Assembly (NCBI RefSeq): GCF_002222635.1
Contig: NZ_CP022415.1
Coordinates: 3,348,001-3,412,000, forward strand
Direction: 5' to 3'
Length of the DNA stretch: 64,000 nucleotides
Source of the DNA: Pseudosulfitobacter pseudonitzschiae
GTDB lineage: Bacteria; Pseudomonadota; Alphaproteobacteria; Rhodobacterales; Rhodobacteraceae
The position numbers and the translations under genes are program-made. Below are positions 1-64,000 of the stretch, in pieces. Below the pieces are notes generated by a model. The model searched no databases, was not told the DNA's origin, and saw only the letters and a list, made by a program, of their open reading frames with translations. Position 1 is the stretch's first letter. Each line of letters begins with the position of its first letter.

Positions 1-228
1 GAGGGGTTCCAGCGTGCCGAATATCTGCTGGACCACGGGATGCTGGATCGCGTGACCCCACGCACCGAGTTGCGTGACGAGTTGATTACGATCACTCGTA
101 TGCTTTTGGGGCTGCCGCCCGCTGTCAAAGGCGATTTGCCCGCACCCGAACCGGCCATCGAAGCACCCAAAACCACTTCTGCCCCGACGCCTGCGGCGCA
201 GCCTGCGCCGACATCATCCAAAAAATGA
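1..228 (+). CDS. accD: acetyl-CoA carboxylase carboxyltransferase subunit beta, 3' end (partial)
   Basis: This is the last 75 codons of a gene that begins before the window. The readable part holds the typical AccD end: the stretch [16 protein letters not shown], then the helix [11 protein letters not shown], then a Pro/Ala/Thr-rich tail ending in lysines. AccD pairs with AccA in the carboxyltransferase half of acetyl-CoA carboxylase, which makes malonyl-CoA for fatty acid synthesis in the cytoplasm. The stop codon overlaps the folC start as ATGA, so the two genes are probably translationally coupled. The accD-folC pairing is common in bacteria and supports the call. The zinc-finger N-terminal part lies outside the window. 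Confidence 0.9.
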
Positions 229-1499
229 CCGCGGACGGTTCTGATGTCATCCTGCAACGGATGATGGCGCTGCACCCCAAGATCATCGACCTGACGCTGG
301 ACCGTGTCTGGCGTTTGCTGGATGCGCTGGGCAACCCGCAGAACGATCTGCCGCCGGTAATTCACATTGCGGGCACCAACGGCAAAGGATCGACTCAGGC
401 GATGATCCGCGCAGGGCTTGAGGCGGCAGGCAAGCGTGTACATGCTTATACCTCGCCGCATCTGGCGCGATTTCACGAACGTATCCGGCTGGCAGGTGAA
501 CTGATTTCCGAGGACGCGCTGAGCGCGGTTCTGGACGAGTGTTATGCGGCCAACAACGGCGAAACGATCACTTATTTCGAGATTACGACCATCGCCGCGA
601 TCCTTGCCTTTGCGCGCACCCCTGCGGATTACACTTTGCTTGAGGTGGGTCTGGGCGGACGTCTGGACGCCACCAATGTGATCGAAAAACCTGCGATGAC
701 GGTGATTACGCCGGTCAGCATAGATCACCAGCAGTTTCTGGGCGACACATTGGCCCAGATTGCGGGCGAAAAGGCGGGAATTATCAAACGCGGCGTGCCC
801 TGCGTGGTTGGACCGCAGGACGCCGCCGCGCTGGATGTGATCGAAGGCGTCGCCGCCCGTCTGGGCGCGCCGCTGATGGTCTATGGCCAGCACTGGCACA
901 TCGGACCTGATCACGGGCGCATGGCATTTCAGGACGACGGCGGCCTGCTGGATCTGCCCTTGCCCAATCTGATCGGGGCGCATCAGATCCAGAACGCAGG
1001 CGCGGCGCTGATGGTGTTGCGCGATCTGGGCATGGACGAGGCTGCCTGCACTGCCGCTGTCACCGGTGCGCAATGGCCCGCGCGGATGCAGCGGCTGCGC
1101 ACGGGGCCGCTGGCCGAGCGTGCAGGCGCTGCCGAATTGTGGCTGGACGGCGGACACAATCCGGCGGCAGGCGAGGCATTGGCGCATGTGCTTGCCAACT
1201 TGCCCGACCGGCGCACACATTTGATCTGCGGCATGCTGAACACCAAGGACATCGGCGGCTATCTGCGTCCGTTGGCGGCGCATGCCGCCAGTCTGACCGC
1301 CGTGTCGATCCCCGGCGAGACGAACACCTTGCCCGCAGCAACCACCGCCGAAGCCGCAACAAAAGCAGGATTGCGGGCCGGCACTGCCGACAGCGTAGGC
1401 GCTGCTTTGGACGCAATCCTGACCGCAGACCCCCAAGCGCGTGTGCTGATTTGCGGCTCGCTGTATCTGGCGGGAAATATTCTGCGCGACAACGGCTGA
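225..1499 (+). CDS. folC: bifunctional dihydrofolate synthase / folylpolyglutamate synthase
   Basis: This 424-residue enzyme adds glutamate to dihydropteroate and then extends the polyglutamate tail of reduced folates, using ATP, in the cytoplasm. The Mur-ligase-type P-loop AGTNGKGST is near residues 49-57. Further family blocks follow: [17 protein letters not shown], a SIDHQQFLG segment and, in the C-terminal domain, DGGHNPAA. The length is normal for FolC. The start codon lies in the ATGA overlap with the accD stop, so no separate promoter is expected. The gene ends about 30 bases before the convergent zapE gene. The family call is secure from the motifs and the accD neighbour. Confidence 0.95.
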
Positions 1500-1515
1500 A
1501 CACCTGTCCGGTCCG

Positions 1516-1530
1516 GCGGGTTTGCCCCGC
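1516..1530. terminator. short hairpin between convergent folC and zapE
   Basis: GCGGG and CCCGC flank a five-base loop in the small gap between the convergent folC and zapE stops. No clear T-run follows on either strand, so terminator function is only inferred from position. Confidence 0.3.
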
Positions 1531-1531
1531 A

Positions 1532-2599
1532 TTAGGTCTCGGGCTGTCCCCAGTCGGCGGCCATCATCTCGCGCAGGCGCGATGCGGTGCGTTCGAATTC
1601 AAAGGTGCCTTCGCCCTCGACATAGAGCATTTCGGGCATGGCGGCGGCAGAGGCAATCAGCTTGACCCTAGCCTCGTAGAGCGCGTCGATCAGGGTAACG
1701 AACCGCTTGGCCTCGTTGAAATTGCTGCGTGACAGACGCGGGATGTTGTCGATCATCAGCACCCGCACGGCGTCGGCAATCACCAGATAATCGCCAGGCC
1801 CCAAGGGCTTACCGCACAGGTCATAGAACGGTGCGCGCGCGATGCCGCTGCGATAGGCGGGCAGTTCGACTTCACGCCCTTTGATCCGCAAGACCAGCGG
1901 CTCGGCTTCGCCGCCTGTCAGATCGCGCCAGACCGCATCCATCGTGGCGCGTGTTTCCTCCGAGATGGGGGTAAAAAACCGCTCTTCGCCTGCCAGACGA
2001 TCCTGACGATAGTCGCGCGGGCTGACCATTTCGTGCACCACCGTCTTTTGTTTGATCAAGTCGATGGCGGGCAGGAACAACTGCCGGTTCAGCCCGTTTT
2101 TGTACAACTCGTCCGGATGACGGTTGGAGGTTGTAATAACGCATACGCCTGCTTCAAACAGCGCACGAAACAACCGCCCCACGATCATCGCATCGGTGAT
2201 GTCGGTAATCTGCATCTCGTCAAAGGCCAGCAGCCGTACGCTTTCGGCCACCTTTTTCGCGACGGGGGCCACGGCATCCTCGACGCCATTTTGATGGGCC
2301 TTGTGCAGCGCGGCATGGATTTCCTGCATGAAGGCGTGAAAATGCACCCGCCGCGCAGGTACGTCATCGATGTGCTGCACAAACAGGTCCATCAACATCG
2401 ACTTGCCCCGTCCGACGCCGCCCCACAGATACAGCCCCTTGGGCGCTTCGGGTGCTTTGCGGAACCAGCCTGTTTTCACCGGCGTGTTCAGCGCCTTTTG
2501 GATGCGGTCAAATTCATCCATTACCGCCACTTGGGCGGGATCGGATTGCAGCGTGCCGTCGGCGGTTAACTGCGCGTAAATGGTGCTGAACTTGGTCAT
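1532..2599 (-). CDS. zapE: cell division protein ZapE / AFG1-like ATPase
   Basis: This 355-residue AAA-type ATPase belongs to the AFG1/ZapE family. In E. coli the family member acts at the FtsZ ring; mitochondrial relatives handle misfolded inner-membrane proteins. The P-loop GGVGRGKSMLMDLF sits near residues 60-73. The Walker B block LLAFDEMQITDI follows near residue 125, and the sensor segment TTSNRHPDELY near residue 155. The length is typical. The gene converges on folC and is divergent from the MFS gene, so it seems to be transcribed alone. No signal peptide or membrane segment is visible. Confidence 0.92.
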   Translation of the reverse strand: MTKFSTIYAQLTADGTLQSDPAQVAVMDEFDRIQKALNTPVKTGWFRKAPEAPKGLYLWGGVGRGKSMLMDLFVQHIDDVPARRVHFHAFMQEIHAALHKAHQNGVEDAVAPVAKKVAESVRLLAFDEMQITDITDAMIVGRLFRALFEAGVCVITTSNRHPDELYKNGLNRQLFLPAIDLIKQKTVVHEMVSPRDYRQDRLAGEERFFTPISEETRATMDAVWRDLTGGEAEPLVLRIKGREVELPAYRSGIARAPFYDLCGKPLGPGDYLVIADAVRVLMIDNIPRLSRSNFNEAKRFVTLIDALYEARVKLIASAAAMPEMLYVEGEGTFEFERTASRLREMMAADWGQPET

Positions 2600-2691
2600 G
2601 CCTTGGCTTAGCCGAGCGTTTGGCCGTTGAAAAGCGTAGGGGCGTGTCGCGTCACATCAAATTTCGTGACGTGACGAACAAAATTGCTGAT

Positions 2692-2719
2692 TTGACCGTT
2701 GTCGGGAAATGCCTAGAGT
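2692..2719 (+). promoter_or_regulatory. candidate sigma-70 promoter for the MFS gene
   Basis: TTGACC at 2692-2697 and TAGAGT at 2714-2719 are 16 bases apart. Transcription would then begin near 2726, after an in-frame ATG at 2709 and before the GTG at 2748. This supports GTG as the true start of the MFS gene. Upstream, CGTCAC (2650-2655) and GTGACG (2666-2671) form an inverted repeat that could bind a regulator. Confidence 0.45.
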
Positions 2720-2747
2720 TTGCGCAACCCGGAACCGGAGCATCCCT

Positions 2748-4001
2748 GTGACTACCCGCACATCTCTTTTCACGCCCGTCCTTTTGGTCGGCTGCTTTAT
2801 CATCATGGTCAGCTTTGCGGTTCGCGCGTCCTTTGGTGTGTTCCAGATTCCGATTGCGGCCGAATTCGGATGGTTAAGAACCGAATTTTCGCTGGCCATT
2901 GCAATCCAGAACCTTGCGTGGGGCATCGGCCAGCCGATATTCGGGGCCATCGCGGAAAAAATCGGCGACCGCAAAGCAATCGTGTTCGGTGCGGTGCTTT
3001 ATGCCGTCGGGCTGGTTCTGTCCGCAGGTTCGACTACCCCGCTTGAGCATCAGGCCTATGCGTGGCTGGTGGGCTTTGGCATCGCAGGCACCGGATTTGG
3101 TGTTATTCTTGCGGTGGTGGGCCGCGCGGCAAGCGACGACAACCGGTCGATGTCGCTGGCCATTGCCACGGCAGCGGGAAGTGCGGGGCAGGTTTTTGGT
3201 GCGCCGGTGGCGGAATGGCTGCTGACGATGATGAGCTGGCAGATGGTGTTCGTGACCTTTGCGGGCACAATTCTGGCAATGCTGCTGGCACTGCCACTGA
3301 TGCGCGCGCCAGTCACGGCAACCAAGGCCGAACTGGAAGAAAGCATGGGGGAAATTCTGCTCAAAGCCTTTCGTGATCCATCCTTTACGCTGATCTTTCT
3401 GGGGTTCTTCAGCTGCGGCTATCAACTGGGCTTTATCACGGCGCATTTTCCTGCCTTTGTCACCGAACTGTGCGGGCCGATCCTGCCGGGTGGGGTGCTG
3501 CATAATATCGGCATCACCAGCACCTCGGCGCTGGGGGCCGTTGCGATTTCGCTGATCGGGATGGCCAATATTGCGGGCACGCTGGCCGCAGGTTGGGCGG
3601 GAAAACGGTTTTCCAAGAAATACCTTCTGGCGGGCATCTATGTGGGCCGCACAGTGATCGCGGCGCTGTTTATCCTGCTGCCGATTACGCCGCTGTCGGT
3701 GATCCTTTTTTCGGTCGGGATGGGGGCGCTGTGGCTTGCCACGGTTCCGCTGACTTCGGGGTTGGTCGCGCATATTTACGGCCTGCGCTATATGGGCACG
3801 CTGTACGGTATCGTGTTCTTTAGCCACCAGTTGGGTAGTTTTCTGGGTGTCTGGCTGGGCGGTCGGATGTACGACATCACGGGCGATTACACGATGGTCT
3901 GGTGGATCGGCGTGGGTGTCGGTGCGTTCAGCGCAATCGTCCACCTGCCAATCCGCGAGCGTGTTTTGGGCAACGGCCTGATGGCAAAGCCAGCGGTTTA
4001 A
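2748..4001 (+). CDS. MFS transporter, monocarboxylate/oxalate-formate-like
   Basis: This is a 417-residue inner-membrane carrier with about twelve hydrophobic segments in two halves, separated by a charged loop (KAELEESMGEILLKAF). The segment GQPIFGAIAEKIGDRKAI near residue 60 is the MFS signature loop between helices 2 and 3. The broad family (monocarboxylate or oxalate/formate antiporter-like) is a guess from sequence style; the substrate cannot be read. I prefer GTG 2748 because GGAG lies seven bases before it and a plausible promoter lies upstream. An in-frame ATG at 2709 would add 13 polar residues. The stop overlaps the stop of the convergent hydrolase gene. Confidence 0.8.
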   Translation: MTTRTSLFTPVLLVGCFIIMVSFAVRASFGVFQIPIAAEFGWLRTEFSLAIAIQNLAWGIGQPIFGAIAEKIGDRKAIVFGAVLYAVGLVLSAGSTTPLEHQAYAWLVGFGIAGTGFGVILAVVGRAASDDNRSMSLAIATAAGSAGQVFGAPVAEWLLTMMSWQMVFVTFAGTILAMLLALPLMRAPVTATKAELEESMGEILLKAFRDPSFTLIFLGFFSCGYQLGFITAHFPAFVTELCGPILPGGVLHNIGITSTSALGAVAISLIGMANIAGTLAAGWAGKRFSKKYLLAGIYVGRTVIAALFILLPITPLSVILFSVGMGALWLATVPLTSGLVAHIYGLRYMGTLYGIVFFSHQLGSFLGVWLGGRMYDITGDYTMVWWIGVGVGAFSAIVHLPIRERVLGNGLMAKPAV

Positions 4002-4918
4002 AGCTTTGGCGGGTTGTCGCAAATGATCTGCAAGACCTGATCCGCATGAGTATAGGGCAGCGCATGGGTTGCGCCGTCGATCACTTCTTGGTGGGCATTC
4101 CGGCTCCATTCGGCCAGCAGGCCAACCGATGACATTGCAATAACGGTATCCTCGCGGCCCCAGATCGCAAGCACCGGAATGCCCGCGCGGTGGATGATCT
4201 GGTGTTCGGCTTTCTGACTGCGGTTAAGTACGCCGCGTAAGCTGGACAGAACGGCGGGCACAAAGCCGCGCCGGTTCAGTTCGGCCAACTGCATTTTGCC
4301 AATGTTTTCCACTTGGGTTTTGCTGGTCGTGTCGGTCCTGATTCCCTTGCGCAGCTGACGCGGGAACAAGGCCAGCATCAACCAATCGCCGATCACCGGC
4401 GTTTGCACGATGAACCGGCTAAGCCGTGTGCGTACAAGGCCCATGCCTGCAGGGGCAAGCAGGATCAACTGGCGCAGGCGGTCGGGGTGGGCAGCAGCGA
4501 ACAGCGTGGCAATCGCCCCGCCCATGGAATAGCCGATCAGTGTGATGTCACCGCCGACGTTTTCATGGGTCAGCAACTCTTCCAGCTCGGTCAGATAGAA
4601 CGCATCGTCATGCGGGCCCGTGGGCCGGTCGGAATAACCGCGCCCGTAGTGGTCGAAGATCAGCACGCGAAAGCCCAGCAAAGCCAGCCCGCGCGACAGC
4701 CCGCCCCAAACATAGGAGGATGTGGTCAGCCCGTGTATGCAAACACAAACCGGCCCGCGCACAGGTCCAAGCCACGCATAATGCACGACACCGCGCGACA
4801 AAGTGGCGAATTTGCCCGGTGCATTCTGGCGGCCATCGGGCCCCATGTGCGCGCGCATCCGTTCGATCACAACCGGAATGGCGATCAGCGCCACCAGCAG
4901 GATTAGCACCCAATACAT
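3998..4918 (-). CDS. membrane-anchored alpha/beta hydrolase
   Basis: This 306-residue protein starts with a hydrophobic segment (residues 2-18), which probably anchors it in the inner membrane. An alpha/beta-hydrolase fold follows. The HGLTTSSYVWGG stretch near residue 63 is the oxyanion loop, GYSMGG near residue 125 carries the nucleophile serine, WGRED near residue 255 is the usual acid region, and ATHALPYTH near residue 287 supplies the histidine. The substrate is unknown. The start overlaps the stop of the cyclodeaminase-like gene as ATGA, so it is the last gene of a three-gene operon. Confidence 0.82.
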   Translation of the reverse strand: MYWVLILLVALIAIPVVIERMRAHMGPDGRQNAPGKFATLSRGVVHYAWLGPVRGPVCVCIHGLTTSSYVWGGLSRGLALLGFRVLIFDHYGRGYSDRPTGPHDDAFYLTELEELLTHENVGGDITLIGYSMGGAIATLFAAAHPDRLRQLILLAPAGMGLVRTRLSRFIVQTPVIGDWLMLALFPRQLRKGIRTDTTSKTQVENIGKMQLAELNRRGFVPAVLSSLRGVLNRSQKAEHQIIHRAGIPVLAIWGREDTVIAMSSVGLLAEWSRNAHQEVIDGATHALPYTHADQVLQIICDNPPKL

Positions 4919-5838
4919 CAGGTGTCTGCATTCCAGCGGTCAAGGATATAACGGCTGGTCATCAGATCCAGATGCGCCCCGCCGCCGTTCTTGAACAAGG
5001 TGATTTCATCGTCGGATGTGCGCGTGAACGCGTCCATATCATAATAGTCGGCAAGCAGATGGTCGCGGGTGATTGCGCCGCTTTCCAGCGGGATATTGAT
5101 CTCACCGATGTGCCCGATGGTGGTGTCGAAACTGTCGACGAAGACCCGTGATTTTTGCAGGGCCGCGTCGTCGACCTCGCGCATGTCGGGGCGGTAGGCG
5201 CCGATCAGATCGACATGCTGGCCCGCCCGAAGCCAGTCGCCCATAATCAGCGGTTCGGTGGACATGGTGGCGCTGGTAATAATGTCGGCGGCGCGGATGG
5301 CGGCCTCCAGATCGTCGGCCACTTGCAGGCCGTCGATTTCTTGGGCCATTTTGTCAGCATTGGCGCGGGTGCGGTTCCAGACGGTGAAGCGGGCATGGGG
5401 AAAGGCCGCGGAATAGGCGGCGTGCAGGCTGTGGCCCACCGTGCCGGCCCCGACGATCAGGATATTTTCGCTGTCGGGGCGGGCCAGACGGCGGGCGGCG
5501 GTCAGGCTGTCACCAGCGGTTTTCCACTTGGTTACAAGGTGGAAATCGACAATCGCCTCAAGCGTGCCGTCCGCGTCGGAATAGAGCGTGACACCGCCGT
5601 TCACCATCGGTTTGCTCTTGGCCGGATTGCCCGGAAAGATCGTGGCCGATTTCACCGCAATCCCCAACCCGTCAACCCACGCCGCGCGGTTCAGCAGCGT
5701 GTCGGGGTCACGGTAGAGGAACGTATCGCTAATCTCGGCGGGGGGTAGTTTGTGACTAGCTGCCAGCGCATCGGTCAGGCCGATCCAGTCCAGCAAAGCC
5801 TCGCCCTCGGTGAAGGGGATGATGGGAATAGGGCTCAT
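4918..5838 (-). CDS. ornithine cyclodeaminase / mu-crystallin family protein
   Basis: This 306-residue NAD(P)-dependent enzyme has the family's substrate block at the N-terminus, with KSATIFPGNP near residue 61. Its Rossmann nucleotide site is ILIVGAGTVGHSLHAAYSAA near residue 125. Members act as ornithine cyclodeaminases, alanine dehydrogenases or ketimine reductases, and the sequence does not decide between them. I place the start at 5838 because GAGGAGG lies upstream and the ATG forms an ATGA overlap with the HAD gene; an upstream in-frame start would run deep into that gene. It ends in another ATGA overlap with the hydrolase gene. Confidence 0.85.
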   Translation of the reverse strand: MSPIPIIPFTEGEALLDWIGLTDALAASHKLPPAEISDTFLYRDPDTLLNRAAWVDGLGIAVKSATIFPGNPAKSKPMVNGGVTLYSDADGTLEAIVDFHLVTKWKTAGDSLTAARRLARPDSENILIVGAGTVGHSLHAAYSAAFPHARFTVWNRTRANADKMAQEIDGLQVADDLEAAIRAADIITSATMSTEPLIMGDWLRAGQHVDLIGAYRPDMREVDDAALQKSRVFVDSFDTTIGHIGEINIPLESGAITRDHLLADYYDMDAFTRTSDDEITLFKNGGGAHLDLMTSRYILDRWNADT

Positions 5839-6455
5839 TGCGCTTCCTCCTCGCTCAGCAACCCTTCGGCGATCAGCCGGTCGGCCCAACCTGCGGGGTC
5901 TGAGAACAGGTGCGTGTTCCAGCCGCGCGCCTTGGCCGAGGCGATGTTGTCGGCGCGATCATCGGTAAAGATCAGTGCGTCACCCGACAGGCCGCTTTCG
6001 TCTTCCAGCATCTGGAAAATCTGCGGGTCGGGTTTGATCACACCCATGTGCCCCGAGATAAAGTCGCGGTCGAATTCGCGCATGAACGGATAGACCCGCG
6101 CTGCGATATCATAGGTTTGGATGCCGAAGTTTGTCAGCGAAAACACAGGCGTGCCCTTGGCCTGCAGCGCCTTCATCAGTCGCACGGACCGGTCGATGGC
6201 AGGGGCGGCCATGTCGATCCAGCGGTCGTGCCACAGGCGAATCTCGGGGGCCCAGTCGGGATTGGCGTCGGCTGTTGCCATGACCATGTCGGTAAAGTTC
6301 TCGCCCATATCCACACGGTCGTTCATGCCGTGCAGGTCGACGTTTGCGAACATTTCGCGGCGGCGTTGGCCGCCGATCACGCTGTCAAAGAACCGCTCGG
6401 GTTGCCACTCGATCAACACGTTTCCAATGTCGAACACGACGGCCTTGATGGTCAT
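5835..6455 (-). CDS. HAD-superfamily hydrolase (HAD-IA, YihX-like phosphatase)
   Basis: This 206-residue cytoplasmic phosphatase shows the HAD motifs in order. VFDIGNVLIEW at residues 8-18 is motif I; note that the second Asp of the usual DxD is replaced by Asn here. FSLTNFG near residue 110 is motif II, ISGHMGVIKPDPQIF near residue 138 holds the motif III lysine, and IFTDDRADNI near residue 167 is motif IV. The loss of the second motif I Asp is seen in YihX-type members and some dehalogenases, so phosphatase activity is likely but not proven. It is the first gene of the operon with the cyclodeaminase-like protein and hydrolase. Confidence 0.85.
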   Translation of the reverse strand: MTIKAVVFDIGNVLIEWQPERFFDSVIGGQRRREMFANVDLHGMNDRVDMGENFTDMVMATADANPDWAPEIRLWHDRWIDMAAPAIDRSVRLMKALQAKGTPVFSLTNFGIQTYDIAARVYPFMREFDRDFISGHMGVIKPDPQIFQMLEDESGLSGDALIFTDDRADNIASAKARGWNTHLFSDPAGWADRLIAEGLLSEEEAQ

Positions 6456-6502
6456 AGGTCTTGCCTTTCTCGCGCCGGTATCCGCTGTCGGACACGGGCG
6501 CC

Positions 6503-6952
6503 TTATGACTTTGCGGCGGCGCGTATCGCCCGCTCCAGTGCGTCCAGAAAACGTGAGCGGTCTGCCTTTGTAAAGCCTTTGCCGCCGCCTTGGCGAAAGG
6601 GATCTGCGCTGCGCAGGTCGGTCATCAGGTCACGGGTGGCCAGCACGTTGCCGATGTTGGCCTGCGTCAGCGGCTCGCCGTTGTGTTTCAGCACCTGCGC
6701 GCCTGCCTCGACGCATTTGGCGGCCAGTGGAATGTCACCTGTTACGACCACATCGCCGGGGCCTACGCGGTCTGCGATCCACATATCGGCGATGTCCGGC
6801 CCTTCGGGGACGATCACGGTTTCCACCAGCGGGTTTTGCGACGGGCGCAGACCACCGTTGGACACGACATACATCTTCAGGCGATGGCGCGTGGCAACCC
6901 GTTCGGATTCGGCTTTTACGGGGCAAGCATCGGCGTCGATATACAGGCTCAT
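6503..6952 (-). CDS. UPF0178 / YaiI family protein (DUF188)
   Basis: This 149-residue conserved protein of the YaiI/YqxD family has an unknown biochemical role. The N-terminal [10 protein letters not shown] motif contains the two acidic residues typical of this PIN-like fold, and [16 protein letters not shown] follows in the middle. The C-terminal part [20 protein letters not shown] is also typical. The length is normal. The start codon overlaps the sthA stop as ATGA, so it is probably co-transcribed downstream of sthA. A nuclease or RNA-related role is possible from the fold, but I have no direct evidence for it. Confidence 0.88.
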
Positions 6953-8373
6953 TTGGCAGCCTTGCGCGGTGCCTTGAATTGCTCGGGTATCGGCATCCGG
7001 TTAAAGGCGTCAAGACCAGCGATCTTGTAAGCCTCTGCCAAAGTTGGATAATTGAAGGTGTTCTGCACGAAGTAGTCGACCGTTCCTTTCAGGTTCAGCA
7101 CCGCCTGCGCGATGTGGATCAGTTCGGTTGCACCTTCGCCGACGATCTGAACGCCCAGCACGCGACGGGTTTTCAGGCTGACCAGCATTTTCAGCATCCC
7201 GTGTTCCAACCCCATGATGTGCCCGCGCGAGGTTTCCCGCATCCGCGCGATGCCGACCTCATAGGCGATGCCGCGTTCCTGCATCTCTTCTTCGGACATG
7301 CCGCAGGTGCTGATTTCGGGAACCGAATAGATACCATAGGGAAACCACGGGCTTTCCTCCAACGTGGGCGTATCCAGCGCATGACAGGCGGCAACGCGCC
7401 CCTGTTGCAGCGAGGTCGAAGCCAGTGAGGGGTGACCAATCACATCGCCGGCTGCATAAATATGCGGCACATTGGTCTGATAGGTTTTGCGCGTGACTGT
7501 CAGCCGCCCGCGATGGTCTGTTTCAAGCCCCGCCGCTGTGGTATTCAGCCGGTCGGTCGCGCCCATGCGTCCGGCGGCAAACAACAGCATTTCGCCGCGC
7601 ACATGGCGACCGTTCGACAGGCTGACTTCGATGTGGGTGCCTGCGTCTTCGATTCTATCGACGGCAGAGCCCAACCGTAGATCGACGCCGTTTTCGCGAA
7701 TCTCGTGCATGAACTCCTGAATGGTGGCGGTGTCGATGAAATCAAGAAAGCTGTCGCGCGGCTCGACCAGCGTGACCCGAACATCCAGCGCCGAGAACAT
7801 CGTGGCATATTCCACCCCGATCACGCCTGCGCCGATGACGATCAGACTGCGCGGAATCTCTTGCATGTCGAGGAATTCGTCACTGTCTACAACGGTGCGC
7901 CCGTTGAACGGCACATTGTCGGGCCGGTAGGTGCGCGTTCCGGTGGTTATCAGGAATTTGTCGGATGTGATCCGGGTTTTCTTGCCCGCTTCGGTATCTA
8001 CCTCGATGGTATGCGGGTCGATAAATCGCGCGGCACCATGCAGCGTTTCAACGTGGTTTCGGGCGAACTGGTGTTCCAGTACGTCCACCTCGTAATCCAG
8101 TGTCATGTGCAGCCGCGCCCGAAGGTCTTCTGCCCCGATGTCCTGCCGTGCGCGGTAGGCGCGTCCGTAGAAGCTGCGCTCGCGCCAACCACTAAGGTTC
8201 AGCACGGTTTCGCGCAGGGTCTTGGACGGGATCGTGCCGGTGTGAACCGACACGCCACCCAAACGGTCGCGCCGGTCAATGACCAGAACGCGCCGTTTCA
8301 ACTTGCCCGCCTGAATTGCAGCGGACCGGCCTGCGGGGCCGGATCCGATGATAACGAGATCGTAATGCGACAT
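6949..8373 (-). CDS. sthA: soluble pyridine nucleotide transhydrogenase
   Basis: This 474-residue FAD flavoprotein probably passes reducing equivalents between NADPH and NADH in the cytoplasm. The FAD site [15 protein letters not shown] is at residues 10-24, the NAD(P) site [14 protein letters not shown] near residue 182, and the second FAD block [16 protein letters not shown] near residue 312. The segment that carries the redox disulfide in lipoamide dehydrogenases reads [14 protein letters not shown] here, with no cysteines. Loss of that disulfide is the hallmark of SthA within this family. The dimerization domain fills the C-terminal 120 residues. The gene overlaps the UPF0178 gene by four bases. 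Confidence 0.92.
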
Positions 8374-8381
8374 ATGTGTCC

Positions 8382-9215
8382 TTAATCTGCGTAAAGCGCG
8401 TCTGCGTGGAACGCCACGTGATCCTCCATGAAGGTCGAGACGAAGAAATAGCTGTGATCATAACCCGGTTGCAGCCGCAAGGTGGCCTGTTGGCGACGTT
8501 TGGCAACCGCTTCTGCCAAGGCTTCGGGTTTGAGCAGGTCGATAAACTGGTCATTCGTGCCGGTGTCGACCAATACAGGGCCGTCAAAACCGCGTTCGGT
8601 CATCATCAGGCTGGCGTCATGGCGCGCCCATGTGGTTTCGTCATCGCCCAGATAGGCCTGCAACTGCTTACGGCCCCAATCGCTGCCCGCCGGATTGCAG
8701 ATGGGTGCAAAGGCCGAAACCGAGCGGTAGCGGCCGGGCAGATTCATCGCCAGAGTCAGCGCGCCATGTCCGCCCATCGAATGACCGGTGATCGCCTGTC
8801 GGTCCATGTCCACTGCGAAGTTTTCCCCGATTAGCTTGGGCAGTTCTTCTGCAATATAGGACCACATACTGAAATTCGGTTTCCAAGGCTCTTGGGTCGC
8901 GTCGACATAGAAACCCGCGCCTTTGCCCAAATCATAGGCATCGTCGTCGGCCACATCTTCACCGCGTGGCGATGTATCGGGAAACACCAGCGCAATGCCG
9001 TGTTCGGCGGCCCATGTCTGGGCGCTGGCCTTGGTCATTGCGTTTTCGTGGGTACAGGTCAGGCCGGACAGATACCACAGCACGGGAACGGGGCCGTCAC
9101 GTGCCTCGAGCGGGAGGAACAGGCCAAAGGTCATGTCGCAAGCGCAGGTATCGGAGGCGTGGGAATAGACGCCTTGGGTGCCGCCAAAGCAGGCATTCTC
9201 GGAAATCGTTATCAT
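8382..9215 (-). CDS. fghA: S-formylglutathione hydrolase
   Basis: This 277-residue esterase completes glutathione-dependent formaldehyde oxidation by splitting S-formylglutathione into formate and glutathione. The nucleophile motif ITGHSMGGHGAL is near residues 144-155, with serine in GHSMG. An aspartate lies in the VDTGTNDQF segment and the catalytic histidine in QPGYDHSYFF near residue 255. ENAMTKASAQTWAAEHGI near residue 58 is also characteristic of the FGH/esterase D family. The start is supported by a strong AAGGAGC ribosome-binding site. The partner formaldehyde dehydrogenase is not in this window. Eight bases separate it from sthA downstream, so they may share a transcript. Confidence 0.95.
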   Translation of the reverse strand: MITISENACFGGTQGVYSHASDTCACDMTFGLFLPLEARDGPVPVLWYLSGLTCTHENAMTKASAQTWAAEHGIALVFPDTSPRGEDVADDDAYDLGKGAGFYVDATQEPWKPNFSMWSYIAEELPKLIGENFAVDMDRQAITGHSMGGHGALTLAMNLPGRYRSVSAFAPICNPAGSDWGRKQLQAYLGDDETTWARHDASLMMTERGFDGPVLVDTGTNDQFIDLLKPEALAEAVAKRRQQATLRLQPGYDHSYFFVSTFMEDHVAFHADALYAD

Positions 9216-9274
9216 GTATTTGCTCCTTCAAAGGTTATCGCATGGCTATCGGGTGGCGGCGCGGGCGGCAAGGA

Positions 9275-9313
9275 CGGGAGCCTCCGGCGGGGATACTTGG
9301 AGCCAAAAGAAGC
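9275..9313. repeat. roseobacter-type intergenic repeat, form A
   Basis: A GGGAGCCTCCGGCGGGGATA block followed by CTTGGAGCCAAAAGAAG begins right at the end of the AEC carrier gene. I recognise this kind of sequence as a dispersed intergenic element in roseobacter genomes. It resembles the form B repeats at 14,281 and 19,186 in overall plan: a G/C-rich part, then an A-rich end next to a stop codon. Confidence 0.5.
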
Positions 9314-10249
9314 CTAGACCGCGGTCAACCAGCCAATGACCAGCGAGACTGTAACGATGCTGATGGCGGTCGAGACCAGAATCGCGGCCGATACACGCTG
9401 GGGCGCGACGCCGTAGTGCTGGGCCAGCATGAAGATATTGCCAGCCACGGGCAGGGCAGCTGCCGAGATGATGACGGTGGCCGAAAAGGCATCGACCGAA
9501 AACAGGAAGATGGCGGCAAAGGCAACAAAAAGCGGGTGCAGCACCAGCTTGCAAAAGCTCAGCCAACCCGCGACCGACAACCGTTCGGCGGATTTGCTGG
9601 CAAGCGACGCGCCGATGGCGAAGAGGGCGCAGGGCGTGGCGGCACCGCCCAGAATGCCCAGAAATTCATTAAAGGGACCGGGGATCGGAATGCGCAGGGC
9701 CGACCAGAAAAAGCCCAGCGTAATGGCGACGATCATCGGGTTTTTCAGCAACCCGATGCCGACAGCCTTTACGATGCCCAAACGGATCTCGCCTTCTCGC
9801 GAGGCGGTGATCAGAATCACGATCAGCGATGAAAACACGATCAGATCCACCGCCAGCGCTAGCACTATGGGTCCAATCGCGGCCTCGCCTAGCAGCAGGG
9901 TCAGCATCGGCACACCCAGAAAGCCGGTGTTGCCGATCACGGCGCATTGCGCTTCGATGGCGGTGACTTCGGTGCTTTGTTTACGCAGGTAGCCCACGAT
10001 CGTGGCAATGCCATAGACGAAAAAGGTGCCCCATAAATAGGCGGCGACAAGACGTCCGTTCCAAACCTCGGCGATGCCCAGATTGGCGGAAAAGCGGAAC
10101 AGCATGGCCGAGAGGGCAAAGTAGAACACGAATTTCGTCAGATAGGCCGTCGCCTCCTGACTGAAAAAACGTGCGCGTCCGGCCCAGTAACCCAGGCCGA
10201 TCAGCGCGAAAAACGGCAACGTCTTGAGGAAGATGGCCAACATCGCCAT
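9314..10249 (-). CDS. AEC family transporter (auxin efflux carrier-like)
   Basis: This 311-residue inner-membrane protein has about ten hydrophobic segments in two five-helix halves, as in the AEC/malonate-transporter-like family. Typical family stretches are the N-terminal LPFFALIGLGYWAGR and NTGFLGVPMLTLLLGE near residue 105. A second-half stretch AATPCALFAIGASLA follows near residue 220. The substrate is not predictable; known relatives move auxin-like or small carboxylic acids. The gene stands alone on the minus strand, with a dispersed repeat directly after its stop codon. Confidence 0.85.
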   Translation of the reverse strand: MAMLAIFLKTLPFFALIGLGYWAGRARFFSQEATAYLTKFVFYFALSAMLFRFSANLGIAEVWNGRLVAAYLWGTFFVYGIATIVGYLRKQSTEVTAIEAQCAVIGNTGFLGVPMLTLLLGEAAIGPIVLALAVDLIVFSSLIVILITASREGEIRLGIVKAVGIGLLKNPMIVAITLGFFWSALRIPIPGPFNEFLGILGGAATPCALFAIGASLASKSAERLSVAGWLSFCKLVLHPLFVAFAAIFLFSVDAFSATVIISAAALPVAGNIFMLAQHYGVAPQRVSAAILVSTAISIVTVSLVIGWLTAV

Positions 10250-10276
10250 AGGGATAGCGTGCAGTTTGCGGGGTGT

Positions 10277-11251
10277 CTATCCGCTACCGATCAAAACACC
10301 TGCTGCAAAGACCAAAGCACCGCCAACGACCACCTGCATGGCCGCGCGAAAGAACGGCGTTTCCATGTATTTGTTTTGAATCCACGCGATGGCCCAAAGT
10401 TCGATGAACACCACGATGATGGCGATGGTTGTCGCGGTCCAGAAATCGGTAATCAGGTAGGGCAGCGCGTGGCCCAATCCGCCCAGCGTGGTCATGACAC
10501 CGGACGCGATGCCGCGTTTAAGCGGAGAGCCGCGCCCCGACAGCGCCCCGTCATCCGAGGCGGCCTCGGTGAAGCCCATCGAGATGCCTGCGCCGATGGA
10601 TGCGGCGAGCCCCACCAGAAAGGTGGTCCATGTATCGTGTGTGGCAAAGGCGGTGGCGAAGATCGGGGCGAGGGTGGACACCGAACCATCCATCAGTCCC
10701 GCCAGTCCCGGTTGTACCCATGTCAGGATGAACTGACGGCGTTCGACGTTTTCTTCGGCGTTGCGGGCGCCTTCGGTCAGGTGCTGGTCGTGCAGGTCTT
10801 CTGCGGTGGATTGATGGCCTGCCTCTGCGGCGGCCAGATCGCCCAGCAGTTTGCGGGTATCGGCGTCTTGGGTGCGGGCGGCGGCGGCAAGATAGAAGCG
10901 TTCGGCGTCATGTTCCATTGCGGCGGCTTCGGCGCGGATGCGTTCCAGCCCGAGGTTGCGGGTGAGCCAGACGGGGCGACGGGCGTAGAAGCCCGAGACG
11001 TGTTCACGTCGGATCAGCGGGATCACCGGGCCAAAGCGTGCGCTGTGCAGGTCGATCAGACGCTGGCGGTGTGCATCTTCTTCGGTCGCCATACCATCAA
11101 ATACGGCGGCGCTGGCGGGATAGTCGGTCCGCAAGCTTTCGGCATAACCGCGATAAATCTGTGCGTCGTCTTCTTCGGACGAAATGGCCAGAGCCAGAAT
11201 TTCCTGTTCGTCCAGATCTCGAAACCGTTTGCGGGCAAGGTTGAAACGCAT
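10277..11251 (-). CDS. mbfA: membrane-bound ferritin MbfA (ferritin-like domain fused to VIT1-type iron exporter)
   Basis: This 324-residue protein joins two domains. Residues about 10-165 are a rubrerythrin/ferritin-like four-helix bundle with iron-ligand acidic and histidine residues (EEDDAQIYRGYAE, ATEEDAHRQR, MEHDAERFY, AEAGHQ). Residues about 180-320 form a CCC1/VIT1-like membrane domain with several hydrophobic helices (GLMDGSVSTLAPIF, GLAASIGAGISMGFTEA). Known MbfA proteins of rhizobia export iron and protect against peroxide; they are repressed by Irr when iron is low. A perfect TTAGAA-TGG-TTCTAA palindrome lies about 21 bases upstream of the start, which fits Irr control. Confidence 0.9.
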   Translation of the reverse strand: MRFNLARKRFRDLDEQEILALAISSEEDDAQIYRGYAESLRTDYPASAAVFDGMATEEDAHRQRLIDLHSARFGPVIPLIRREHVSGFYARRPVWLTRNLGLERIRAEAAAMEHDAERFYLAAAARTQDADTRKLLGDLAAAEAGHQSTAEDLHDQHLTEGARNAEENVERRQFILTWVQPGLAGLMDGSVSTLAPIFATAFATHDTWTTFLVGLAASIGAGISMGFTEAASDDGALSGRGSPLKRGIASGVMTTLGGLGHALPYLITDFWTATTIAIIVVFIELWAIAWIQNKYMETPFFRAAMQVVVGGALVFAAGVLIGSG

Positions 11252-11272
11252 GTGATGTCTTTCCGTGAAAAC

Positions 11273-11287
11273 TTAGAATGGTTCTAA
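11273..11287. promoter_or_regulatory. candidate Irr binding site (iron control element) upstream of mbfA
   Basis: TTAGAA, a TGG spacer and TTCTAA form a perfect inverted repeat. It matches the core of the iron control element recognised by Irr in alphaproteobacteria. It lies between the divergent mbfA and TetR genes, 21 bases upstream of the mbfA start, where a bound repressor would block transcription. Confidence 0.65.
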
Positions 11288-11356
11288 TATATGGATTCGT
11301 CGGGAACTCACAAGCAAAAGCGAAGACTTGCGGGAAACTGCTGTGCGAACTGAACC

Positions 11357-11364
11357 AACCGGTT
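11357..11364. promoter_or_regulatory. candidate autoregulatory operator of the TetR gene
   Basis: AACCGGTT is a perfect 8-bp palindrome about 30 bases upstream of the TetR start, next to AACC and TTTATAT. Its position would suit self-repression. The palindrome is short, so support is weak. Confidence 0.25.
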
Positions 11365-11394
11365 TATATCTGTGTAACGCAATGGAGGAGTCGC

Positions 11395-12012
11395 ATGAAC
11401 ACCCAACGCCCGACAATTCGCAAAGGCCGCAAATTCGATCAGGTGCTGGAAGGCGCGCGGTCGGTGTTTCTGGTCGACGGGTTTGAAGGGGCCAGCGTGG
11501 ACCAGATCGCCAAAGTTGCAGGCGTGTCCAAGGCGACGCTTTACAGCTATTTCCCCGACAAGCGGTTGCTGTTCATGGAGGTTGCCGCCAGTGAATGCTG
11601 CCGTCAGTCGCGCGCCGCTGTGGACATGATAAACGGCTGTGGCCACCCGCGCGAGGTTCTGGAACAGGCGGCTCGACATCTGCTGGGCTTTCTGACGTCG
11701 ACCTTTGGGTTGCAGATGTTTCGGATCTGCGTGGCCGAAAGCGAACGCTTCCCCGATCTGGGGCGGCAGTTCTATGCCTCGGGTCCGATGGTGATGAAGG
11801 GTGAGTTGATCCACTATTTCGAAGGGGCCGTGGCGCGGGGCGAGCTAGCGATTGACGATATGCATCTGGCCGCCGACCAGTTTGGCGAGTTGTGCAAAGC
11901 CGATCTGTGGCCACGTTTGGTTTTTGGTGTGACGGATTCCGTATCACAGGCTGAAATCAACCGCGTTGTGCATGGTGCAGTGGATGTGTTCATGGCGCGC
12001 TACGGGGCGTAA
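11395..12012 (+). CDS. TetR/AcrR family regulator, AefR-like C-terminal domain
   Basis: This 205-residue regulator has the TetR DNA-binding domain at residues 12-60, with the helix-turn-helix ASVDQIAKVAGVSKATLYSYFPDK. The C-terminal half carries the AefR-like ligand-domain pattern (FRICVAESERFPDLGRQFYA, then ARGELAIDDMHLAADQF). Such regulators usually repress themselves and an efflux or metabolic gene. I start it at ATG 11395 because GGAGGAG lies four bases before it; a longer reading from 11278 would add residues unlike the family. It is divergent from mbfA, but iron control of mbfA by this protein is not implied. The effector is unknown. Confidence 0.87.
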   Translation: MNTQRPTIRKGRKFDQVLEGARSVFLVDGFEGASVDQIAKVAGVSKATLYSYFPDKRLLFMEVAASECCRQSRAAVDMINGCGHPREVLEQAARHLLGFLTSTFGLQMFRICVAESERFPDLGRQFYASGPMVMKGELIHYFEGAVARGELAIDDMHLAADQFGELCKADLWPRLVFGVTDSVSQAEINRVVHGAVDVFMARYGA

Positions 12013-12014
12013 TT

Positions 12015-12042
12015 GCCCCGCTCCGATCAAATCGGGCGGGGC
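12015..12042. terminator. hairpin between convergent TetR and paaK genes
   Basis: GCCCCGCTCCGAT and ATCGGGCGGGGC pair with one bulged base around a CAA loop, directly after the TetR stop and 20 bases from the end of paaK. It is a strong stem that could stop transcripts from both sides, though T-runs are short. Confidence 0.6.
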
Positions 12043-12062
12043 AGTTAGCAATTGCCGGAAAC

Positions 12063-13364
12063 TCAGCGTTTGTCGATGATCCGCGCGGCTTTGCCTTCGG
12101 AGCGGGTCACGCCGCCCACGTCGGATACCTGCACTTTGACCGAAATCCCGATGATCTGCTTGATCCGGCTCGACAGTGCCTTGGCCGCTGCGTCGCGCAG
12201 TTCGCCCTGCACCGATGCATCCGCCGCCTCAGCCAGAACGCAAAGCTGGTCCATCCGGCCCGGTTTGGTCAGTTCAATCTGGAAATGCGGCGCCAGCCCG
12301 GCAGTGGCCATCAGGCATTCTTCGATCTGTGTGGGAAAGACATTCACGCCTCGCAGGATGATCATGTCGTCGGATCGTCCGGTGATCTTTTCCATCCGCC
12401 GCATGCTGCGTGCGGTGCCCGACAGCAGGCGCGTCAGGTCGCGGGTGCGGTAGCGGATGATCGGAAACGCCTCTTTGGTCAGCGAGGTAAAGACCAACTC
12501 GCCCTGTTCGCCATCGGACACCAATGCACCGGTTTCGGGGTTGATAACCTCGGGGTAGAAATGGTCTTCCCAGATGTGCAGCCCGTCCTTTGTCTCGATA
12601 CATTCGTTGGCGACGCCGGGGCCCATAATCTCGGACAGACCGTATATGTCGACGGCGTGCATGTCGAATGCGTCTTCGATCTCGCGGCGCATGGCATTTG
12701 TCCACGGCTCGGCACCGAAGACGCCGACCTTCATCGAACAGTCGCGCGGATCAAGGCCTTGGGCGTTGAACTCGTCCAGAATTGATAGCGCATAGGACGG
12801 TGTGACGGTGATGCCGTCGGGTTTGAAATCTTCGATCAGGCGCACCTGACGCGGTGTCATCCCACCCGAGATCGGCACGGTGGACAGGCCCAGCTTGTCC
12901 GCGCCCAGATGGATGCCCAAGCCGCCCGTGAACAGCCCGTAGCCATAGGCATTGTGCAGCAGATCGCCGGAACGCAACCCCGAGGCGCGCAGGCTGCGGG
13001 CGACGACGGTGCCCCAAACGTCCAGATCGTTGCGAGTATAGCCGACAACCGTGGGCTGGCCCGTGGTCCCCGACGAAGCGTGGATGCGTGCGACCTGTTC
13101 GCGGGGCACGGCGAACATGCCAAAGGGATAATTGTCGCGCAAATCCTGTTTCACGGTGAAGGGAAACTTTGACAGGTCCGACAGGGTTTTCAGATCGTCG
13201 GGATGCACTCCGGCGGCGTCAAAAGCCTGTTTGTAGTGCGGCACATTCGTATAGGCGTGGTTCAGCGACCACTTCAGCCGCTCAAGCTGTAAGGCCGAGA
13301 TTTCATCGCGCGAGGCGATCTCGATCGGATCAAGGGACGCCTTGTCCGGTGTCAGGTCTTTCAT
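12063..13364 (-). CDS. paaK: phenylacetate-CoA ligase
   Basis: This 433-residue AMP-forming ligase activates phenylacetate to phenylacetyl-CoA, the first step of the aerobic phenylacetate pathway. The ATP-binding loop ASSGTTGQPTVVGYT is near residues 95-109. DIYGLSEIMGPG near residue 240 and the hinge YRTRDLTRL near residue 303 are adenylate-forming enzyme motifs. ITGRSDDMIILRGVNVFPTQ near residue 330 is typical of PaaK. The length is right for the family. Its start overlaps the paaI stop as ATGA. The paaABCDE epoxidase genes are not in this window. Confidence 0.94.
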   Translation of the reverse strand: MKDLTPDKASLDPIEIASRDEISALQLERLKWSLNHAYTNVPHYKQAFDAAGVHPDDLKTLSDLSKFPFTVKQDLRDNYPFGMFAVPREQVARIHASSGTTGQPTVVGYTRNDLDVWGTVVARSLRASGLRSGDLLHNAYGYGLFTGGLGIHLGADKLGLSTVPISGGMTPRQVRLIEDFKPDGITVTPSYALSILDEFNAQGLDPRDCSMKVGVFGAEPWTNAMRREIEDAFDMHAVDIYGLSEIMGPGVANECIETKDGLHIWEDHFYPEVINPETGALVSDGEQGELVFTSLTKEAFPIIRYRTRDLTRLLSGTARSMRRMEKITGRSDDMIILRGVNVFPTQIEECLMATAGLAPHFQIELTKPGRMDQLCVLAEAADASVQGELRDAAAKALSSRIKQIIGISVKVQVSDVGGVTRSEGKAARIIDKR

Positions 13365-13801
13365 GTGGTGCCCTCCTCCTCAGGGAAAATCCGGCCTTTG
13401 ATTGTGCGCGACAGGCCGCGAAACAGCGCCAGCGTTGTGCCATCGCTGGCGCTCACGGTGACGTCATAGATGCCCGACCGCCCCGTGCGGGACACTTCGA
13501 CCGCGCTGGCTGTCAGAGTGTCGCCCGCCTGTCCGGGGGCGAGATAGGTGATCTGGTTTTGCTGGGCCACGGTACGCTGATTGTAGGTGTTGCACGAAAA
13601 GGCAAAGGCGCTGTCGGCCAGCGTAAAGATATAGCCGCCGTGGCAGATGCCGTGTCCGTTCAGCATGGTGTCGGTGACCGGCATGGTCAGCGTGGCGCGG
13701 CCCGGAGCGATTGCGGTGATGGTCATACCCAGCGACTGGCTGGCTGTGTCACCTTGCAGCATCACCTTGGCGCTGCGTTCGGCGCGGTCTTGCGGGGTCA
13801 T
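13361..13801 (-). CDS. paaI: hydroxyphenylacetyl-CoA thioesterase PaaI
   Basis: This 146-residue hotdog-fold thioesterase probably removes CoA from dead-end intermediates of phenylacetate breakdown. The motif NGHGICHGGYIFTLADSAFAF near residues 48-68 is the PaaI-type active site, with the aspartate in LADSAFA. The segment CNTYNQRTVAQQNQITYLAP follows near residue 70. The gene lies directly upstream of paaK and overlaps it by four bases, which supports the pathway assignment over a general thioesterase. Confidence 0.92.
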   Translation of the reverse strand: MTPQDRAERSAKVMLQGDTASQSLGMTITAIAPGRATLTMPVTDTMLNGHGICHGGYIFTLADSAFAFSCNTYNQRTVAQQNQITYLAPGQAGDTLTASAVEVSRTGRSGIYDVTVSASDGTTLALFRGLSRTIKGRIFPEEEGTT

Positions 13802-13915
13802 GGGTCACCTCATGTTTCCAAGTCGGGTCAGGTTGCCTGTAATCTGTAACGCCTTCAAGTCTGATGCTGCGCAACGGGGCTTGATTTGCGTGTGTTTCGG
13901 CGCAACTGTCATAGC

Positions 13916-14263
13916 ATGACAATGCACACGCCGCCCCCCGTCAATTTGCGCGAGATGCCCAGCCCCCAGGTGGCGTTCCAGCGGCCCGAACTGGCGATGA
14001 TCCTGTCGCTGTACGGGCGGATGGTGGCGGCAGGCGAATGGCGGGATTACGGGATTTCGTGTCTGCGCGAGGTCGCTGTATTCTCGGTGTTCCGACGTAC
14101 GGCCGAGCATCCGATGTACCGTATTGAAAAACGCCCCAAACTGCGCGGCAAACAAGGCATGTACGCGGTGATTGGCATGGATGGTCAGATTTTGCGGCGC
14201 GGTGGAGATTTGAAAAACGTGCTGCGGGTGCTGGAACGCAAGCTGATCCGCGCGGTGGACTAA
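13916..14263 (+). CDS. DUF2794 domain-containing protein
   Basis: This 115-residue protein belongs to a conserved alphaproteobacterial family of unknown function (DUF2794). The family core is ILSLYGRMVAAGEWRDYGIS, followed by AVFSVFRRTAEHPMYRIEKR and the KQGMYAVIGMDGQIL stretch. No signal peptide, membrane segment or catalytic motif is visible. Two starts are possible, ATG 13916 and ATG 13922. The gene is divergent from paaI and followed by a dispersed repeat shared with the NlpC/P60 gene on the other strand. Confidence 0.85.
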   Translation: MTMHTPPPVNLREMPSPQVAFQRPELAMILSLYGRMVAAGEWRDYGISCLREVAVFSVFRRTAEHPMYRIEKRPKLRGKQGMYAVIGMDGQILRRGGDLKNVLRVLERKLIRAVD

Positions 14264-14280
14264 CTTTGTGAACGGATCAG

Positions 14281-14335
14281 GGGGCCAGCCTCCCGGCCTG
14301 CGGTCGTCCCCCAGAGTTTACTTGGCAAGATGAAG
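14281..14335. repeat. roseobacter-type intergenic repeat, form B, copy 1
   Basis: This element shares about 39 of 45 positions, counted by eye, with the copy at 19,186-19,245: CCCGGCCTGCGG, then a C-rich block, GAGTTTA, and GCAAGATGAAG at the end. Here the stop codon and last five codons (LHLAK) of the NlpC/P60 gene lie inside the repeat, so the repeat supplies the end of that protein. Confidence 0.65.
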
Positions 14336-15111
14336 TTTTAGCCGTTTATGGGCTGTGCGCGGGCCGTCGGATTTGGCAATTCGGGCCAATGCGGTCTTGA
14401 TCGGTTCGAAGGCTGTGGTCATGTGGTGGGCGTTGGCATGGATCAGCGTTTCACTGTCGAACACTAGCGCCACGTGACCTTTCCAGAAAAACAGATCGTT
14501 GCGACGCGGCACGGTGCCTTCGGGCAGGGCTGAGCCAAGGGTGCGGGCCTGTTGGTCGCTGTCGCCGCCGCAGTCGATGTTGCATGCAAGGCAGGCGGCC
14601 TGAACGAGGCCGGAGCAGTCGATGCCGGTGCCCGAATTGCCGCCCCAGAGGTAGGGTGTGCCGAGGAAAATTTCAGCAACGGCGGCGGGATCTTCGTGCC
14701 AGTGGCCTTCGGGTGTCAGGTGCTGTCTGGGAACAAAACCCGCCACGGTTTCGATGAATTTTGGGGTTTCCGATAGCGCGGTCAGACGGCTGCCATAGCT
14801 GAGGGTGACATGGTCCGGTGATTTCATATCTGCCCGCGCATAGGCGTGGCTGGTGCGGGTGATGATCCGGTGTGTGGGACGGGTGGCATTTGCCAAAGCT
14901 GTCGTTTGTACAAAGCCGATATAGCCGTCTTTGTCCGAGCGGACATAACTGTGCCCGTCGCGCGCACCCAGAACGGTTATGGGATCGCCGTAAATCAACT
15001 GGCGGTCGCGCATGCCATTTGGCGCATCCAGCAGATCGGTCAGCGTCACGCCGATTTGTGCAGGCGCACTGCTGTCGACCCACGCGGGGTTGGGTGTTGT
15101 GCGCCGGTCGG

Positions 15112-15115
<4 letters not shown>
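14318..15115 (-). CDS. NlpC/P60 (C40) family cell-wall peptidase with SH3-like domains
   Basis: This 265-residue protein has two SH3-like stretches in its first 140 residues (DRQLIYGDPITVLGARDGHSYV and YGSRLTALSE) and a C-terminal NlpC/P60 domain. The catalytic cysteine is in GIDCSGLVQAACL near residue 168, with histidines in KGHVALVF and HANAHH. These enzymes cleave D-glutamyl-diaminopimelate bonds in murein peptides. No signal peptide is visible, which suggests a role in recycling imported peptides. The start is a GTG overlapping the stop of the M17 peptidase gene (GTGA). Pairing of these two genes is common in alphaproteobacteria. The last five residues come from a dispersed repeat. Confidence 0.9.
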
Positions 15116-16503
<1,388 letters not shown>

Positions 16504-16602
16504 GTGGGCAACCTTATGAGTGGATTGCCCACAACCTAGCGGGCCTTTCGAGACCCGCAAGCTGTCTTATGTGTACCCGCGGGTGCCGAAGTGGAAATGG
16601 CG

Positions 16603-17370
16603 TTAGGCAGTGCGGCCTGCGAATTGGGTGACGGTGATATTCGCCGCCTCCAGCGTATCGCGCACCGCAGCGGCGATCTGAACGGCTGTGGGCGTGTCGC
16701 CGTGCAGGCAGATGGTGTCGATCGGGGTTTCTATATGCTTGCCTGAATCGGTGATGATTGCCTGCGCCTTGACCATGTCCACCATGCGCTGCCCTGCAAC
16801 CTGCGGGTCGTGGATCACAGCGCCGGGGATCGAGCGGTCGACCAGCGTGGCATCGTCGTTATAGGCGCGGTCTGCAAAGATTTCGCAGGCGAATTTGCAG
16901 CCAAGACTGCGCACTGCGCGTTCCTGTGCCGTAGCGGCCAGCACCATCACGATCAGGTTTTCATCCACCGATAGCGCCGCTTCATAGCAGGCGCGGGCCA
17001 TGTCTTCGTCTTCCGAGGTCATGTTGCCCAATGCGCCGTGCAGCTTGACGTGGCGCACCGATGCACCCAGAGCTGCGGCCATGCCCAGCGAGGCACCCAC
17101 CTGACAGCGGATCGAGTTTTGCAGCGATCCGGCGGGCATGTGGATGCGACGGCGGCCAAAACCCTGAAGGTCGGGAAAGCCTGGGTGCGACCCGATGCCG
17201 ACACCGTTTTGCAGCGCGATGCCCATCGTCGTGGCCATCACGTCAGGGTCGCCCGCATGGGCCCCGCAGGCAATATTGGCTGACGTGACCGTGGTCAGCA
17301 GGCTGGCGTCGTCACCCATGTTCCACGGGCCAAAGCTTTCGCCCATATCGGCGTTCAGATCCACTTGCAT
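16603..17370 (-). CDS. pxpA: 5-oxoprolinase subunit PxpA (LamB/YcsF family)
   Basis: This 255-residue protein is the PxpA component of ATP-dependent 5-oxoprolinase, which opens pyroglutamate to glutamate together with PxpB and PxpC. The N-terminal DLNADMGESFGPW is the family signature. The segments ANIACGAHAGDP near residue 34 and GSHPGFPDLQGFGRR near residue 58 follow, and the C-terminal ICLHGDTP holds a conserved histidine. The gene begins 12 bases after the end of pxpC, completing a pxpB-pxpC-pxpA operon. Length and order match known sets. Confidence 0.93.
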   Translation of the reverse strand: MQVDLNADMGESFGPWNMGDDASLLTTVTSANIACGAHAGDPDVMATTMGIALQNGVGIGSHPGFPDLQGFGRRRIHMPAGSLQNSIRCQVGASLGMAAALGASVRHVKLHGALGNMTSEDEDMARACYEAALSVDENLIVMVLAATAQERAVRSLGCKFACEIFADRAYNDDATLVDRSIPGAVIHDPQVAGQRMVDMVKAQAIITDSGKHIETPIDTICLHGDTPTAVQIAAAVRDTLEAANITVTQFAGRTA

Positions 17371-17382
17371 GGCGATGTTCCT

Positions 17383-18402
17383 TTACTCAAACGGGTCGGC
17401 CTGGGCCGAGATGGCACCGCTGACCAGTTGATAGGACAGCAGGTTGGGTATGTCATTGATGTCGCGCACCAGCGGCTGTGCCTTGGCGGCAAGACCGGCG
17501 CGCGCCTTGGCGTCTTTCTGTTCGATGGCGACCGCTTCGTCCAGCGTGATGAACTGGAACGTGATCTTGCCGCCCGCAGGCGTCTGCGCCATGCGCGGCA
17601 GATCGGCGGGAATGACGGTGCCGATGCGGGGATAGCCGCCGGTGGTTTGGCTTTCGCACATCAGCACAAAGGGGGTGCCGTCGCCGGTGATCTGGATGTC
17701 GCCCTGCACGATGACTTCGGAGACAATGGTGCGCATTCCCTGGGCGGCAAAGCCTTCGCCGTCATGCTCCATGCGGATGCCCTGACGGTTGGCGCGCGGG
17801 TCGCGTTTGAAGGCAGTGGCCTCGAAGCGGGTACGCTCTTCGGGCGGGAAATGGTTGGTTTGCACTGATGGCACGATGCGCACGGTGCCGCCGTCAAAAC
17901 GCGCGTCGCGCGGCAGGTAAAAGCCGGTTCGGCTGCCTTTGTCGGGCAGCACGGGCAGGGTGTCACCCTTGGCGATCAGCTTGCCCAGACCCGCAGACAT
18001 GTGGCCGCCCCGCGCGCCCATGCGCACCGGCGCGTCGAAACCCCCGCCGACGTGCAGATATGCGTAGCTGCCCGAACGTGCAGCGCCGATGGTCAGCCGT
18101 TGTCCAGCCTCCATCTGGTGCGCGGCATTCCACGCGGCGGTTGCGTCGTCGATTTTAGCGGTCATATCCGCGCCGGTCAGGGCGATGCGCAGCGGGCCTG
18201 TGGCCTCGAACACGCCGCCGACGCTGGCGATTTCGAGAACCGCACAATCGGGCGATTGCTTGAGCAACGCTGCGCCCTCGTGGACGGCCAGCGTGTCGAT
18301 CGCGCCGCCACGTGTCAGACCCGATGCGATATAGCCGGGGCGGCCCAAATCCTGAAAGGCGGCGGCGGGGCCAATCTGAAGAACCTTGAGGGCGGCGGTC
18401 AT
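17383..18402 (-). CDS. pxpC: 5-oxoprolinase subunit PxpC (biotin-dependent carboxyltransferase-like)
   Basis: This 339-residue protein belongs to the AHS2/PxpC family, which works with PxpB and PxpA in pyroglutamate cleavage. The N-terminal GPAAAFQDLGRPGYIASGL and GGAIDTLA blocks are characteristic. SYAYLHVGGGFDAP near residue 110 and the RIGTVIPADLP region near residue 260 also match the family. I choose ATG 18402, which overlaps the pxpB stop as ATGA; an alternative in-frame start five codons upstream is possible. No membrane segments are present. Confidence 0.92.
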   Translation of the reverse strand: MTAALKVLQIGPAAAFQDLGRPGYIASGLTRGGAIDTLAVHEGAALLKQSPDCAVLEIASVGGVFEATGPLRIALTGADMTAKIDDATAAWNAAHQMEAGQRLTIGAARSGSYAYLHVGGGFDAPVRMGARGGHMSAGLGKLIAKGDTLPVLPDKGSRTGFYLPRDARFDGGTVRIVPSVQTNHFPPEERTRFEATAFKRDPRANRQGIRMEHDGEGFAAQGMRTIVSEVIVQGDIQITGDGTPFVLMCESQTTGGYPRIGTVIPADLPRMAQTPAGGKITFQFITLDEAVAIEQKDAKARAGLAAKAQPLVRDINDIPNLLSYQLVSGAISAQADPFE

Positions 18403-19139
18403 GACAATGCCTCCCATGTGGCGCCGCCTGTGCCGTCGTCATTGTTGGCGCTGATGGTTTTGTAATCTTCGGGCGTCGTGGCGTGAAACAGCAGCTCGTC
18501 GCCCGGCGAAAGCGGAAAGGGCGTGTCGGACGTCGGGCGGAAGGTGTGGAAAGCGGTTTGCCCCACATGACGCCAGCCTGTGGGCGTGTCGTTGGAAAAC
18601 AGGCACAGCTGGCGCACTGCGGCGACAAGCGCACCACGCGGGATGTTGGGGCTGAGCGTGCCCAGACGCGGGATGTTCCAATGTTCGCCAAGCGTGCCCA
18701 GATAGGGTTGACCGGGGGCGAAACCGATGGTGATGACGCGCATACGGGTGCTGGTCAGCTCGGCGATGGCATCTTTGGGCGACAGGCCTGCGGCCTCGGC
18801 GGCCTCGTCCAGTTGCGGTGCCAGATCACCCCCGAACACCGCCGGAATATGCCAGAGCTTGCGACCTTCGGGGAGTGGCGCGGCGAACCAGTCGCGGGTG
18901 GCCAGCAGTTCGGTCAACTGCCCGGTGATTTCGGCGGCGGGATGCTGTGCCAGATCGGTGCGGAAAAATGCCGAAATCAGCGAGGTGGCGCTTTCGTGGA
19001 CCCAGTCCCAGCCTTGGGCGTCAACCTCTGCCCGAAATGCCAGTGCGGCGCGGTTAGCAGTGTCGTCCAATGCCTCGGCAAAGGTGACCAGAACGCCCGA
19101 AAGGCCGACAGTGTGAATCGTTGGATAGGTGCTAGACAT
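18399..19139 (-). CDS. pxpB: 5-oxoprolinase subunit PxpB (allophanate hydrolase subunit 1 family)
   Basis: This 246-residue protein is the AHS1/KipI-like partner of PxpC. Near residue 110 is WHIPAVFGGDLAPQLDEAA, and the family signature GFAPGQPYLGTL follows near residue 145. RLGTLSPNIPRGALVAA near residue 162 and the C-terminal DTPFPLSPGDELLF are also typical. The start at ATG 19139 gives the expected N-terminus; an upstream in-frame start at 19238 would run into the dispersed repeat. It is the first gene of the pxp operon. Confidence 0.92.
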   Translation of the reverse strand: MSSTYPTIHTVGLSGVLVTFAEALDDTANRAALAFRAEVDAQGWDWVHESATSLISAFFRTDLAQHPAAEITGQLTELLATRDWFAAPLPEGRKLWHIPAVFGGDLAPQLDEAAEAAGLSPKDAIAELTSTRMRVITIGFAPGQPYLGTLGEHWNIPRLGTLSPNIPRGALVAAVRQLCLFSNDTPTGWRHVGQTAFHTFRPTSDTPFPLSPGDELLFHATTPEDYKTISANNDDGTGGATWEALS

Positions 19140-19185
19140 AATTCGGACACTACCTTTTCTTGGGGCGGGTGCAATCGCTGTCATC

Positions 19186-19245
19186 GGCCGGGGGCCTGCC
19201 CCCCGGCCTGCGGCCGCCCCCCGGAGTTTATTTTGCAAGATGAAG
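19186..19245. repeat. roseobacter-type intergenic repeat, form B, copy 2, with hairpin
   Basis: This is the second copy of the element at 14,281. Its G/C-rich half can fold: GGCCGGGGG (19,186-19,194) pairs with CCCCCGGCC (19,200-19,208) across a five-base loop. It ends two bases before the stop codon of the AlkZ-like gene, so it may act as that gene's 3' terminator structure. Confidence 0.65.
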
Positions 19246-19247
19246 GG

Positions 19248-20462
19248 CTAAAGCTGGGTGCGCAGCCAGTTTGGGGCAAAGGTGATCTGGCCGACCCCGG
19301 CAAGGTTCAGCATACGGCTGAGTTCCGTGTTAAGCGCTGTTGTCCGGCCTTTGCCCCAGCGGACGCCGCGTTCTGGCCAAAGGGCCCGGATTTTAAGGGT
19401 GTCTTCGGCGCGAAAGGCCTTCATGTCGATGCGCCCCACCAGCCGGTCACCTTCGAGGATCGGAAAGACGTAATATCCGTAGGTGCGTTTGGGTTCGGGC
19501 ACGAAAACCTCGATGCGGTAGTGAAAGCCGAACAATTGTTCGGCCCGTTTGCGGTCGCGCAGGGCCGGGTCGAAAGGGCTGAGAATGCGCAGGCGCGGAC
19601 TGGGCGGTGTTTGAATGGCCGGATCATAGGGCAGATCGGGGCGAGCAAAAGCGCCGCGCAAGCTGCCGTCGGCGTTTTCTACGTCGATGGCGATGATGGA
19701 GCCACGCGCGAGGGCATGTTTGACCCATATCTGCGCTTCGGCTGGGCGGATATGGCCCCAGAAGGCCGCGAGTTCGCTGTGATTGGCAAAGCCTAAACGG
19801 TCGAGTGCCTGAGTGCAGCACCAGTCAATTGTCTGTTCGGTGTCCGGTGCATGGGCGGGGTTCGCAAGTGCTTTGTCGATCACCCGTTCGGTTAGGTCAT
19901 AGCGCTTCTGGAAACCGCTCCGCCCGGTGACCGCAAGAGCGCCTGACCGCCAAAGGTATTCCAAGGCGGTTTTGGACGGATGCCAGTCCCACCAACCACC
20001 CGATCCCTTTTTCTCACCTGTGCCGACATCAGAAGAAGAGCAGGCCCCGTTTTCGCGGATATGGTCGAGCACTGTCTGATATTGCGCTTCGAAACCCGCG
20101 CGCCGGTCTTTGCTCCACGCTTTTTTCAAGCGCTCGGCGTCGCGTGTGCGTCGCATGTGCCATTGGGGGTAAAATTCCATCGGGATGACGGCGGCGTCAT
20201 GGGTCCAATGTTCAAACAGGGCACGGTCGCGTTGGTAAAGTGTGTCGAGCGCTTTGGGTCGGTAGCGGGGGCGGCGGGCGAACAGGATCAGGTCGTGGGC
20301 GCGTGCGACGGTGTTGATGCTGTCAAGCTGCACGAATCCCAGTCGGGTGATCAACGATGCCAGCGCGTCGCCGTGGGCAGGCCCCTGCGGCGTTTCATGC
20401 AAGGCATGGCGGTCCAGAAAGACCCGCCGCGCGGCGGTGTTGTTCAGAACGGGCCGCGTCAC
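19248..20462 (-). CDS. winged-helix DNA glycosylase-like protein, AlkZ/YcaQ family
   Basis: This 404-residue protein belongs to the HTH_42 family that includes E. coli YcaQ and Streptomyces AlkZ, which unhook DNA interstrand crosslinks. Typical blocks are the N-terminal RRVFLDRHAL, then LGFVQLDSINTVARAHDLIL near residue 45. LFEHWTHDAAVIPMEFYP near residue 90 is also conserved, and the C-terminal LSPFDPALRDRKRAEQLFGF. The catalytic QxQ or QxD motif of this family would be expected near QLDS. The start is GTG and overlaps the LacI gene stop as GTGA. The coupling with a LacI regulator has no obvious functional meaning. Confidence 0.85.
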   Translation of the reverse strand: MTRPVLNNTAARRVFLDRHALHETPQGPAHGDALASLITRLGFVQLDSINTVARAHDLILFARRPRYRPKALDTLYQRDRALFEHWTHDAAVIPMEFYPQWHMRRTRDAERLKKAWSKDRRAGFEAQYQTVLDHIRENGACSSSDVGTGEKKGSGGWWDWHPSKTALEYLWRSGALAVTGRSGFQKRYDLTERVIDKALANPAHAPDTEQTIDWCCTQALDRLGFANHSELAAFWGHIRPAEAQIWVKHALARGSIIAIDVENADGSLRGAFARPDLPYDPAIQTPPSPRLRILSPFDPALRDRKRAEQLFGFHYRIEVFVPEPKRTYGYYVFPILEGDRLVGRIDMKAFRAEDTLKIRALWPERGVRWGKGRTTALNTELSRMLNLAGVGQITFAPNWLRTQL

Positions 20463-21499
20463 ACGCGTCGGCGGCGCAACGTGTCACCAAGACTGAGCTT
20501 GGGCGTAAGCGTGATCTTTTGCGGTTCGGTCGGTGCGCCCTCTTGTCCGTGGTCGCGAATGATCTCGGCGGCGGCGCGGCCAATTTCGAGGCGGCAGGCG
20601 TCCATAGTGGCCAGTTGGCGCGGCAGACCTTGCAGTAATTCGACGCCGTTGAAACCCGCCAACCCCACTTGTCCGGGCACGTCAATACCCTGATCCAGCA
20701 GGTACAGAAGGCCGCCTGCGCCTATCATGTCATTGGAATAGTACAGGAAATCCAGATCCGGACTGCGGTCCAGCATCGTTTTGGTCATCTCGCGGCCCTT
20801 GGCCAGAGCCGAGCCGCCCGAATAAAACTCGCGGTCTTCGATTTCTACCCCCGCTTTGGCAAGGTGCTCGGTGAACCCCTCGAAGCGCTTGCGGGCGCGG
20901 TGGTCCAGCGGCATCTTGGTGCCCATGAAACCGATGTGCTGATATCCCTGCTTGAGGATCGCGCGCGCCATTTCGGCACCCGCACGCCGGTGCGAAATAC
21001 CCACCATCGAATCCACGCAACGCCCGTCGGTGTCCATAATCTCGACCACGGGAATGCCCGCGTTCGCCATCATGGCGCGGGCCGCATCTGTGTGCTCCAG
21101 CCCGGCGATGATCACGCCCGAGGGCCGCCACGACAGCATTTCGTAAAGCACGCGCTCTTCTTTCTCGGGCAGATAGTCGGTGACGCCCACAACCGCCTGC
21201 AAGGGCGTGTCGTCAAGGATCTGGTTGATACCGGTCAGCACCTCGGGGAACACCATATTGCCCAGCGAGGGGATGATAACAGCCACCAGATTGACCCGCT
21301 TCGAGGCGAGTGATCCTGCGATCTGATTGGGCACATAGCCTAACGTTGTGGCTGCCTCGAGCACCTTTTTGCGGGTGGCGTCAGACACATCGCCCCTGTT
21401 GCGCAACACGCGGCTGACGGTCATTTCAGAGACGCCCGACGCTTCGGATACGTCACGCAAGGTAAGGGGGCGCTGGGGGCGGTCTGTCACAAAAGCCAT
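20459..21499 (-). CDS. LacI family transcriptional regulator (GntR/gluconate-like)
   Basis: This 346-residue repressor has a LacI-type helix-turn-helix at residues 12-35 (TLRDVSEASGVSEMTVSRVL), the hinge helix region GYVPNQIAGSLASKR near residue 55, and a periplasmic-binding-like effector domain (residues 60-340). The effector domain resembles gluconate-type LacI regulators, but that is judged by eye. No sugar genes lie beside it in the window, so its targets are unclear. It is upstream of, and overlaps, the AlkZ-like gene. The intergenic region to the tRNA gene is about 105 bases. Confidence 0.9.
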   Translation of the reverse strand: MAFVTDRPQRPLTLRDVSEASGVSEMTVSRVLRNRGDVSDATRKKVLEAATTLGYVPNQIAGSLASKRVNLVAVIIPSLGNMVFPEVLTGINQILDDTPLQAVVGVTDYLPEKEERVLYEMLSWRPSGVIIAGLEHTDAARAMMANAGIPVVEIMDTDGRCVDSMVGISHRRAGAEMARAILKQGYQHIGFMGTKMPLDHRARKRFEGFTEHLAKAGVEIEDREFYSGGSALAKGREMTKTMLDRSPDLDFLYYSNDMIGAGGLLYLLDQGIDVPGQVGLAGFNGVELLQGLPRQLATMDACRLEIGRAAAEIIRDHGQEGAPTEPQKITLTPKLSLGDTLRRRRV

Positions 21500-21604
21500 C
21501 CTGTTGTCATGTTGCGATCAGTAAGCCCCAGCCACGCAAAAGGTGCAAGTCTGCACGGTCGTTTGATGACAAAGCCAATCAGAGGCGCTATGGGTTCGCC
21601 CGTC

Positions 21605-21681
21605 GGCCCCGTGGCTCAACTGGATAGAGCAGCCCCCTCCTAAGGGGCAGGTTGCAGGTTCGAATCCTGCCGGGGTCGCCA
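21605..21681 (+). tRNA. tRNA-Arg (anticodon CCU)
   Basis: All four arms fold. The acceptor stem GGCCCCG pairs with CGGGGTC with one G-U pair. The D arm is GCTC/GAGC, the anticodon stem GCCCC/GGGGC encloses the loop CTCCTAA, and the T arm GCAGG/CCTGC encloses TTCGAAT. The anticodon CCT is at 21,639-21,641, and CCA is encoded. It reads AGG codons. Its 3' end appears to be the integration target of the neighbouring island. Confidence 0.97.
21665..21681 (+). repeat. left attachment site (attL) within the tRNA-Arg 3' end
   Basis: The 17-base tRNA end TCCTGCCGGGGTCGCCA recurs at 51,356-51,372 with one mismatch and the same orientation. The integrase gene begins about 80 bases downstream. This is the usual arrangement for an element that integrates into a tRNA 3' end and restores the gene. 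Confidence 0.75.
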
Positions 21682-21761
21682 ATTTCGATTTTTCACTATA
21701 TTTTTCCCTTATTTACAGTTCGTTAGTTTTCTGTGTCCCAGCTTCTGGTTTGCGTGTCCCA

Positions 21762-22763
21762 TTACGCGGCCCCTGCAATGAGCTGGATGATCCGTTTGCG
21801 GTCCGCCGCCTTGGTATACCGTTCGACTTCCGAAAGGCTCAAATGCCCAGACATCGCCATGATTTCTTGTGTCGTCTTGCCGTTCTCGGCCCAATAGACA
21901 CAAAACGCCTTGCGCAGACCATGCAGCCTTGACTCAATGCCTGCGGCACGTGCTGCCTTCCCATAACGATCTCCTAGACCTTCTTTAGAGTAAGGCTTGC
22001 CGAAATCGGTTAGGATGAATGCCGGAGCAATATCAGGAGTTCGGTTTATGACGGCTTTTAGGTCGGCTGTTATCGGGACATGCGTTTCGACCCCAGATTT
22101 GCCCCTTCTGAAAGTCAGCAAGTTACCTTGAATGTTGTGGCGACCGATCCGACAAAGGTCCGTACGTGCTGCCCCGGTAAATAGCCCTAGGTCGAAAATA
22201 AGCCGCTCTCGTGTCCCGATCTGCCAGCGATCTATGAATGCTTCAATCTCGATCGCGTTAGTTGTCGGAAAGCCCTTGATCGGAGGGGTATCTAATTCTA
22301 CGCCAACGGCTGGATTCTTCGAAATGATCCGCAATTTCTTTAGATGATGAAATAGCGGTTTGAGCGCTTTTAACTCGTTCGCCGCACCATGGCCGCCTTT
22401 GGCATAAAGAGCCGCTTCGATATCGTCTATTGTGATGCTAGACAATGGCCGTGTGCCCTGAACTTTGCGGTATCGGTTGAAGATCGCCATACGAGAATCC
22501 TTCGTCCCTTTGGCGTATCTGGCCCACCGGTCGCTGCCAGATAAATATATGTCCAAACCCCAAGAAAAAGTGCCTGCTTTGGGCGTTTGTGTGTTTGGGG
22601 GCATGTCCTGCCAGCGAGCGTGCTCTGACCAATAGGCGGCTTTGACTTTCGGGTCAGACGGATCGAGACCGTGAACGCCGAGTGATTTCTCCACGCCGTT
22701 CCTTCTGTAATAGTGGAACCAGCGACCGCGCCGCCTTCTTGATCTCAAGTACTTTTCATTCAT
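21762..22763 (-). CDS. int: tyrosine-type site-specific integrase
   Basis: This 333-residue recombinase should catalyse integration and excision at the tRNA-Arg site. The C-terminal catalytic domain shows the expected residues: arginine in LFTGAARTDLCRI near residue 202, lysine in FRRGKSGVETH near residue 222, HxxR in LHGLRKAF near residue 285, histidine in MSGHLSLSEVERYT near residue 307, and the nucleophile tyrosine in that same segment. The N-terminal half is a core-binding domain. The gene points towards the tRNA and ends about 80 bases from it, as integrases often do. It looks intact. It overlaps the small gene upstream by eight bases. Confidence 0.93.
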   Translation of the reverse strand: MNEKYLRSRRRRGRWFHYYRRNGVEKSLGVHGLDPSDPKVKAAYWSEHARWQDMPPNTQTPKAGTFSWGLDIYLSGSDRWARYAKGTKDSRMAIFNRYRKVQGTRPLSSITIDDIEAALYAKGGHGAANELKALKPLFHHLKKLRIISKNPAVGVELDTPPIKGFPTTNAIEIEAFIDRWQIGTRERLIFDLGLFTGAARTDLCRIGRHNIQGNLLTFRRGKSGVETHVPITADLKAVINRTPDIAPAFILTDFGKPYSKEGLGDRYGKAARAAGIESRLHGLRKAFCVYWAENGKTTQEIMAMSGHLSLSEVERYTKAADRKRIIQLIAGAA

Positions 22764-22959
22764 CGTCGTCCTCCGCCGAGAATGGCTTGCCTTCCCAGCT
22801 ATTCATTGGACCCGCAGGGCCTCCACCATCGTAAGAGAAAGTCACTCCGTCAGGGCCAACCCGGAGAATCTTTGCGTTCGGGTCTATGCTCAATACCATA
22901 TCTCGAGCTTCGCGTACCTGTTTTGGTGTTGGCATTGATGGGGCAGCGGGGCGGCTCAT
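22756..22959 (-). CDS. small integrase-linked hypothetical protein
   Basis: This 67-residue protein begins MSRPAAPSMPTPKQVREARD and continues with SIDPNAKILRVGPDGVTFSYDG. It ends in an acidic tail (SAEDDDE). I do not know a function. Small proteins of this style often precede integrases in alphaproteobacterial islands, and the eight-base overlap with int points to shared expression. I use the ATG at 22,959; an in-frame extension to 23,082 looks less protein-like and would overlap the excisionase-like gene. Confidence 0.6.
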   Translation of the reverse strand: MSRPAAPSMPTPKQVREARDMVLSIDPNAKILRVGPDGVTFSYDGGGPAGPMNSWEGKPFSAEDDDE

Positions 22960-23008
22960 GTAGTGATCCCATTCGATTGTGCGTCTATGGTGTGTGAGAC
23001 AAGCCTGG

Positions 23009-23206
23009 TCATTTAGGCTCGACCATGTTGCATTCGACATACTCGCTGAGGGCCGTAGTCGGCAGATAGTAGTTTCGCCCAATCACAACGAAACGAACTT
23101 TTCGATCACGTATAAGCCGCCGAATTCTTCCGATAGGCCAGCCGGACAGTTGCGACAACTTCTGCGGCGTTACGAAGTCTTGTGACATGTGGTCTGTTTG
23201 TGGCAT
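23009..23206 (-). CDS. AlpA/excisionase-like DNA-binding protein
   Basis: This 65-residue protein has a MerR/AlpA-type winged helix-turn-helix: FVTPQKLSQLSGWPIGRIRR, then a short wing with IGRNYYLPTTALSEYVE. Proteins of this kind direct excision or control integrase expression in islands. It lies immediately upstream of the small gene and integrase on the same strand, which fits an excisionase role. The start could be ATG 23,206 or ATG 23,188. The function is inferred from fold and position. Confidence 0.7.
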   Translation of the reverse strand: MPQTDHMSQDFVTPQKLSQLSGWPIGRIRRLIRDRKVRFVVIGRNYYLPTTALSEYVECNMVEPK

Positions 23207-23299
23207 GATTAATCCCAACGGAGAAGTTGCATCAAGGAAAGCGCGTTTGCACTATAATTCATTCAAATATATTACACACGTATTGCGAGTCAACGCCAG

Positions 23300-23695
23300 A
23301 TGCCACTAATCGACAACATCGCAATCGGCACACGTCTAAGCACGCTTCGCCAAAAAGAGAATCTCTCACAGGGCGAGATGGCTGCTGCACTAGGTGTCTC
23401 TGTCGCGGCGTACCGGAACTATGAATGGGGCAACCGTGAGACCCCGGTTTCTGTTTTGGCTAAGGCGGCAGAGATGGCGGGAACCACGATTGATAGCCTG
23501 GTGCTGGGTGAGGTCGGGCTGTCCAGCGAAGCCATAGCGACGCAACTCGCCCGTATCTTCCCTCACCTCGGTTCTGCAGAACTTCAAGCTCACATTGGCG
23601 CTATCGCGTTTTTGCTTAAGCAGACGCTGTCGAAGGCCGAGTTCAGTGATCGAGACATTGCCGAATACATGGAATCCCGAAAAGGTCGAAACTGA
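23300..23695 (+). CDS. XRE-family regulator of the island
   Basis: This 131-residue protein has a Cro/CI-type helix-turn-helix at residues 12-62 (TLRQKENLSQGEMAAALGVS, then YRNYEWGNRETPVSVLAKAA). A helical C-terminal half of unknown role follows. It is divergent from the excisionase-integrase genes, with about 90 bases of A/T-rich DNA between them, and could act as the lysogeny-like switch of the element. Its stop overlaps the start of the next gene (TGATG). A repressor role is inferred from position. Confidence 0.82.
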   Translation: MPLIDNIAIGTRLSTLRQKENLSQGEMAAALGVSVAAYRNYEWGNRETPVSVLAKAAEMAGTTIDSLVLGEVGLSSEAIATQLARIFPHLGSAELQAHIGAIAFLLKQTLSKAEFSDRDIAEYMESRKGRN

Positions 23696-23943
23696 TGGAT
23701 AACCAGAATTTTCTCAAACAATACAACAACAACCTGCTCGACGGCTTGGGGGCGCGATTGATTTCTGCTGGCTTTGTTTTTTGGGTTCTTATGACCCTGT
23801 TCATTCCGGCCAGATTCGTGCCTGAACAGTATTCTTTCGTTGGATTAATCTTCCTCATCCTGAGTTTCGTCGGCGCAATCGGTGTAATCATGGTCGCTCT
23901 GGCTGTTCGCGAGATTGAAAAACGGCGGGTGCGTGAATACTGA
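23695..23943 (+). CDS. small membrane protein coupled to the XRE regulator
   Basis: This 82-residue protein has two hydrophobic segments, about residues 20-38 (RLISAGFVFWVLMTLFI) and 48-71 (SFVGLIFLILSFVGAIGVIM), with a basic C-terminus. It starts in a TGATG overlap with the XRE gene, so the two are likely expressed together. I do not recognise a family. Such two-gene regulator/membrane units occur in mobile elements, but no function can be given. Confidence 0.6.
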   Translation: MDNQNFLKQYNNNLLDGLGARLISAGFVFWVLMTLFIPARFVPEQYSFVGLIFLILSFVGAIGVIMVALAVREIEKRRVREY

Positions 23944-24521
23944 ACGGTCAAATTCGCTCTCAAGTCGACCAGATATGGAATGCCTTCTGGTCGGGTGGTG
24001 TCTCTAATCCGCTATCTGTGATCGAACAGTTCACCGACCTGCTGTTCATCAAGCGGCTCGACGAAAGCCGAACAAGCCTCAGGATGCCTCAGCAGTAGTG
24101 CGCGAGTTGTTCCATGTCTGCTACTGGATTGTGCGGACCTATGCAAAGAATACGAAGCCGGACCCTTCGTTGCAGTTCGATGCCTCAAAGCTTGAAAAAA
24201 CCCTGACGGTTAGTGCTAGCACAGTTACGTAAATCCAGGCATTGAAAGAGAAGCATGACGCGGATGCCAAAGCACTAAAGGACGCGAAGCCGCTGCGCTC
24301 GCATCTGAAGAAGGTCGAAAGACGCTCGAGGCGAACTCGCGCAGGTGCGTGCTGAAATCAAAGAAATCCGCAAGTCCAACACTGCGGTAAAAGATGACCA
24401 CGACTACAACGAAGCCGCGACACGCGATGCCTTCATCGATCTGCTGCTGACTGAGGCGGGGTGGCCGCTCGACGAGGATCGAGACCGTGAGTTTCCGGTA
24501 TCAGGTAGCCCCGACTATTGA
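23940..24521 (+). pseudogene. type I restriction-modification remnant (hsdM 5' end fused to hsdR 5' part)
   Basis: The first 50 codons read like the start of HsdM (QIRSQVDQIWNAFW, then VIEQFTDLLFIKRLDE) and stop at TAG 24,096. After a deletion the DNA continues, in another frame, as the N-terminal region of HsdR (AVVRELFHVCYWIVRTYAK, then LQFDASKLEKTLTVSASTV). That is broken by an in-frame TAA near 24,231 and by lost bases near 24,320-24,340. It resumes as DYNEAATRDAFIDLLLTEAG and ends at 24,521. Neither the methylase core nor the helicase is present, so this is a dead remnant of an hsdMR locus joined by an internal deletion. Confidence 0.8.
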
Positions 24522-24745
24522 TCGGTGCTTTCGGGCTTTACCAACTCAACATGACTGACCCCAAGCGCCTGCGCCAGTTCGTAGAGCGTGATCACGGTTG
24601 GGTTGCGATTTCCTCGCTCTAGCCCGCTCAGATACTGCTGGCTGAGACCCGAACGTTCCTCAATCTGCTCCTGCGTCAGGTCCTTCTCCCGACGCAAGCG
24701 TGCGAAATTACGACCGACCAGTTTGCGCATATCCATGCGCGCCAA
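24515..24745 (-). CDS. short XRE-family regulator
   Basis: This 76-residue protein is almost entirely a Cro/CI-type helix-turn-helix: NFARLRREKDLTQEQIEERS, then GLSQQYLSGLERGNRNPT and LYELAQALGV. Single-domain proteins like this often control restriction-modification or mobile genes. It overlaps the end of the hsdR remnant on the opposite strand by seven bases. It may be the former controller of that locus, which is inference. The upstream 80 bases are A/T-rich (TATAATATG at about 24,778) and could hold divergent promoters. Confidence 0.8.
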   Translation of the reverse strand: MARMDMRKLVGRNFARLRREKDLTQEQIEERSGLSQQYLSGLERGNRNPTVITLYELAQALGVSHVELVKPESTDQ

Positions 24746-24824
24746 GGTCGCGGTTTACATACTTTAATGTTATCAACTATAATATGTAATTGCTTGATTT
24801 TCTCCGTTCTAGAAGGGCCATCGC

Positions 24825-25673
24825 ATGATCCCCAGAAATTTATCCGCCAGCCTGATTGCCGCTCTGGTCGCATTGCCTGCTTTCGCAGAGGACGCCTTGG
24901 TGGCCATGCCAGCCCCTGCCGAGCGTCCTTACCCGTATGAAATCCTCGGCCTACAGCCCGGCGATCCGCTCGATGATGTTCTGGCTGTCTATGCAGAACG
25001 CAGCGACGCGGCCCCGACCAGCGAGAGCGAAGTTCTGCGGGTGCAATCCCCGGATGGCGCGGTGTTCGAGTTCAGCTATCAGCTCTTCACCCGGATCGGC
25101 GATGTTGGCATCAATGGTCGGCTCGCCGGTACCGCACAGGATCAGGTGACAGCCACGCTGTCGTCGGATGTGATGAAACAGCGCCCGATGGCGATCCATC
25201 GCAGCATTCGCCAGCCAAGCGATCAACTGCCGGAACCGCTGGCGCTCAGGGCACAAATCGAAGAGACTTATGGTCCTCCCTCACGCGTCGAGGTCAACGG
25301 GCGCGAAATGGTTCTCACCTACGCGTGGAGCACAGACGGTTTCATCGCTGACCTTGATGCCCTTGGCGCCGTCACTCACGAGGAAACGTCGTCCTCCGGC
25401 AGCACGATGACGACGGAATACGAGCTTTGTGGTTCGGCACGGCACTATCTCAACAACGTTGAATATCGCTTCGAATATCCGCGTGATGCACTCATCAAAC
25501 CGGGCTGCCTCGCAACATTCACGGTCAGCTATCGTGGCGACCCCGGCATGACCTCCATCAATTTTTCATTGGTGGATTACGAACTTGGCCGTCAGCACAT
25601 GGCAGAGCTGGATCGTCAGATCGTCGAAGCCCTTACCGGTAAGACGGTCGAAGCCTCAGATATGGACCTGTAG
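24825..25673 (+). CDS. exported hypothetical protein
   Basis: This 282-residue protein has a clear Sec signal peptide at residues 1-21 (hydrophobic core LSASLIAALVALPAFA, cleavage likely before EDALV). The mature part begins YPYEILGLQPGDPLDDVLAVY, which resembles a domain seen in periplasmic proteins that starts 'GLxPGM', and ends in a predicted helix. Two cysteines (ELCGSARHYL and IKPGCLATF) could form a disulfide. I do not recognise an enzyme family. The gene stands alone, divergent from the short XRE regulator. Confidence 0.72.
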   Translation: MIPRNLSASLIAALVALPAFAEDALVAMPAPAERPYPYEILGLQPGDPLDDVLAVYAERSDAAPTSESEVLRVQSPDGAVFEFSYQLFTRIGDVGINGRLAGTAQDQVTATLSSDVMKQRPMAIHRSIRQPSDQLPEPLALRAQIEETYGPPSRVEVNGREMVLTYAWSTDGFIADLDALGAVTHEETSSSGSTMTTEYELCGSARHYLNNVEYRFEYPRDALIKPGCLATFTVSYRGDPGMTSINFSLVDYELGRQHMAELDRQIVEALTGKTVEASDMDL

Positions 25674-25855
25674 TCGTGGATGGCCAAATGCCGCTCACTG
25701 CGCTATGAAACCCGCATGATCACATCGCGCAAACATATCACCCTGATTTAGCGCCCGCAGACTGGCGGGCGGCTTCGAGCTGTTCGCCATGAGATGATCT
25801 TCCATCACCGCCAACCTCTGACGCCGCCGCCATCGGGCATGACGGAGGCAAGGAC

Positions 25856-26422
25856 ATGACCAACTGGTATACGGCAGACACCCATTTCGGGCATGACAAA
25901 GTCATTTCGCTTTGCGGGCGGCCCTTTCGCAATGCCGGTCACATGGACACGGTGCTGATTGAAAACCTCTGGTCCAAGGTGCGCCCCGAGGATGATCTCT
26001 GGATCATTGGTGATTTTGCATTTGGGCCGAAAGCCAAAGAGGCCAGCTATCTCGAAGCCATTTTCGGGCAGCTCCCTGGTGCGCGCAAACATCTGGTGAT
26101 CGGCAACCACGATCTGGAACCGACGCTAGCATTGCCCTGGGACAGTATTTCGCACTTGGCGGAGGTCAAGGATGGCCCCGACAGCCAGGTGCATACGCTT
26201 TGCCACTATCCCATGATCACCTGGAACCGCGCCCGCCGCGGCGCGCTCCAGATCTTTGGTCACGTTCACAACAATTGGAGAGGCTCGCGCAACAGCGTCA
26301 ACGCGGGCGTCGATGTGTGGGACTTCATGCCGGTTCGCTTTGAGGATATTGTGCGACGCGCCAAAACCTTGCCGGTGAACAAGCATTGGGCGGATGTCGA
26401 GCACAACGCGAGGGAGTTTTGA
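25856..26422 (+). CDS. calcineurin-like metallophosphoesterase
   Basis: This 188-residue phosphoesterase carries the metal-binding series of the family: WYTADTHFGHDKVI at the N-terminus, GDFAFG near residue 53, VIGNHDLE near residue 82, LCHYPMITW near residue 116 and FGHVHNNW near residue 133. It is the compact type often found in phages and islands; the substrate is unknown. GGAGG lies upstream of the start. The last 13 residues (KHWADVEHNAREF) match the end of the next, unrelated gene, which points to a local recombination event. A role in the host is not clear. Confidence 0.85.
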   Translation: MTNWYTADTHFGHDKVISLCGRPFRNAGHMDTVLIENLWSKVRPEDDLWIIGDFAFGPKAKEASYLEAIFGQLPGARKHLVIGNHDLEPTLALPWDSISHLAEVKDGPDSQVHTLCHYPMITWNRARRGALQIFGHVHNNWRGSRNSVNAGVDVWDFMPVRFEDIVRRAKTLPVNKHWADVEHNAREF

Positions 26423-26423
26423 G

Positions 26424-26638
26424 ATGTCCCGGTCCTACCGAAAAGCCCCAATCTGCGGGATGAGCACCGCCACGAGCGACAAGGTGTTCAAGAAGAGCGA
26501 GCACAAGCGCGCCCGCCGCGCCGTGAACGCTCGCGATCTGGCGCTTGATGATGCCCTTATGGACAAAGAGTTTGGCAACCCGTGGGGCGCAAGGGCAAGC
26601 ACTGGGCAGATGTCGAGCACAATGCGAAGGAACAATAG
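26424..26638 (+). pseudogene. frameshifted small protein gene (MSRSYRK family)
   Basis: From ATG 26,424 the reading frame gives MSRSYRKAPICGMSTATSDK and then basic helix-like sequence up to NPWGA, a small-protein family I have seen in alphaproteobacteria without a known function. At about 26,590 one base seems to be missing. In the next frame the DNA continues as GKHWADVEHNAKEQ and stops at TAG 26,638, the expected ending. As it stands, translation would run on into the IS481 remnant. The 3' end closely repeats the 3' end of the preceding phosphoesterase gene. Confidence 0.6.
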
Positions 26639-26929
26639 ATGTCCGATCATAGCTAAGGTTATGCGCAGCATGATCCCGAGAGGGGCGCTTCGCTCTCGCA
26701 GTCGAGCAAGGAACTGGGCATCAATCCCAAGACCGTCGCGAAGTGGCGCAAGCGTGCGACGGTCGAGGATTTGAAGACCGGGCCGAAGGAGCCGCGTTCG
26801 ACCGTTCTCACTGAAGCTGAGGAGGCAATGATCGTCGCATTCCGACGGCATCCCAAAGCTGTCTGGGCCGACGACGCTGAGTTGTCCTGCGCATTCACAG
26901 ACCTTCAAGGCCGAACAGGTTCTGACTAA
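26639..26929 (+). pseudogene. IS481-family transposase remnant
   Basis: After an in-frame TAA near 26,654, the frame reads as an IS481-type transposase N-terminus: ASLSQSSKELGINPKTVAKW, then TGPKEPRSTVLTEAEEAMIV and AFRRH at about 26,851. From there the similarity ends abruptly and an unrelated tail stops at 26,929. The catalytic DDE domain is missing, as are clear terminal inverted repeats, so this is a fragment of an insertion sequence, not an active one. Confidence 0.75.
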
Positions 26930-27026
26930 TCTAGCCCCGCTCATCTCGCCACACCCACTTGGGGCGAAAAAACTTGCTCAGCGGACAGAGACAAGCAACA
27001 GTGCCGTCAAACGAAAGGAACAATTT

Positions 27027-27461
27027 ATGAATATGGCGACGGCGGTTAAAGTTTGTCTTCTCGAGAAATACGCGACCTTTTCTGGACGCGCCAGTCGGCC
27101 TGAATATTGGTGGTTTGCTCTGGCTTATGTAATCGGCGCCGTCATCGTGTCGCTTCTGAGCATAAGATTTCTATATGTGATCTACACGCTCGCGCTGATC
27201 GTTCCTGCCGCGGCTGTCGGGTATCGGCGCCTTCAGGATACCGGGCGAAATGGCTGGCTTATCTTTATTCCCATAGGATTGGGTCTGATAAGCCTGTTCC
27301 TCGCACCCTCCGCGCCAGTGATGCAGGATGGCCAAGTAACACAGATGCCTGACATGGGCGGCATGGGGCTTTTGGCCGCTTTCTCAATCGTGCAGTTGAT
27401 CGTCGGTCTGGTGTTTTTGTGGTGGCTGACCCGCCCGTCGCAGCCTGAAGGAACCCAATAG
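27027..27461 (+). CDS. DUF805 family membrane protein
   Basis: This 144-residue inner-membrane protein has the DUF805 pattern: the N-terminal YATFSGRASRPEYWWFAL, several hydrophobic helices, and YRRLQDTGRNGWLIFIPIG in the middle. A final helix (IVQLIVGLVFLWWL) precedes a short polar tail. The family is widespread and its function is not known. A second start (ATG three codons later) is possible; AAAGGA precedes the first. It lies between remnants in the decayed zone but appears intact. Confidence 0.85.
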   Translation: MNMATAVKVCLLEKYATFSGRASRPEYWWFALAYVIGAVIVSLLSIRFLYVIYTLALIVPAAAVGYRRLQDTGRNGWLIFIPIGLGLISLFLAPSAPVMQDGQVTQMPDMGGMGLLAAFSIVQLIVGLVFLWWLTRPSQPEGTQ

Positions 27462-27624
27462 CCCCTACGTCCGATGCGCTGCTCCTAAGCGGCTTCGCAG
27501 GGGCATTCCAGCTAACTTCCAGCAGCACTGCCCAGCGCATCAAGGTGCGCTGGGTATCAGTTGGGCATTACTGCGCCAGAAATCAAACGAGCGTTTGTGG
27601 TGCTGCACCCCAATGAGCTTTACA

Positions 27625-27777
27625 CTAATGGCAGTGTACCCGCCCACCATTGCTGTTGTCTGCGTGACAGCATTGACCCGCAGGCGAAGATTTCCGGCAT
27701 CCGCCTCCATGAGCGTCTGCAGCCATAGCCGAAAAAGATAGCGCAACGGCAGCGGCAAAAATTGTGATAGATTTCAT
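27625..27777 (-). CDS. 50-residue exported Cys/His-rich peptide
   Basis: ATG 27,777 is preceded by AGGAG at a good distance. Residues 1-22 form a signal peptide (MKSITIFAAAVALSFSAMAA), and the mature part of about 28 residues begins DAHGGGCRKSSPAGQCCHAD and ends GGRVHCH. It has three cysteines and four histidines, arranged like small periplasmic HGG...YHCH-type peptides that may bind metal. A perfect 15-base palindrome lies about 85 bases upstream. Metal binding is inferred from composition; the gene itself is well supported by ribosome site, signal peptide and stop. Confidence 0.65.
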   Translation of the reverse strand: MKSITIFAAAVALSFSAMAADAHGGGCRKSSPAGQCCHADNSNGGRVHCH

Positions 27778-28128
27778 CTTCAATCTCCTAAAAGAAAAAG
27801 GGGTAAATGCTTGATAGCCACGGCTCGAACCATAGCCACCACCATCACAAGAGGCCCGAGTTACAAAGTTTGTAAAGCTTTATCTGGCGGTGTGCGAAGT
27901 GCGTTCGCGCCGCAAGAGTCGTTCTGAAAGCTACGCCTAATAATAGGTTCTAACCGCGTCCATCTCGCCACCGCCACTTGGTCACTTGCTTAACTAGACG
28001 CCGAACGATCAAGAAGCGGTCTCCGCGTATTGGGCTAATGCACGAGGGACCGAGCGCCGACCTCGACCGTGGAACCATTCTCCCTACCACTCGTTTGACC
28101 AGAGAAATTAAGTAGAGAGGAAACCATC
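27778..28128. other. non-coding stretch between the small peptide gene and the flavodoxin gene
   Basis: This stretch holds the 5' region of the minus-strand peptide gene with its palindrome, and a leader for the flavodoxin gene ending in AGAGAGGAAACC. I see no other gene, repeat or hairpin that stands out. Confidence 0.5.
27861..27875. promoter_or_regulatory. perfect palindrome TTACAAA-G-TTTGTAA upstream of the Cys/His-rich peptide
   Basis: Seven-base arms flank one central base. The sequence resembles boxes bound by copper-type two-component response regulators (TTACA...TGTAA). It lies upstream of the small exported peptide gene, in a region otherwise free of genes. No cognate regulator gene is visible nearby. 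Confidence 0.45.
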
Positions 28129-28719
28129 ATGGCTCCGAAGATCACTGTATTGTTCTATTCGACGTATGGCACAAATCATGGCGTCGCGCTTGAAGCAGCC
28201 CGCGCCGCCGAGGCCGCTGGTGCTGAGGTGAGGCTACGCCGCTGTCAGGAAACCGCACCAGCTGATGTTGTTGACGGACAGGAAGCATGGCGGGACCAGC
28301 TGGAGAAAACGAAGGATATCCCGGAAGCCAAACCCGATGATATGGAGTGGGCGGACGGCTATTTCATTTCTGTGCCGACCCGGTTCGGCGTTCCGGCCAG
28401 TCAGTTCCGCGCTTTCATTGATACACTCGGCCCGTCGTGGCAGTCGGGCGCCTTGGCCAACAAGGTGGTAACCGCCACGACCTCTGCGCAGAACCCACAT
28501 GGCGGGCAGGAAACGACGATCCAATCGGTATACGTGACTGCGATGCACTGGGGTGCCATCATTGTTCCACCGGGATATGCCGACCCCGTCAAGTTCGAAG
28601 ACGGGGGTAACCCGTACGGCTACTCTTGTACGCCCGGGGAACTGGACGAGACCGGAAAGAAATCGGTGGCATTTCAAGCCAAGCGATTGGTGGAATATGC
28701 AGGTAAGCTTGGCAACTGA
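28129..28719 (+). CDS. WrbA-like flavodoxin / NAD(P)H:quinone oxidoreductase
   Basis: This 196-residue protein has the flavodoxin-like FMN loop [20 protein letters not shown] at residues 9-28. [20 protein letters not shown] near residue 77 is the WrbA-type second FMN block, and the region [20 protein letters not shown] near residue 112 is the third. WrbA enzymes reduce quinones by two electrons and limit redox cycling. The length is typical. AGAGAGGAAACC lies before the start. It stands alone on the island. Confidence 0.88.
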
Positions 28720-29463
28720 GCCGCTGCTAAACTTAATATTCATGGCGTAGAACGCACGGCGCACCGCTTGCGGCGTGCCAGACCCATAGGTTCAGTTTGA
28801 TGTCTTGGAACTGCCCGATAGAGACCGCTTTTTCATCGGGGAAATCAGACAGAGCGGACCCCAAGGTTTCCCAAAGGGATAGGGGTAAATGAGAGAAAAT
28901 ATCTGCAAGACGGGGTGCGGCAAAGCGGCCTTGCCGAGAATACTAAAAAGATAAAGATCAACTATCTGGGGTTTCGAAAGGGGTGCGCGCCTCTTCGCCG
29001 GAAAGACGTAACCGCAGGTTACGGCTAGTAGGTTCCCACACGCGCGACCCTAAGCCCAAGGCCCAAAGAATAGCTGATGGTACGTCGCGCTCTAAAACGG
29101 TCCACCGTTCGGTGCAGCAGTTGCACGCCGACCAGCAGCCCCAGCAGAGCCGCGCGAGTGATTGAGATGTTTCTAAGCACTTTCCTAATGAGTAAGCTGT
29201 CGTAAACTGAAAGCGCTTGATCTCTGCTACAGGCCGCGATTAGGAGTTCCCTTCGTGGCTGTTCGTCCCACTTCCCCATCGTTGCCCTTAGTGCGATACT
29301 GGTGGAGAGGGCAGTTTTGGCGTTACCTCGTGCAATGCTGAGAACAGCCACGTTCGCACCACACAGAAGTAGCCAGCGCATCGAGCAACCGGATTGCTTG
29401 GCGGATGCTTTCATGCCAGCTTATCCGAGTTCATAAAATTCAACTCCCAGTAGGATGAGTCGA
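28720..29463. other. apparently decayed DNA, no gene supported
   Basis: About 740 bases lie between the flavodoxin gene and a frameshifted small gene. Open frames exist on the minus strand (for example 29,025-29,414), but they lack a ribosome site, family motifs and a protein-like composition. The stretch is probably debris of old insertions. Confidence 0.4.
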
Positions 29464-29656
29464 ATGACAAAAGTTTCAGAACCGAAAGCATTGCGCGCTG
29501 AAGCCGCGGCACTGCGAAACGCTGCCAGTTCGCAGCGGGCCGGGTAACTCCCCGTTGAACTTTGACAAAGCTTACGATGATCTGATCGTTCAGGGACTTG
29601 ATCGAGAAGCTGCAAAATTAGATGCCAAAGCCGATCAAATCGAACTGGGCAATTAA
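29464..29656 (+). pseudogene. frameshifted small helical protein gene
   Basis: ATG 29,464 starts MTKVSEPKALRAEAAALRNA and reaches TAA at 29,545 after SSQRAG. If one G is removed at about 29,543, the frame continues as GNSPLNFDKAYDDLIVQGLD and then an alpha-helical end to TAA 29,656. The restored product would be about 63 residues, rich in Ala, Glu and Asp. I do not recognise the family; the frame continuity suggests a recent single-base insertion. Confidence 0.45.
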
Positions 29657-29699
29657 CGCACAGCGCGAGGCATGGTGGCTGTCGACGGGGTTGCTTTTG

Positions 29700-29885
29700 T
29701 CAGCTTAGAAAATCCTCAACAGGGCTGTTCTCAAAGTCAGCCAGCGCCGCTCCGAGTGCATCCCGATCAGTTGGAAACAGCTCATCTCTGGCAAAGCTTG
29801 TTCCATTGGCGTTGACGACTTCCAGCGTCCACAAGGTATCCTCCCCCCGGTAAATCTGGATCTCGAAGCGATGGCCCTCCACCAT
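29700..29885 (-). CDS. small hypothetical protein
   Basis: The 61-residue product begins MVEGHRFEIQIYRGEDTLWT and continues with LEVVNANGTSFARDELFPTD and an acidic end. The alternating hydrophobic pattern at the start suggests a small beta-sheet fold. An in-frame extension to 30,065 overlaps the MFS gene and is arginine-rich, so I do not accept it. The ribosome site is weak. No function can be given. Confidence 0.45.
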   Translation of the reverse strand: MVEGHRFEIQIYRGEDTLWTLEVVNANGTSFARDELFPTDRDALGAALADFENSPVEDFLS

Positions 29886-29983
29886 GATCGACTGGCTCAG
29901 GGCAGCGACCCACGCGCTGCATCGCCGCAAGGCGGCTTCGAGGCCGACATGTCGATTGCTGCGCCGTGAACGAACGGCAACTA

Positions 29984-31270
29984 TCAGCCTGAGTTCTTTA
30001 ATCTCTTGGCCAAAATGCCTCCCAACAGCACGGCGATCACGAGGAAACCAGCGCCTCCTATCCAAGCACTTTGCAACGAATAGCTCTCCGCAAGGCCTCC
30101 AACCACCATCAGACCAATTGCTGCACCCAACTGCTGTACGAGAGAGCGTAATGACAGCATGGTAGAACGCTGATGGTTCTCGACACAGGAATGAAGGATG
30201 CTACTGGCTGGCGTTTCCGTAGAGCCAAGGACGACAGAAAAAAGAATGAAAACCCCGACAAAGCCGACAATGCCTCCTTGAAACGCCAAGGCGATCTGGA
30301 GAGCCGCGAGGCAAGCAAAAGCCACGGAAAGCGAGATGGCATTTCGGCGCTTGAAGATCTGATTGATGCGTGGCGACAGCGCCGCACCGAATGCGATTGA
30401 GAAGAAGTAGGTCGCCGTCAGCACACCAATTGCAGTATTGGCGTAGCCTTCGCTCAGCATACCCTTAACCTGGGTGGGCCAGAACACTTCGACCGGGTTC
30501 GTTGCCATCAAAAACAACGTTAGCGCGAGTAAAAGCATCGACAGGGAAGGATGCTTCAAGGCAAGGAAACCAGCCTCCTTTATCACTGCAGGAACGTTCG
30601 TGAAGCCCTGCGTGAGCGCCTTGGGATTCAGCGGGCGAGGCTCTTCTGTGACGGCAAATAGGGTGTAGAGAAACAACACAGTCATCATGATGAAGCTTGC
30701 AGCGTAGGAGACATCGTAAATGCTGAACCCTAGCCTGATTGCGGTTGCGCCGAATGCGTCGGGCAACAGGCCCCCGCAAATCGCACCGAAGGCCAGACCC
30801 ATTGCGTTGGCCCATTGGGCCTTTGCGAGGGCGGGCTGGATATCGACGTTCGGGGCCATGACACCAAAGTTCTCAACAAACCACGCGTCGAGTGTTCCTG
30901 AGCGCAGAGCACGTCCGAACCCAATAAACGCGAACGACAATGCCAGAACATAAAAATCGCTGGACGACAGGAAGAGACCCAGTGAGATCAAGCTTGCAAC
31001 GACCGCAGACAGGAAGACGGGCTTGCGTCCAATGTTGTCAGCCAGCCCGCCAAAGGGCAGTTCCATCGTCATGGTTGTGACTGAATAAACTCCAAACAGC
31101 AGCGAAATCTGGAAAAGGTCCATGCCACGGTCGATCAAGGCCAGCGCGACAACTGCCACCGTCAAGCCCATCGCAAAGCGGTCCAGGAACTGGTGCATCT
31201 GGAAAACCCGAATGTGCCGCCGGGCGGAACGGGTTAGCTGACGGAAGGAGAATTCGATGTCGGCGGGCAT
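29984..31270 (-). CDS. MFS transporter (efflux-type)
   Basis: This 428-residue inner-membrane protein has about twelve hydrophobic helices. The segment MELPFGGLADNIGRKPVFLS near residue 69 is the MFS loop 2-3 signature. FGRALRSGTLDAWFVENFG near residue 118 is typical of a drug/sugar efflux-like subfamily. Charged loops separate the two six-helix halves near residue 215. The substrate is not predictable. The gene stands alone in the decayed left part of the island but looks intact. Confidence 0.82.
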   Translation of the reverse strand: MPADIEFSFRQLTRSARRHIRVFQMHQFLDRFAMGLTVAVVALALIDRGMDLFQISLLFGVYSVTTMTMELPFGGLADNIGRKPVFLSAVVASLISLGLFLSSSDFYVLALSFAFIGFGRALRSGTLDAWFVENFGVMAPNVDIQPALAKAQWANAMGLAFGAICGGLLPDAFGATAIRLGFSIYDVSYAASFIMMTVLFLYTLFAVTEEPRPLNPKALTQGFTNVPAVIKEAGFLALKHPSLSMLLLALTLFLMATNPVEVFWPTQVKGMLSEGYANTAIGVLTATYFFSIAFGAALSPRINQIFKRRNAISLSVAFACLAALQIALAFQGGIVGFVGVFILFSVVLGSTETPASSILHSCVENHQRSTMLSLRSLVQQLGAAIGLMVVGGLAESYSLQSAWIGGAGFLVIAVLLGGILAKRLKNSG

Positions 31271-31805
31271 GTTTGTAGTCTTGGCATTTTGAACCGCGAA
31301 GGCAATACCAGCTCCTACAAGCGTATAACTTGAATTGTGGAAGCAGTCGTTCGGGCGCTGGTGGTGAAAGGCGGGTTAGTCCCGCATTGTGTGAGTTCGT
31401 CAGGCCGGTCACCTCGCAATTGCAGAGAATGACCGAAATGACGGGCCGCATCGTAGCATCAATTCGCAACTTTTCTGACTGGTTGTGCGCCTTGGGCGTG
31501 ACTTTGCAAATGCGACTTCCTGCGCTTCGCTGCCAACTATGCAGTCCGCAGCATCCTGGAGCACCGTATCGGCCTTTGAACTTCTGCTTAGGGGAAATCG
31601 GCTGCTGAATGTCGCAGATGCAGTGAGAGCAATGCTGCGCCATGGCCGAATGTCGTGAAAGGGCTGCCTGCTGAAGCCGGAAAGGCTGGGCAAGGCACGC
31701 ATCTGTCGGAAATGGGGCGCTGCGCTGCCGCAAGGCGGCTGCGAGCCCTTTGCTGACAATATTCCATACGTTAGGTAACTAGCGTGGGTTTCTGGGTCGG
31801 TCGCT
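31271..31805. other. non-coding stretch with a repeated hairpin
   Basis: No open frame here has family motifs. Near the end, a 22-base segment (31,718-31,739) recurs exactly at 32,176-32,197 and contains the hairpin GCCGC-AAG-GCGGC. The flanking DNA shows weak similarity in style to degenerate repeats common in this group. Confidence 0.4.
31718..31739 (+). repeat. 22-base hairpin repeat, copy 1
   Basis: The segment starts CGCTGCGCTGCC and ends GCAAGGCGGC. It is identical to 32,176-32,197 and a partial match (GCCGCAAGGCGGC) occurs at 29,922-29,934. Confidence 0.6.
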
Positions 31806-31991
31806 ATGAAAAAGTTATTGTTGTGGTTGTCTGTGTCGCTTGCAGCTTTGATGGTCGGCTGGATTCTCGGTTCAATATTCCCGCTTAAGCTTTGGCCGCA
31901 TTCGGACTGTCACCGTCTTGGCGGGTTTATACGAACCATAGATGGACCGGGAAAACCCACGGAATGCATCACTCCTTGGAAATATTACTGA
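31806..31991 (+). CDS. small signal-anchored hypothetical protein
   Basis: This 61-residue product has a basic start and one long hydrophobic segment (LLLWLSVSLAALMVGWILGS), then a short polar part with two cysteines (HSDCHRLGG and PTECITPW). It could be a membrane-anchored or exported peptide with a disulfide. There is no strong ribosome site and no family I recognise, so the gene is uncertain. Confidence 0.4.
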   Translation: MKKLLLWLSVSLAALMVGWILGSIFPLKLWPHSDCHRLGGFIRTIDGPGKPTECITPWKYY

Positions 31992-32175
31992 CAGTCAGCT
32001 ATGTCCCGCATCACTACCGCTCAAGTCCGCGCCGCTTTGCACCCGCTGCGAATGTCGGCTACTTTACATCGGATGCAAGAGTGCAACTTCGCGCCGCATC
32101 GCGCACGACCGGCAGCTTCGGGCTGCGAACGGTCCCCGGCCCATGCGCCCGCAGGTTGATACGATGTTTCTGCCA

Positions 32176-32197
32176 CGCTGCGCTGCCGCAAGGCGGC
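32176..32197 (+). repeat. 22-base hairpin repeat, copy 2
   Basis: Identical to 31,718-31,739; see that entry. The distance between copies is 458 bases and the flanks do not match closely. Confidence 0.6.
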
Positions 32198-32302
32198 ATG
32201 GATCCCAAAGTGATGATTCTGTACACTGCGGCGTATGTCAGAGGTTTGGGGGCTGGCTTGGCTTAAACGACTTTCTGTCTTTTTACCCAAACTTGATAGA
32301 TG

Positions 32303-32332
32303 GCCATTGACATTGACGCTAATGTCAATGGC
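32303..32332. promoter_or_regulatory. perfect inverted repeat with 12-base arms (MerR-type operator)
   Basis: GCCATTGACATT and AATGTCAATGGC flank a six-base spacer. TTGACA within the left arm can serve as a -35 element, as in MerR-controlled promoters where the operator lies between -35 and -10. It is 27 bases upstream of a truncated merR start, so it was probably that gene's own operator. Confidence 0.55.
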
Positions 32333-32359
32333 GTAGCGCTGTTCTGGAAAGGGTATCAC

Positions 32360-32422
32360 ATGCAAATTGCGGAAGCAGCTGACACGTTAGGACTCAGTGC
32401 CCGAAGGCGCGAATCTGGTTGA
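32360..32422 (+). pseudogene. merR-family regulator, 5' fragment
   Basis: ATG 32,360 follows GGAAAGGG and encodes MQIAEAADTLGLSA, the first helix-turn-helix residues of a MerR-family regulator. The similarity stops at about 32,400, where an IS110 fragment begins in the opposite orientation, and the frame ends at TGA 32,422. The gene was cut by the insertion or by a later deletion. Its operator survives just upstream. Confidence 0.55.
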
Positions 32423-32575
32423 TTGTCGCAGTTCGACGCGACACCAGACGCGAACGGACACGATGCAGGGCCTGCAATCGAGCTGATCCTGGGTCTTCTC
32501 AGACACCGCCTTCAAGTTCGGACGCAGAGCTGCCTCGGCAATCGCTTCTACGCGCTTCTGGCCAACGCTATGTTG
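32400..32575 (-). pseudogene. IS110-family transposase fragment
   Basis: On the minus strand the DNA reads EAIAEAALRPNLKAVSEKTQ, then DQLD. After one missing base it continues RSRLVSRRTATINQIRAF. This is the conserved central block of IS110-type transposases between the DEDD domain and the C-terminal half. Both ends are missing, there is a frameshift, and no intact copy lies in the window. Confidence 0.75.
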
Positions 32576-32711
32576 TGTCATATGATCTGACAACAAATGC
32601 CGAGGGCAATTTGAAGGCTGTGCCGAACGTTTTTGTAATGTGCATCTCGACGTCACCAGCCCCATCCCTACAGCCCTTTTGACTGTGAGCGGGCAGGGGC
32701 TAGCTCAGTTC

Positions 32712-32837
32712 ATGTCCAAACCGAAGCGCGTGAAGGGGGGCGACAGCGACGAATGGAAGTTGCAGCAGGACTATTGGATAGAAAAAGACGAATTCGCGGG
32801 GATCGACCTGAATGACGGGGTCTTCAGTTACGAATGA
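32712..32837 (+). CDS. possible 41-residue hypothetical protein
   Basis: The frame from ATG 32,712 reads MSKPKRVKGGDSDEWKLQQD and then YWIEKDEFAGIDLNDGVFSY. The composition is protein-like and acidic. There is no clear ribosome site and no recognised family, and the surrounding DNA is decayed, so it may be a fragment. Confidence 0.25.
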   Translation: MSKPKRVKGGDSDEWKLQQDYWIEKDEFAGIDLNDGVFSYE

Positions 32838-32939
32838 TCCGGACGGCGCCCCTCAAGCGGAGGCGCCTCCAAAGACTTTCAGCGAGGCGAGGTGGCTGCA
32901 CTTGCACCGTCCCTCACGCTGCCTCCCGAGACCGCCAAC

Positions 32940-34217
32940 TCACTCTGCCGTCCAGCGGGACCGGTCAGAGAAATCAGTGCAGAAGTGGTGCAGCAACCCG
33001 TCAGGATATCGCGCCGCCTGCTGTTTGAATTCATGTCGCGCAATGGTGCGGACATGGACCTCGTCGGGGCCGTCATAGATCCTGAGCGCCCTCATCCCGG
33101 CGAAAAAGTCAGCCACCGGACTGTCGTCAGTCACGCCCAGAGCGCCAAAGGTCTGAACCGCACGGTCGGCGACCTCGTAGCAGGCCCGAGCCACGGCCAG
33201 CTTGATCATCGAGATCTCGGCTTGCGCACCCTTGCCGCCTTTGGCGTCCAGAGCGGCAGCGGCGTTCATGACAAGCAGCCTTGCCTGCTCAAGTTCGATC
33301 CGGCTGTGCGCGACGAACTCCTGCACCTTGCCGTGATCCGCGATCTTTCGCCCGAAGGTTTCCCTCTTCTTCGCGCGCTCGCACATCAGCGAGAGCATTA
33401 GCTCTGCCCCGCCGATCGAACGCATGCAGTGGTGAATCCGGGCTGTCGCCAGACGGACCTGCGCCGCGGCGAACCCTTTGCCGCGCTCCCCCAGAAGGTT
33501 TTCTTTCGGTACCCGGACGTTGTCGAAAACGACTTCGGCATGCGGACGGGACCGATGTGCAAAACCCAGAACCGGGATGTTGCGAACGATATGCATGCCC
33601 GGCAGGTCGATCGGGACGATCAGCGCCGAGTGGCGGGCATAGGCAGAGGCGTCAGGGTCCGACACGCCGATCAGGACAGTGAAGCTCCAGCCCGGAACGC
33701 CGCTGTTTCCGGTGAACCACTTGTGACCGTTGACCAGCCAGTGGTCGCCCTTGTCTTCGATGCGGGTCGCGATGTTGCGTGCATCCGAAGAGGCGGTTTC
33801 CGGTTCGGTCATCGAGAATCCGGTGCAGATCGTCCCTTCCAGCATCGGTTTGAGCCAGCGTTCCTTCTGCTCTTCGCTGCCGATGGACACTAGCATCTCC
33901 ATCGTTGGGAGGTCGGGCGCGTGGCAATTGAACACCTCTGCCGCCCATTCGACCCAACCTAGCGTTTCAGCCATCGGTGCGAATTCGGTATTCGTCAGCC
34001 GTGTCCCCGGCGCCCAGTCAGGCAGGTTGGGAAGGCCGAGGTTCCAAAGCCCCTCGTCTCGCGCCATTCGCTTGAGGTCGGCGATGAACGCAGGTCTGGC
34101 GCCGGGCGGATTCGCCGCTGTGAAGGCCTTCACCTCCTTCACCCGCGGAAAGATTTCCTGCTCCATGATGGCCCGCATCCGGGTCCCGAGATCGGTTATC
34201 CTATGATCGTCCATCAT
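32940..34217 (-). CDS. acyl-CoA dehydrogenase, ACAD10/11-like
   Basis: This 425-residue flavoprotein introduces a double bond into an acyl-CoA and passes electrons to electron-transfer flavoprotein. The FAD/substrate blocks CTGFSMTEPETASSDARNI near residue 130 and WLVNGHKWFTGNSG near residue 162 are typical. The C-terminal GALGVTDDSPVADFFAGMRALR, then IYDGPDEVH, is the ACAD10/11-type ending, in which the glutamate of the usual GGxGYTxE motif is replaced. It is the last gene of the minus-strand catabolic operon and overlaps the crotonase gene as ATGA. The acyl chain it uses is unknown. Confidence 0.9.
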   Translation of the reverse strand: MMDDHRITDLGTRMRAIMEQEIFPRVKEVKAFTAANPPGARPAFIADLKRMARDEGLWNLGLPNLPDWAPGTRLTNTEFAPMAETLGWVEWAAEVFNCHAPDLPTMEMLVSIGSEEQKERWLKPMLEGTICTGFSMTEPETASSDARNIATRIEDKGDHWLVNGHKWFTGNSGVPGWSFTVLIGVSDPDASAYARHSALIVPIDLPGMHIVRNIPVLGFAHRSRPHAEVVFDNVRVPKENLLGERGKGFAAAQVRLATARIHHCMRSIGGAELMLSLMCERAKKRETFGRKIADHGKVQEFVAHSRIELEQARLLVMNAAAALDAKGGKGAQAEISMIKLAVARACYEVADRAVQTFGALGVTDDSPVADFFAGMRALRIYDGPDEVHVRTIARHEFKQQAARYPDGLLHHFCTDFSDRSRWTAE

Positions 34218-34993
34218 TCCCCCCTGAACGTCGGCCGGCGCTTTTCTAGGAATGCGGATGCACCCTCTGCGAAATCGTCGGTCATGAAATTGTCGATTGC
34301 CGTGTCGCGTTCCCAGCCCAGCACCGCATCCATCCCGGTGATGTCCTGAGCGAAGAAGCGTTTCACGGTGGTTTGCGCCAGCGGCGGGCCATAGGCGAGC
34401 TTCCGGCCCAGCTTCTGCGCCGCCTCCAATGCGCCGCCGTCGGGCGCGGGATAATCGGCCAGCCCCTGGGCCAGCGCCGCCGCCTGGTTGATTTCATCCC
34501 CGGTCAGCAAGAGCCGCTTGGCTGCCGCGCGTCCCATCCGGCGCGGCACCGACCAGAACATCCCGCCGTCCGGCGAGGCGCCGACGCGGATCTGGGCGGC
34601 ACAGAAACGTGCACCATCCGCGGCAACCACGAGATCACAGGCCGCGGCAAGTCCGACCCCGGCCCCGAACGCCGACCCTTCGACTGCCGCGATATAGAGC
34701 TTGTCCGACCTGAGGATGGTCCCGATCGTACCACCGCCCTTGGTGATCCTGTCCTCGAGTTCCGGGCGCGAGCGCAGCCCCTTAAGCACCTTGAGATTGC
34801 CACCGGCGGAAAACGTCCCGTTCGCGCCGGTCAGCACGAGCACCCGTTGTGTGTCATCGGCCTCGAAAGCGTCGATCGCCGCCGCCAGACCTTCCCGGAC
34901 GCCGGGGGCGCCCATGGAATTTCGATATTCGGGCGAGTCGACAGTCAGTGTGGTGACGGCCCCCTCTACCTCTGTTCTCACGACATCGTTCAT
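34214..34993 (-). CDS. enoyl-CoA hydratase/isomerase family protein
   Basis: This 259-residue crotonase-fold protein has the oxyanion-hole segment GANGTFSAGGNLKVLKGL near residue 55 and GSAFGAGVGLAAACDLVVA near residue 99. In ECH-type hydratases two glutamates do catalysis. Here the first position appears to be Gln (CAAQIRVG) and the second an Asp in SPDGG, a pattern seen in crotonase isomerases. It may therefore shift a double bond, or act on an unusual substrate, and not simply add water. I use ATG 34,993, in an ATGA overlap with the upstream gene. Confidence 0.85.
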   Translation of the reverse strand: MNDVVRTEVEGAVTTLTVDSPEYRNSMGAPGVREGLAAAIDAFEADDTQRVLVLTGANGTFSAGGNLKVLKGLRSRPELEDRITKGGGTIGTILRSDKLYIAAVEGSAFGAGVGLAAACDLVVAADGARFCAAQIRVGASPDGGMFWSVPRRMGRAAAKRLLLTGDEINQAAALAQGLADYPAPDGGALEAAQKLGRKLAYGPPLAQTTVKRFFAQDITGMDAVLGWERDTAIDNFMTDDFAEGASAFLEKRRPTFRGE

Positions 34994-36111
34994 GCGGCAT
35001 GCTCCTCTAATGCCAGGAATTTCGCTCTGAAGTGTTCGGCGCTGCCCAGCCAACGGCTCAGCACGTCAGTCCGCAGAAGGTGGTAGCCGACGCCGAGTTC
35101 ACGGGTCATACCGATCGCGCCGTGCAGGTGGATCGCCTCGCGCGCGACGAGGTCCCCGGTCTGAGTGGCGAGCGCCATGGCCGCCGCCACGTCGGACCGT
35201 GCCCTTCGCGAATACCCGCCGGACAGGGCGTTCGCGGCGCCCAGAACCTGCGACCGCAGCATCTCGATATCCGTGTGCAGATCGGCGGCCCGGAACTGCA
35301 GCGCCTGATTCGTCGCCAGCGGCTTGCCGAACTGTTCCCGCGTGCGCAGGTATTCCAGCGTCTGGGTCAGCGCCGCCTCGCACGAGCCGAGGATCTCCGC
35401 CGCAGCCGCGAAGGCAGCCAGCGTGAACGCCTGTTGAAGTGATGCGATGCCGTCGTCCGGTCCGATCAGGCGGGCGGAGGCTGGAACGCTCACCCTCTCT
35501 GCCTGGACCATGGCCCAGGTCGTACCATCCGTTGCCGGGTAAGGCGACACGGTCAGCCCCTTTGCGGCGGCGGGCATGAGGAACAGGCTGACCCCGGCCC
35601 GGTCCCGCGCCGAGACGAGGAAAACCTCGGCAGTTGCGCCTTCGGCCACATGGCTTTTGACGCCGGTAAGGCGATAGCCGTCGCCATCGGGTTCGGCCCG
35701 CATCGTCGGAACCTCGAAATCCCATCTTGTACCCGGCTCCATCACTGCGACCGCCACGGGCATCTCGCCGCCAGCCAACCGTGTCGCCAGATGCAACGCG
35801 TCTTCCCGGCCCGACCTTGCGAAAATCGCCCCGGGCAGGACGCAGCCGCCAATCAGGCCGTGATGCGTCGGCACACGTCCAAGGCCCCGGGCGAGCGTCA
35901 TCAGCAGGCGGGGGCCGCCATCCGCTCCACCCGCCGCCTCCGGCAGCCAGGCACCCCAGAGACCGAGCGAGCCGAGTTGCGCTCTGAGCGCCTTGGGCTC
36001 GGGCCGTAGCGCATGTCCGTCGATGCGCGGAGCTTTGTCCCGCGCTTCGCGCAATGCGCGGTCCAGCATGTCTTCGACCATGACTTCGTCTTCACTTGCC
36101 GCAAATCTCAT
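34990..36111 (-). CDS. acyl-CoA dehydrogenase (putative small/beta partner)
   Basis: This 373-residue protein has an acyl-CoA dehydrogenase fold with a shorter, more divergent N-terminus. FAD-site features are loose (VAVMEPGTRWDFEVP, then YRLTGVKSHVAEGATAEVF). The C-terminal block HLHGAIGMTRELGVGYHLLR keeps a glutamate at the catalytic position. Proteins like this often pair with a second dehydrogenase in alpha2-beta2 complexes, as in steroid side-chain degradation. The gene is separated from the upstream dehydrogenase by seven bases. I start it at ATG 36,111, with GAGGTG before it; GTG 36,117 is possible. Confidence 0.87.
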   Translation of the reverse strand: MRFAASEDEVMVEDMLDRALREARDKAPRIDGHALRPEPKALRAQLGSLGLWGAWLPEAAGGADGGPRLLMTLARGLGRVPTHHGLIGGCVLPGAIFARSGREDALHLATRLAGGEMPVAVAVMEPGTRWDFEVPTMRAEPDGDGYRLTGVKSHVAEGATAEVFLVSARDRAGVSLFLMPAAAKGLTVSPYPATDGTTWAMVQAERVSVPASARLIGPDDGIASLQQAFTLAAFAAAAEILGSCEAALTQTLEYLRTREQFGKPLATNQALQFRAADLHTDIEMLRSQVLGAANALSGGYSRRARSDVAAAMALATQTGDLVAREAIHLHGAIGMTRELGVGYHLLRTDVLSRWLGSAEHFRAKFLALEEHAA

Positions 36112-36118
36112 GGTCACC

Positions 36119-37306
36119 TCACAGGTTCAGAATATGTTTGGTGATGATGGTGCGCTGCACTTCCTGGCTCCCGCCCGCAATCGCGGGACCGCGCCACCAG
36201 TATCGCGACTCCGCTGCGTTGCGCGCTTCGGTCGGGACGATCCCGGCCAGCGCCTCGTCCTCCCACGCCGCCTGTGCGGGCAGCGCATCGGGGCCGAGAA
36301 GTTGCACGATCGCCCGGTCCAGCCGCTGGTTCACCTCGATACCCCGCAGTTTGAGGACAGAGGCGAACGGACCGATGCCGCCATCGTCGACCAGACGTTC
36401 CAGCGCCCGCATCGTCGCGTTTTCCAACGCCCGCAATTCGATCTTCCGCTTGGCGAGGTCATCGCGGAACTGGGCATCCTCAATGGCCGGACGCCCTTCG
36501 ATGCGCACCTCCTCTGACAGCCGCTCCAGCCGCCCCAGCTTCCGGCGCGCCTCGGTGTGACGGGCAGAGAACAACCGCTCATGCTCCAGCAGCGACTTGG
36601 CGATGCCCCAGCCCGCATTCTCTTCGCCGATGCGGTTCGCAACTGGAACGCGCACGTTGTCGAAGAAGAACTGGTTGAAGACATGCGCCCCGTAAAAATG
36701 GTGCACCGGACGCCGCGAAATTCCCGGTGTATCGAGGTCGATCAGCAGGAAGGAGACCCCGCCCTGCTGGCGTCCCTCGCGGGACGTCCGGACAAGGCAG
36801 AACATGTGATTGGCCAGGTGCCCTCCGGACGTCCAGATTTTGGTGCCGTTGACGACATAGTTATCGCCGTCCCGCTCGGCCCGCGTCTGAAGCGAGGCAA
36901 GGTCGGACCCCGCCCCCGGTTCGGAATAGCCCTGACACCAGACATGTTCGAAACTCAGCGCTTTCGGCAGGTAATGTGCCTTTTGCTCAGGCGAGCCATG
37001 GGCTTGCAGGATCGGGCCGATCATCTTGATGTTGAACGTTCCGACGAGCGGCGCACCATGGGCTGCCATCTCCTCCTCGAAGACGAAAAGCTTGCGCATG
37101 TTCCATCCGGATCCGCCCCACTCTTCGTCCCAGGAGGGCGCGCCCCAGCCACGGCCGACCAGTCTGGTCTGCCAGTCCAGCGACGCGGGTTCGCCGACCG
37201 GAAGGCCCAGATCGCTGAGCCGTCGGACTTCGGGATCCAGGTTGTCCTTGCAGAAGTCCGCAATTTCGGCCCGGAACGCGGCCTCGTTACCGGTGTGCAT
37301 GTTCAT
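36119..37306 (-). CDS. acyl-CoA dehydrogenase (putative large/alpha partner)
   Basis: This 395-residue flavoprotein has the standard motifs: WCQGYSEPGAGSDLASLQTR near residue 130, YVVNGTKIWTSGGHLANHMF near residue 155, and the C-terminal GPAIAGGSQEVQRTIITKHI. That ending is typical of the large subunits of heteromeric dehydrogenases that act on bulky acyl-CoAs. GGGGGAGA precedes ATG 37,306; a longer reading frame upstream is not needed. It follows the nitronate-monooxygenase-like gene with an ATGA overlap, and the putative partner dehydrogenase follows after seven bases. Confidence 0.9.
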   Translation of the reverse strand: MNMHTGNEAAFRAEIADFCKDNLDPEVRRLSDLGLPVGEPASLDWQTRLVGRGWGAPSWDEEWGGSGWNMRKLFVFEEEMAAHGAPLVGTFNIKMIGPILQAHGSPEQKAHYLPKALSFEHVWCQGYSEPGAGSDLASLQTRAERDGDNYVVNGTKIWTSGGHLANHMFCLVRTSREGRQQGGVSFLLIDLDTPGISRRPVHHFYGAHVFNQFFFDNVRVPVANRIGEENAGWGIAKSLLEHERLFSARHTEARRKLGRLERLSEEVRIEGRPAIEDAQFRDDLAKRKIELRALENATMRALERLVDDGGIGPFASVLKLRGIEVNQRLDRAIVQLLGPDALPAQAAWEDEALAGIVPTEARNAAESRYWWRGPAIAGGSQEVQRTIITKHILNL

Positions 37307-38400
37307 GCTGTCTCCCCCGAGAACTGGTAGGATCTTGCGAGTGCCAAGTCGCCCTCTCGGACCAGAGTGTTCATGACCTCGGACACCGGGCGCAGACGAT
37401 CGAACCACCCGATGCCCTGTCCTGCACCGTAGTGCTGCAACGGGCGGATATCGTGTTCGATGATCGCGCCAAGGATGTCTCCGACCAGTACGTCATGGAG
37501 TGGATGGCTCAGCGGTGCGGGGGCGTCGGGCAAGGTCCATTCCTCCGACCAGGCAGAACGGGTCTGGCGGAAGGGCTTTCCGCTTTCGGCCCGGCTGATG
37601 ACCGTGTCCGTGGCCTGTGCATTCAGAAGCGCGTCCATTTCGCCCTCCGACAGGTGTGGCCGATATTCTTCCGTCATCAGGAATGCGGTTCCGATCCAGA
37701 CACCCTGCGCACCAAGTGTAAGCGCGGCCGCGATATGCCGTCCGGTGGCGACCCCGCCTGCCGCCAGCACAGGGACCGAACCCGCCATGTCCACGATCCG
37801 GGGCACGAGCGAGAAGGTCCCGACCTGTCCGGTGTGACCGCCCGCGTCGTATCCCTGCGCCACCAGCAGATCGACACCTGCTTCGAGCGCACGCGCGGCA
37901 TGGCGCTCCTGTCCGACCAGGGCAACGGTCGTCTTGCCCTTGGACTTCATCAGCTTGACCACCTCGGGAGGGCAGCCGATGCCAAGCGCGACCATGTTGA
38001 CGTCGGACTCTGCCACCGCGGCGATCTGGCTGTCCTGGATCTCCTCCGACCGGATGAAGCGCGTGCGCATGCCCGGCTCCGAAGGCTTCGGAACGGCGTA
38101 CTTGGTTTCGAGCCCGTCGATGAATCTGCGGTGCGCCTCCGGCACCAGTTTCTCCAGCTCGGCCCGATCGTTCTTTTCCGGCACCTTGTTCGGAATGACG
38201 AGGTCGAGGCCAAACGGGCGCTCGCCGACGGCGGCGCGAATCTGTGCCACCTCATCCGTTATTTCTTCGGCAAGCCGCCGTGTCGCGCCATAGACGCCGT
38301 AGCCCCCGGCATTGGTCACGGCCGCGACAACCTCCACCGCGTGACTGAAGCCAAAGATCGGCACTTCGATTCCGAATCGCTCGCAAAGCTCTGTTTTCAT
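37303..38400 (-). CDS. nitronate monooxygenase / 2-nitropropane dioxygenase-like FMN enzyme
   Basis: This 365-residue TIM-barrel flavoprotein begins MKTELCERFGIEVPIFGFSH. The FMN/active-site loop AQGYDAGGHTGQVGTF near residue 188 contains the histidine that acts as base in nitronate monooxygenases. The phosphate-binding part AAGGVATGRHIAAALTLGAQ follows near residue 218. Such proteins oxidise alkyl nitronates, but many of this family occur in acyl-CoA catabolic clusters with unknown role. GGAGGAGG precedes the start. It is the first gene of the five-gene minus-strand operon and faces the TetR gene. Confidence 0.85.
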   Translation of the reverse strand: MKTELCERFGIEVPIFGFSHAVEVVAAVTNAGGYGVYGATRRLAEEITDEVAQIRAAVGERPFGLDLVIPNKVPEKNDRAELEKLVPEAHRRFIDGLETKYAVPKPSEPGMRTRFIRSEEIQDSQIAAVAESDVNMVALGIGCPPEVVKLMKSKGKTTVALVGQERHAARALEAGVDLLVAQGYDAGGHTGQVGTFSLVPRIVDMAGSVPVLAAGGVATGRHIAAALTLGAQGVWIGTAFLMTEEYRPHLSEGEMDALLNAQATDTVISRAESGKPFRQTRSAWSEEWTLPDAPAPLSHPLHDVLVGDILGAIIEHDIRPLQHYGAGQGIGWFDRLRPVSEVMNTLVREGDLALARSYQFSGETA

Positions 38401-38517
38401 TGGGTCCTCCTCCAAGTCACCTCAGACACGTTTGCGATCCCGAGACATGGAACCCTCGCCTATCGATGGCGCGGCAGCTATTATCCCAAATCGTCAGGCC
38501 GCGTATTACGGAATCTG

Positions 38518-38537
38518 AATAATTGAAGTACATTATT
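38518..38537. promoter_or_regulatory. inverted repeat in the divergent promoter region of the cargo
   Basis: AATAAT and ATTATT flank eight bases. It lies in the 182-base gap between the divergent nitronate-monooxygenase-like and TetR genes, 46 bases before the TetR start. A TetR operator controlling both operons would be expected here; the repeat is A/T-only, so support is weak. Confidence 0.3.
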
Positions 38538-38582
38538 TTCTGAGTAGAAAAAAGAATCAACCGTAGATGTGAGGGGCCGCCC

Positions 38583-39299
38583 ATGGATGGACAAAACGAG
38601 CTAAGCGATACCAAGATGGGACTGCTTCTTGCAGCGGAGCGGCTTTTCGCGACGCAGGGCATTGCCGCAACTACCATCCGGCAGATCAACACTGAGGCCG
38701 GACAGAAGAACAGTTCGGCGATCCACTACCACTTCGGATCTCGCGATGCGATTCTCGACGCCATCATCGCGATCCGGGTCGTTCCCGCCAACGCACAGCG
38801 AGAGCAGATGCTGAAGGAAGCGCGCCTCGCCGCGGGCGGCGGACCACTATCCACGGAAACCATAATCAACCTGCTTCTTCAGCCGGGGATCGAACGCTTG
38901 GCCTCCACTCAAGGACCTCATTATTCTCAAAGATTTTTGATTCAGCTTCGCATGAACATTGAAGCCTGGCGCCGCTATGAGCGGGAGCGCCAAGCCTGGA
39001 CCCTGGTTGAACTACAGGATGAATTGCGCCGCGCCCGCCCGCATCTTCCCGCCCAGGTCGCGCGCGGCCGTTTCCGGAACGCCGTCAATTTTTCGATGTT
39101 CGAAATGGCGGAAATCGAAGGCGCGGAAGACAGGCTGGGCGCGCGATACAGCCGCGACGAGGCCCTCTTCCGGATCGAGGAACTTCGGTCGATTCTCGTG
39201 ACGATGCTGGACGCTCCGATTCCTGCGCGAACCGCGGATGCCTTGCGTAAGATTGCCGACAAGCCTGGGGTTACCTCTCCACAATCCGCACCTGAGTAA
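38583..39299 (+). CDS. TetR family regulator of the catabolic cargo
   Basis: This 238-residue regulator has the TetR helix-turn-helix at residues 12-60 (LLAAERLFATQGIAATTIRQ, then SSAIHYHFGSRDAILDAI). The ligand domain fills the rest and resembles those of fatty-acid or acyl-CoA-responsive TetR proteins only in a general way. It lies between the divergent halves of the cargo, so it probably represses both operons until a pathway intermediate binds. The start is ATG 38,583, preceded by GAGGGG. Confidence 0.9.
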   Translation: MDGQNELSDTKMGLLLAAERLFATQGIAATTIRQINTEAGQKNSSAIHYHFGSRDAILDAIIAIRVVPANAQREQMLKEARLAAGGGPLSTETIINLLLQPGIERLASTQGPHYSQRFLIQLRMNIEAWRRYERERQAWTLVELQDELRRARPHLPAQVARGRFRNAVNFSMFEMAEIEGAEDRLGARYSRDEALFRIEELRSILVTMLDAPIPARTADALRKIADKPGVTSPQSAPE

Positions 39300-39372
39300 T
39301 TGACTTCCATTAAATCCTGTGTTGATCTGACCGAGGAACTGGATTGGAGACCTGTTCCAACGGAGGAGATTC

Positions 39373-41256
39373 ATGGTACTTACACTCTCGCGCAAGATCG
39401 GGCTGATGCTTGGCGCGCTTCTGGCTCTGCAGGCGATTTACACGGCTTATTTTGGGATGTTCGATCCGGGACTGCATCGCCCCATTGCGTTCGGCGTCTG
39501 CATTCTGGCTGCCGTCCTGTTCAAGCCTCTCGCCGCCCGGCTTGCGAACCCGACCTTGGGCAAGGTGGCATTGTGCTGGACGATCGACACCGCGGTCCTC
39601 GTCGTCATCTTCGTTGCCTTGCATCGCTTCATTGCCAGTGCAGACGCGATGGAAAACATGCTGATCAGCTACTCCGTGTCGGATCAGTGGCTCGCTCTGC
39701 TCGCGCTTTGCGCCTGCGTGGAACTGACCCGGCGTGAGTTTGGACTTGGCCTGACACTGGTTGCGGGCGGTGTGCTCGCCTACGTGCTCTGGGGTGAAAG
39801 CCTTCCCGGCATGTTCCGCCATGCAGGCTTCACCCTCGACCAGATCGTGCAGGGGACATGGTACGGCTATGCTGGTGTCTTTGGCCTGCCCGTGTCCGTC
39901 GTGATCGAGCTTCTGTTCATCTACATCGTGTTCGGTATGGTGCTGGAAGCCACCGGCGCGGGCCACGCGCTGATCCGCATCGCGGTCCGGCTGACCGGGC
40001 ATATCGCGGGCGGGCCCGCCCATGCTTCCATCGTCGCGTCGACCCTTTTCGGGTCGATGTCGGGGTCCGTCACGGCTAACGTGGCCGGCACCGGGACATT
40101 CACCATCCCAATGATGAAACAAAAGGGGTTCCGGCCTGAATTTGCGGGGGCCGTCGAAGCCGCGGCGTCGACCGCCGGGCAGTTCATCCCGCCCGTGATG
40201 GGGGCCGTGGCCTTCATGCTCGCCCAATTGACAAGCACTCCCTACCTGCTGGTCTGCATCGCGGCCATCGTCCCGGCCGCGGCTTATATCGCGGCGCTGG
40301 TGCTAGCGGTCTGGCTGGAGGCCCGGCGCAGCGGAATCGGCGCAACGGCCCCCGAGGACATGCCCGTACTGAATCGACGCGACGCGATCGAGAGCCTGAT
40401 GTTCATCATTCCGATTCTGACCGTCATCGGCATCCTCCTGATGGGCCGGTCCCCGGCAATGGCAGGCTTCGGCGCGACGATCTCGGCGCTGGCCCTCGGC
40501 TTCCTTAATCCCGAAGTCCGCCGCAACCCGTGGAGACTGGTCGAAGCGTTGGCCAAGGGCGGCATCTCGGGCGCACGGATCATGATCGCCGTCGGTGCCA
40601 TCGGTATCGTCGTGGCCGGCATGAACCTGACCGGACTTGGTCTCAACTTCGCCCAGGCGGTCGGATCGCTCGGCTCTCAAAGCCTGTTCCTGTCGCTGAT
40701 CCTGACGGCCCTGGCCTGTCTGGCACTCGGGATGGGAATGCCCACTCTGCCCGCCTACCTGATCATCGTGCTGGTGATGGGCCCTGCCTTGTCGGCCATG
40801 GGCGCCCCCCGGATCGCCGTGCACATGTTCGTGCTGTACTATGCGGTACTGTCCGCGATCACCCCGCCGGTGGCCCTCGCGGCGTTCGCGGCAGCCCCGA
40901 TTGCCGACGCTAACCCGATGAAGATCGGCGTCGTTGCAATGCGACTGACGATCGTCGGCTTCATCGTGCCGTTCCTCTTCGTCTTGAACCCGTCACTCCT
41001 GCTGATCCATAACTTCGACCTGGCCGATTTCACTATCGGCATGCTGCGGATCGTCTGCATCACGTGGGCACTGTCCGCCGCGCTGGCCGGCTTCGGCCTC
41101 TCCCGTCTGCAACCGGTCTGGCGCGGCGCGTACATCGTGGCGGCGGGGCTTTGCCTGGCCCGTGGCACGGAAATCGACGTGATCGGCTTCGGCCTGGTTG
41201 CCACCCTGCTCGCGGCAGAAGTGTTCCGCCATCGTACTCACCCAAGAACTGTTTGA
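39373..41256 (+). CDS. TAXI-type TRAP transporter, fused permease
   Basis: This 627-residue inner-membrane protein fuses the small DctQ-like and large DctM-like TRAP subunits, as in TAXI systems. The N-terminal part (residues about 1-150) has four or five helices. The DctM-like part has FGSMSGSVTANVAGTGTFTI near residue 228, which is the conserved transport core, and FIPPVMGAVAFMLAQLT near residue 272. A second core block GMGMPTLPAYLIIVLVMGPA lies near residue 455. It works with the TAXI binding protein two genes downstream. GGAGGAG precedes the start. Eight bases separate it from the first DUF1254 gene. Confidence 0.9.
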   Translation: MVLTLSRKIGLMLGALLALQAIYTAYFGMFDPGLHRPIAFGVCILAAVLFKPLAARLANPTLGKVALCWTIDTAVLVVIFVALHRFIASADAMENMLISYSVSDQWLALLALCACVELTRREFGLGLTLVAGGVLAYVLWGESLPGMFRHAGFTLDQIVQGTWYGYAGVFGLPVSVVIELLFIYIVFGMVLEATGAGHALIRIAVRLTGHIAGGPAHASIVASTLFGSMSGSVTANVAGTGTFTIPMMKQKGFRPEFAGAVEAAASTAGQFIPPVMGAVAFMLAQLTSTPYLLVCIAAIVPAAAYIAALVLAVWLEARRSGIGATAPEDMPVLNRRDAIESLMFIIPILTVIGILLMGRSPAMAGFGATISALALGFLNPEVRRNPWRLVEALAKGGISGARIMIAVGAIGIVVAGMNLTGLGLNFAQAVGSLGSQSLFLSLILTALACLALGMGMPTLPAYLIIVLVMGPALSAMGAPRIAVHMFVLYYAVLSAITPPVALAAFAAAPIADANPMKIGVVAMRLTIVGFIVPFLFVLNPSLLLIHNFDLADFTIGMLRIVCITWALSAALAGFGLSRLQPVWRGAYIVAAGLCLARGTEIDVIGFGLVATLLAAEVFRHRTHPRTV

Positions 41257-41264
41257 GGGCCCGG

Positions 41265-42560
41265 ATGCTACAGACCACCACACGCACGGACCTGCGCGCC
41301 ATCGCGCGAGAGGCCTACGTCTTCACTCTGCCGCTGGTCGCGATGGAAAGCTTTCGGCGGCGCAGGATGACACTCGGTCCGATGAACGACATGTTCCACG
41401 CGCGCAAACTGCTGCACTTCAAGTCGCGTCACATCACCGCCCCGAACAATGACACGCTTTATTCCAATGCGTGGCTTGACCTCCGGCAGGGTCCGGCAAT
41501 GTTCGACCTGCCCCCGACGGATGAGCGCTATGTCTCTGTCGCGGTCATGGACATGTGGACAGACAACATCGCCATCCTCGGGACCCGTACCACGGGCGGA
41601 AACGGCGGCCGCTTCACGATCATCGGCCCTGACGCGTCGGCCGAGGGCATCGAGGGGCCTGTCGTGCGGTCGACCACGCCGATCTGCTGGGTTCTCGCCC
41701 GGATTCTCGTGACCGGCCCAGAAGATATTGCCGCGGCGCGGGCCGTTCAGGACGGTCTCGTCCTTAAGATGGCGCCGCCGCCGAACGCGCAAGCCGATGA
41801 TCCGGCACAAGGCACCCGTACCGCCGCCTGGGCCGAATACTTTGCCCAGGCGGCGGACCTGCTGCGCCTTCACCGCCCACGGGCGACCGACATGGGTGTG
41901 ATGCAGCGCATTGCCCCGCTCCGTCTGAACGCCACAGATGGGTTCGACCCAGCCCGTTTCAGCACGGAAGAGGCCGAAGAAATCGCCGCAGGCGTATCTG
42001 ATGCCCGCCGCGCCATCGAAGGCGGCATGATCATGGCCGAGGGCGGGGATGGCTGGCTCGACCCGAAGACCGGACTGGGCTTCTACAACCAGGATTACGA
42101 ATTCCGCGCCCGCGTTGCTGTCGGAGGCCTTGGCGCCCTTACGCTGGAAGAGGCGACCTATTACCCTGCCACGTCGTTCGGCAGCCAGCCGCTGGACGGT
42201 CGTCAAATGATGCACTGGCACATCCCAGCGGACCGGCAGATCCCAGTGAACGCCTTTTGGTCGTTGTCGATGTACGAGCCGACCGAAGACGGAGAGCTGT
42301 TCTTTATCGAAAACCCGCTGTCTCGGTACGCCATCGGCGACCGGAGCCCCGGGCTCACACGCAATGCCGACGGATCGCTCGACATCTGGATCGGTCATGC
42401 ACCCCCCGGACCGGACCGGGAGGCCAACTGGCTTCCTGCCCCTTGCGGACCCTACACGCTCTTGCTGCGTGCCTATTTTGCGAAACCGGAGCTGCTAGAG
42501 GGCCGTTACACGATCCCCGTCCCGCAGCCCGTCCATTGGGAGGAGGAGACCCCAAAATGA
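41265..42560 (+). CDS. DUF1254 domain-containing protein, first copy
   Basis: This 431-residue protein has an N-terminal DUF1254 region with the block SRHITAPNNDTLYSNAWLDL near residue 52. The C-terminal DUF1214-like region has PVNAFWSLSMYEPTEDGELF and the ending GPYTLLLRAYFAKPELLEGR. There is no signal peptide, so it should be cytoplasmic. The family has no established activity that I can name. The gene sits between the TRAP permease (8-base gap) and the TAXI binding protein (ATGA overlap), which strongly suggests a role tied to the imported substrate. It is a paralog of the protein at 43,700. Confidence 0.85.
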   Translation: MLQTTTRTDLRAIAREAYVFTLPLVAMESFRRRRMTLGPMNDMFHARKLLHFKSRHITAPNNDTLYSNAWLDLRQGPAMFDLPPTDERYVSVAVMDMWTDNIAILGTRTTGGNGGRFTIIGPDASAEGIEGPVVRSTTPICWVLARILVTGPEDIAAARAVQDGLVLKMAPPPNAQADDPAQGTRTAAWAEYFAQAADLLRLHRPRATDMGVMQRIAPLRLNATDGFDPARFSTEEAEEIAAGVSDARRAIEGGMIMAEGGDGWLDPKTGLGFYNQDYEFRARVAVGGLGALTLEEATYYPATSFGSQPLDGRQMMHWHIPADRQIPVNAFWSLSMYEPTEDGELFFIENPLSRYAIGDRSPGLTRNADGSLDIWIGHAPPGPDREANWLPAPCGPYTLLLRAYFAKPELLEGRYTIPVPQPVHWEEETPK

Positions 42561-43588
42561 CCAAGATGAACCGCCGCACGGCCATGACCAGCATGGCGGC
42601 CCTAAGCCTCGCTTCGACGGCGATACCTGCGTGGGCCTTGCAGGAAAACCTGCGTGTGCACACCAGTTCGCCGGGCAGCACCGGCTTTACCTTCACCACG
42701 ACCATGCAGACAATCGTCCAGCGTGAGACGCCCATCCGCATGAGCGTGACCTCGGGTCAGACCTCGACCCGCTCCACGCTTGACGCGGCAAACGGCAATG
42801 TCGACCTCTTCATCTCGTCCCCGGCGATCAATCACTACATGAAGAACGGCACTCAGATGTTCAAAGACATGCCGAATGCGTCCGACCTGTTCCGGAACGT
42901 CCGGCAGGTGGTGAATTTCCCGCTTGGGCCGTACCATATCATCACCTACGCGGATTCCGGCATCGAAACGCTTGAGGACTGCCGCGGTCGCCGCATCTTT
43001 ATCGGCCCCCCGGGCGGCGCGGCAACGACCGTCGGTCTGGCCATCATGGAAAGCGCCACGGGCATGAAGCCGGGTGATTACGAGCAGGCAAAACTCGACT
43101 GGTCCTCGGGCCAGCAGGCGTTTCAGGACCGTCAGGTCGATCTCGCGATCATCCCGACAGAGCTTCCCTCGGCTGCGATCATGCAATTCGCGCTTCTGGG
43201 CAAGATCAAGCTGATCACGATCCCCGACGAGGCCTTCACGAAGAGCCCGCTCGCCGACATGCTCAAGATTCCGGGGCGTACGATCACCGATATCGCCCCC
43301 GACATTTACGGCGAAAACCAGATCAACGACGAACCCATCAAAGCCGTCGGAAGCTGGGTCGGCATCGGGTCGCACACGGGCGTCGATGCTGACACGGTCT
43401 ATGCTGTGACCAAGGCCATGTTTGACAACATCGCCGATATGCATGCGACCGCCGAATGGATGAATGTCTTCACGGCGGAAACCGCGCTGCTTCAGTTGAA
43501 CGCACCGGTCCACGCCGGAGCGTACCGCTGGTACAAGGAAAACGGCATCCCTGTGCCGGAAGAGTTCATCCCGCCAGAAGCGTCCTAA
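42557..43588 (+). CDS. TAXI family TRAP transporter solute-binding protein
   Basis: This 343-residue periplasmic protein captures the substrate for the fused TRAP permease. The N-terminus MTKMNRRTAMTSMAALSLAS is a signal peptide with a twin-arginine pair, and cleavage is likely after IPAWA. The mature protein begins QENLRVHTSSPGSTGF, and GRRIFIGPPGGAATTVGLAI near residue 143 is the TAXI-family core. The overlap with the DUF1254 stop indicates coupled translation. The substrate cannot be read; known TAXI proteins bind glutamate, ketoglutarate or other carboxylates. Confidence 0.88.
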   Translation: MTKMNRRTAMTSMAALSLASTAIPAWALQENLRVHTSSPGSTGFTFTTTMQTIVQRETPIRMSVTSGQTSTRSTLDAANGNVDLFISSPAINHYMKNGTQMFKDMPNASDLFRNVRQVVNFPLGPYHIITYADSGIETLEDCRGRRIFIGPPGGAATTVGLAIMESATGMKPGDYEQAKLDWSSGQQAFQDRQVDLAIIPTELPSAAIMQFALLGKIKLITIPDEAFTKSPLADMLKIPGRTITDIAPDIYGENQINDEPIKAVGSWVGIGSHTGVDADTVYAVTKAMFDNIADMHATAEWMNVFTAETALLQLNAPVHAGAYRWYKENGIPVPEEFIPPEAS

Positions 43589-43699
43589 GTGCGACGCCAC
43601 CACCGCGCCGGATCTTGTTTCGGCGCGGGCAGACCTTTTGCACTGCCGCGAAACGACAGATCTACGAGACCCGGTCAATGCGGCCACAGGAATGGATAG

Positions 43700-44977
43700 A
43701 TGCCCCGAGACACTGAAACTGACGCGCCCGCCGATTTCTCTGCCATTGCAGCCCAAGCATATACTTATGCAATGCCTTTGCTGGCGCTTGAAACGTTCCG
43801 GCGACGTCGCATCGAAAACGGTGCCATGCATCGGATGATGCACTACCGTGACCTGCTGACGCCGGACGACCGCCAGATCACGACCCCCAACAACGACACG
43901 CTTTACACCGACCTATGGCTCGATCTTGATCGCGGGCCTGCGCGTGTCACCGTGCCGGGCACGCAGGGCCGCTATATTTCGCTGCATTTGCTGGACGCCT
44001 ACACCAACACGATCGCCGTGCTCGGCTCAAGAACGACGGGACCGGACGCCATTGAAGTCACGCTGGTCGGTCCGACCGCATCCACCGAAGGGATCGAGGG
44101 GCCGGTGGTCCGATGCGCGACGCCGACCGTATTGGGGCTGTACCGCATTCTGGCGGACAACCCCGACGATGTGACATGGCCACGTGGCATTCAGGATGAG
44201 ATTACCCTAGATGCCCCGGCTTACGATGGCGACGAACTCCCCCCGGTCGATCGTCATGCCTCGTGGCAGAGCTTTTTCACCGAAGCCAACCGCTTGATCC
44301 GAAAGAACCCGCCCCCCGCGACCGATACCGAGATCCTGCGCCGCATCGCGCCCCTCGGTATCGGCCCCGACACCGTTTTCGATCCGTCGCGCTTTACCGG
44401 GGAAGAAGGCGAAGCAATCTCCGAAGGCCTGCGACGATGTTCGGACCGGATGGCCCGCATTCAGGCCTCCATGGGACGGGGCGGTGCAGGCTGGGTGCCG
44501 CCACGCCGCAACCTCGGGGTCTATGGGCAGGACTATTTCCTGCGCGCGGTCGTTGCGGTCGGTGGCCTGGGGGCCCTGCCGCTGGAAGAGGCCAGCTATT
44601 TCCGCTCCGGCGGCGTGGGTGGTGAGCCGTTCGTCGGCTCCCGCGCGTGGCGGCTGCACTTCCCGGCGGACCGGATGCTGCCGACAGAGGCGTTCTGGTC
44701 CCTGTCGCTCTACGAGCCGACGCCGGAGGGCGAGTTCTATTTCGTCCATAATCCCGCGAACCGATATGCCGTCGGCGACCGCACGCCGGGATTGAAATGG
44801 AACGCGGACGGGTCACTCGATATCTGGATCGGTCATGACAGCCCCGGCGCAGACCGGGAATCGAACTGGCTGCCCGCACCGCCGGGACCGTTCCAACTGT
44901 TCCTGCGGGCCTACCTACCCCGGATCGAACTGCTCGAGGGGCGCTACAAGATACCCGATCCCGAGCTTGTCGGCTGA
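43700..44977 (+). CDS. DUF1254 domain-containing protein, second copy
   Basis: This 425-residue paralog of the protein at 41,265 shares the block DRQITTPNNDTLYTDLWLDL near residue 56 and the C-terminal PTEAFWSLSLYEPTPEGEFY. It ends with GPFQLFLRAYLPRIELLEGR. Both copies lack signal peptides. They differ in many positions, so the duplication is not recent, and two non-identical subunits or two substrates are possible. The gene starts 111 bases after the TAXI protein and ends 133 bases before the CoA ligase gene. I know no proven function for the family. Confidence 0.85.
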   Translation: MPRDTETDAPADFSAIAAQAYTYAMPLLALETFRRRRIENGAMHRMMHYRDLLTPDDRQITTPNNDTLYTDLWLDLDRGPARVTVPGTQGRYISLHLLDAYTNTIAVLGSRTTGPDAIEVTLVGPTASTEGIEGPVVRCATPTVLGLYRILADNPDDVTWPRGIQDEITLDAPAYDGDELPPVDRHASWQSFFTEANRLIRKNPPPATDTEILRRIAPLGIGPDTVFDPSRFTGEEGEAISEGLRRCSDRMARIQASMGRGGAGWVPPRRNLGVYGQDYFLRAVVAVGGLGALPLEEASYFRSGGVGGEPFVGSRAWRLHFPADRMLPTEAFWSLSLYEPTPEGEFYFVHNPANRYAVGDRTPGLKWNADGSLDIWIGHDSPGADRESNWLPAPPGPFQLFLRAYLPRIELLEGRYKIPDPELVG

Positions 44978-45110
44978 CGCCGGGAACCCACACCAACTAC
45001 GAACAGGCCCGCGGACGAAAGTATTCAGATCGGTTCGGGTCGCGCACATTGATCGAACAAGTTCGTCTGCACGGCTTACGCCGCCGCAGAGGCAAAAAAG
45101 GGAGAGAACT

Positions 45111-47207
45111 ATGGACGGCGAAATCGGCTCGCTTCAGCGTTTGTTTTATCCGCGCTCTATCGCAGTGATCGGGGCATCGTCGGACCCGGGCAAGATCGGC
45201 GGCAGACCGATCGACTTTCTCAAGCGCTCAGGCTTCGAAGGGCGCATCGTTCCGGTGAATCCAAAGGCGGCCACGGTTCAGGGGCTTCCTGCCTTTCGAT
45301 CGATCGGCGATGCGGGTCAGGTCGATCTGGCCATCTGCGCCGTGCCCGGTAAGTTTGCAGAACAGGTGGTCGATGAATGCGTGGCCGCCAGCGTCGGCGC
45401 ACTGGTCATGTTCTCTTCCGGCTTTGCAGAGCTGGGCGACGAAGGCCGCGAAATCCAGGAGCGGATGGCCGCCAAGGCCCGCGCCGGAGGCATGCGCATG
45501 GTCGGGCCGAACTGCATGGGCGTGGCCACGATGAGCACCGGCATGGTCGCGACCTTCCACCCCGCCTTTGCCAAGGTCGAAACCCTGCCCCGCGACGGTC
45601 GCATTGCGCTAATCAGTCAGTCCGGCGCCTTTGGCGGGCTCTGCGTCCAGATGGCAAACAACCGGGGTATTGGCATTTCCCACATGGTCACGACTGGCAA
45701 CGAAGGGGACGTGGACGTTTCCGATGCCCTGGCCGAATTGGCGCAGGACCCCAACGTCGACGTGATCCTGATCTACCTCGAAGGGTGCCGCAACGGTCCC
45801 GGCTTGATCCGAGCCCTGGAAATCGCCCGCGCCAATCGCAAGCCGGTGGTCGCCGTGAAGCTGGGCCGGACCGAGGTAGGGGCCGAAGCCGCGCAGTCCC
45901 ACACCGCCGCACTGGCCGGGTCGGACGCCGTGTTCGACGCCATGTTCCGCCAGTTCGGAGTCTACCGCGCCCGCAACATCGAAGAGTTCCTCGATATCGG
46001 CTGCGCCCTCTCCATTGGCGGCCTTCCTGCGAACAACCGGATCGCGATTGTCACCCCTTCGGGCGGAGTCGGCATCCTTATGGCTGACGAGGCAGAGGAG
46101 CGCGGACTGGACGTCGCGCCCTTGCCTGAAACGGTGCAGCGCCGGTTCAAGGAGCTGATCCCCTTCGCCGGCGTCCGCAATCCGCTGGACGTGACCGCGC
46201 AGGTGGTCTCAGACTTGACGTTGTTCGAACAGGCCCTTGAACTGGTCCTCACGGAAACCGATTTCGGCAGCGTCGTATGTTTCCTCGGGGCCGCGACCAA
46301 CGACCCGAACCACGGCAAAGTCCTGCTCGAAAGCTGGGACCGCGTGCGCGCCGCGCATCCCGATCGACTGATGATCGCGCCGGGGATGCATCCGCCTGAA
46401 GTCGCGCGAGGTCTAGAAGCCAAGGGAACATATGCCCCGATCGAGCCGACCTACGGTCCGCGGGCCGTGGCAGCCGCATGGTACTTTACGCAGAGCTTTG
46501 CGAACGCCGTGGACCGGCCCGCCGTGACGGCCGGAAGCCAACTGCCCAAAGGTCAGTTGAACGAAATCGAGGCAATGGATGTTCTGGGCGCGGCTGGGCT
46601 GCCTGTCATCACCGAACGGCTGGCCAAGACTGCCGAAGAGGCCGTCACCGCCGCAAGAGAGATCGGCTTCCCAGTCGTGATGAAATTGCTGTCGCCGGAT
46701 ATCCTGCACAAGTCCGACATCGGGGGAGTGAAGCTGGGCCTGCGAGACGAAGCCGCGGTCCACGCCGCCTTCGCCGCGATCATGGAGGCCGGAGCCACTG
46801 TGGCAGACGCCCGGATTGACGGCTGCGTCGTCGCGCCAATGGTCTCGGGCGACGGGGTCGAAACGATACTGGGCGTCACAATCGACCCGACTTTCGGGCC
46901 GGTTGTCATGTTCGGTCTGGGCGGCGTTCTGGTCGAGGCCATGGGCGACGTCAGCTTCCGCGTCGCACCGGTCGACCACATGCAGGCGCGCGCCATGATC
47001 GACGAAATACGGGCCCGCAAGGTGCTGGACGGTGTCCGGGGCGCTCCGCCCTCCGATCTCGGGGCGCTGGCCGATGCCATTGTCGCCCTTTCCGTGTTCG
47101 CAGCAGCCCATGCCGATCAGCTGGTTTCGATCGAGGCAAACCCGGTGCTGGTCCGGCCGGATGGTCAGGGGGCCATCGCTTTGGATGCCGTTGTCGTGAC
47201 CAAATGA
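45111..47207 (+). CDS. ADP-forming acyl-CoA synthetase (acetate-CoA ligase family)
   Basis: This 698-residue enzyme couples ATP hydrolysis to ADP with formation of an acyl-CoA. Domains in order: CoA-binding Rossmann-like domain (residues 10-140; SIAVIGASSDPGKIGGRPID), two ligase/flavodoxin-like domains with the phosphohistidine segment QSHTAALAGSDAVFDAMF near residue 263, and an ATP-grasp domain from about 480 (FPVVMKLLSPDILHKSDIGG near 521; GLGGVLVEAMGDVSFRVAP near 602). GGGAGAG precedes ATG 45,111; a longer frame into the DUF1254 gene is not accepted. In this cluster it probably activates the imported acid. Confidence 0.9.
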   Translation: MDGEIGSLQRLFYPRSIAVIGASSDPGKIGGRPIDFLKRSGFEGRIVPVNPKAATVQGLPAFRSIGDAGQVDLAICAVPGKFAEQVVDECVAASVGALVMFSSGFAELGDEGREIQERMAAKARAGGMRMVGPNCMGVATMSTGMVATFHPAFAKVETLPRDGRIALISQSGAFGGLCVQMANNRGIGISHMVTTGNEGDVDVSDALAELAQDPNVDVILIYLEGCRNGPGLIRALEIARANRKPVVAVKLGRTEVGAEAAQSHTAALAGSDAVFDAMFRQFGVYRARNIEEFLDIGCALSIGGLPANNRIAIVTPSGGVGILMADEAEERGLDVAPLPETVQRRFKELIPFAGVRNPLDVTAQVVSDLTLFEQALELVLTETDFGSVVCFLGAATNDPNHGKVLLESWDRVRAAHPDRLMIAPGMHPPEVARGLEAKGTYAPIEPTYGPRAVAAAWYFTQSFANAVDRPAVTAGSQLPKGQLNEIEAMDVLGAAGLPVITERLAKTAEEAVTAAREIGFPVVMKLLSPDILHKSDIGGVKLGLRDEAAVHAAFAAIMEAGATVADARIDGCVVAPMVSGDGVETILGVTIDPTFGPVVMFGLGGVLVEAMGDVSFRVAPVDHMQARAMIDEIRARKVLDGVRGAPPSDLGALADAIVALSVFAAAHADQLVSIEANPVLVRPDGQGAIALDAVVVTK

Positions 47208-47267
47208 GAAAAAATGCGTTCCAGGGTCAGCACTCAAGACAAGAACATGACAATGGCAGAAATGTAG

Positions 47268-47576
47268 ATGGCATATGTCCGCAGGTGTGATAACCCCGCA
47301 ACGGTCGTGAAATACGGCACCGTCAAGCGCGAAGACGAGAACGGTGAGGAACGCCAGATCCTCTATATGCCTTGGTGCTTTCCCCTCGGACAACAACTTT
47401 GTCGCTCCTTGATGCCTGTCATAGACACCATCGGCGGTCAAAGGAGAGCGCGGTGGAATATCGCGATTGACCTGTCACTCTACACAGGCCCGCCGGAAAG
47501 CCCACAATCGCTCGATACTTGGCGTCTCGCTCATGTGGATTTTCCGGCTACCGTTGCACAGCCAGGCCCCGCTTGA
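47268..47576 (+). CDS. hypothetical protein at the cargo/backbone junction
   Basis: This 102-residue open frame begins MAYVRRCDNPATVVKYGTVK and contains LYMPWCFPLGQQLCRSLMPV. Codon use is less G+C-rich at third positions than in the neighbouring CoA ligase gene. I see no family, ribosome site or membrane segment. It lies at the border between the catabolic cargo and the mobilization genes and may be a relic. Confidence 0.3.
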   Translation: MAYVRRCDNPATVVKYGTVKREDENGEERQILYMPWCFPLGQQLCRSLMPVIDTIGGQRRARWNIAIDLSLYTGPPESPQSLDTWRLAHVDFPATVAQPGPA

Positions 47577-47647
47577 CATCGCCCCTCATAAGGCAGGGGA
47601 AGGCGGGGCCGGGGGATAACAGTGAACGAATGGTCGGAATGGTCGCC

Positions 47648-47833
47648 TCACGACTCGTCGCGCTGGCGATCCGAGTCCTTGGGCGCTTCCGTTTCCTGCG
47701 CCTGCGGAGTTTCCGCCTTCTCTGGCGCTTTGGCAAGCTCATCCAGAAAGCCAGAGTCTTCCATGTCTCGCACGGTGCTCTGAATTTGCTCTACAATCTG
47801 GTCAATGAAGCTTTTCTCTGTGTTCATGGTCAT
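47648..47833 (-). CDS. small acidic protein downstream of mobA
   Basis: This 61-residue product begins MTMNTEKSFIDQIVEQIQST and has a Pro/Ala/Glu-rich acidic tail. AAAGGAC lies before the start, and it follows mobA by 14 bases on the same strand, so it probably belongs to the mobilization operon. The N-terminal half could form an amphipathic helix. No function is known to me. Confidence 0.5.
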   Translation of the reverse strand: MTMNTEKSFIDQIVEQIQSTVRDMEDSGFLDELAKAPEKAETPQAQETEAPKDSDRQRDES

Positions 47834-47847
47834 GTCCTTTCGTTTGC

Positions 47848-49545
47848 TTAGAATTTCGGGCCGTTTGACAACGGCGCGGGGGTCGTGTCGTTTGGCTTCG
47901 GGTTGCTCTGCTCAGCTTCTTGCCGGTGTGTAGATCGCTGGGTCAGCCAGCCTCCAACAGCCGTCGCAAATCCGCCTGTTGCCGCTCCAAGTCGCGCAAG
48001 CGTTTCTCCAAGTCGGTCGCGAAGCGATTGAACGCGCGATGCAAAGTCTCGAACTCGTTCGGCGAGGCGCTGGCGTTCTTCAAACCAGTCTCGAATGTCG
48101 TGTTCAGTTCTTCGACAGCGCGCAGCAATGCGGTCTCGAAGGGCGTCAGTTGCGGATGTGTCATGGCTTACCTCGTTACTGCGGTCTCGACGCAGACGTT
48201 GCCGCCGTTCAGGTTGGGGATCGGACAATCGGCGAGCGTAACGCCGCCCGGAAGGCTCAGAACCCGGCCTAATCTGCCAGGGCCATGGGTTACTCTCGTT
48301 CCTTCGAGGCCGAAGCTCGCCAGCCCCGGCGCGGGCGTCGTGTTCTGCGGGTCGGGAAAGGTCAGTTGCACCGCCATCAAGAGCACCCAGAAGGTCAGCA
48401 AGACCCCGACCAGATAGGTCGGCAGCATGGTTTTCCACGTCACCGTGCGCCATTCTTTCCGGCTGCCTTCCAGTTCTGCCATTGCTTGCCGTATCTTGCG
48501 GGCCTGTTCCTCGACCTGATTGGCCGTCCGGTCGTGGATCATCTCGCTCAGCTTTTCGAGGTCGCGCAAATCGCGCATGATTTTTTGCTCCGCGGCATTC
48601 AACGCTTGCGACAAACGCTGCTCGAAGTCGTTCAACATCTCCTGGGTCTGGGCTTCGGTGGTGTGCGTTTGGGTCTCGACCTTCGCTTGCAGGCTTTGCA
48701 GCAAAGTATTCATCTGCGGTCCAGTATTCATGGAATATCCTGTCTTCGAGGCGGAATGTGTTCTGGCTGTCGGATGTGCCCGCGACGCGCATGGTGATGC
48801 GGGTGTCACGCTTGCGGGGCTTGCCACCACGGGCCTCGTCGGCCTCCGCTTTGCGGCGTTTTTCAAGCTGCTTGTCGGTCAGCGGTTTGAATTCTAGGCC
48901 ATCCAAGTCGGCCAAGGCGGCGTAGACATCGGCATGATTGCGGATATCACCGGCTTCGACCCGCTGGATGATCAGCGTCTGAATCGTTTCCTTGATCTGT
49001 TTCCGGTCACCAAAATCGAACACCGGCTTGACCATGCGCTTGCGGGAAGGCTCCTCCGGGTTGATCCAACCCGCGCGGGCATTCCAATAGTCGCGAAAGG
49101 CGTTGAAATAGGCCTCTGATCCGGGCGGCGCAGGGTTGAACGAGCGGTTGCCGTGCAGTTCCACGCGCGGGATCAGGAAATGCAGCTCGACATTGCCCAT
49201 GTGTTTATGGCGCACCCAGAGGATATTCGCCTGATCCCCAGCCAGCCCTGCAAAGGCGGCTTTTTCGAAATCGGCCATCACAGCCGCCTGCTGTGCCTCG
49301 GAGGGATCGTCGTCAACATGGAAGGCCACCACGCCGCTGGTGTAGCGCCATTTCCGGGTGTTGCTGTCGATCAGGGCGCGGGTCAGATCGGGATTGCCTG
49401 ACAGAATCTCTGGCAGCACATCCCGGCAGATGGTCTGGCCAGCAATGCGCTTGCGGTCTTCGGTATAGGCTGCGACCTCCTCGGCCAGCAGGTACTCAAC
49501 AGCCGCCGCACCCGAGCCATCACCATGCTGAAAGAAGCGGACCAT
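47848..49545 (-). CDS. mobA: relaxase MobA of a ColE1-like mobilization system
   Basis: This 565-residue relaxase should nick the transfer origin and carry the strand into a recipient. The N-terminal part has the relaxase motif RHKHMGNVELHFLIPRVEL near residue 110, with the histidines that hold the metal. Tyrosines for nicking occur near the N-terminus (AVEYLLAEEVAAY). The C-terminal 250 residues are rich in Arg, Asp, Gly and Ala because two other genes are encoded in other frames there. The start forms an ATGATGG overlap with mobC. It looks intact, so the element could be mobilised by a helper conjugative system. Confidence 0.88.
   Translation of the reverse strand: MVRFFQHGDGSGAAAVEYLLAEEVAAYTEDRKRIAGQTICRDVLPEILSGNPDLTRALIDSNTRKWRYTSGVVAFHVDDDPSEAQQAAVMADFEKAAFAGLAGDQANILWVRHKHMGNVELHFLIPRVELHGNRSFNPAPPGSEAYFNAFRDYWNARAGWINPEEPSRKRMVKPVFDFGDRKQIKETIQTLIIQRVEAGDIRNHADVYAALADLDGLEFKPLTDKQLEKRRKAEADEARGGKPRKRDTRITMRVAGTSDSQNTFRLEDRIFHEYWTADEYFAAKPASEGRDPNAHHRSPDPGDVERLRAAFVASVECRGAKNHARFARPRKAERDDPRPDGQSGRGTGPQDTASNGRTGRQPERMAHGDVENHAADLSGRGLADLLGALDGGATDLSRPAEHDARAGAGELRPRRNESNPWPWQIRPGSEPSGRRYARRLSDPQPERRQRLRRDRSNEVSHDTSATDALRDRIAARCRRTEHDIRDWFEERQRLAERVRDFASRVQSLRDRLGETLARLGAATGGFATAVGGWLTQRSTHRQEAEQSNPKPNDTTPAPLSNGPKF
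47943..48164 (-). CDS. MobD/MbeD-like protein inside mobA
   Basis: This 73-residue protein is read from a different frame within mobA. It begins MTHPQLTPFETALLRAVEEL and continues with a long helix (LHRAFNRFATDLEKRLRDLE, then RQQADLRRLLEAG), a coiled-coil-like pattern as in MbeD/MobD of ColE1 plasmids. It starts three bases after the mobB stop. The overlapping arrangement mobA/mobB/mobD is the same as in ColE1, which is the main support. Confidence 0.7.
   Translation of the reverse strand: MTHPQLTPFETALLRAVEELNTTFETGLKNASASPNEFETLHRAFNRFATDLEKRLRDLERQQADLRRLLEAG
48168..48731 (-). CDS. mobB: MobB-like protein inside mobA
   Basis: This 187-residue protein is encoded wholly within mobA in another frame. 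Residues 1-100 form a long charged helix (LNDFEQRLSQALNAAEQKIM, then MIHDRTANQVEEQARKIRQA). A membrane segment follows (TYLVGVLLTFWVLLMAVQL near residue 115) and then a short exported-side domain. In ColE1-type plasmids MobB stabilises the relaxase and anchors it to the membrane. I start it at ATG 48,731; earlier in-frame residues are low-complexity products of the mobA frame. It is followed closely by the mobD-like gene. Confidence 0.78.
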   Translation of the reverse strand: MNTGPQMNTLLQSLQAKVETQTHTTEAQTQEMLNDFEQRLSQALNAAEQKIMRDLRDLEKLSEMIHDRTANQVEEQARKIRQAMAELEGSRKEWRTVTWKTMLPTYLVGVLLTFWVLLMAVQLTFPDPQNTTPAPGLASFGLEGTRVTHGPGRLGRVLSLPGGVTLADCPIPNLNGGNVCVETAVTR

Positions 49546-49901
49546 CATCGGGAATGCTCCGCGACGATCTCGGCAAGCTGGCGGTTCAGCGCCATCAGCA
49601 ACGTGCGGACGGCGATCAGGTCGATTTCGCGCCCCGCTTTGCGATCGGTGTTCATGGCGCGGGCGATCTGGTTCAAATTGCCGCCCGCGCGCCCAACCGC
49701 CGCGAGCAGCACCGGATCGACATCCGGTGGCCGCAAGCGCCGCTGCATGGGTTCTTCAGACAGAACGTGGCGGGCATAGTCGGACAGGGATCGCTCCTGA
49801 GAGCGGGCTTTGCACAGCCATGCAGCACGCTCCTCCTCTGTGCAGCGCACCCGCAAAACCAGTTCGCGCACCACACGAGGTTTCGGCTCTCGCTTATTCA
49901 T
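49545..49901 (-). CDS. mobC: mobilization accessory protein MobC
   Basis: This 118-residue protein helps the relaxase open DNA at oriT. The pattern LVLRVRCTEEERAAWLCKAR, then SLSDYARHVLSEEPMQRR is a ribbon-helix-helix type DNA-binding region, and VGRAGGNLNQIARAMNTDRK near residue 75 is the classic MobC block. AGGTGG precedes ATG 49,901. The gene leads the mobilization operon, and a large hairpin that could be oriT lies 70 bases upstream. Confidence 0.85.
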   Translation of the reverse strand: MNKREPKPRVVRELVLRVRCTEEERAAWLCKARSQERSLSDYARHVLSEEPMQRRLRPPDVDPVLLAAVGRAGGNLNQIARAMNTDRKAGREIDLIAVRTLLMALNRQLAEIVAEHSR

Positions 49902-49968
49902 ACCGGCCACCTAACGCGCTCTGCGCGCCGGGTTTGGGGTCGAGGGGAAAGGGCCTGCCCATTCCCTC

Positions 49969-50006
49969 GCAAGGTGCATGTCGCGTAGCCACATGCGTAA
50001 CCTTGC
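49969..50006. other. candidate origin of transfer (oriT) hairpin
   Basis: GCAAGGT-GCATGT (49,969-49,981) and ACATGC-GTA-ACCTTGC (49,991-50,006) form an inverted repeat around a nine-base loop. Thirteen pairs form, with a three-base bulge. It lies upstream of mobC, where oriT is found in related mobilization regions. I cannot identify the nick site. Confidence 0.5.
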
Positions 50007-50036
50007 TCTCTTTCTCTGAGGACAGACTGGGGCAAT

Positions 50037-51125
50037 TCATGGGTTGCCTCCCGACCGAAGCAACGCATGTGTCAGCTCTCCGACCAAGCCGTCGAGAACG
50101 GCGATCTGTCTGGCTTCTTTTCGGACCATCCCTGCAAACGAAGCAGCTGCGTTTTTCCTGCCAAAGGGGCCATCCCTCTGCGAATTTCGATCCGCCACGA
50201 TCAGACAAAGCGCGGTCCTGGCCTCGCCAATTTGCGTGCATCTCTCTCGCCATAACCGGCTGGAAATGCCCAGTTCATAGGCGCGATCATGCGCCGCTCG
50301 CGTGACTGTTTTCCAATCAGGCGGACCACCACAGGCATACAGATCAATGTACTCGCCCAGCAGTGGTCCCGCCAAAAGCCGGGCATGGGCCGGGCTGGTG
50401 TTCAACCGGCCTTCTTCCCTCGGTTTCTCAGCGATACGAATTTTCTTTTTCTTTTCTTCATTCGTATTGAGTCGGACATTTTCGTCTGACTCGACGGTCA
50501 TTTCTGGCTGACCGCCAACCGCCGAAAAATCTGCAAGCACGGCTTCCAACGCCTCGGCGACTCCCTGCATTTTTTTGAAGTCGCTCAGCTCGGTTGGGCG
50601 ACGGCGCGGCAAGATACAGGTGGCCGCCTCATCGGCATCAACGTTTTCCAGATCCCGTATCTGCCGGAAGAGGCCTTGAATATGCTCGCGCAGCAGCTTG
50701 CGCTCTTCATCGGCCCGCATCTGCCGACTGGCCAAAGCGCGAACGTACTCCGCCTGCTCGATAAGCGGGGCCAGATTGATACCTGCTGCACGCTTAATTA
50801 CACCCTCGACGCGGTCACCGGAGCGACTTTTGCGCTCTGGGTACGTGCGCTTTATCAGCCCCACGTCAACAAGTTCAGCTTCGATCCGCCCGACCTGTCG
50901 TTTTGACACACGAAAGACTGTTCCAAGCCGCTCCAATGAATACCAGATGGCGCAGATCCGGCCTTGCTGGAAATCGGACGCCTGACAGTTATCAATCGCG
51001 AATTCGAGATATCTAAGTGCTCCGCTCGAAAGGCCGAGCGCAATCCTCGCCTGCTGTAGCAGCAGCTTCAGTCGGAATGGTGGAATGCCATCCGGCAAAC
51101 CGCCATGTGTGAGCTGCTGCGTCAT
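50037..51125 (-). CDS. repC: RepC-like plasmid replication initiator
   Basis: This 362-residue protein resembles the RepC initiators of alphaproteobacterial repABC plasmids. The N-terminal domain contains GIPPFRLKLLLQQARIALGL and the DNA-binding segment FRVSKRQVGRIEAELVDVGL near residue 78. Its C-terminal domain has the RepC-like NSQRDGPFGRKNAAASFAGM segment and ends with MVRKEARQIAVLDGLVGELT. No repA or repB partition genes are present, so this is an orphan repC. In repABC plasmids the replication origin lies inside repC. I start it at ATG 51,125; 51,140 is possible. It suggests the island was once, or can become, a replicating circle. Confidence 0.78.
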   Translation of the reverse strand: MTQQLTHGGLPDGIPPFRLKLLLQQARIALGLSSGALRYLEFAIDNCQASDFQQGRICAIWYSLERLGTVFRVSKRQVGRIEAELVDVGLIKRTYPERKSRSGDRVEGVIKRAAGINLAPLIEQAEYVRALASRQMRADEERKLLREHIQGLFRQIRDLENVDADEAATCILPRRRPTELSDFKKMQGVAEALEAVLADFSAVGGQPEMTVESDENVRLNTNEEKKKKIRIAEKPREEGRLNTSPAHARLLAGPLLGEYIDLYACGGPPDWKTVTRAAHDRAYELGISSRLWRERCTQIGEARTALCLIVADRNSQRDGPFGRKNAAASFAGMVRKEARQIAVLDGLVGELTHALLRSGGNP

Positions 51126-51147
51126 GACCGCACCTCCCATCCCGAGC

Positions 51148-51176
51148 TTGCGGGAATCCGGGGTTTCTGGTAGTCA
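51148..51176 (+). promoter_or_regulatory. candidate promoter of an antisense RNA upstream of repC
   Basis: TTGCGG (51,148-51,153) and TAGTCA (51,171-51,176) are separated by 17 bases on the plus strand, pointing away from repC. A transcript would start near 51,183 and reach the hairpin at 51,200-51,232. Confidence 0.4.
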
Positions 51177-51182
51177 GGAAGG

Positions 51183-51241
51183 GCAATGAACTTTTGTTTG
51201 TCGTCGGAAAGGGCTGCAACCCTTCCGGCGACTTTCTTTTG
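51183..51241 (+). ncRNA. candidate repABC-type antisense RNA (ctRNA) with terminator
   Basis: In repABC plasmids a short RNA, about 55-60 bases, is transcribed against the repC leader and limits RepC synthesis. Here a plus-strand transcript from the promoter at 51,148 would be about 59 bases. It would end in a stem with arms GTCGTCGGAAAGGG and CCCTTCCGGCGAC, followed by TTTCTTTT. Position, strand, length and terminator all fit. The sequence identity to known ctRNAs is not tested. Confidence 0.5.
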
Positions 51242-51278
51242 GGTCAGTGTGCTCCCGGAAAAGTTGGGACCGTGCCTT

Positions 51279-51344
51279 GTAAGCCATTGATTTCTTATGA
51301 CGGCACTACTTGGAACTTTTTGTGGTAAGCCCTTGTAATTTCTT
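51279..51344. repeat. imperfect direct repeats next to the right attachment site
   Basis: GTAAGCC-A-TTG-ATTTCTT (51,279-51,296) and GTAAGCC-C-TTGTA-ATTTCTT (51,325-51,344) differ by one base and a two-base gap. They lie just inside attR and could be integrase arm-binding sites. Confidence 0.4.
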
Positions 51345-51355
51345 GGTTCGCCCCG

Positions 51356-51372
51356 TCCTGCCGGGGTCACCA
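51356..51372 (+). repeat. right attachment site (attR), copy of the tRNA-Arg 3' end
   Basis: TCCTGCCGGGGTCACCA matches the tRNA end at 21,665-21,681 at 16 of 17 positions, in direct orientation. The preceding GGTTCG also matches but with a different spacing. The chromosomal Anbu gene ends 27 bases beyond. A simple hairpin is an alternative reading, because CCCCG and CGGGG flank it, but no T-run follows. Confidence 0.7.
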
Positions 51373-51398
51373 GTGTACCTCTGGGACCGGACGCCTGT

Positions 51399-52136
51399 TC
51401 AGTCTTTCAGCGTGTAGCTGGGCAGTTGCAGGAAAGCATCCTTCAGCGCGTCGCCCCAGCCGTTCGAGATTGCCTGATAGACGCTGTCGGTGGCGTCGAT
51501 GCGGGTCAGGCGCATGGGGTTCAGGCTGTCGCGTTCATAGATCATCAGATCAAATGGCAACCCGACGCTGAGGTTGGATTTCACTGTCGAATCAAATGAT
51601 ACCAACAGCAGTTTAACAGCGTCTTCGAAGCTCATCTCGCGGTCGTAGGTCCGCACGAGGATGGGCTTGCCGTATTTGGTTTCGCCGATCTGGAAGAAGG
51701 GCGTGTCGTCGGTGATCTCGATGAAGTTGCCTTCGGGGTAGATCAGGAAAATCGTGGGTTTGCCGGTGCCGATCTGCCCGCCGAGAATCACCGACGCGCG
51801 GAACTGGTCTGCGGCGCCCTGACCGTTGGGCGACGAGTTCACGATGACTTCGTTCAGGGTGTCACCGACAAGGCGCGCCACCTGAAACATGGTGGACTGG
51901 CGCAGGATCGACGGGTCGCGTTCTTCGGTGGTTTTCGAGCGTTCTTCCAGCAGGCTGATCATCGCTTGGGTTGTGGCAAGGTTGCCTGCTGTCATGATTA
52001 CAATGGACCGCTCGCCCGGCACCTCGAAGCTGAACATCTTGCGGGTCACGGCAAAATTGTCGACGCCTGCGCTGGTGCGTGTGTCGGCCATAAAGACCAG
52101 ACCTTTATCAAGTCGCATTCCAACGCAGTAAGTCAT
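51399..52136 (-). CDS. Anbu, bacterial proteasome-like protease
   Basis: This 245-residue protein is an Anbu-type member of the proteasome/HslV superfamily. The mature-like start MTYCVGMRLDKGLVFMADTR has the second-position threonine that serves as nucleophile once methionine is removed, and SIVIMTAGNLATTQAMISLL follows near residue 45. I start it at ATG 52,136 for this reason; a longer frame would hide the nucleophile. It is the last gene of an operon with ATP-grasp, alpha-E and transglutaminase-like genes, the usual Anbu partners. Substrates and role are not settled. Confidence 0.9.
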   Translation of the reverse strand: MTYCVGMRLDKGLVFMADTRTSAGVDNFAVTRKMFSFEVPGERSIVIMTAGNLATTQAMISLLEERSKTTEERDPSILRQSTMFQVARLVGDTLNEVIVNSSPNGQGAADQFRASVILGGQIGTGKPTIFLIYPEGNFIEITDDTPFFQIGETKYGKPILVRTYDREMSFEDAVKLLLVSFDSTVKSNLSVGLPFDLMIYERDSLNPMRLTRIDATDSVYQAISNGWGDALKDAFLQLPSYTLKD

Positions 52137-52170
52137 GATGAGTAATCCACAGCAGATTCGATGCTTGTGA

Positions 52171-52968
52171 CTACTGCTGGACCTGCAAAGACACAATCAT
52201 CGATTCGTCGGCAGAGCCCATACGCATCCCTTCGATGGGAGATGCTTCTTTTGCGTCACGGCCCACGGCAATGCGGACATAGCGTTCGTCGGGCGAGATG
52301 CCGTTCGAGACGTCAAAGCCGACCCAGCCCAAAGTGTCCAGATGCACCTCGGCCCATGCGTGGCTGGCGTCCTGATCCACCTGATCGTCCATCATCAGAT
52401 AACCCGAAACATAGCGCGCAGGCAGGCCCGCCAGACGCGCCGCTGCGATAAAGATTTGCGCGTGGTCCTGACACACACCCTTGCCCCCGGCCAGCGCCTG
52501 TTCGGCGGTGGTATCAGCGGCGGTGTGGCCGGATTCGTAAGGTACGGCCTTTAGGATCGCCTCGGACAGGGCGTGCAGGCCGGCCAGCAGATCGTCATGT
52601 TTGTCCAACGTGCGGGCAAATGCCTTGATCTTGGGGCCGGCTTCGGTGGTCAGGGTGGGCATACGCAGCAGATAAAGCGGCACTCGGCCATAAATCTTGC
52701 CAAAGACACCGTGGGTGTTTTCGGTGATGATCGTGCCGCGCGCAGTGATCTCTACCGCATCACCCTCGGGCGTGATCGACACCAGATCGGTCTGGTTGCC
52801 GTGGTGGTCGCAATACGAACATTCGATCTTGCCACCTGTGACGGTCAGGTTCCAGTCGACGACAGATTGCATGTGCGACCCCACTGGCCGCAGCCGGATT
52901 TTTTGCAGCCCATAAATGACGGGTTCATCATAGGCGTAACGGGTCGTGTGCGTGACGTGCAATTGCAA
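52171..52968 (-). CDS. transglutaminase-like cysteine peptidase family protein (Anbu operon)
   Basis: This 265-residue protein has a bacterial transglutaminase-like N-terminal beta region (HVTHTTRYAYDEPVIYGLQK) and a catalytic domain. The cysteine is in LAGGKGVCQDHAQIFIAAAR near residue 160, the histidine in DASHAWAEVHLDTLGWVGFD near residue 205, and an aspartate in the same block. It may cut or form amide bonds. Its place between alpha-E and Anbu genes suggests a joint role in a peptide-modification or turnover system. Confidence 0.9.
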   Translation of the reverse strand: MQLHVTHTTRYAYDEPVIYGLQKIRLRPVGSHMQSVVDWNLTVTGGKIECSYCDHHGNQTDLVSITPEGDAVEITARGTIITENTHGVFGKIYGRVPLYLLRMPTLTTEAGPKIKAFARTLDKHDDLLAGLHALSEAILKAVPYESGHTAADTTAEQALAGGKGVCQDHAQIFIAAARLAGLPARYVSGYLMMDDQVDQDASHAWAEVHLDTLGWVGFDVSNGISPDERYVRIAVGRDAKEASPIEGMRMGSADESMIVSLQVQQ

Positions 52969-52988
52969 CTGAGGGATCCTGCCTGTGA

Positions 52989-53930
52989 TTAGTGAATGAA
53001 ACGATAATCTTTTTCGATCTGGGCACCCAAGGCGGCGACATCCGAGATGATACCGCCCAGAACATCATGCAGACCTTCGTCGATAATCGAGTGAATGTCG
53101 CGTCCTTTCAGTCGGGCAGCCAGACGTTCGGCCATATCCAGCGATGGGCGGCGGTCGTTGTATTCTTCGGAAAGATACTCGAGGTTTTCGGCGATGTGGG
53201 ACGCGCAAAAGGCCAAAGACCGCGGCATCCGCCGGTCCAGCACAAGGAAGTTGGCAATGTTGGTAGCGGTGTAATCTTCTTCGACCGCCCAGCGATACGA
53301 GCGGTGCGCCGAGACCGACCGCAACAGCGTTTCCCATTGCACATTGTCCATACGACTGCCGACCAGCGCGGGCGAGGGGAGCAAAGTGTAATACTTCACG
53401 TCGATGATCCGCGCGGTGCTGTCCATCCGTTCGATAAAGGTGCCCAGACGGCAGAAATCATAGATGTCGTTGCGCAGCATCGTGCCGTGCAACGCACCGC
53501 GCACCAGCGCCGATTGCTGGCGGATGATCGAAAGTACTTCGGGCAGGTCAGTGTCGGGCACCGGATTTTTCAAAAGCTCGGTGATCAGCATCCATGTTTC
53601 GTTCACCGCCGACCACACTTCGGTGGTCAGGGCTGTGCGTACCAGCCGCGCATTGTCGCGGGCCTGTTTGACGACGGACAGCACAGACGACGGATTGTCC
53701 GTGTCGCGCAGAAGATAGTCGATGACGTTGGTGCTGTTGAATTCGGAATGTTTGGCGGTGAACCCTTTTTGGGCCGCCGAAGTCACAATGACAGATTTCC
53801 ATTCGGTTTCGGTGTTTGTCGAGCGTGTCAAAGCGATGCGGAATCCGGCTTCGATCAAACGGGCGTTGTTTTCAGCCCGTTCCAGTCCCCGAAACATCCA
53901 ATACAGACCGCCTGCGGTTTTTCCCAGCAT
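52989..53930 (-). CDS. alpha-E domain protein (Anbu operon)
   Basis: This 313-residue protein is all helical and carries the alpha-E family start MLGKTAGGLYWMFRGLERAE. The segment YDFCRLGTFIERMDSTARII near residue 157 is the second conserved block, and WAVEEDYTATNIANFLVLDR near residue 210 is the third. The family has no proven activity but is nearly always beside circularly permuted ATP-grasp genes. One base separates it from the ATP-grasp gene. It is thought to assist an amide-forming reaction, which is inference from genome context. Confidence 0.9.
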   Translation of the reverse strand: MLGKTAGGLYWMFRGLERAENNARLIEAGFRIALTRSTNTETEWKSVIVTSAAQKGFTAKHSEFNSTNVIDYLLRDTDNPSSVLSVVKQARDNARLVRTALTTEVWSAVNETWMLITELLKNPVPDTDLPEVLSIIRQQSALVRGALHGTMLRNDIYDFCRLGTFIERMDSTARIIDVKYYTLLPSPALVGSRMDNVQWETLLRSVSAHRSYRWAVEEDYTATNIANFLVLDRRMPRSLAFCASHIAENLEYLSEEYNDRRPSLDMAERLAARLKGRDIHSIIDEGLHDVLGGIISDVAALGAQIEKDYRFIH

Positions 53931-53931
53931 A

Positions 53932-55356
53932 TCAGTCTTCCAATACCCATGTGTCTTTGGTGCCGCCGCCCTGACTCGAGTTTACGACAAGCGACCCTTC
54001 TTTCAGCGCCACGCGTGTCAGACCGCCGGGCGTGATATGGACGCCTTGGGGCGACACCAGCGCAAAGGGGCGCAGGTCGACATGGCGCGGGGCCAGTCCG
54101 GCATCGGTAAAGATCGGCACGGTGGACAACGACAGCGTAGGCTGTGCGATATAGTTTGATGGCCGCGCTTTCAGTTTGGCGCGGAAATCCTCGATCTCCT
54201 GCTTGCTGGCGGCAGGGCCGACCAGCATGCCATAACCGCCTGAACCGTGGACTTCCTTGACCACCAGATCGGCCAGGTTGTCCAAGACGTATTTCAGGGA
54301 ATCCGCCTCGGAGCAGCGGAAGGTCTGTACGTTTTTCAGGATCGCCCGTTCACCGGTGTAGAATTCGACGATGTCGGGCATGTAGCTGTAGATTGCCTTG
54401 TCGTCGGCGACGCCGGTGCCTGGTGCGTTGGCGATGGTGATATTGCCCGCACGGTAAACATCCATGATGCCCGGAACACCCAGCAACGAATCAGGGTTGA
54501 ACGTAAGCGGATCAAGGTATTCGTCGTCGATCCGGCGATAGATCACGTCGATCACCTTGTGACCTTGTGTGGTGCGCATGGCGATCTTGCCATCAACGAT
54601 TCGCAGGTCATGCCCTTCGACCAGTTCGACACCCATCTGATCGGCAAGGAACGAATGTTCGTAATAGGCCGAGTTGTGAATACCCGGAGTCAGCACCGCC
54701 ACAGTGGGCCGGCCTTCGCAGCTGGACGGCGCGCAGGCCGCTAGTGACCGGCGCAAGTTCTTGGGATAGTCGCTGACCGGCTGCACTTTGATCTTGCTGA
54801 ACAGTTCGGGGAACATCTGCAACATCGTCTCGCGGTTTTCCAGCATATAGCTAACGCCGGACGGAGTGCGCGCATTGTCTTCCAGAACATAGAATTCGCC
54901 CTCGCCGGTGCACACGATGTCGGTGCCGACGATGTGGGTATAGACATCACCCGGAGGGGTGAATCCGATCATTTGCGGCAAAAATGCGTCATTGCTCTCG
55001 ATCAGTTCGACCGGAACGACACCCGCCCGCAGGATTTCCTGTCGGTTATAGATGTCGTGGAGGAATGCGTTGACCGCCCGCACCCGCTGGTCGATTCCGC
55101 GGCTGAGCTTGGTCCATTCCGCCGAGGTCAGGATGCGCGGCACCAGGTCGAACGGGATCAACCGTTCTTCGGCGTCGGACTGCCCATAGACGTTAAAGGT
55201 GATGCCTGTACGGCGAAAGAAGGCCTCGGCCTCTTGCGCTTTGCGGGACAGTCGCGCGGTGTCTTGCCGCGAGAACCATGCGTTGTAATCGACATAGGGA
55301 GCACGGACGTTGTCCTGTCCCATCATCTCGCTGAAGTGTTGGCTTTGTGATGTCAT
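53932..55356 (-). CDS. circularly permuted ATP-grasp family protein (Anbu operon)
   Basis: This 474-residue protein belongs to the circularly permuted type 2 ATP-grasp family. Typical blocks are FNVYGQSDAEERLIPFDLVP near residue 53, VEGHDLRIVDGKIAMRTTQG near residue 250 and DNLADLVVKEVHGSGGYGML near residue 362. ATP-grasp enzymes join a carboxyl group to an amine or thiol. It is the first gene of the Anbu operon; the neighbours suggest synthesis or tagging of a peptide that is then processed by the protease. Confidence 0.92.
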   Translation of the reverse strand: MTSQSQHFSEMMGQDNVRAPYVDYNAWFSRQDTARLSRKAQEAEAFFRRTGITFNVYGQSDAEERLIPFDLVPRILTSAEWTKLSRGIDQRVRAVNAFLHDIYNRQEILRAGVVPVELIESNDAFLPQMIGFTPPGDVYTHIVGTDIVCTGEGEFYVLEDNARTPSGVSYMLENRETMLQMFPELFSKIKVQPVSDYPKNLRRSLAACAPSSCEGRPTVAVLTPGIHNSAYYEHSFLADQMGVELVEGHDLRIVDGKIAMRTTQGHKVIDVIYRRIDDEYLDPLTFNPDSLLGVPGIMDVYRAGNITIANAPGTGVADDKAIYSYMPDIVEFYTGERAILKNVQTFRCSEADSLKYVLDNLADLVVKEVHGSGGYGMLVGPAASKQEIEDFRAKLKARPSNYIAQPTLSLSTVPIFTDAGLAPRHVDLRPFALVSPQGVHITPGGLTRVALKEGSLVVNSSQGGGTKDTWVLED

Positions 55357-55604
55357 TCTTCAAGAGTACAGCTTTGCGGTCAATGCGCAACCAGACCGTT
55401 AAAGGGGTGTGTCTAAGTTCCCTGCACTGCTCAATTTTCAGGCATGGTAAAGAGGCGGCCGGAGGATGGTACCACACGCTGCCGCAGGGTTATCGGGGGA
55501 TTGATCCAAGCCCTTCGTCGGGAACACCGACGTGCAATCAGGTGCTGCATTTTGGTGTTCGAACCTCCCACATTCTGAGGGCGATGCATTTTTCCGCTCT
55601 TGGT
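55357..55604. other. intergenic stretch between the Anbu operon and the FAD oxidoreductase
   Basis: This divergent promoter region should contain starts for both operons. I see no clear gene. The last part leads into a structured segment described separately. Confidence 0.4.
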
Positions 55605-55657
55605 GTTTCACAGACCCTTGGCAAGGAGCCGTCAGGCGTGGTGTGGTCCGCTGAAAC
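55605..55657 (+). ncRNA. candidate structured leader RNA upstream of the FAD oxidoreductase
   Basis: GTTTCA (55,605) pairs with TGAAAC (55,652), and GACC (55,613) pairs with GGTC (55,645), giving a stem with an internal loop. Inside it two small hairpins fit: CTT-GGC-AAG (55,617-55,625) and GCC-GTCA-GGC (55,628-55,637). The whole is a compact multi-branched fold ending 23 bases before the ATG. I do not recognise a named riboswitch class. Confidence 0.35.
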
Positions 55658-55680
55658 TCCGATGGCTCAGGATCGCCCCC

Positions 55681-56895
55681 ATGACTGCACTTAAATTCAC
55701 CGCGCCCGAACATGACGCCTATGATGTTATTCTGATCGGTGGAGCAATGTACGGATCATCTGTGGCATGGTGGCTGACGCAACTCGGCTTTGATGGGCGA
55801 ATTCTGGTGGTCGAGCGTGACCCCAGTTATGCGATGTGTTCGACCGCACACACCAATAGCTGCATCCGCCAGCAGTTCAGCAATAAGGTCAACGTGCGTA
55901 TCTCGCAGTTCGGGGCCGATTTTGTACAAAACATGCGCCACCACATGAACGATGACCCGCAGGTGCCGAACCTGCCAATCCAGTCGTTCGGATATATGTA
56001 TCTGGCCGAGACCATGGCACAGGCCGAAAATCTCGCGCAGGCGCAGCAGGTGCAGGCCGACTGCGGCGCGGGGACACGGCACATGACGGCGGACGAGATC
56101 AAGGCGGCCTATCCGTTCTACAATCTGGATGACATCGTTGCAGGCAATCACAACCTGATCGACGAAGGCTATTTCGACGGCGGCACCGTGTTCGACTGGT
56201 TCCGCAAGGGCGCGCGGGCGCATGGCGTGGAATATGTGGCGAATGAGGTGACAGCTCTGACCATGAATACTGGCGGCACGCAGGTTACCGGCGTGACGTT
56301 GGCCACAGGTGAAACGGTGGCTTGCGGCAAGGTGGTGAACGCCGCAGGGCCACGCGCGGCGCGGGTGGCGACGATGGCAGGCATCCCCCTGCCGGTCGAG
56401 CCGCGCAAGCGTTTCACCTTTGTCTTTGCCGCTGCCGACCGGCTGGACCGCGACCTGCCGCTGACCATCGACCCCAGCGGCGTGCACATGCGCAGCGACG
56501 GGCTTTATTACATGGCGGGCTGTCCGCCTGATGACGACATGGCCGTCGATCCCGACGACTTTGCGCCCGATCACAGCATCTGGGAAAACAAGGTCTGGCC
56601 GGTGCTCGCCCACCGCGTGCCGCAATTCGAGCGGATCAAGCTGGTGAACGAATGGGTGGGCCACTATGCCTTTAACACATTCGACCAGAACGCCATTCTG
56701 GGGCCACACCCCGAAGTTTCGAATTTCATCTTCGTGAACGGGTTTTCGGGCCACGGCCTGCAACAGGCCCCGGCCATCGGACGTGGCACTGCCGAAATGA
56801 TCATACACGGGGGCTATCGGTCGCTTGACCTGACCTCATTCCACTTTGACCGGATCGCACAGGGCGCAGGCTTTGTCGAAAAGGCCATCATCTAA
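55681..56895 (+). CDS. FAD-dependent oxidoreductase (DAO family)
   Basis: This 404-residue flavoprotein of the D-amino-acid oxidase type has the FAD site VILIGGAMYGSSVAWWLTQL near residue 18 and VVERDPSYAMCSTAHTNSCI near residue 43. The C-terminal NGFSGHGLQQAPAIGRGTAE is typical of glycine/sarcosine oxidase-like members. The natural substrate, probably an N-methyl or secondary amine acid, is not known. It starts at ATG 55,681 after a candidate structured leader, and 12 bases separate its stop from the uronate-dehydrogenase-like gene. Confidence 0.88.
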   Translation: MTALKFTAPEHDAYDVILIGGAMYGSSVAWWLTQLGFDGRILVVERDPSYAMCSTAHTNSCIRQQFSNKVNVRISQFGADFVQNMRHHMNDDPQVPNLPIQSFGYMYLAETMAQAENLAQAQQVQADCGAGTRHMTADEIKAAYPFYNLDDIVAGNHNLIDEGYFDGGTVFDWFRKGARAHGVEYVANEVTALTMNTGGTQVTGVTLATGETVACGKVVNAAGPRAARVATMAGIPLPVEPRKRFTFVFAAADRLDRDLPLTIDPSGVHMRSDGLYYMAGCPPDDDMAVDPDDFAPDHSIWENKVWPVLAHRVPQFERIKLVNEWVGHYAFNTFDQNAILGPHPEVSNFIFVNGFSGHGLQQAPAIGRGTAEMIIHGGYRSLDLTSFHFDRIAQGAGFVEKAII

Positions 56896-56907
56896 AAGGA
56901 CTAAGAA

Positions 56908-57744
56908 ATGCTGAACAAAATCGTACTCACAGGCGCCGCAGGGGCGCTGGGCCATGCTTTGCGCGAGCAGTTGTCGAAGATGGCCAAGGAACTGGTATCG
57001 ACCGACATCGCAGAGGCCCAAGGCGATCTGATGCCGAACGAAACATGGGTCACTGCCGATCTGGGCGATTTCGATCCGGTGCTGAACATGATGGAAGGCG
57101 CCAGCATGGTTGTCCACTTCGGCGCCATCGCCAATGAATCTGACTTCGATTCAATCCTGCATTCGAACTTTCGCGGCACCTATAATATCTGGGAGGCCGC
57201 GCGGCGGCACGGGGTTCAGCGGGTCGTCTACGCGTCGTCGATCCATGCCGTCGGGATGTACCCCAAGAACGAATATATCGGTGTCGACACCCCGCACCGC
57301 CCCGACACGTTCTACGGGCTGGCGAAATGCTTTGGCGAAAATCTCGGCCGGATGATGTGGGAGAAAAACGGGATCGAGGCGGTCTGCCTGCGCATCCTCT
57401 CCGCAGCACCGGTGCGCAGCACGCGCGCGCTGGGCACATGGCTGTCGATGCCCGATCTGGTGCATCTGGTTACCCGGGCGATCGACACGCCGACCACCGA
57501 ATTCACCATCATCTACGGCGTGTCTAACAACGACCGCTGCCCGGTCGACAATTCTGGCGCATCGTTTCTAGGGTACAAGCCGCAGGACAATGCCGAACAG
57601 TTCGCGGAAGAGATCTTTGCCGAAGCGACCCCCGCCGATCCGTCCGACCCTGCGCAAACGCGTCATGCCGGTCCCTTTGCCACGATCCCGTTCGGTCAGG
57701 GCGTCGACCTGAGCAAGATGGGCGGCAGCCAGTCCGAGGATTGA
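56908..57744 (+). CDS. NAD-dependent epimerase/dehydratase family protein, uronate dehydrogenase-like
   Basis: This 278-residue short-chain-type dehydrogenase has the NAD loop LTGAAGALGHALREQLSKMA near residue 6 and the catalytic block DTFYGLAKCFGENLGRMMWE near residue 133 (Tyr and Lys). The ASSIHAVGMYPKNEYI segment near residue 110 is typical of uronate dehydrogenases, which oxidise uronic acids to aldarolactones. The neighbour is an amine-oxidase-like flavoprotein, not a uronate gene, so the real substrate may differ. AAAAGGA precedes the start. Confidence 0.82.
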   Translation: MLNKIVLTGAAGALGHALREQLSKMAKELVSTDIAEAQGDLMPNETWVTADLGDFDPVLNMMEGASMVVHFGAIANESDFDSILHSNFRGTYNIWEAARRHGVQRVVYASSIHAVGMYPKNEYIGVDTPHRPDTFYGLAKCFGENLGRMMWEKNGIEAVCLRILSAAPVRSTRALGTWLSMPDLVHLVTRAIDTPTTEFTIIYGVSNNDRCPVDNSGASFLGYKPQDNAEQFAEEIFAEATPADPSDPAQTRHAGPFATIPFGQGVDLSKMGGSQSED

Positions 57745-57750
57745 TGCAAC

Positions 57751-57780
57751 AAGGGCGGCGCAATCCCATGCGCCGCCCTT
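57751..57780. terminator. bidirectional terminator between udh-like and pcaG genes
   Basis: AAGGGCGGCGCA and TGCGCCGCCCTT form a perfect 12-pair stem with a six-base loop. A/T ends on both sides allow it to stop transcripts from the convergent genes. Confidence 0.8.
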
Positions 57781-57787
57781 TGACAGT

Positions 57788-58393
57788 TCAGATATCGAAA
57801 AAGATCGTCTCGCCCGGCCCTTGCAGGTGGATGTCGAACAGGTAGGTGCCATCGCCCTGCGGCTGGCCCATCAGTGTCGGCACGCGCACTTGATGTTCGA
57901 TGCGTTTCAACACCGAATCGGCGTCGTTCGCGTCCTGTTCATCGGCAAAATACATCCGCGTGTGCAGCCCAAGATTGATACCACGCGCCACGATCCACAA
58001 GGTGACATGCGGCGCCATCGGCGTGCCGTCGCGGTTTTGCACCGCACCGGGTTTAATGGTGTCGAACCGGAACGTGCCGCTGTCCATATCCGTCGGGCAA
58101 CGTCCCCAGCCATACACATCCGCATCGGCCCCGTCCTGTCCCGGATAGATGCCGTTCGCATCCGCATGCCAGATCTCCAGCAGCGCATCGCGCAGCGGGG
58201 TTTCAGTGCCGTCCAGTACGCGGCCCGTGATGGTGATCCGCGCGCCTTTTGGCGCATCGCCCAGCATCGCGGCGCCCAGATCACTGTCGTAAACGCCGGT
58301 GATGCCACTGAAATTCGGGGTCAGACCGATGTGCACATAAGGGCCCGCCGTCTGCGACGGGCTTTCCTTCAGGTTGTCCAGCTTCTGTACCAT
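57788..58393 (-). CDS. pcaG: protocatechuate 3,4-dioxygenase subunit alpha
   Basis: This 201-residue subunit joins PcaH in the enzyme that cleaves the ring of protocatechuate between the hydroxyl groups. Family blocks are SQTAGPYVHIGLTPNF near residue 14, DALLEIWHADANGIYP near residue 68 and PHVTLWIVARGINLGLHTRM near residue 127. As in other alpha subunits, the iron ligands are not all kept. The start ATG 58,393 overlaps the pcaH stop as ATGA (GTG 58,396 is a second option). It is the last gene of the pobA-pcaC-pcaH-pcaG operon. Confidence 0.93.
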   Translation of the reverse strand: MVQKLDNLKESPSQTAGPYVHIGLTPNFSGITGVYDSDLGAAMLGDAPKGARITITGRVLDGTETPLRDALLEIWHADANGIYPGQDGADADVYGWGRCPTDMDSGTFRFDTIKPGAVQNRDGTPMAPHVTLWIVARGINLGLHTRMYFADEQDANDADSVLKRIEHQVRVPTLMGQPQGDGTYLFDIHLQGPGETIFFDI

Positions 58394-59124
58394 CACAGTC
58401 CCTCCATCCGGTTTTCGAACATGGTCTGGCGCACGCCGCGCAGAACGATGTCGAATTTATAGGCGCGCGCGTCCATCGGCACCGTGCGGCGCATATCCAG
58501 CGCGGCAACCAGCCTTTCGATTGCTTCGCGCGACGGGATAGTGCCGACGATGGGGCATTGCCAGATCATCGGGTCGCCTTCGAAATACATCTGGGTGATC
58601 AGACGTTGGCCAAAAGACTGGCCGAAGATCGAAAAGTGGATATGCGCAGGCCGCCAGTCGTTGGGGCCGTTGGGCCAGGGATAGGGACCGGGCTGGATCG
58701 TGCGGAATTCGTAGTTGCCGTGTTCGTCGGTGATGACGCGCCCGCAGCCGCCAAAGTTGGGGTCCAGCGGAGCCAGATAGCTTTCTTTCTTGTGTCGATA
58801 GCGGCCCCCGGCATTGGCCTGCCAGACCTCGACCAGCGCATTCGGCACGCCGCGCCCCGTCTCGTCTAGCACGCGCCCGTAGACGATGATGCGCGGCCCG
58901 ATGGCCGACTGTCCGTCGCTGGCAAAGTTGTGGATCAGGTCGGCGTCTTGCGGCCCCAGAATGTCGCGGGTGAACACCGGGCCGGTGTCTTCGCTCAGCG
59001 TCGAGGGCATCGCCAGCGGTGCTGCGGCAGGCGAGCGTTTGACGCTGGTTTTATAGGGTGGCGTCAGGGCGGCGGGGTGCCAGCTGCGGTCGCGGTGAAA
59101 CAGGCCAGAGGGTTTCTCGGTCAT
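58393..59124 (-). CDS. pcaH: protocatechuate 3,4-dioxygenase subunit beta
   Basis: This 243-residue subunit carries the ferric iron site. The ligands are visible as tyrosine in [20 protein letters not shown] near residue 112, tyrosine in [15 protein letters not shown] near residue 148 and the two histidines in [14 protein letters not shown] near residue 165. The enzyme makes 3-carboxy-cis,cis-muconate. I start it at ATG 59,124, which overlaps the pcaC stop as ATGA; a longer open frame upstream is out of family. The pca genes for the next steps (pcaB and pcaD) are not in the window. Confidence 0.95.
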
Positions 59125-59501
59125 TGGGTATCCTCCATTTCGGCATAGGTTTCCTTGGCCAAGGCTATCGCGTGGTTGGCCTTTGGAACACCCGCATAAA
59201 TTGCGACGTGCTGGAACGCTTCGATCACGTCCTGTTTGGTGGCACCGGTGCGCGCGGTGGCGCGGATATGCATCGGGATTTCGGCAAAGTTGCCCGTCGC
59301 CGCCAGCAGCGCCAATGTCAGCATCGACCGTTCGCGACGGCTGATGGCATCGCTGGCCCATACGGTGCCCCATGCCGCTTCGGTGATCAGCCCTTGGAAC
59401 GGCTGGTCAAAGGCAGTCTTGTTGGCTTCGGCGCGGTCGACGTGGGCATCGCCCAGAACTTCGCGGCGCACTTTCATACCGATGTCTGTTTTGTCGCTCA
59501 T
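59121..59501 (-). CDS. pcaC: 4-carboxymuconolactone decarboxylase
   Basis: This 126-residue enzyme removes CO2 from 4-carboxymuconolactone to give the enol-lactone. The N-terminal [20 protein letters not shown] is characteristic, followed by [20 protein letters not shown] near residue 62 and [20 protein letters not shown] near residue 85. The length is typical of stand-alone PcaC. GGAAAT-type spacing and an ATGA overlap with pcaH support ATG 59,501 as the start. It follows pobA by about 11 bases. Confidence 0.94.
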
Positions 59502-59512
59502 TGGAAATATCC

Positions 59513-60682
59513 TCAGTAGGGCAGGCCGACGTAATTCTGGGCCATTGCGGCCTGTGCCGCCGGGCTTTGACGCAAGAACGCCAGTTCGGCGAGCTGCATT
59601 TTTTTGTCGAATTCCGATTGTCCGGGATAGGTGTGCATCAGGTTCGAGAACCACCAACTGAACCGCTCGGCTTTCCAGACGCGGGCAAGGGCGCGTTCCG
59701 AATACTGGTCGATACCGTCACTGTCTTGATCCAGATAGAACTGTTTCAACCCGTTGTAGAGGTAATGCACATCCGAAGCGGCGGTGTTCAGACCTTTGGC
59801 CCCTGTCGGCGGCACGATATGGGCGGCATCGCCGCACAGGAACAAACGCCCCCAGCGCATCGGCTCTGTCACGAAAGACCGCAACGGCGCGATGGATTTC
59901 TCGATGGACGGGCCGGTGATGATCGTATCGGCGGCGCTTTGCGGGATGCGGCGTTTCAGCTCGTGCCAAAAGGCATCATCGGACCACGCTTCGACGCTGT
60001 CTGTGGCGGGGCACTGGATGTAATAGCGGCTAAGATGGTCGTTGCGCATACTGCACAGGGCAAAGCCGCGCTCCGAGTTGGAATAGATCAGTTCGTCATC
60101 CACGGGCGGCGTTTCCGACAGAATGCCAAGCCAGCCAAAGGGATAGACCTTTTCGTATTCGCGCCGCTGTGCTTCGGGAATGGTCTTGCGGCTGACACCG
60201 TGAAAGCCGTCGCATCCGGCGACAAAGTCGCAGTCGATGCGGGTTTCGCGCCCGTCTTTGGAGTAGGTCACATAGGGCGCGTCGGTCTTGGCGTCGTGGA
60301 TCACCACTTCTTCGACCTCGTAGATGGTTTGCAATTCCGCCTTGTCCCGCGCCTCGTACAGATCGCGGGTCACTTCGGTTTGCCCGTAAACCATGACCGA
60401 ACTGCCGGTGTGTTCGGCAAAGTCGATGCGGAACATATCGCCATCATAGCCGACCATCGTGCCTTCGTGAATAAAGCCTTCGGCGTGCATACGTTCGGCT
60501 ACGCCTGCCTGTTCCATCAACCCGACAAGGCCACGTTCCAGCACGCCTGCGCGGATACGGGACAGAACATAGGATTGGGTTTTACGTTCCAGAACAACGG
60601 CTTCGATGCCTTGCGTGTGCAAAAGCTGGCCCAAAAGCAAGCCGGACGGCCCGCCACCGATAATGGCAACTTGTGTGCGCAT
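59513..60682 (-). CDS. pobA: 4-hydroxybenzoate 3-monooxygenase
   Basis: This 389-residue flavoprotein hydroxylates 4-hydroxybenzoate to protocatechuate with NADPH and oxygen. The FAD site VAIIGGGPSGLLLGQLLHTQ is at residues 4-23 and the second FAD motif FLCGDAAHIVPPTGAKGLNT near residue 281. The middle DFVAGCDGFHGVSRKTIP is the usual DG motif. The length matches known PobA. It heads the operon pobA-pcaC-pcaH-pcaG and is divergent from pcaQ. Confidence 0.95.
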   Translation of the reverse strand: MRTQVAIIGGGPSGLLLGQLLHTQGIEAVVLERKTQSYVLSRIRAGVLERGLVGLMEQAGVAERMHAEGFIHEGTMVGYDGDMFRIDFAEHTGSSVMVYGQTEVTRDLYEARDKAELQTIYEVEEVVIHDAKTDAPYVTYSKDGRETRIDCDFVAGCDGFHGVSRKTIPEAQRREYEKVYPFGWLGILSETPPVDDELIYSNSERGFALCSMRNDHLSRYYIQCPATDSVEAWSDDAFWHELKRRIPQSAADTIITGPSIEKSIAPLRSFVTEPMRWGRLFLCGDAAHIVPPTGAKGLNTAASDVHYLYNGLKQFYLDQDSDGIDQYSERALARVWKAERFSWWFSNLMHTYPGQSEFDKKMQLAELAFLRQSPAAQAAMAQNYVGLPY

Positions 60683-60753
60683 GTCGAAAGTCTCCCCTTT
60701 GGACCAAGTTTAATGCTGTTTCAATGCAAGTAAATTGATATATTGGGTGAGTA

Positions 60754-60773
60754 AGTTACCAAAATGGATAACT
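60754..60773. promoter_or_regulatory. candidate PcaQ binding site in the pobA-pcaQ gap
   Basis: AGTTACC and GGATAACT form an imperfect inverted repeat around five bases. It resembles the PcaQ box (ATAACC-N4-GGTTAA) read on the minus strand. It ends one base before the pcaQ ATG, where binding would affect pcaQ itself as well as divergent pobA. Confidence 0.4.
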
Positions 60774-61685
60774 ATGATTGATCCGCGCATCAAATTTCGC
60801 CACATCCAGTGCTTTGTTGAAATCGTCCGCCAAGGCAGCCTGAAACGCGCGTCTGAACGGCTGAACCTGACTCAGCCCGCCGTGTCGCGCACGCTGAAAG
60901 ACCTTGAAGAAACCTTGGATGCGGCGCTGCTGGAACGGGACAGGGGCGGCGTGACGCTGACCCCGCAAGGCGAGGTGTTCTGGCATTTTGCGCAGACTTC
61001 GCTGGCCGCGCTGCAACAGGGGTTGAACGGAGTCGACCAGATGACACGCGGCGGGCGCACGGTGGTTGCAGTGGGCGCGCTGCCTTCGGTCGCGGCCAGT
61101 CTAATGCCGCAGGTGGTGGCGCATCTAGCCACATCCTCACCCAACATGCAGCTACACATCGTCGAGGGCGCGCATGGCGATCTGGTGGGGCGGCTGCGCG
61201 CAGGTGCCTTGGATATGGTTATCGGGCGGCTGGGGGCGGTTGATACGATGCAAGGTCTGTCGTTCACCCAGCTTTACACCGAAGTGGTGGATATGGTGGT
61301 GCGCCCCGACCACCCGTTGCTGAGCGCACCGCGTCTGACCGCGTTGCACAATTGGCCGGTGATCTATCCGCCGCGCGACAGTGCGATTTACGCACTGGTC
61401 GAAAGCTTTATGCTGGCTAATGGAATCGGTGATCTGCCCGACAAACTGGAAACCGTGTCGGGCGCATTTGCCCACGTTTATACGCCTGCGTCCGATGCGG
61501 TGTGGATCATTTCGCATGGCGTCGTTGCCCCTGCGCTGGAGGCAGGGCGGCTGGTGCGACTGCCCTTCGATACGTCGCCCACACGCGGACCTATCGGTGT
61601 GATGACCCGCGCAGGCCAAGCAACGGATGCAGCGACCGGCACAATGCTTTTGGCCACCCGCAAGGTGCTGGCGGATCGGGCCTAG
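60774..61685 (+). CDS. pcaQ: LysR-type regulator PcaQ
   Basis: This 303-residue activator controls protocatechuate genes in response to pathway intermediates. The LysR helix-turn-helix is FRHIQCFVEIVRQGSLKRAS, then RLNLTQPAVSRTLKDLEETL at residues 7-45, and the effector domain follows. IDPRIKFRHIQCFVE at the N-terminus is typical of PcaQ. I start it at ATG 60,774 and not at TTG 60,735, because the shorter form gives the normal N-terminus. Its stop overlaps the stop of the amidase gene on the other strand. Confidence 0.93.
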   Translation: MIDPRIKFRHIQCFVEIVRQGSLKRASERLNLTQPAVSRTLKDLEETLDAALLERDRGGVTLTPQGEVFWHFAQTSLAALQQGLNGVDQMTRGGRTVVAVGALPSVAASLMPQVVAHLATSSPNMQLHIVEGAHGDLVGRLRAGALDMVIGRLGAVDTMQGLSFTQLYTEVVDMVVRPDHPLLSAPRLTALHNWPVIYPPRDSAIYALVESFMLANGIGDLPDKLETVSGAFAHVYTPASDAVWIISHGVVAPALEAGRLVRLPFDTSPTRGPIGVMTRAGQATDAATGTMLLATRKVLADRA

Positions 61686-63367
61686 GCTGCTGTGCGCGGT
61701 GGGGCTGTCCGGTAGGGGCCTGTTGCCTCGAACGCGCAAGCGCAGGCCAGAAGTGCGCTGTCATCATAGGCGCGCCCTGCAAAGGTCAGCCCAACGGGCA
61801 TCGCGATATCGGCCATCGTGCCCATTGGTACTGTCACTGTCGGAATACCCAAGTGCCGGACTGCCAGATTACCATTGGCCACCCAGACCCCGTTGAGCCA
61901 CGCCAAATCGGCCGAGGCAGGGTTAGTGTCGGCATCCGCTGGCCCTACATCGGCCAGGGCGGGGAAAATCACTGCATCCAAGCCCAGACCGTCCATCCAG
62001 TCCTCAAGGTCGATGCGGCGGGTGTCTTCCAGCCCCTGCAATCCTTCAGGCAGGGTTGGAATATCGGTAAAGCTGTCGACAGGATGGGCGCGGGCATGGG
62101 CGGGGTACTGCGCGATGTCATCGTCAAAGCCGGAATAGCGGTCGGGCAGGCTGCCCGGCGGCGTGGGAAAGATTTGGGTTCCATCCACATCGGCCAGACG
62201 GTTCAGCGACGGGTCACCGTTGGCCCGCAGAAAATCATCCCAAGCCCAGACCGACAGATCAACGATTTCACGCTTGAGATATTCGGCTGACACCAGCCCT
62301 CGCGTCCCGATTTTCGGGCAGCCGGGGCGGTCGCCCTCATAGTTCGAGACCACCGGGAAATCGACCACGAGCACCTCGGCCCCCGCCTGTTCCAGCGCCG
62401 CGCGCGCCTGTTCCCACAGTGCAATAACCGACGCACGGGTTTCGATGCGCTGGCCCGTTGGGCCGCCGATACCCGCGTCACTCGCCGTGCCCGTATCAGG
62501 ATCGGCATTGATATACATCGCGGGAACGCCAAACCGCTTGCCGCGCAGCGACCCGCCTGCCAGAGCAGGATAGGACGCGGGGCGCAAATCACGGACGCGG
62601 GGCAGCGCCACCCATGATTGCGTGCGCCAGAAATCGCCTTGAGTGTCGGGGTCGTCAGCCACGATCACATCCAGCACCTCAAGCAGGTCGGCCATGTTGC
62701 GTGTCTGCGGCACCACCACATCCATTGTCGGCACCAAGGGCCAGTTGCCCCGCACCGAGATCACGCCGCGGCTGGGGGTATAGGCACAAAGTGCGTTGTT
62801 TGACGCAGGCGCGCGACCGCTTGACCATGTTTCCTCACCTAAACCGAACGCGGCAAAACTGGCAGCCGTGGCGGTGCCTGATCCGTTGGACGACCCCGAG
62901 GCGAAGGCCGCTGTCAGATAATCCGCATTATAGGGCGATTCCGCGCGGCCATAGACGCCGCGCTGCATCCCCCCATTGGCCATCGGCGGCATATTGGTCA
63001 GCCCGATCAGCACCGCGCCCGCCTTGCGCAGTTGCGCGATGGCAAAGGCATCGTCACTGGCCACCAGTTCCTTGAACGCAGGCGAGCCTGCGGCGACGGT
63101 CATGCCTTTGACTTTGTAACTGTCTTTGGCCGTATAGGGGATGCCGTCCAGAGGGCCACGCGACTGGCCCGCCGCACGCCGTGCGTCAGAGGCCCGCGCC
63201 TCGGCCAGCGCATCGGGATTCAGAACCGGCACCGCGTTCAGGCAGGGGCCGCTGGTGTCAAAGCGTGCGATGCGGTCAAGATAGGTTTCCACCAGCGCGA
63301 CACTGGTTGTCGTGCCATTCTCAAGTGCTGCACGCAGATCGGCGATCGAGGCTTCTACAACATTCAT
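61682..63367 (-). CDS. amidase (amidase signature family)
   Basis: This 561-residue hydrolase has the amidase signature core with the Ser-cisSer-Lys triad: lysine in DGIPYTAKDSYKVKGMTVAA near residue 85, the glycine/serine loop AFASGSSNGSGTATAAS near residue 150 and the nucleophile region GEETWSSGRAPASNNALCAY near residue 177. In most family members the second stretch reads GSSxGSxxAVA and the third GTDxGGSIRxPA; here the third is altered, so specificity may be unusual. The gene overlaps the agmatine-deiminase-like gene by four bases (ATGA), suggesting nitrogen-compound breakdown. Confidence 0.85.
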   Translation of the reverse strand: MNVVEASIADLRAALENGTTTSVALVETYLDRIARFDTSGPCLNAVPVLNPDALAEARASDARRAAGQSRGPLDGIPYTAKDSYKVKGMTVAAGSPAFKELVASDDAFAIAQLRKAGAVLIGLTNMPPMANGGMQRGVYGRAESPYNADYLTAAFASGSSNGSGTATAASFAAFGLGEETWSSGRAPASNNALCAYTPSRGVISVRGNWPLVPTMDVVVPQTRNMADLLEVLDVIVADDPDTQGDFWRTQSWVALPRVRDLRPASYPALAGGSLRGKRFGVPAMYINADPDTGTASDAGIGGPTGQRIETRASVIALWEQARAALEQAGAEVLVVDFPVVSNYEGDRPGCPKIGTRGLVSAEYLKREIVDLSVWAWDDFLRANGDPSLNRLADVDGTQIFPTPPGSLPDRYSGFDDDIAQYPAHARAHPVDSFTDIPTLPEGLQGLEDTRRIDLEDWMDGLGLDAVIFPALADVGPADADTNPASADLAWLNGVWVANGNLAVRHLGIPTVTVPMGTMADIAMPVGLTFAGRAYDDSALLACACAFEATGPYRTAPPRTAA

Positions 63368-64000
63368 GATACACGCGGTGCAGGCTGCTGTTGCGTGATG
63401 CAGTGGACGCCGCCGCCACGGGCAAACAGTTCGGTCGCATCAACGCCGACAATCTGGCGACCCGGATAGGCGGCTGCCAGAATTTCCTGCGCCTGCGCGT
63501 CGGTCCGCTCCTCGCCAAATGAGCAGGCGATTACGGCATCATTGATCACCAGATGGTTCACATAGCTCCAGTCGACCGGACCGTGGGCGTCTGTCAGCGT
63601 CTCGGGTGCGGGCAGATCAATGATTTCGAAGCTGCGCCCTTGGGCGTCGGTTTCGCCCGCCAGTTGGGTGCGGATCTGCTGCATAACCGCGTGGTCGGGG
63701 TGGGATGGATCGCGTTGGTCGTGCAACAGGATCACACCGGGCGACGGTATGCAGGCAATGATGTCCACATGCCCGCGCGTCCCGAACGTTTCATAATCGC
63801 GTTCCAGCCCGCGCGGCAGCCAGATCGCCTTGGTCGTTCCCAGAGTGCGCGAGATTTCTTCGGCCACGCGGGTCTTGTCAAGGTTGGGATTGCGTCCGGG
63901 GTCCAACTGGACTGTCTCGGTCAGCAGAACGGTGCCTTCGCCGTCCACATGGATGCCGCCGCCTTCGTTCACTAGCAAGGATGGCACCACCGGTACACCG
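63364..64000 (-). CDS. aguA: agmatine deiminase family protein (partial, 5' end outside the window)
   Basis: The last 211 residues of a peptidyl-arginine-deiminase-type enzyme are present. LVNEGGGIHVDGEGTVLLTE near the start and the histidine in FGTRGHVDIIACIPSPGVIL are family blocks, and the C-terminal ARGGGVHCITQQQP has the catalytic cysteine. Agmatine deiminases convert agmatine to N-carbamoylputrescine and ammonia. No true start lies in the window: the frame is open to base 64,000. It overlaps the amidase gene, which could act on the carbamoyl product or a related amide. Confidence 0.87.
   Translation of the reverse strand, partial: GVPVVPSLLVNEGGGIHVDGEGTVLLTETVQLDPGRNPNLDKTRVAEEISRTLGTTKAIWLPRGLERDYETFGTRGHVDIIACIPSPGVILLHDQRDPSHPDHAVMQQIRTQLAGETDAQGRSFEIIDLPAPETLTDAHGPVDWSYVNHLVINDAVIACSFGEERTDAQAQEILAAAYPGRQIVGVDATELFARGGGVHCITQQQPAPRVS

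Follow-up and report, generated by a model that had tools for sequence, protein, structure and literature searches.

The described systems closest to the locus analysed here are the 4-hydroxy acid pathway of LvaC and ACAD10/ACAD11, the pimeloyl-CoA dehydrogenase PimC/PimD, the TAXI-TRAP transporters and, through clusters of relatives only, the alkyl sulfatases SdsA1 and Pisa1. In the available text of PMC12440821, the 4-phosphoacyl-CoA site of the ACAD10/11-LvaC enzymes comprises the helix residues R, H and R together with a catalytic D. Among the papers listed by literature searches, no cluster is described that combines TAXI-TRAP with an alkylsulfatase, or TAXI-TRAP with both a sulfatase and a CoA ligase, and no tested reaction was seen in the accessible part of the open literature on DUF1254/DUF1214 proteins.

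Gene content and layout of the cluster

In the window, which is the whole 64,000-nucleotide stretch of Pseudosulfitobacter pseudonitzschiae DNA analysed, ten structural genes (the first-pass annotation had counted nine) stand on both sides of one TetR gene. They encode a fused TRAP permease, a TAXI protein, two DUF1254/DUF1214 proteins (D1 and D2), an ADP-forming CoA ligase, three acyl-CoA dehydrogenases (ACADs), a crotonase and an NMO-like enzyme, with family matches far beyond chance:

32940-34217, minus: ACAD3, acyl-CoA dehydrogenase of the ACAD10/11-LvaC type (PF00441; best PDB match ACAD11, 334.5 bits; R/H/R/D residues kept)
34214-34993, minus: crotonase, enoyl-CoA hydratase/isomerase family (PF00378, 143.7 bits)
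34990-36117, minus: ACADs, small acyl-CoA dehydrogenase (best NCBIfam match TIGR03203, pimD small subunit, 154.3 bits, below the cut-off of 652.7)
36119-37306, minus: ACADl, large acyl-CoA dehydrogenase (best NCBIfam match TIGR03204, pimC large subunit, 313.8 bits, below the cut-off of 623.85)
37303-38400, minus: NMO/FabK-like flavoprotein (PF03060, 173.2 bits; FabK best in NCBIfam, 154.1 bits, cut-off 453.1; PDB matches)
38583-39299, plus: TetR-family regulator, first gene of the plus strand (PF00440)
39373-41256, plus: fused TRAP permease (TIGR02123, 488.6 bits, over the cut-off of 320.65)
41265-42560, plus: D1, DUF1254 + DUF1214 protein without a visible signal peptide (PF06863, 137.6 bits; PF06742, 80.8 bits)
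42557-43588, plus: TAXI-family binding protein with a signal-like N-terminal sequence (TIGR02122, 137.9 bits, over the cut-off of 84.35)
43700-44977, plus: D2, second DUF1254 + DUF1214 protein (PF06863, 116 bits; PF06742, 90.4 bits)
45111-47207, plus: ADP-forming acyl-CoA ligase, 698 aa (PF13549, PF13607, PF13380)

The layout agrees with the divergent gene sets, the DUF1254 gene between permease and binding protein and the second DUF1254 copy that had been annotated. Five genes on the minus strand, which overlap by 4 bp at three of their four junctions (start codons inferred), face a plus-strand set that begins with TetR, and the start of the TAXI gene lies in the stop of D1 (ATGA overlap). 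TetR probably controls both divergent transcripts. The stretch from NMO to TetR showed no inverted repeat of at least 8 bases in a search with seed 6 and arms at most 40 apart. A Pfam scan found no kinase gene within the cluster, and no recognised sulfur enzyme was found in the window.

The TAXI protein and the fused permease belong, by their NCBIfam scores, to the TAXI-TRAP transporters, from which the window differs by the DUF1254 gene between them, and the transported anion is putative. ACADl and ACADs resemble PimC/PimD in being adjoining large- and small-subunit-like genes with TIGR03204 and TIGR03203 as best matches, but their scores lie far under the cut-offs of that family. In an alignment with ACAD11 chains, ACAD3 has retained all of the R, H, R and catalytic D residues that the available text of PMC12440821 names; they are present in six of the eight rows displayed, the remaining two being other dehydrogenases. 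Despite this likeness to the LvaC/ACAD10-ACAD11 pathway, as far as that source describes it, the cluster lacks an LvaA-like kinase and has an importer, an ADP-forming ligase and DUF1254 genes instead. A partner kinase of the LvaA type was found neither in the same operon nor in the same protein, and five APH-family kinase matches lie elsewhere in the genome.

Judged from these families, the TAXI protein and the fused TRAP permease would import a small organic anion, the ADP-forming ligase would convert it to a CoA thioester in the cytoplasm, and the three ACADs, the crotonase and the NMO-like flavoprotein would then oxidise the thioester.

The DUF1254/DUF1214 pair

D1 and D2 are 50-51% identical, both carry the two Pfam domains PF06863 and PF06742 over cut-off, and D1 matches 3u07 by sequence alone. 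In 38 chosen DUF1254 proteins, 26 columns are invariant, including six Arg and neither His nor Cys, which would fit an anion site in DUF1254 proteins. Because D1 and D2 are among the 38 rows that define these columns, both keep the residues. As neither shows a signal peptide, they presumably reside in the cytoplasm. The pair appears to work in the import-and-breakdown pathway, most likely in an early step that unmasks the compound after import and no later than its activation with CoA. The explanation that we prefer, tentatively, is that the module imports a small anion and oxidises it via CoA, with the DUF1254 pair performing an early cytoplasmic step and with organosulfur or similar oxyanion-bearing acids as the favoured substrate class.

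Recurrence in other lineages

DUF1254 adjoins TAXI beyond this lineage. In g775, a genus labelled as of the same phylum and not of the same class, the cluster recurs in all seven TAXI-bearing genomes, with TetR, TRAP, TAXI, ligase, DUF1254, ACADl, ACADs and crotonase together; NMO and ACAD3 were not found at these seven loci. The halves of the cluster are kept together wherever DUF1254 and TAXI occur side by side, namely in the window and at the seven g775 loci, where ACADl, ACADs and crotonase make up the second half. The six f82-A clusters share TetR, TRAP, TAXI, the ligase (53-54%), NMO (53-55%) and ACAD3 (49-50%) with the window, and TauD occupies the place of DUF1254 (Pfam scan of the L148 locus); ACADl, ACADs, crotonase and DUF1254 were not found in them. 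At a further locus, L157, ACAD3, NMO and a CoA-transferase adjoin TAXI, and no sulfur enzyme lies less than 4 kb away.

Co-occurrence of DUF1254 with ADP-forming CoA ligases was also found via other DUF1254 lineages. Tandem DUF1254 genes stand with an ADP-forming ligase and TctC, and no TAXI, at five loci of Burkholderiales and in C. campinensis; the Burkholderiales ligase is related to that of the window, and the DUF1254 proteins linked to it belong to lineages apart from that of D1 and D2. TAXI-linked DUF1254 is rare: it is present in 2 of 16 TAXI lineages, and none of 80 named DUF1254 loci has a TAXI or TRAP match. In six further genomes from this class, the stretches around DUF1254 genes (L033-L042) gave no TAXI, TRAP or ligase match at E <= 1e-5.

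If the imported acid carried a 4-sulfate ester, ACAD3 might remove sulfate from a 4-sulfooxyacyl-CoA in the way that ACAD10/11 act on the 4-phosphate; D1 and D2 would then prepare or shuttle the ester. We know of no sulfate elimination by the ACAD10/11-LvaC family, and no ACAD3 was found at the g775 loci. The absence of a kinase both from the window cluster and from the Pfam-scanned neighbours at f82-A and L157 loci, few as those neighbours are, is in keeping with such a role, as are the residues that ACAD3 retains; however, no 'sulf-' word occurs in the available text of PMC12440821, and sulfate elimination by ACAD3 is improbable.

An integrative island carries the cluster

The cluster rides on an island of about 29.7 kb at tRNA-Arg, the landmarks of which are as follows:

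21605-21681, plus: tRNA-Arg (CCT), integration site (ARAGORN)
21665-21681: left att repeat, the 3' end of tRNA-Arg (backbone match of relatives stops at 21682)
21762-22763, minus: phage-integrase-family integrase (PF00589, 50.4 bits)
49545-49910, minus: MobC/NikA-like mobilisation protein (PF21983, PF05713)
50037-51140, minus: RepC-like replication protein (PF03428, 58.8 bits)
51357-51373, plus: right att repeat (matches the 3' end of tRNA-Arg at 16 of 17 bases)

Two relatives of the same genus (G001 and G003) lack the island at this site, which is occupied by other DNA (about 2.6 kb and 1 kb, respectively), and their backbone match resumes at 51381 and 51399. The integrase, the repeats at the tRNA and the island-free site in relatives identify an integrative mobile island. 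The cluster may tentatively be regarded as a horizontally acquired catabolic module, the catabolic role being predicted from gene families.

Location on such an island would also suit a capture of the DUF1254 genes by the mobile element without any role in the pathway. This is very unlikely, considering the ATGA coupling of D1 to TAXI, the repetition of the DUF1254 association in 7/7 g775 genomes and, via other DUF1254 lineages, in Burkholderiales, and the retention of the invariant residues by both D1 and D2.

Replacement of DUF1254 beside TAXI

In sister clusters DUF1254 gives way to other proteins, namely a TauD-like dioxygenase, an enzyme of the sulfatase family (SulfI) or a mostly degenerate relative of alkyl sulfatases (MBL), and so is replaceable. 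The slots were counted with queries from outside the TAXI slots. In a test that compares lineages with loci, and in which the 40 controls were hand-picked across genomes and include near-copies from sister genomes, SulfI or TauD lies within 4 kb in 7/16 TAXI lineages and at 1/40 control loci (p 3.3e-4), and SulfI, TauD or MBL in 9/16 and 1/40 (p 1.3e-5); for DUF1254 alone the counts are 2/16 and 0/40 (p = 0.078). Six of the 16 lineages have none of these genes within 4 kb. Among the matches listed, 125 TAXI matches were over cut-off, 21 of them in the clade, and the controls are 40 of the other 104; the counts omit L181, a 3.4 kb contig that carries just TRAP and TAXI, as well as six of seven plasmid TAXI matches. 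The proposal of a functional unit is supported as to recurrence in distant bacteria; a full route for a single carboxylic acid is conjectural.

With a score of 333.2 against a cut-off of 313, TauD of f82-A classes as a taurine dioxygenase, an enzyme of sulfonates rather than of sulfate esters; the TauD-like enzyme of L148 scores 266 bits for taurine dioxygenase and 184 bits for AtsK. The PF00884-type proteins fall below every NCBIfam cut-off, and the SulfI motif reads CG[SA]SR in L158, L164 and L186 and CMP[AN]R in L152, L154 and L185. MBL beside DUF1254 has lost most metal ligands. The motif is HxHxGYN in L098, L110, L151, L153, L199 and both L245 copies, where HxHxDH is expected, and later ligands are lost in the aligned L098, L151 and L199; it is intact in L161 and the second L198 copy. 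Because most metal ligands are lost, the MBL proteins beside DUF1254 are no evidence of sulfatase activity, and these losses, together with the nearness of the L148 TauD to taurine dioxygenase rather than AtsK, weakened the initial argument for a sulfatase. The g775 MBL neighbour resembles SdsA1/Pisa1 (PF14863; PDB Pisa1, SdsA1); the MBL proteins of relatives differ by HxHxGYN, by other ligand losses and in length (about 417-444 vs 633-668 aa). Such a gene is absent from the window cluster, and in the genome of the window the g775 MBL protein finds no better match than one of 33 bits. In L155, a luciferase-like neighbour was rejected as an alkanesulfonate monooxygenase, since its NCBIfam matches were to other LLM subfamilies and none of them reached the cut-off.

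The preference for an organosulfur acid, or one with a similar oxyanion, comes from the sister clusters, where enzymes of sulfate-ester or sulfonate families, or degenerate alkyl-sulfatase relatives, fill the place beside TAXI. Alternatively, the module might degrade a branched, cyclic or 4-hydroxy acid of an ordinary kind, with DUF1254 as an accessory (a chaperone or a binder of a CoA intermediate). Sulfur enzymes close to other TAXIs might then reflect changed importer substrates. The PimC/PimD-like dehydrogenases, the crotonase and the ACAD11-like enzyme fit CoA-ester oxidation, neither the window nor the neighbourhood of the L157 TAXI has a sulfur enzyme, and the APH-family kinases encoded elsewhere in the genome could phosphorylate a 4-hydroxyacyl-CoA in trans. 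However, the dehydrogenases score far too low for pimC/pimD, the genes in the slot are not distributed at random, and the separate DUF1254 lineages paired with ADP-forming ligases argue for a real step. Degradation of an ordinary acid is a reasonable possibility, if a somewhat doubtful one.

Implications for DUF1254/DUF1214 proteins

Early action of the DUF1254 pair on an imported oxyanion acid is consistent with the recurrence in g775 and f82-A, the DUF1254-ligase pairing in Burkholderiales, the slot counts, the invariant Arg residues and the residues of ACAD3; the MBL ligand losses, the sulfonate-type TauD, the low scores of the PF00884-type proteins, the lineages with blank slots and the lack of a sulfur enzyme in the window count against it. 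The substrate is possibly an organosulfur or a 4-oxygenated acid. In a bolder form, which is unlikely, DUF1254/DUF1214 pairs would form a novel type of cytoplasmic enzyme, by which organosulfur acids (sulfate esters or sulfonates) taken up by the cell are opened for CoA-dependent breakdown. Needing no metal, formylglycine or 2-oxoglutarate, it would do the work of classical sulfatases and of dioxygenases of the TauD type, in a module spread by integrative elements and assembled separately with TAXI-TRAP and TctC-type importers.

DUF1254/DUF1214 proteins are widespread, and this locus puts two of them in what would be a compact pathway from importer to CoA ester, mobile and with counterparts in distant bacteria. 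The natural replacements of DUF1254 narrow the possible reaction, and together with the pathway context they make the function of the family directly testable.

Organization of the Cluster

The catabolic cluster lies on both strands. On the minus strand, five genes follow in coordinate order (ACAD3, crotonase, ACADs, ACADl and NMO-like), and three of their four junctions are 4-bp overlaps, as judged from inferred start codons. The plus-strand order is TetR, fused TRAP permease, D1, TAXI, D2 and ADP-forming CoA ligase. The gene calls of the first-pass annotation are all correct, except that the structural genes number ten rather than nine. Its placement of a DUF1254 gene between permease and binding protein, in an ATGA overlap, is borne out: D1 starts 8 bases past the end of the permease, and the overlap is that of D1 with TAXI. 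Both D1 and D2 carry DUF1254 and DUF1214 domains, and they share ~51% identity.

Features of the window
21605-51373: integrative island, ~29.7 kb, with tRNA-Arg, 17-bp repeats, integrase, MobC/NikA-like and RepC-like genes
32940-34217, minus: acyl-CoA dehydrogenase ACAD3
34990-36117, minus: acyl-CoA dehydrogenase ACADs
36119-37306, minus: acyl-CoA dehydrogenase ACADl
37303-38400, minus: NMO/FabK-like flavoprotein (NMO)
41265-42560, plus: D1
43700-44977, plus: D2
47848-49548: 566-aa ORF without Pfam match, between cargo and island mobilization genes; possibly, as a guess, a relaxase
51399-53930: conserved backbone directly past the island, carrying a run of proteasome-like, transglutaminase and Alpha-E genes

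Integrative Island

In two same-genus genomes, G001 and G003, the match to the window runs to the end of tRNA-Arg at base 21682 and resumes at 51381 and 51399, respectively; in the fetched stretch of a third relative, G004, it extends only up to 21682. The last 17 bases of tRNA-Arg are repeated with one difference at 51357-51373, and a phage-type integrase adjoins the tRNA gene, with MobC/NikA-like and RepC-like genes at the opposite end of the island. These features make the catabolic cluster cargo of an integrative element. A D1 search of five same-genus genomes gave no match at E <= 0.001, and the only one of 394 family genomes with D1-like genes at E <= 1e-70 is the window's own.

Recurrence and Apparent Reassortment

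The linkage of DUF1254 to TAXI, which the first-pass annotation proposed to seek in distant lineages, recurs in all seven loci of genus g775, outside the window's class. A TAXI search of 398 genomes of the phylum found a 52% relative in G949, which is placed outside the class because it is labeled as same phylum; such TAXIs occur in 7 of 46 genomes of its family, all in g775. Each of these loci (L176, L198-L203) contains TetR, TRAP (60-62% identity to the window), TAXI, ligase (48-51%), DUF1254 (48-51%, to D2), an MBL-fold PF14863-type protein, ACADl, ACADs and crotonase, with a porin between MBL and ACADl (Pfam check, L199 only). Five loci (L199-L203) have two TAXIs, one on each side of the ligase, and five of the seven carry a further, divergent gene of the PF14863 type (Pfam, L198 only). 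A search at E <= 1e-12 gave neither NMO nor ACAD3 in these loci. At E <= 1e-90, g775 DUF1254 occurs in 4 of 341 genomes of the order, all g775. This recurrence and the low counts indicate that the TAXI-DUF1254 form is real but rare.

Among the best 80 of at least 585 DUF1254 relatives, several with short flanks, no locus had a TAXI or TRAP match and six had a ligase match. Five of these ligases (45-49% identity) are from Burkholderiales with two tandem DUF1254 genes, in the order Crp-type regulator, ligase, TctC, DUF1254, DUF1254, PF14863-type protein and TctC, with a porin too in four of the five (Pfam on L110 only). By tblastn, C. campinensis has two DUF1254 genes, ligase (43%), porin, TctC, ACADs (35%) and ACADl (47%). 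On C. necator N-1 pBB2, the stretch examined carries two PF14863-annotated proteins, three TctC and a ligase, and lacks DUF1254. In some Caulobacteraceae, an NMO-family gene adjoins DUF1254 (L058 8535-11236, Pfam; L062 8653-11107, tblastn only); the two also occur together in the window cluster.

A DUF1254 tree built from 66 of 99 sequences joins D1 and D2 as sisters (100/97), groups them with g775 (99/97) and puts the two Burkholderiales lineages elsewhere. A quick ligase tree tentatively places the window ligase with f82-A, a TAXI lineage, and the g775 ligase with Burkholderiales. The modules therefore seem to reassort, and the two trees suggest separate recruitment.

The Slot Beside TAXI

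TAXIs related to that of the window occur in 13 of 385 class genomes, the window's own included, and 16 lineages of related TAXIs were compared. The slot beside TAXI, held by DUF1254 in the window, is held by genes of other families in several sister clusters.

Genes near TAXI in sister lineages
f82-A (6 loci): TetR, TauD, TRAP, TAXI, ligase, NMO; ACAD3 divergent
f82-B (4 loci): PF14863-type protein; TauD too in one
g528 (2 loci), G643, G1029, G149, Paroceanicella (annotated record): sulfatase-family protein, identified by Pfam (PF00884) in L152 and L158 and elsewhere by matches to NCBIfam sulfatase models that all fall short of the cut-off
G772: PF14863 protein, metal motif intact
f82-C, G682, G674, G736, G462, G751: none of these slot genes within 4 kb of TAXI

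With clade-derived queries, a slot gene or DUF1254 lies near TAXI in 10 of 16 lineages, compared with 1 of 40 control loci (other TAXI loci of the same genomes). With queries from outside TAXI slots (for TauD, a gene of L157 lying 6 kb away from a clade TAXI; for the sulfatase family, the sole positive control, L215), sulfatase/TauD is found in 7 of 16 lineages versus 1 of 40 controls (p = 3.3e-4), rising to 9 with MBL (p = 1.3e-5) and 10 with DUF1254 as well (p = 2.2e-6); DUF1254 alone gives 2/16 versus 0/40 (p = 0.078) and ligase 3/16 versus 0/40 (p = 0.02), all p-values being rough because lineages are compared with loci and some controls are near-copies. At 1e-5, one control, L218, also had a TauD fragment at its edge.

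Two findings limit a reading in terms of sulfur chemistry. The f82-A TauD scores above the taurine dioxygenase cut-off. The PF14863-type proteins examined beside DUF1254 are degenerate, with HxHxGYN instead of HxHxDH, and later metal ligands are replaced in all three aligned in full (L098, L199 and L151, the last without DUF1254); they represent a degenerate alkyl-sulfatase-like lineage. HxHxGYN proteins are kept beside binding proteins in L098, L110, L151, L153, L199 and L245, and beside the ADP-forming ligase in L098, L110, L199 and L245. Organosulfur is the substrate class that we favor for the cluster, as a preference and not a result.

ACAD3

The best solved relatives of ACAD3 are ACAD11 chains (334.5 bits). 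In the alignment, ACAD3 keeps all four residues (R, H, R and catalytic D) of the ACAD10/11-LvaC 4-phosphoacyl-CoA site (PMC12440821), assuming a one-residue chain offset that is supported by the D-to-N variant chain 8v3v. L157 and the four f82-A loci that were checked have these residues too, giving 6 of 8 alignment rows with the window. The window cluster has no kinase gene; five APH matches lie elsewhere in the genome, the two strongest with other acyl-CoA dehydrogenase genes within ~6 kb.

Properties of DUF1254 Proteins

The TAXI N-terminus is signal-like in sequence, and D1 and D2 have no visible signal peptide, because they begin shortly before the first conserved helix. By a crude measure, with some ORF starts wrong, a strongly hydrophobic stretch precedes this helix in 45 of 101 DUF1254 stretches of the fetched loci and is absent in 31 (8 have fewer than 12 upstream residues; 17 are unreadable by motif). 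The 26 invariant columns among 38 chosen proteins include six Arg and no His or Cys, which disfavors a classical metallohydrolase and points to a probable anion site. Three papers that name DUF1254, DUF1214 or their Pfam families (PMC6710368, PMC3751524, PMC4634964) cover regulation and a modeled jelly-roll hydrolase, with no tested reaction found there, and PMC2744874 lists a VPA0735-like fold. The solved relative by sequence, 3u07, is an uncharacterized protein.

The import-and-oxidation module is thus real, mobile and recurrent, and DUF1254 is a replaceable part of it, yet one that is recruited repeatedly.
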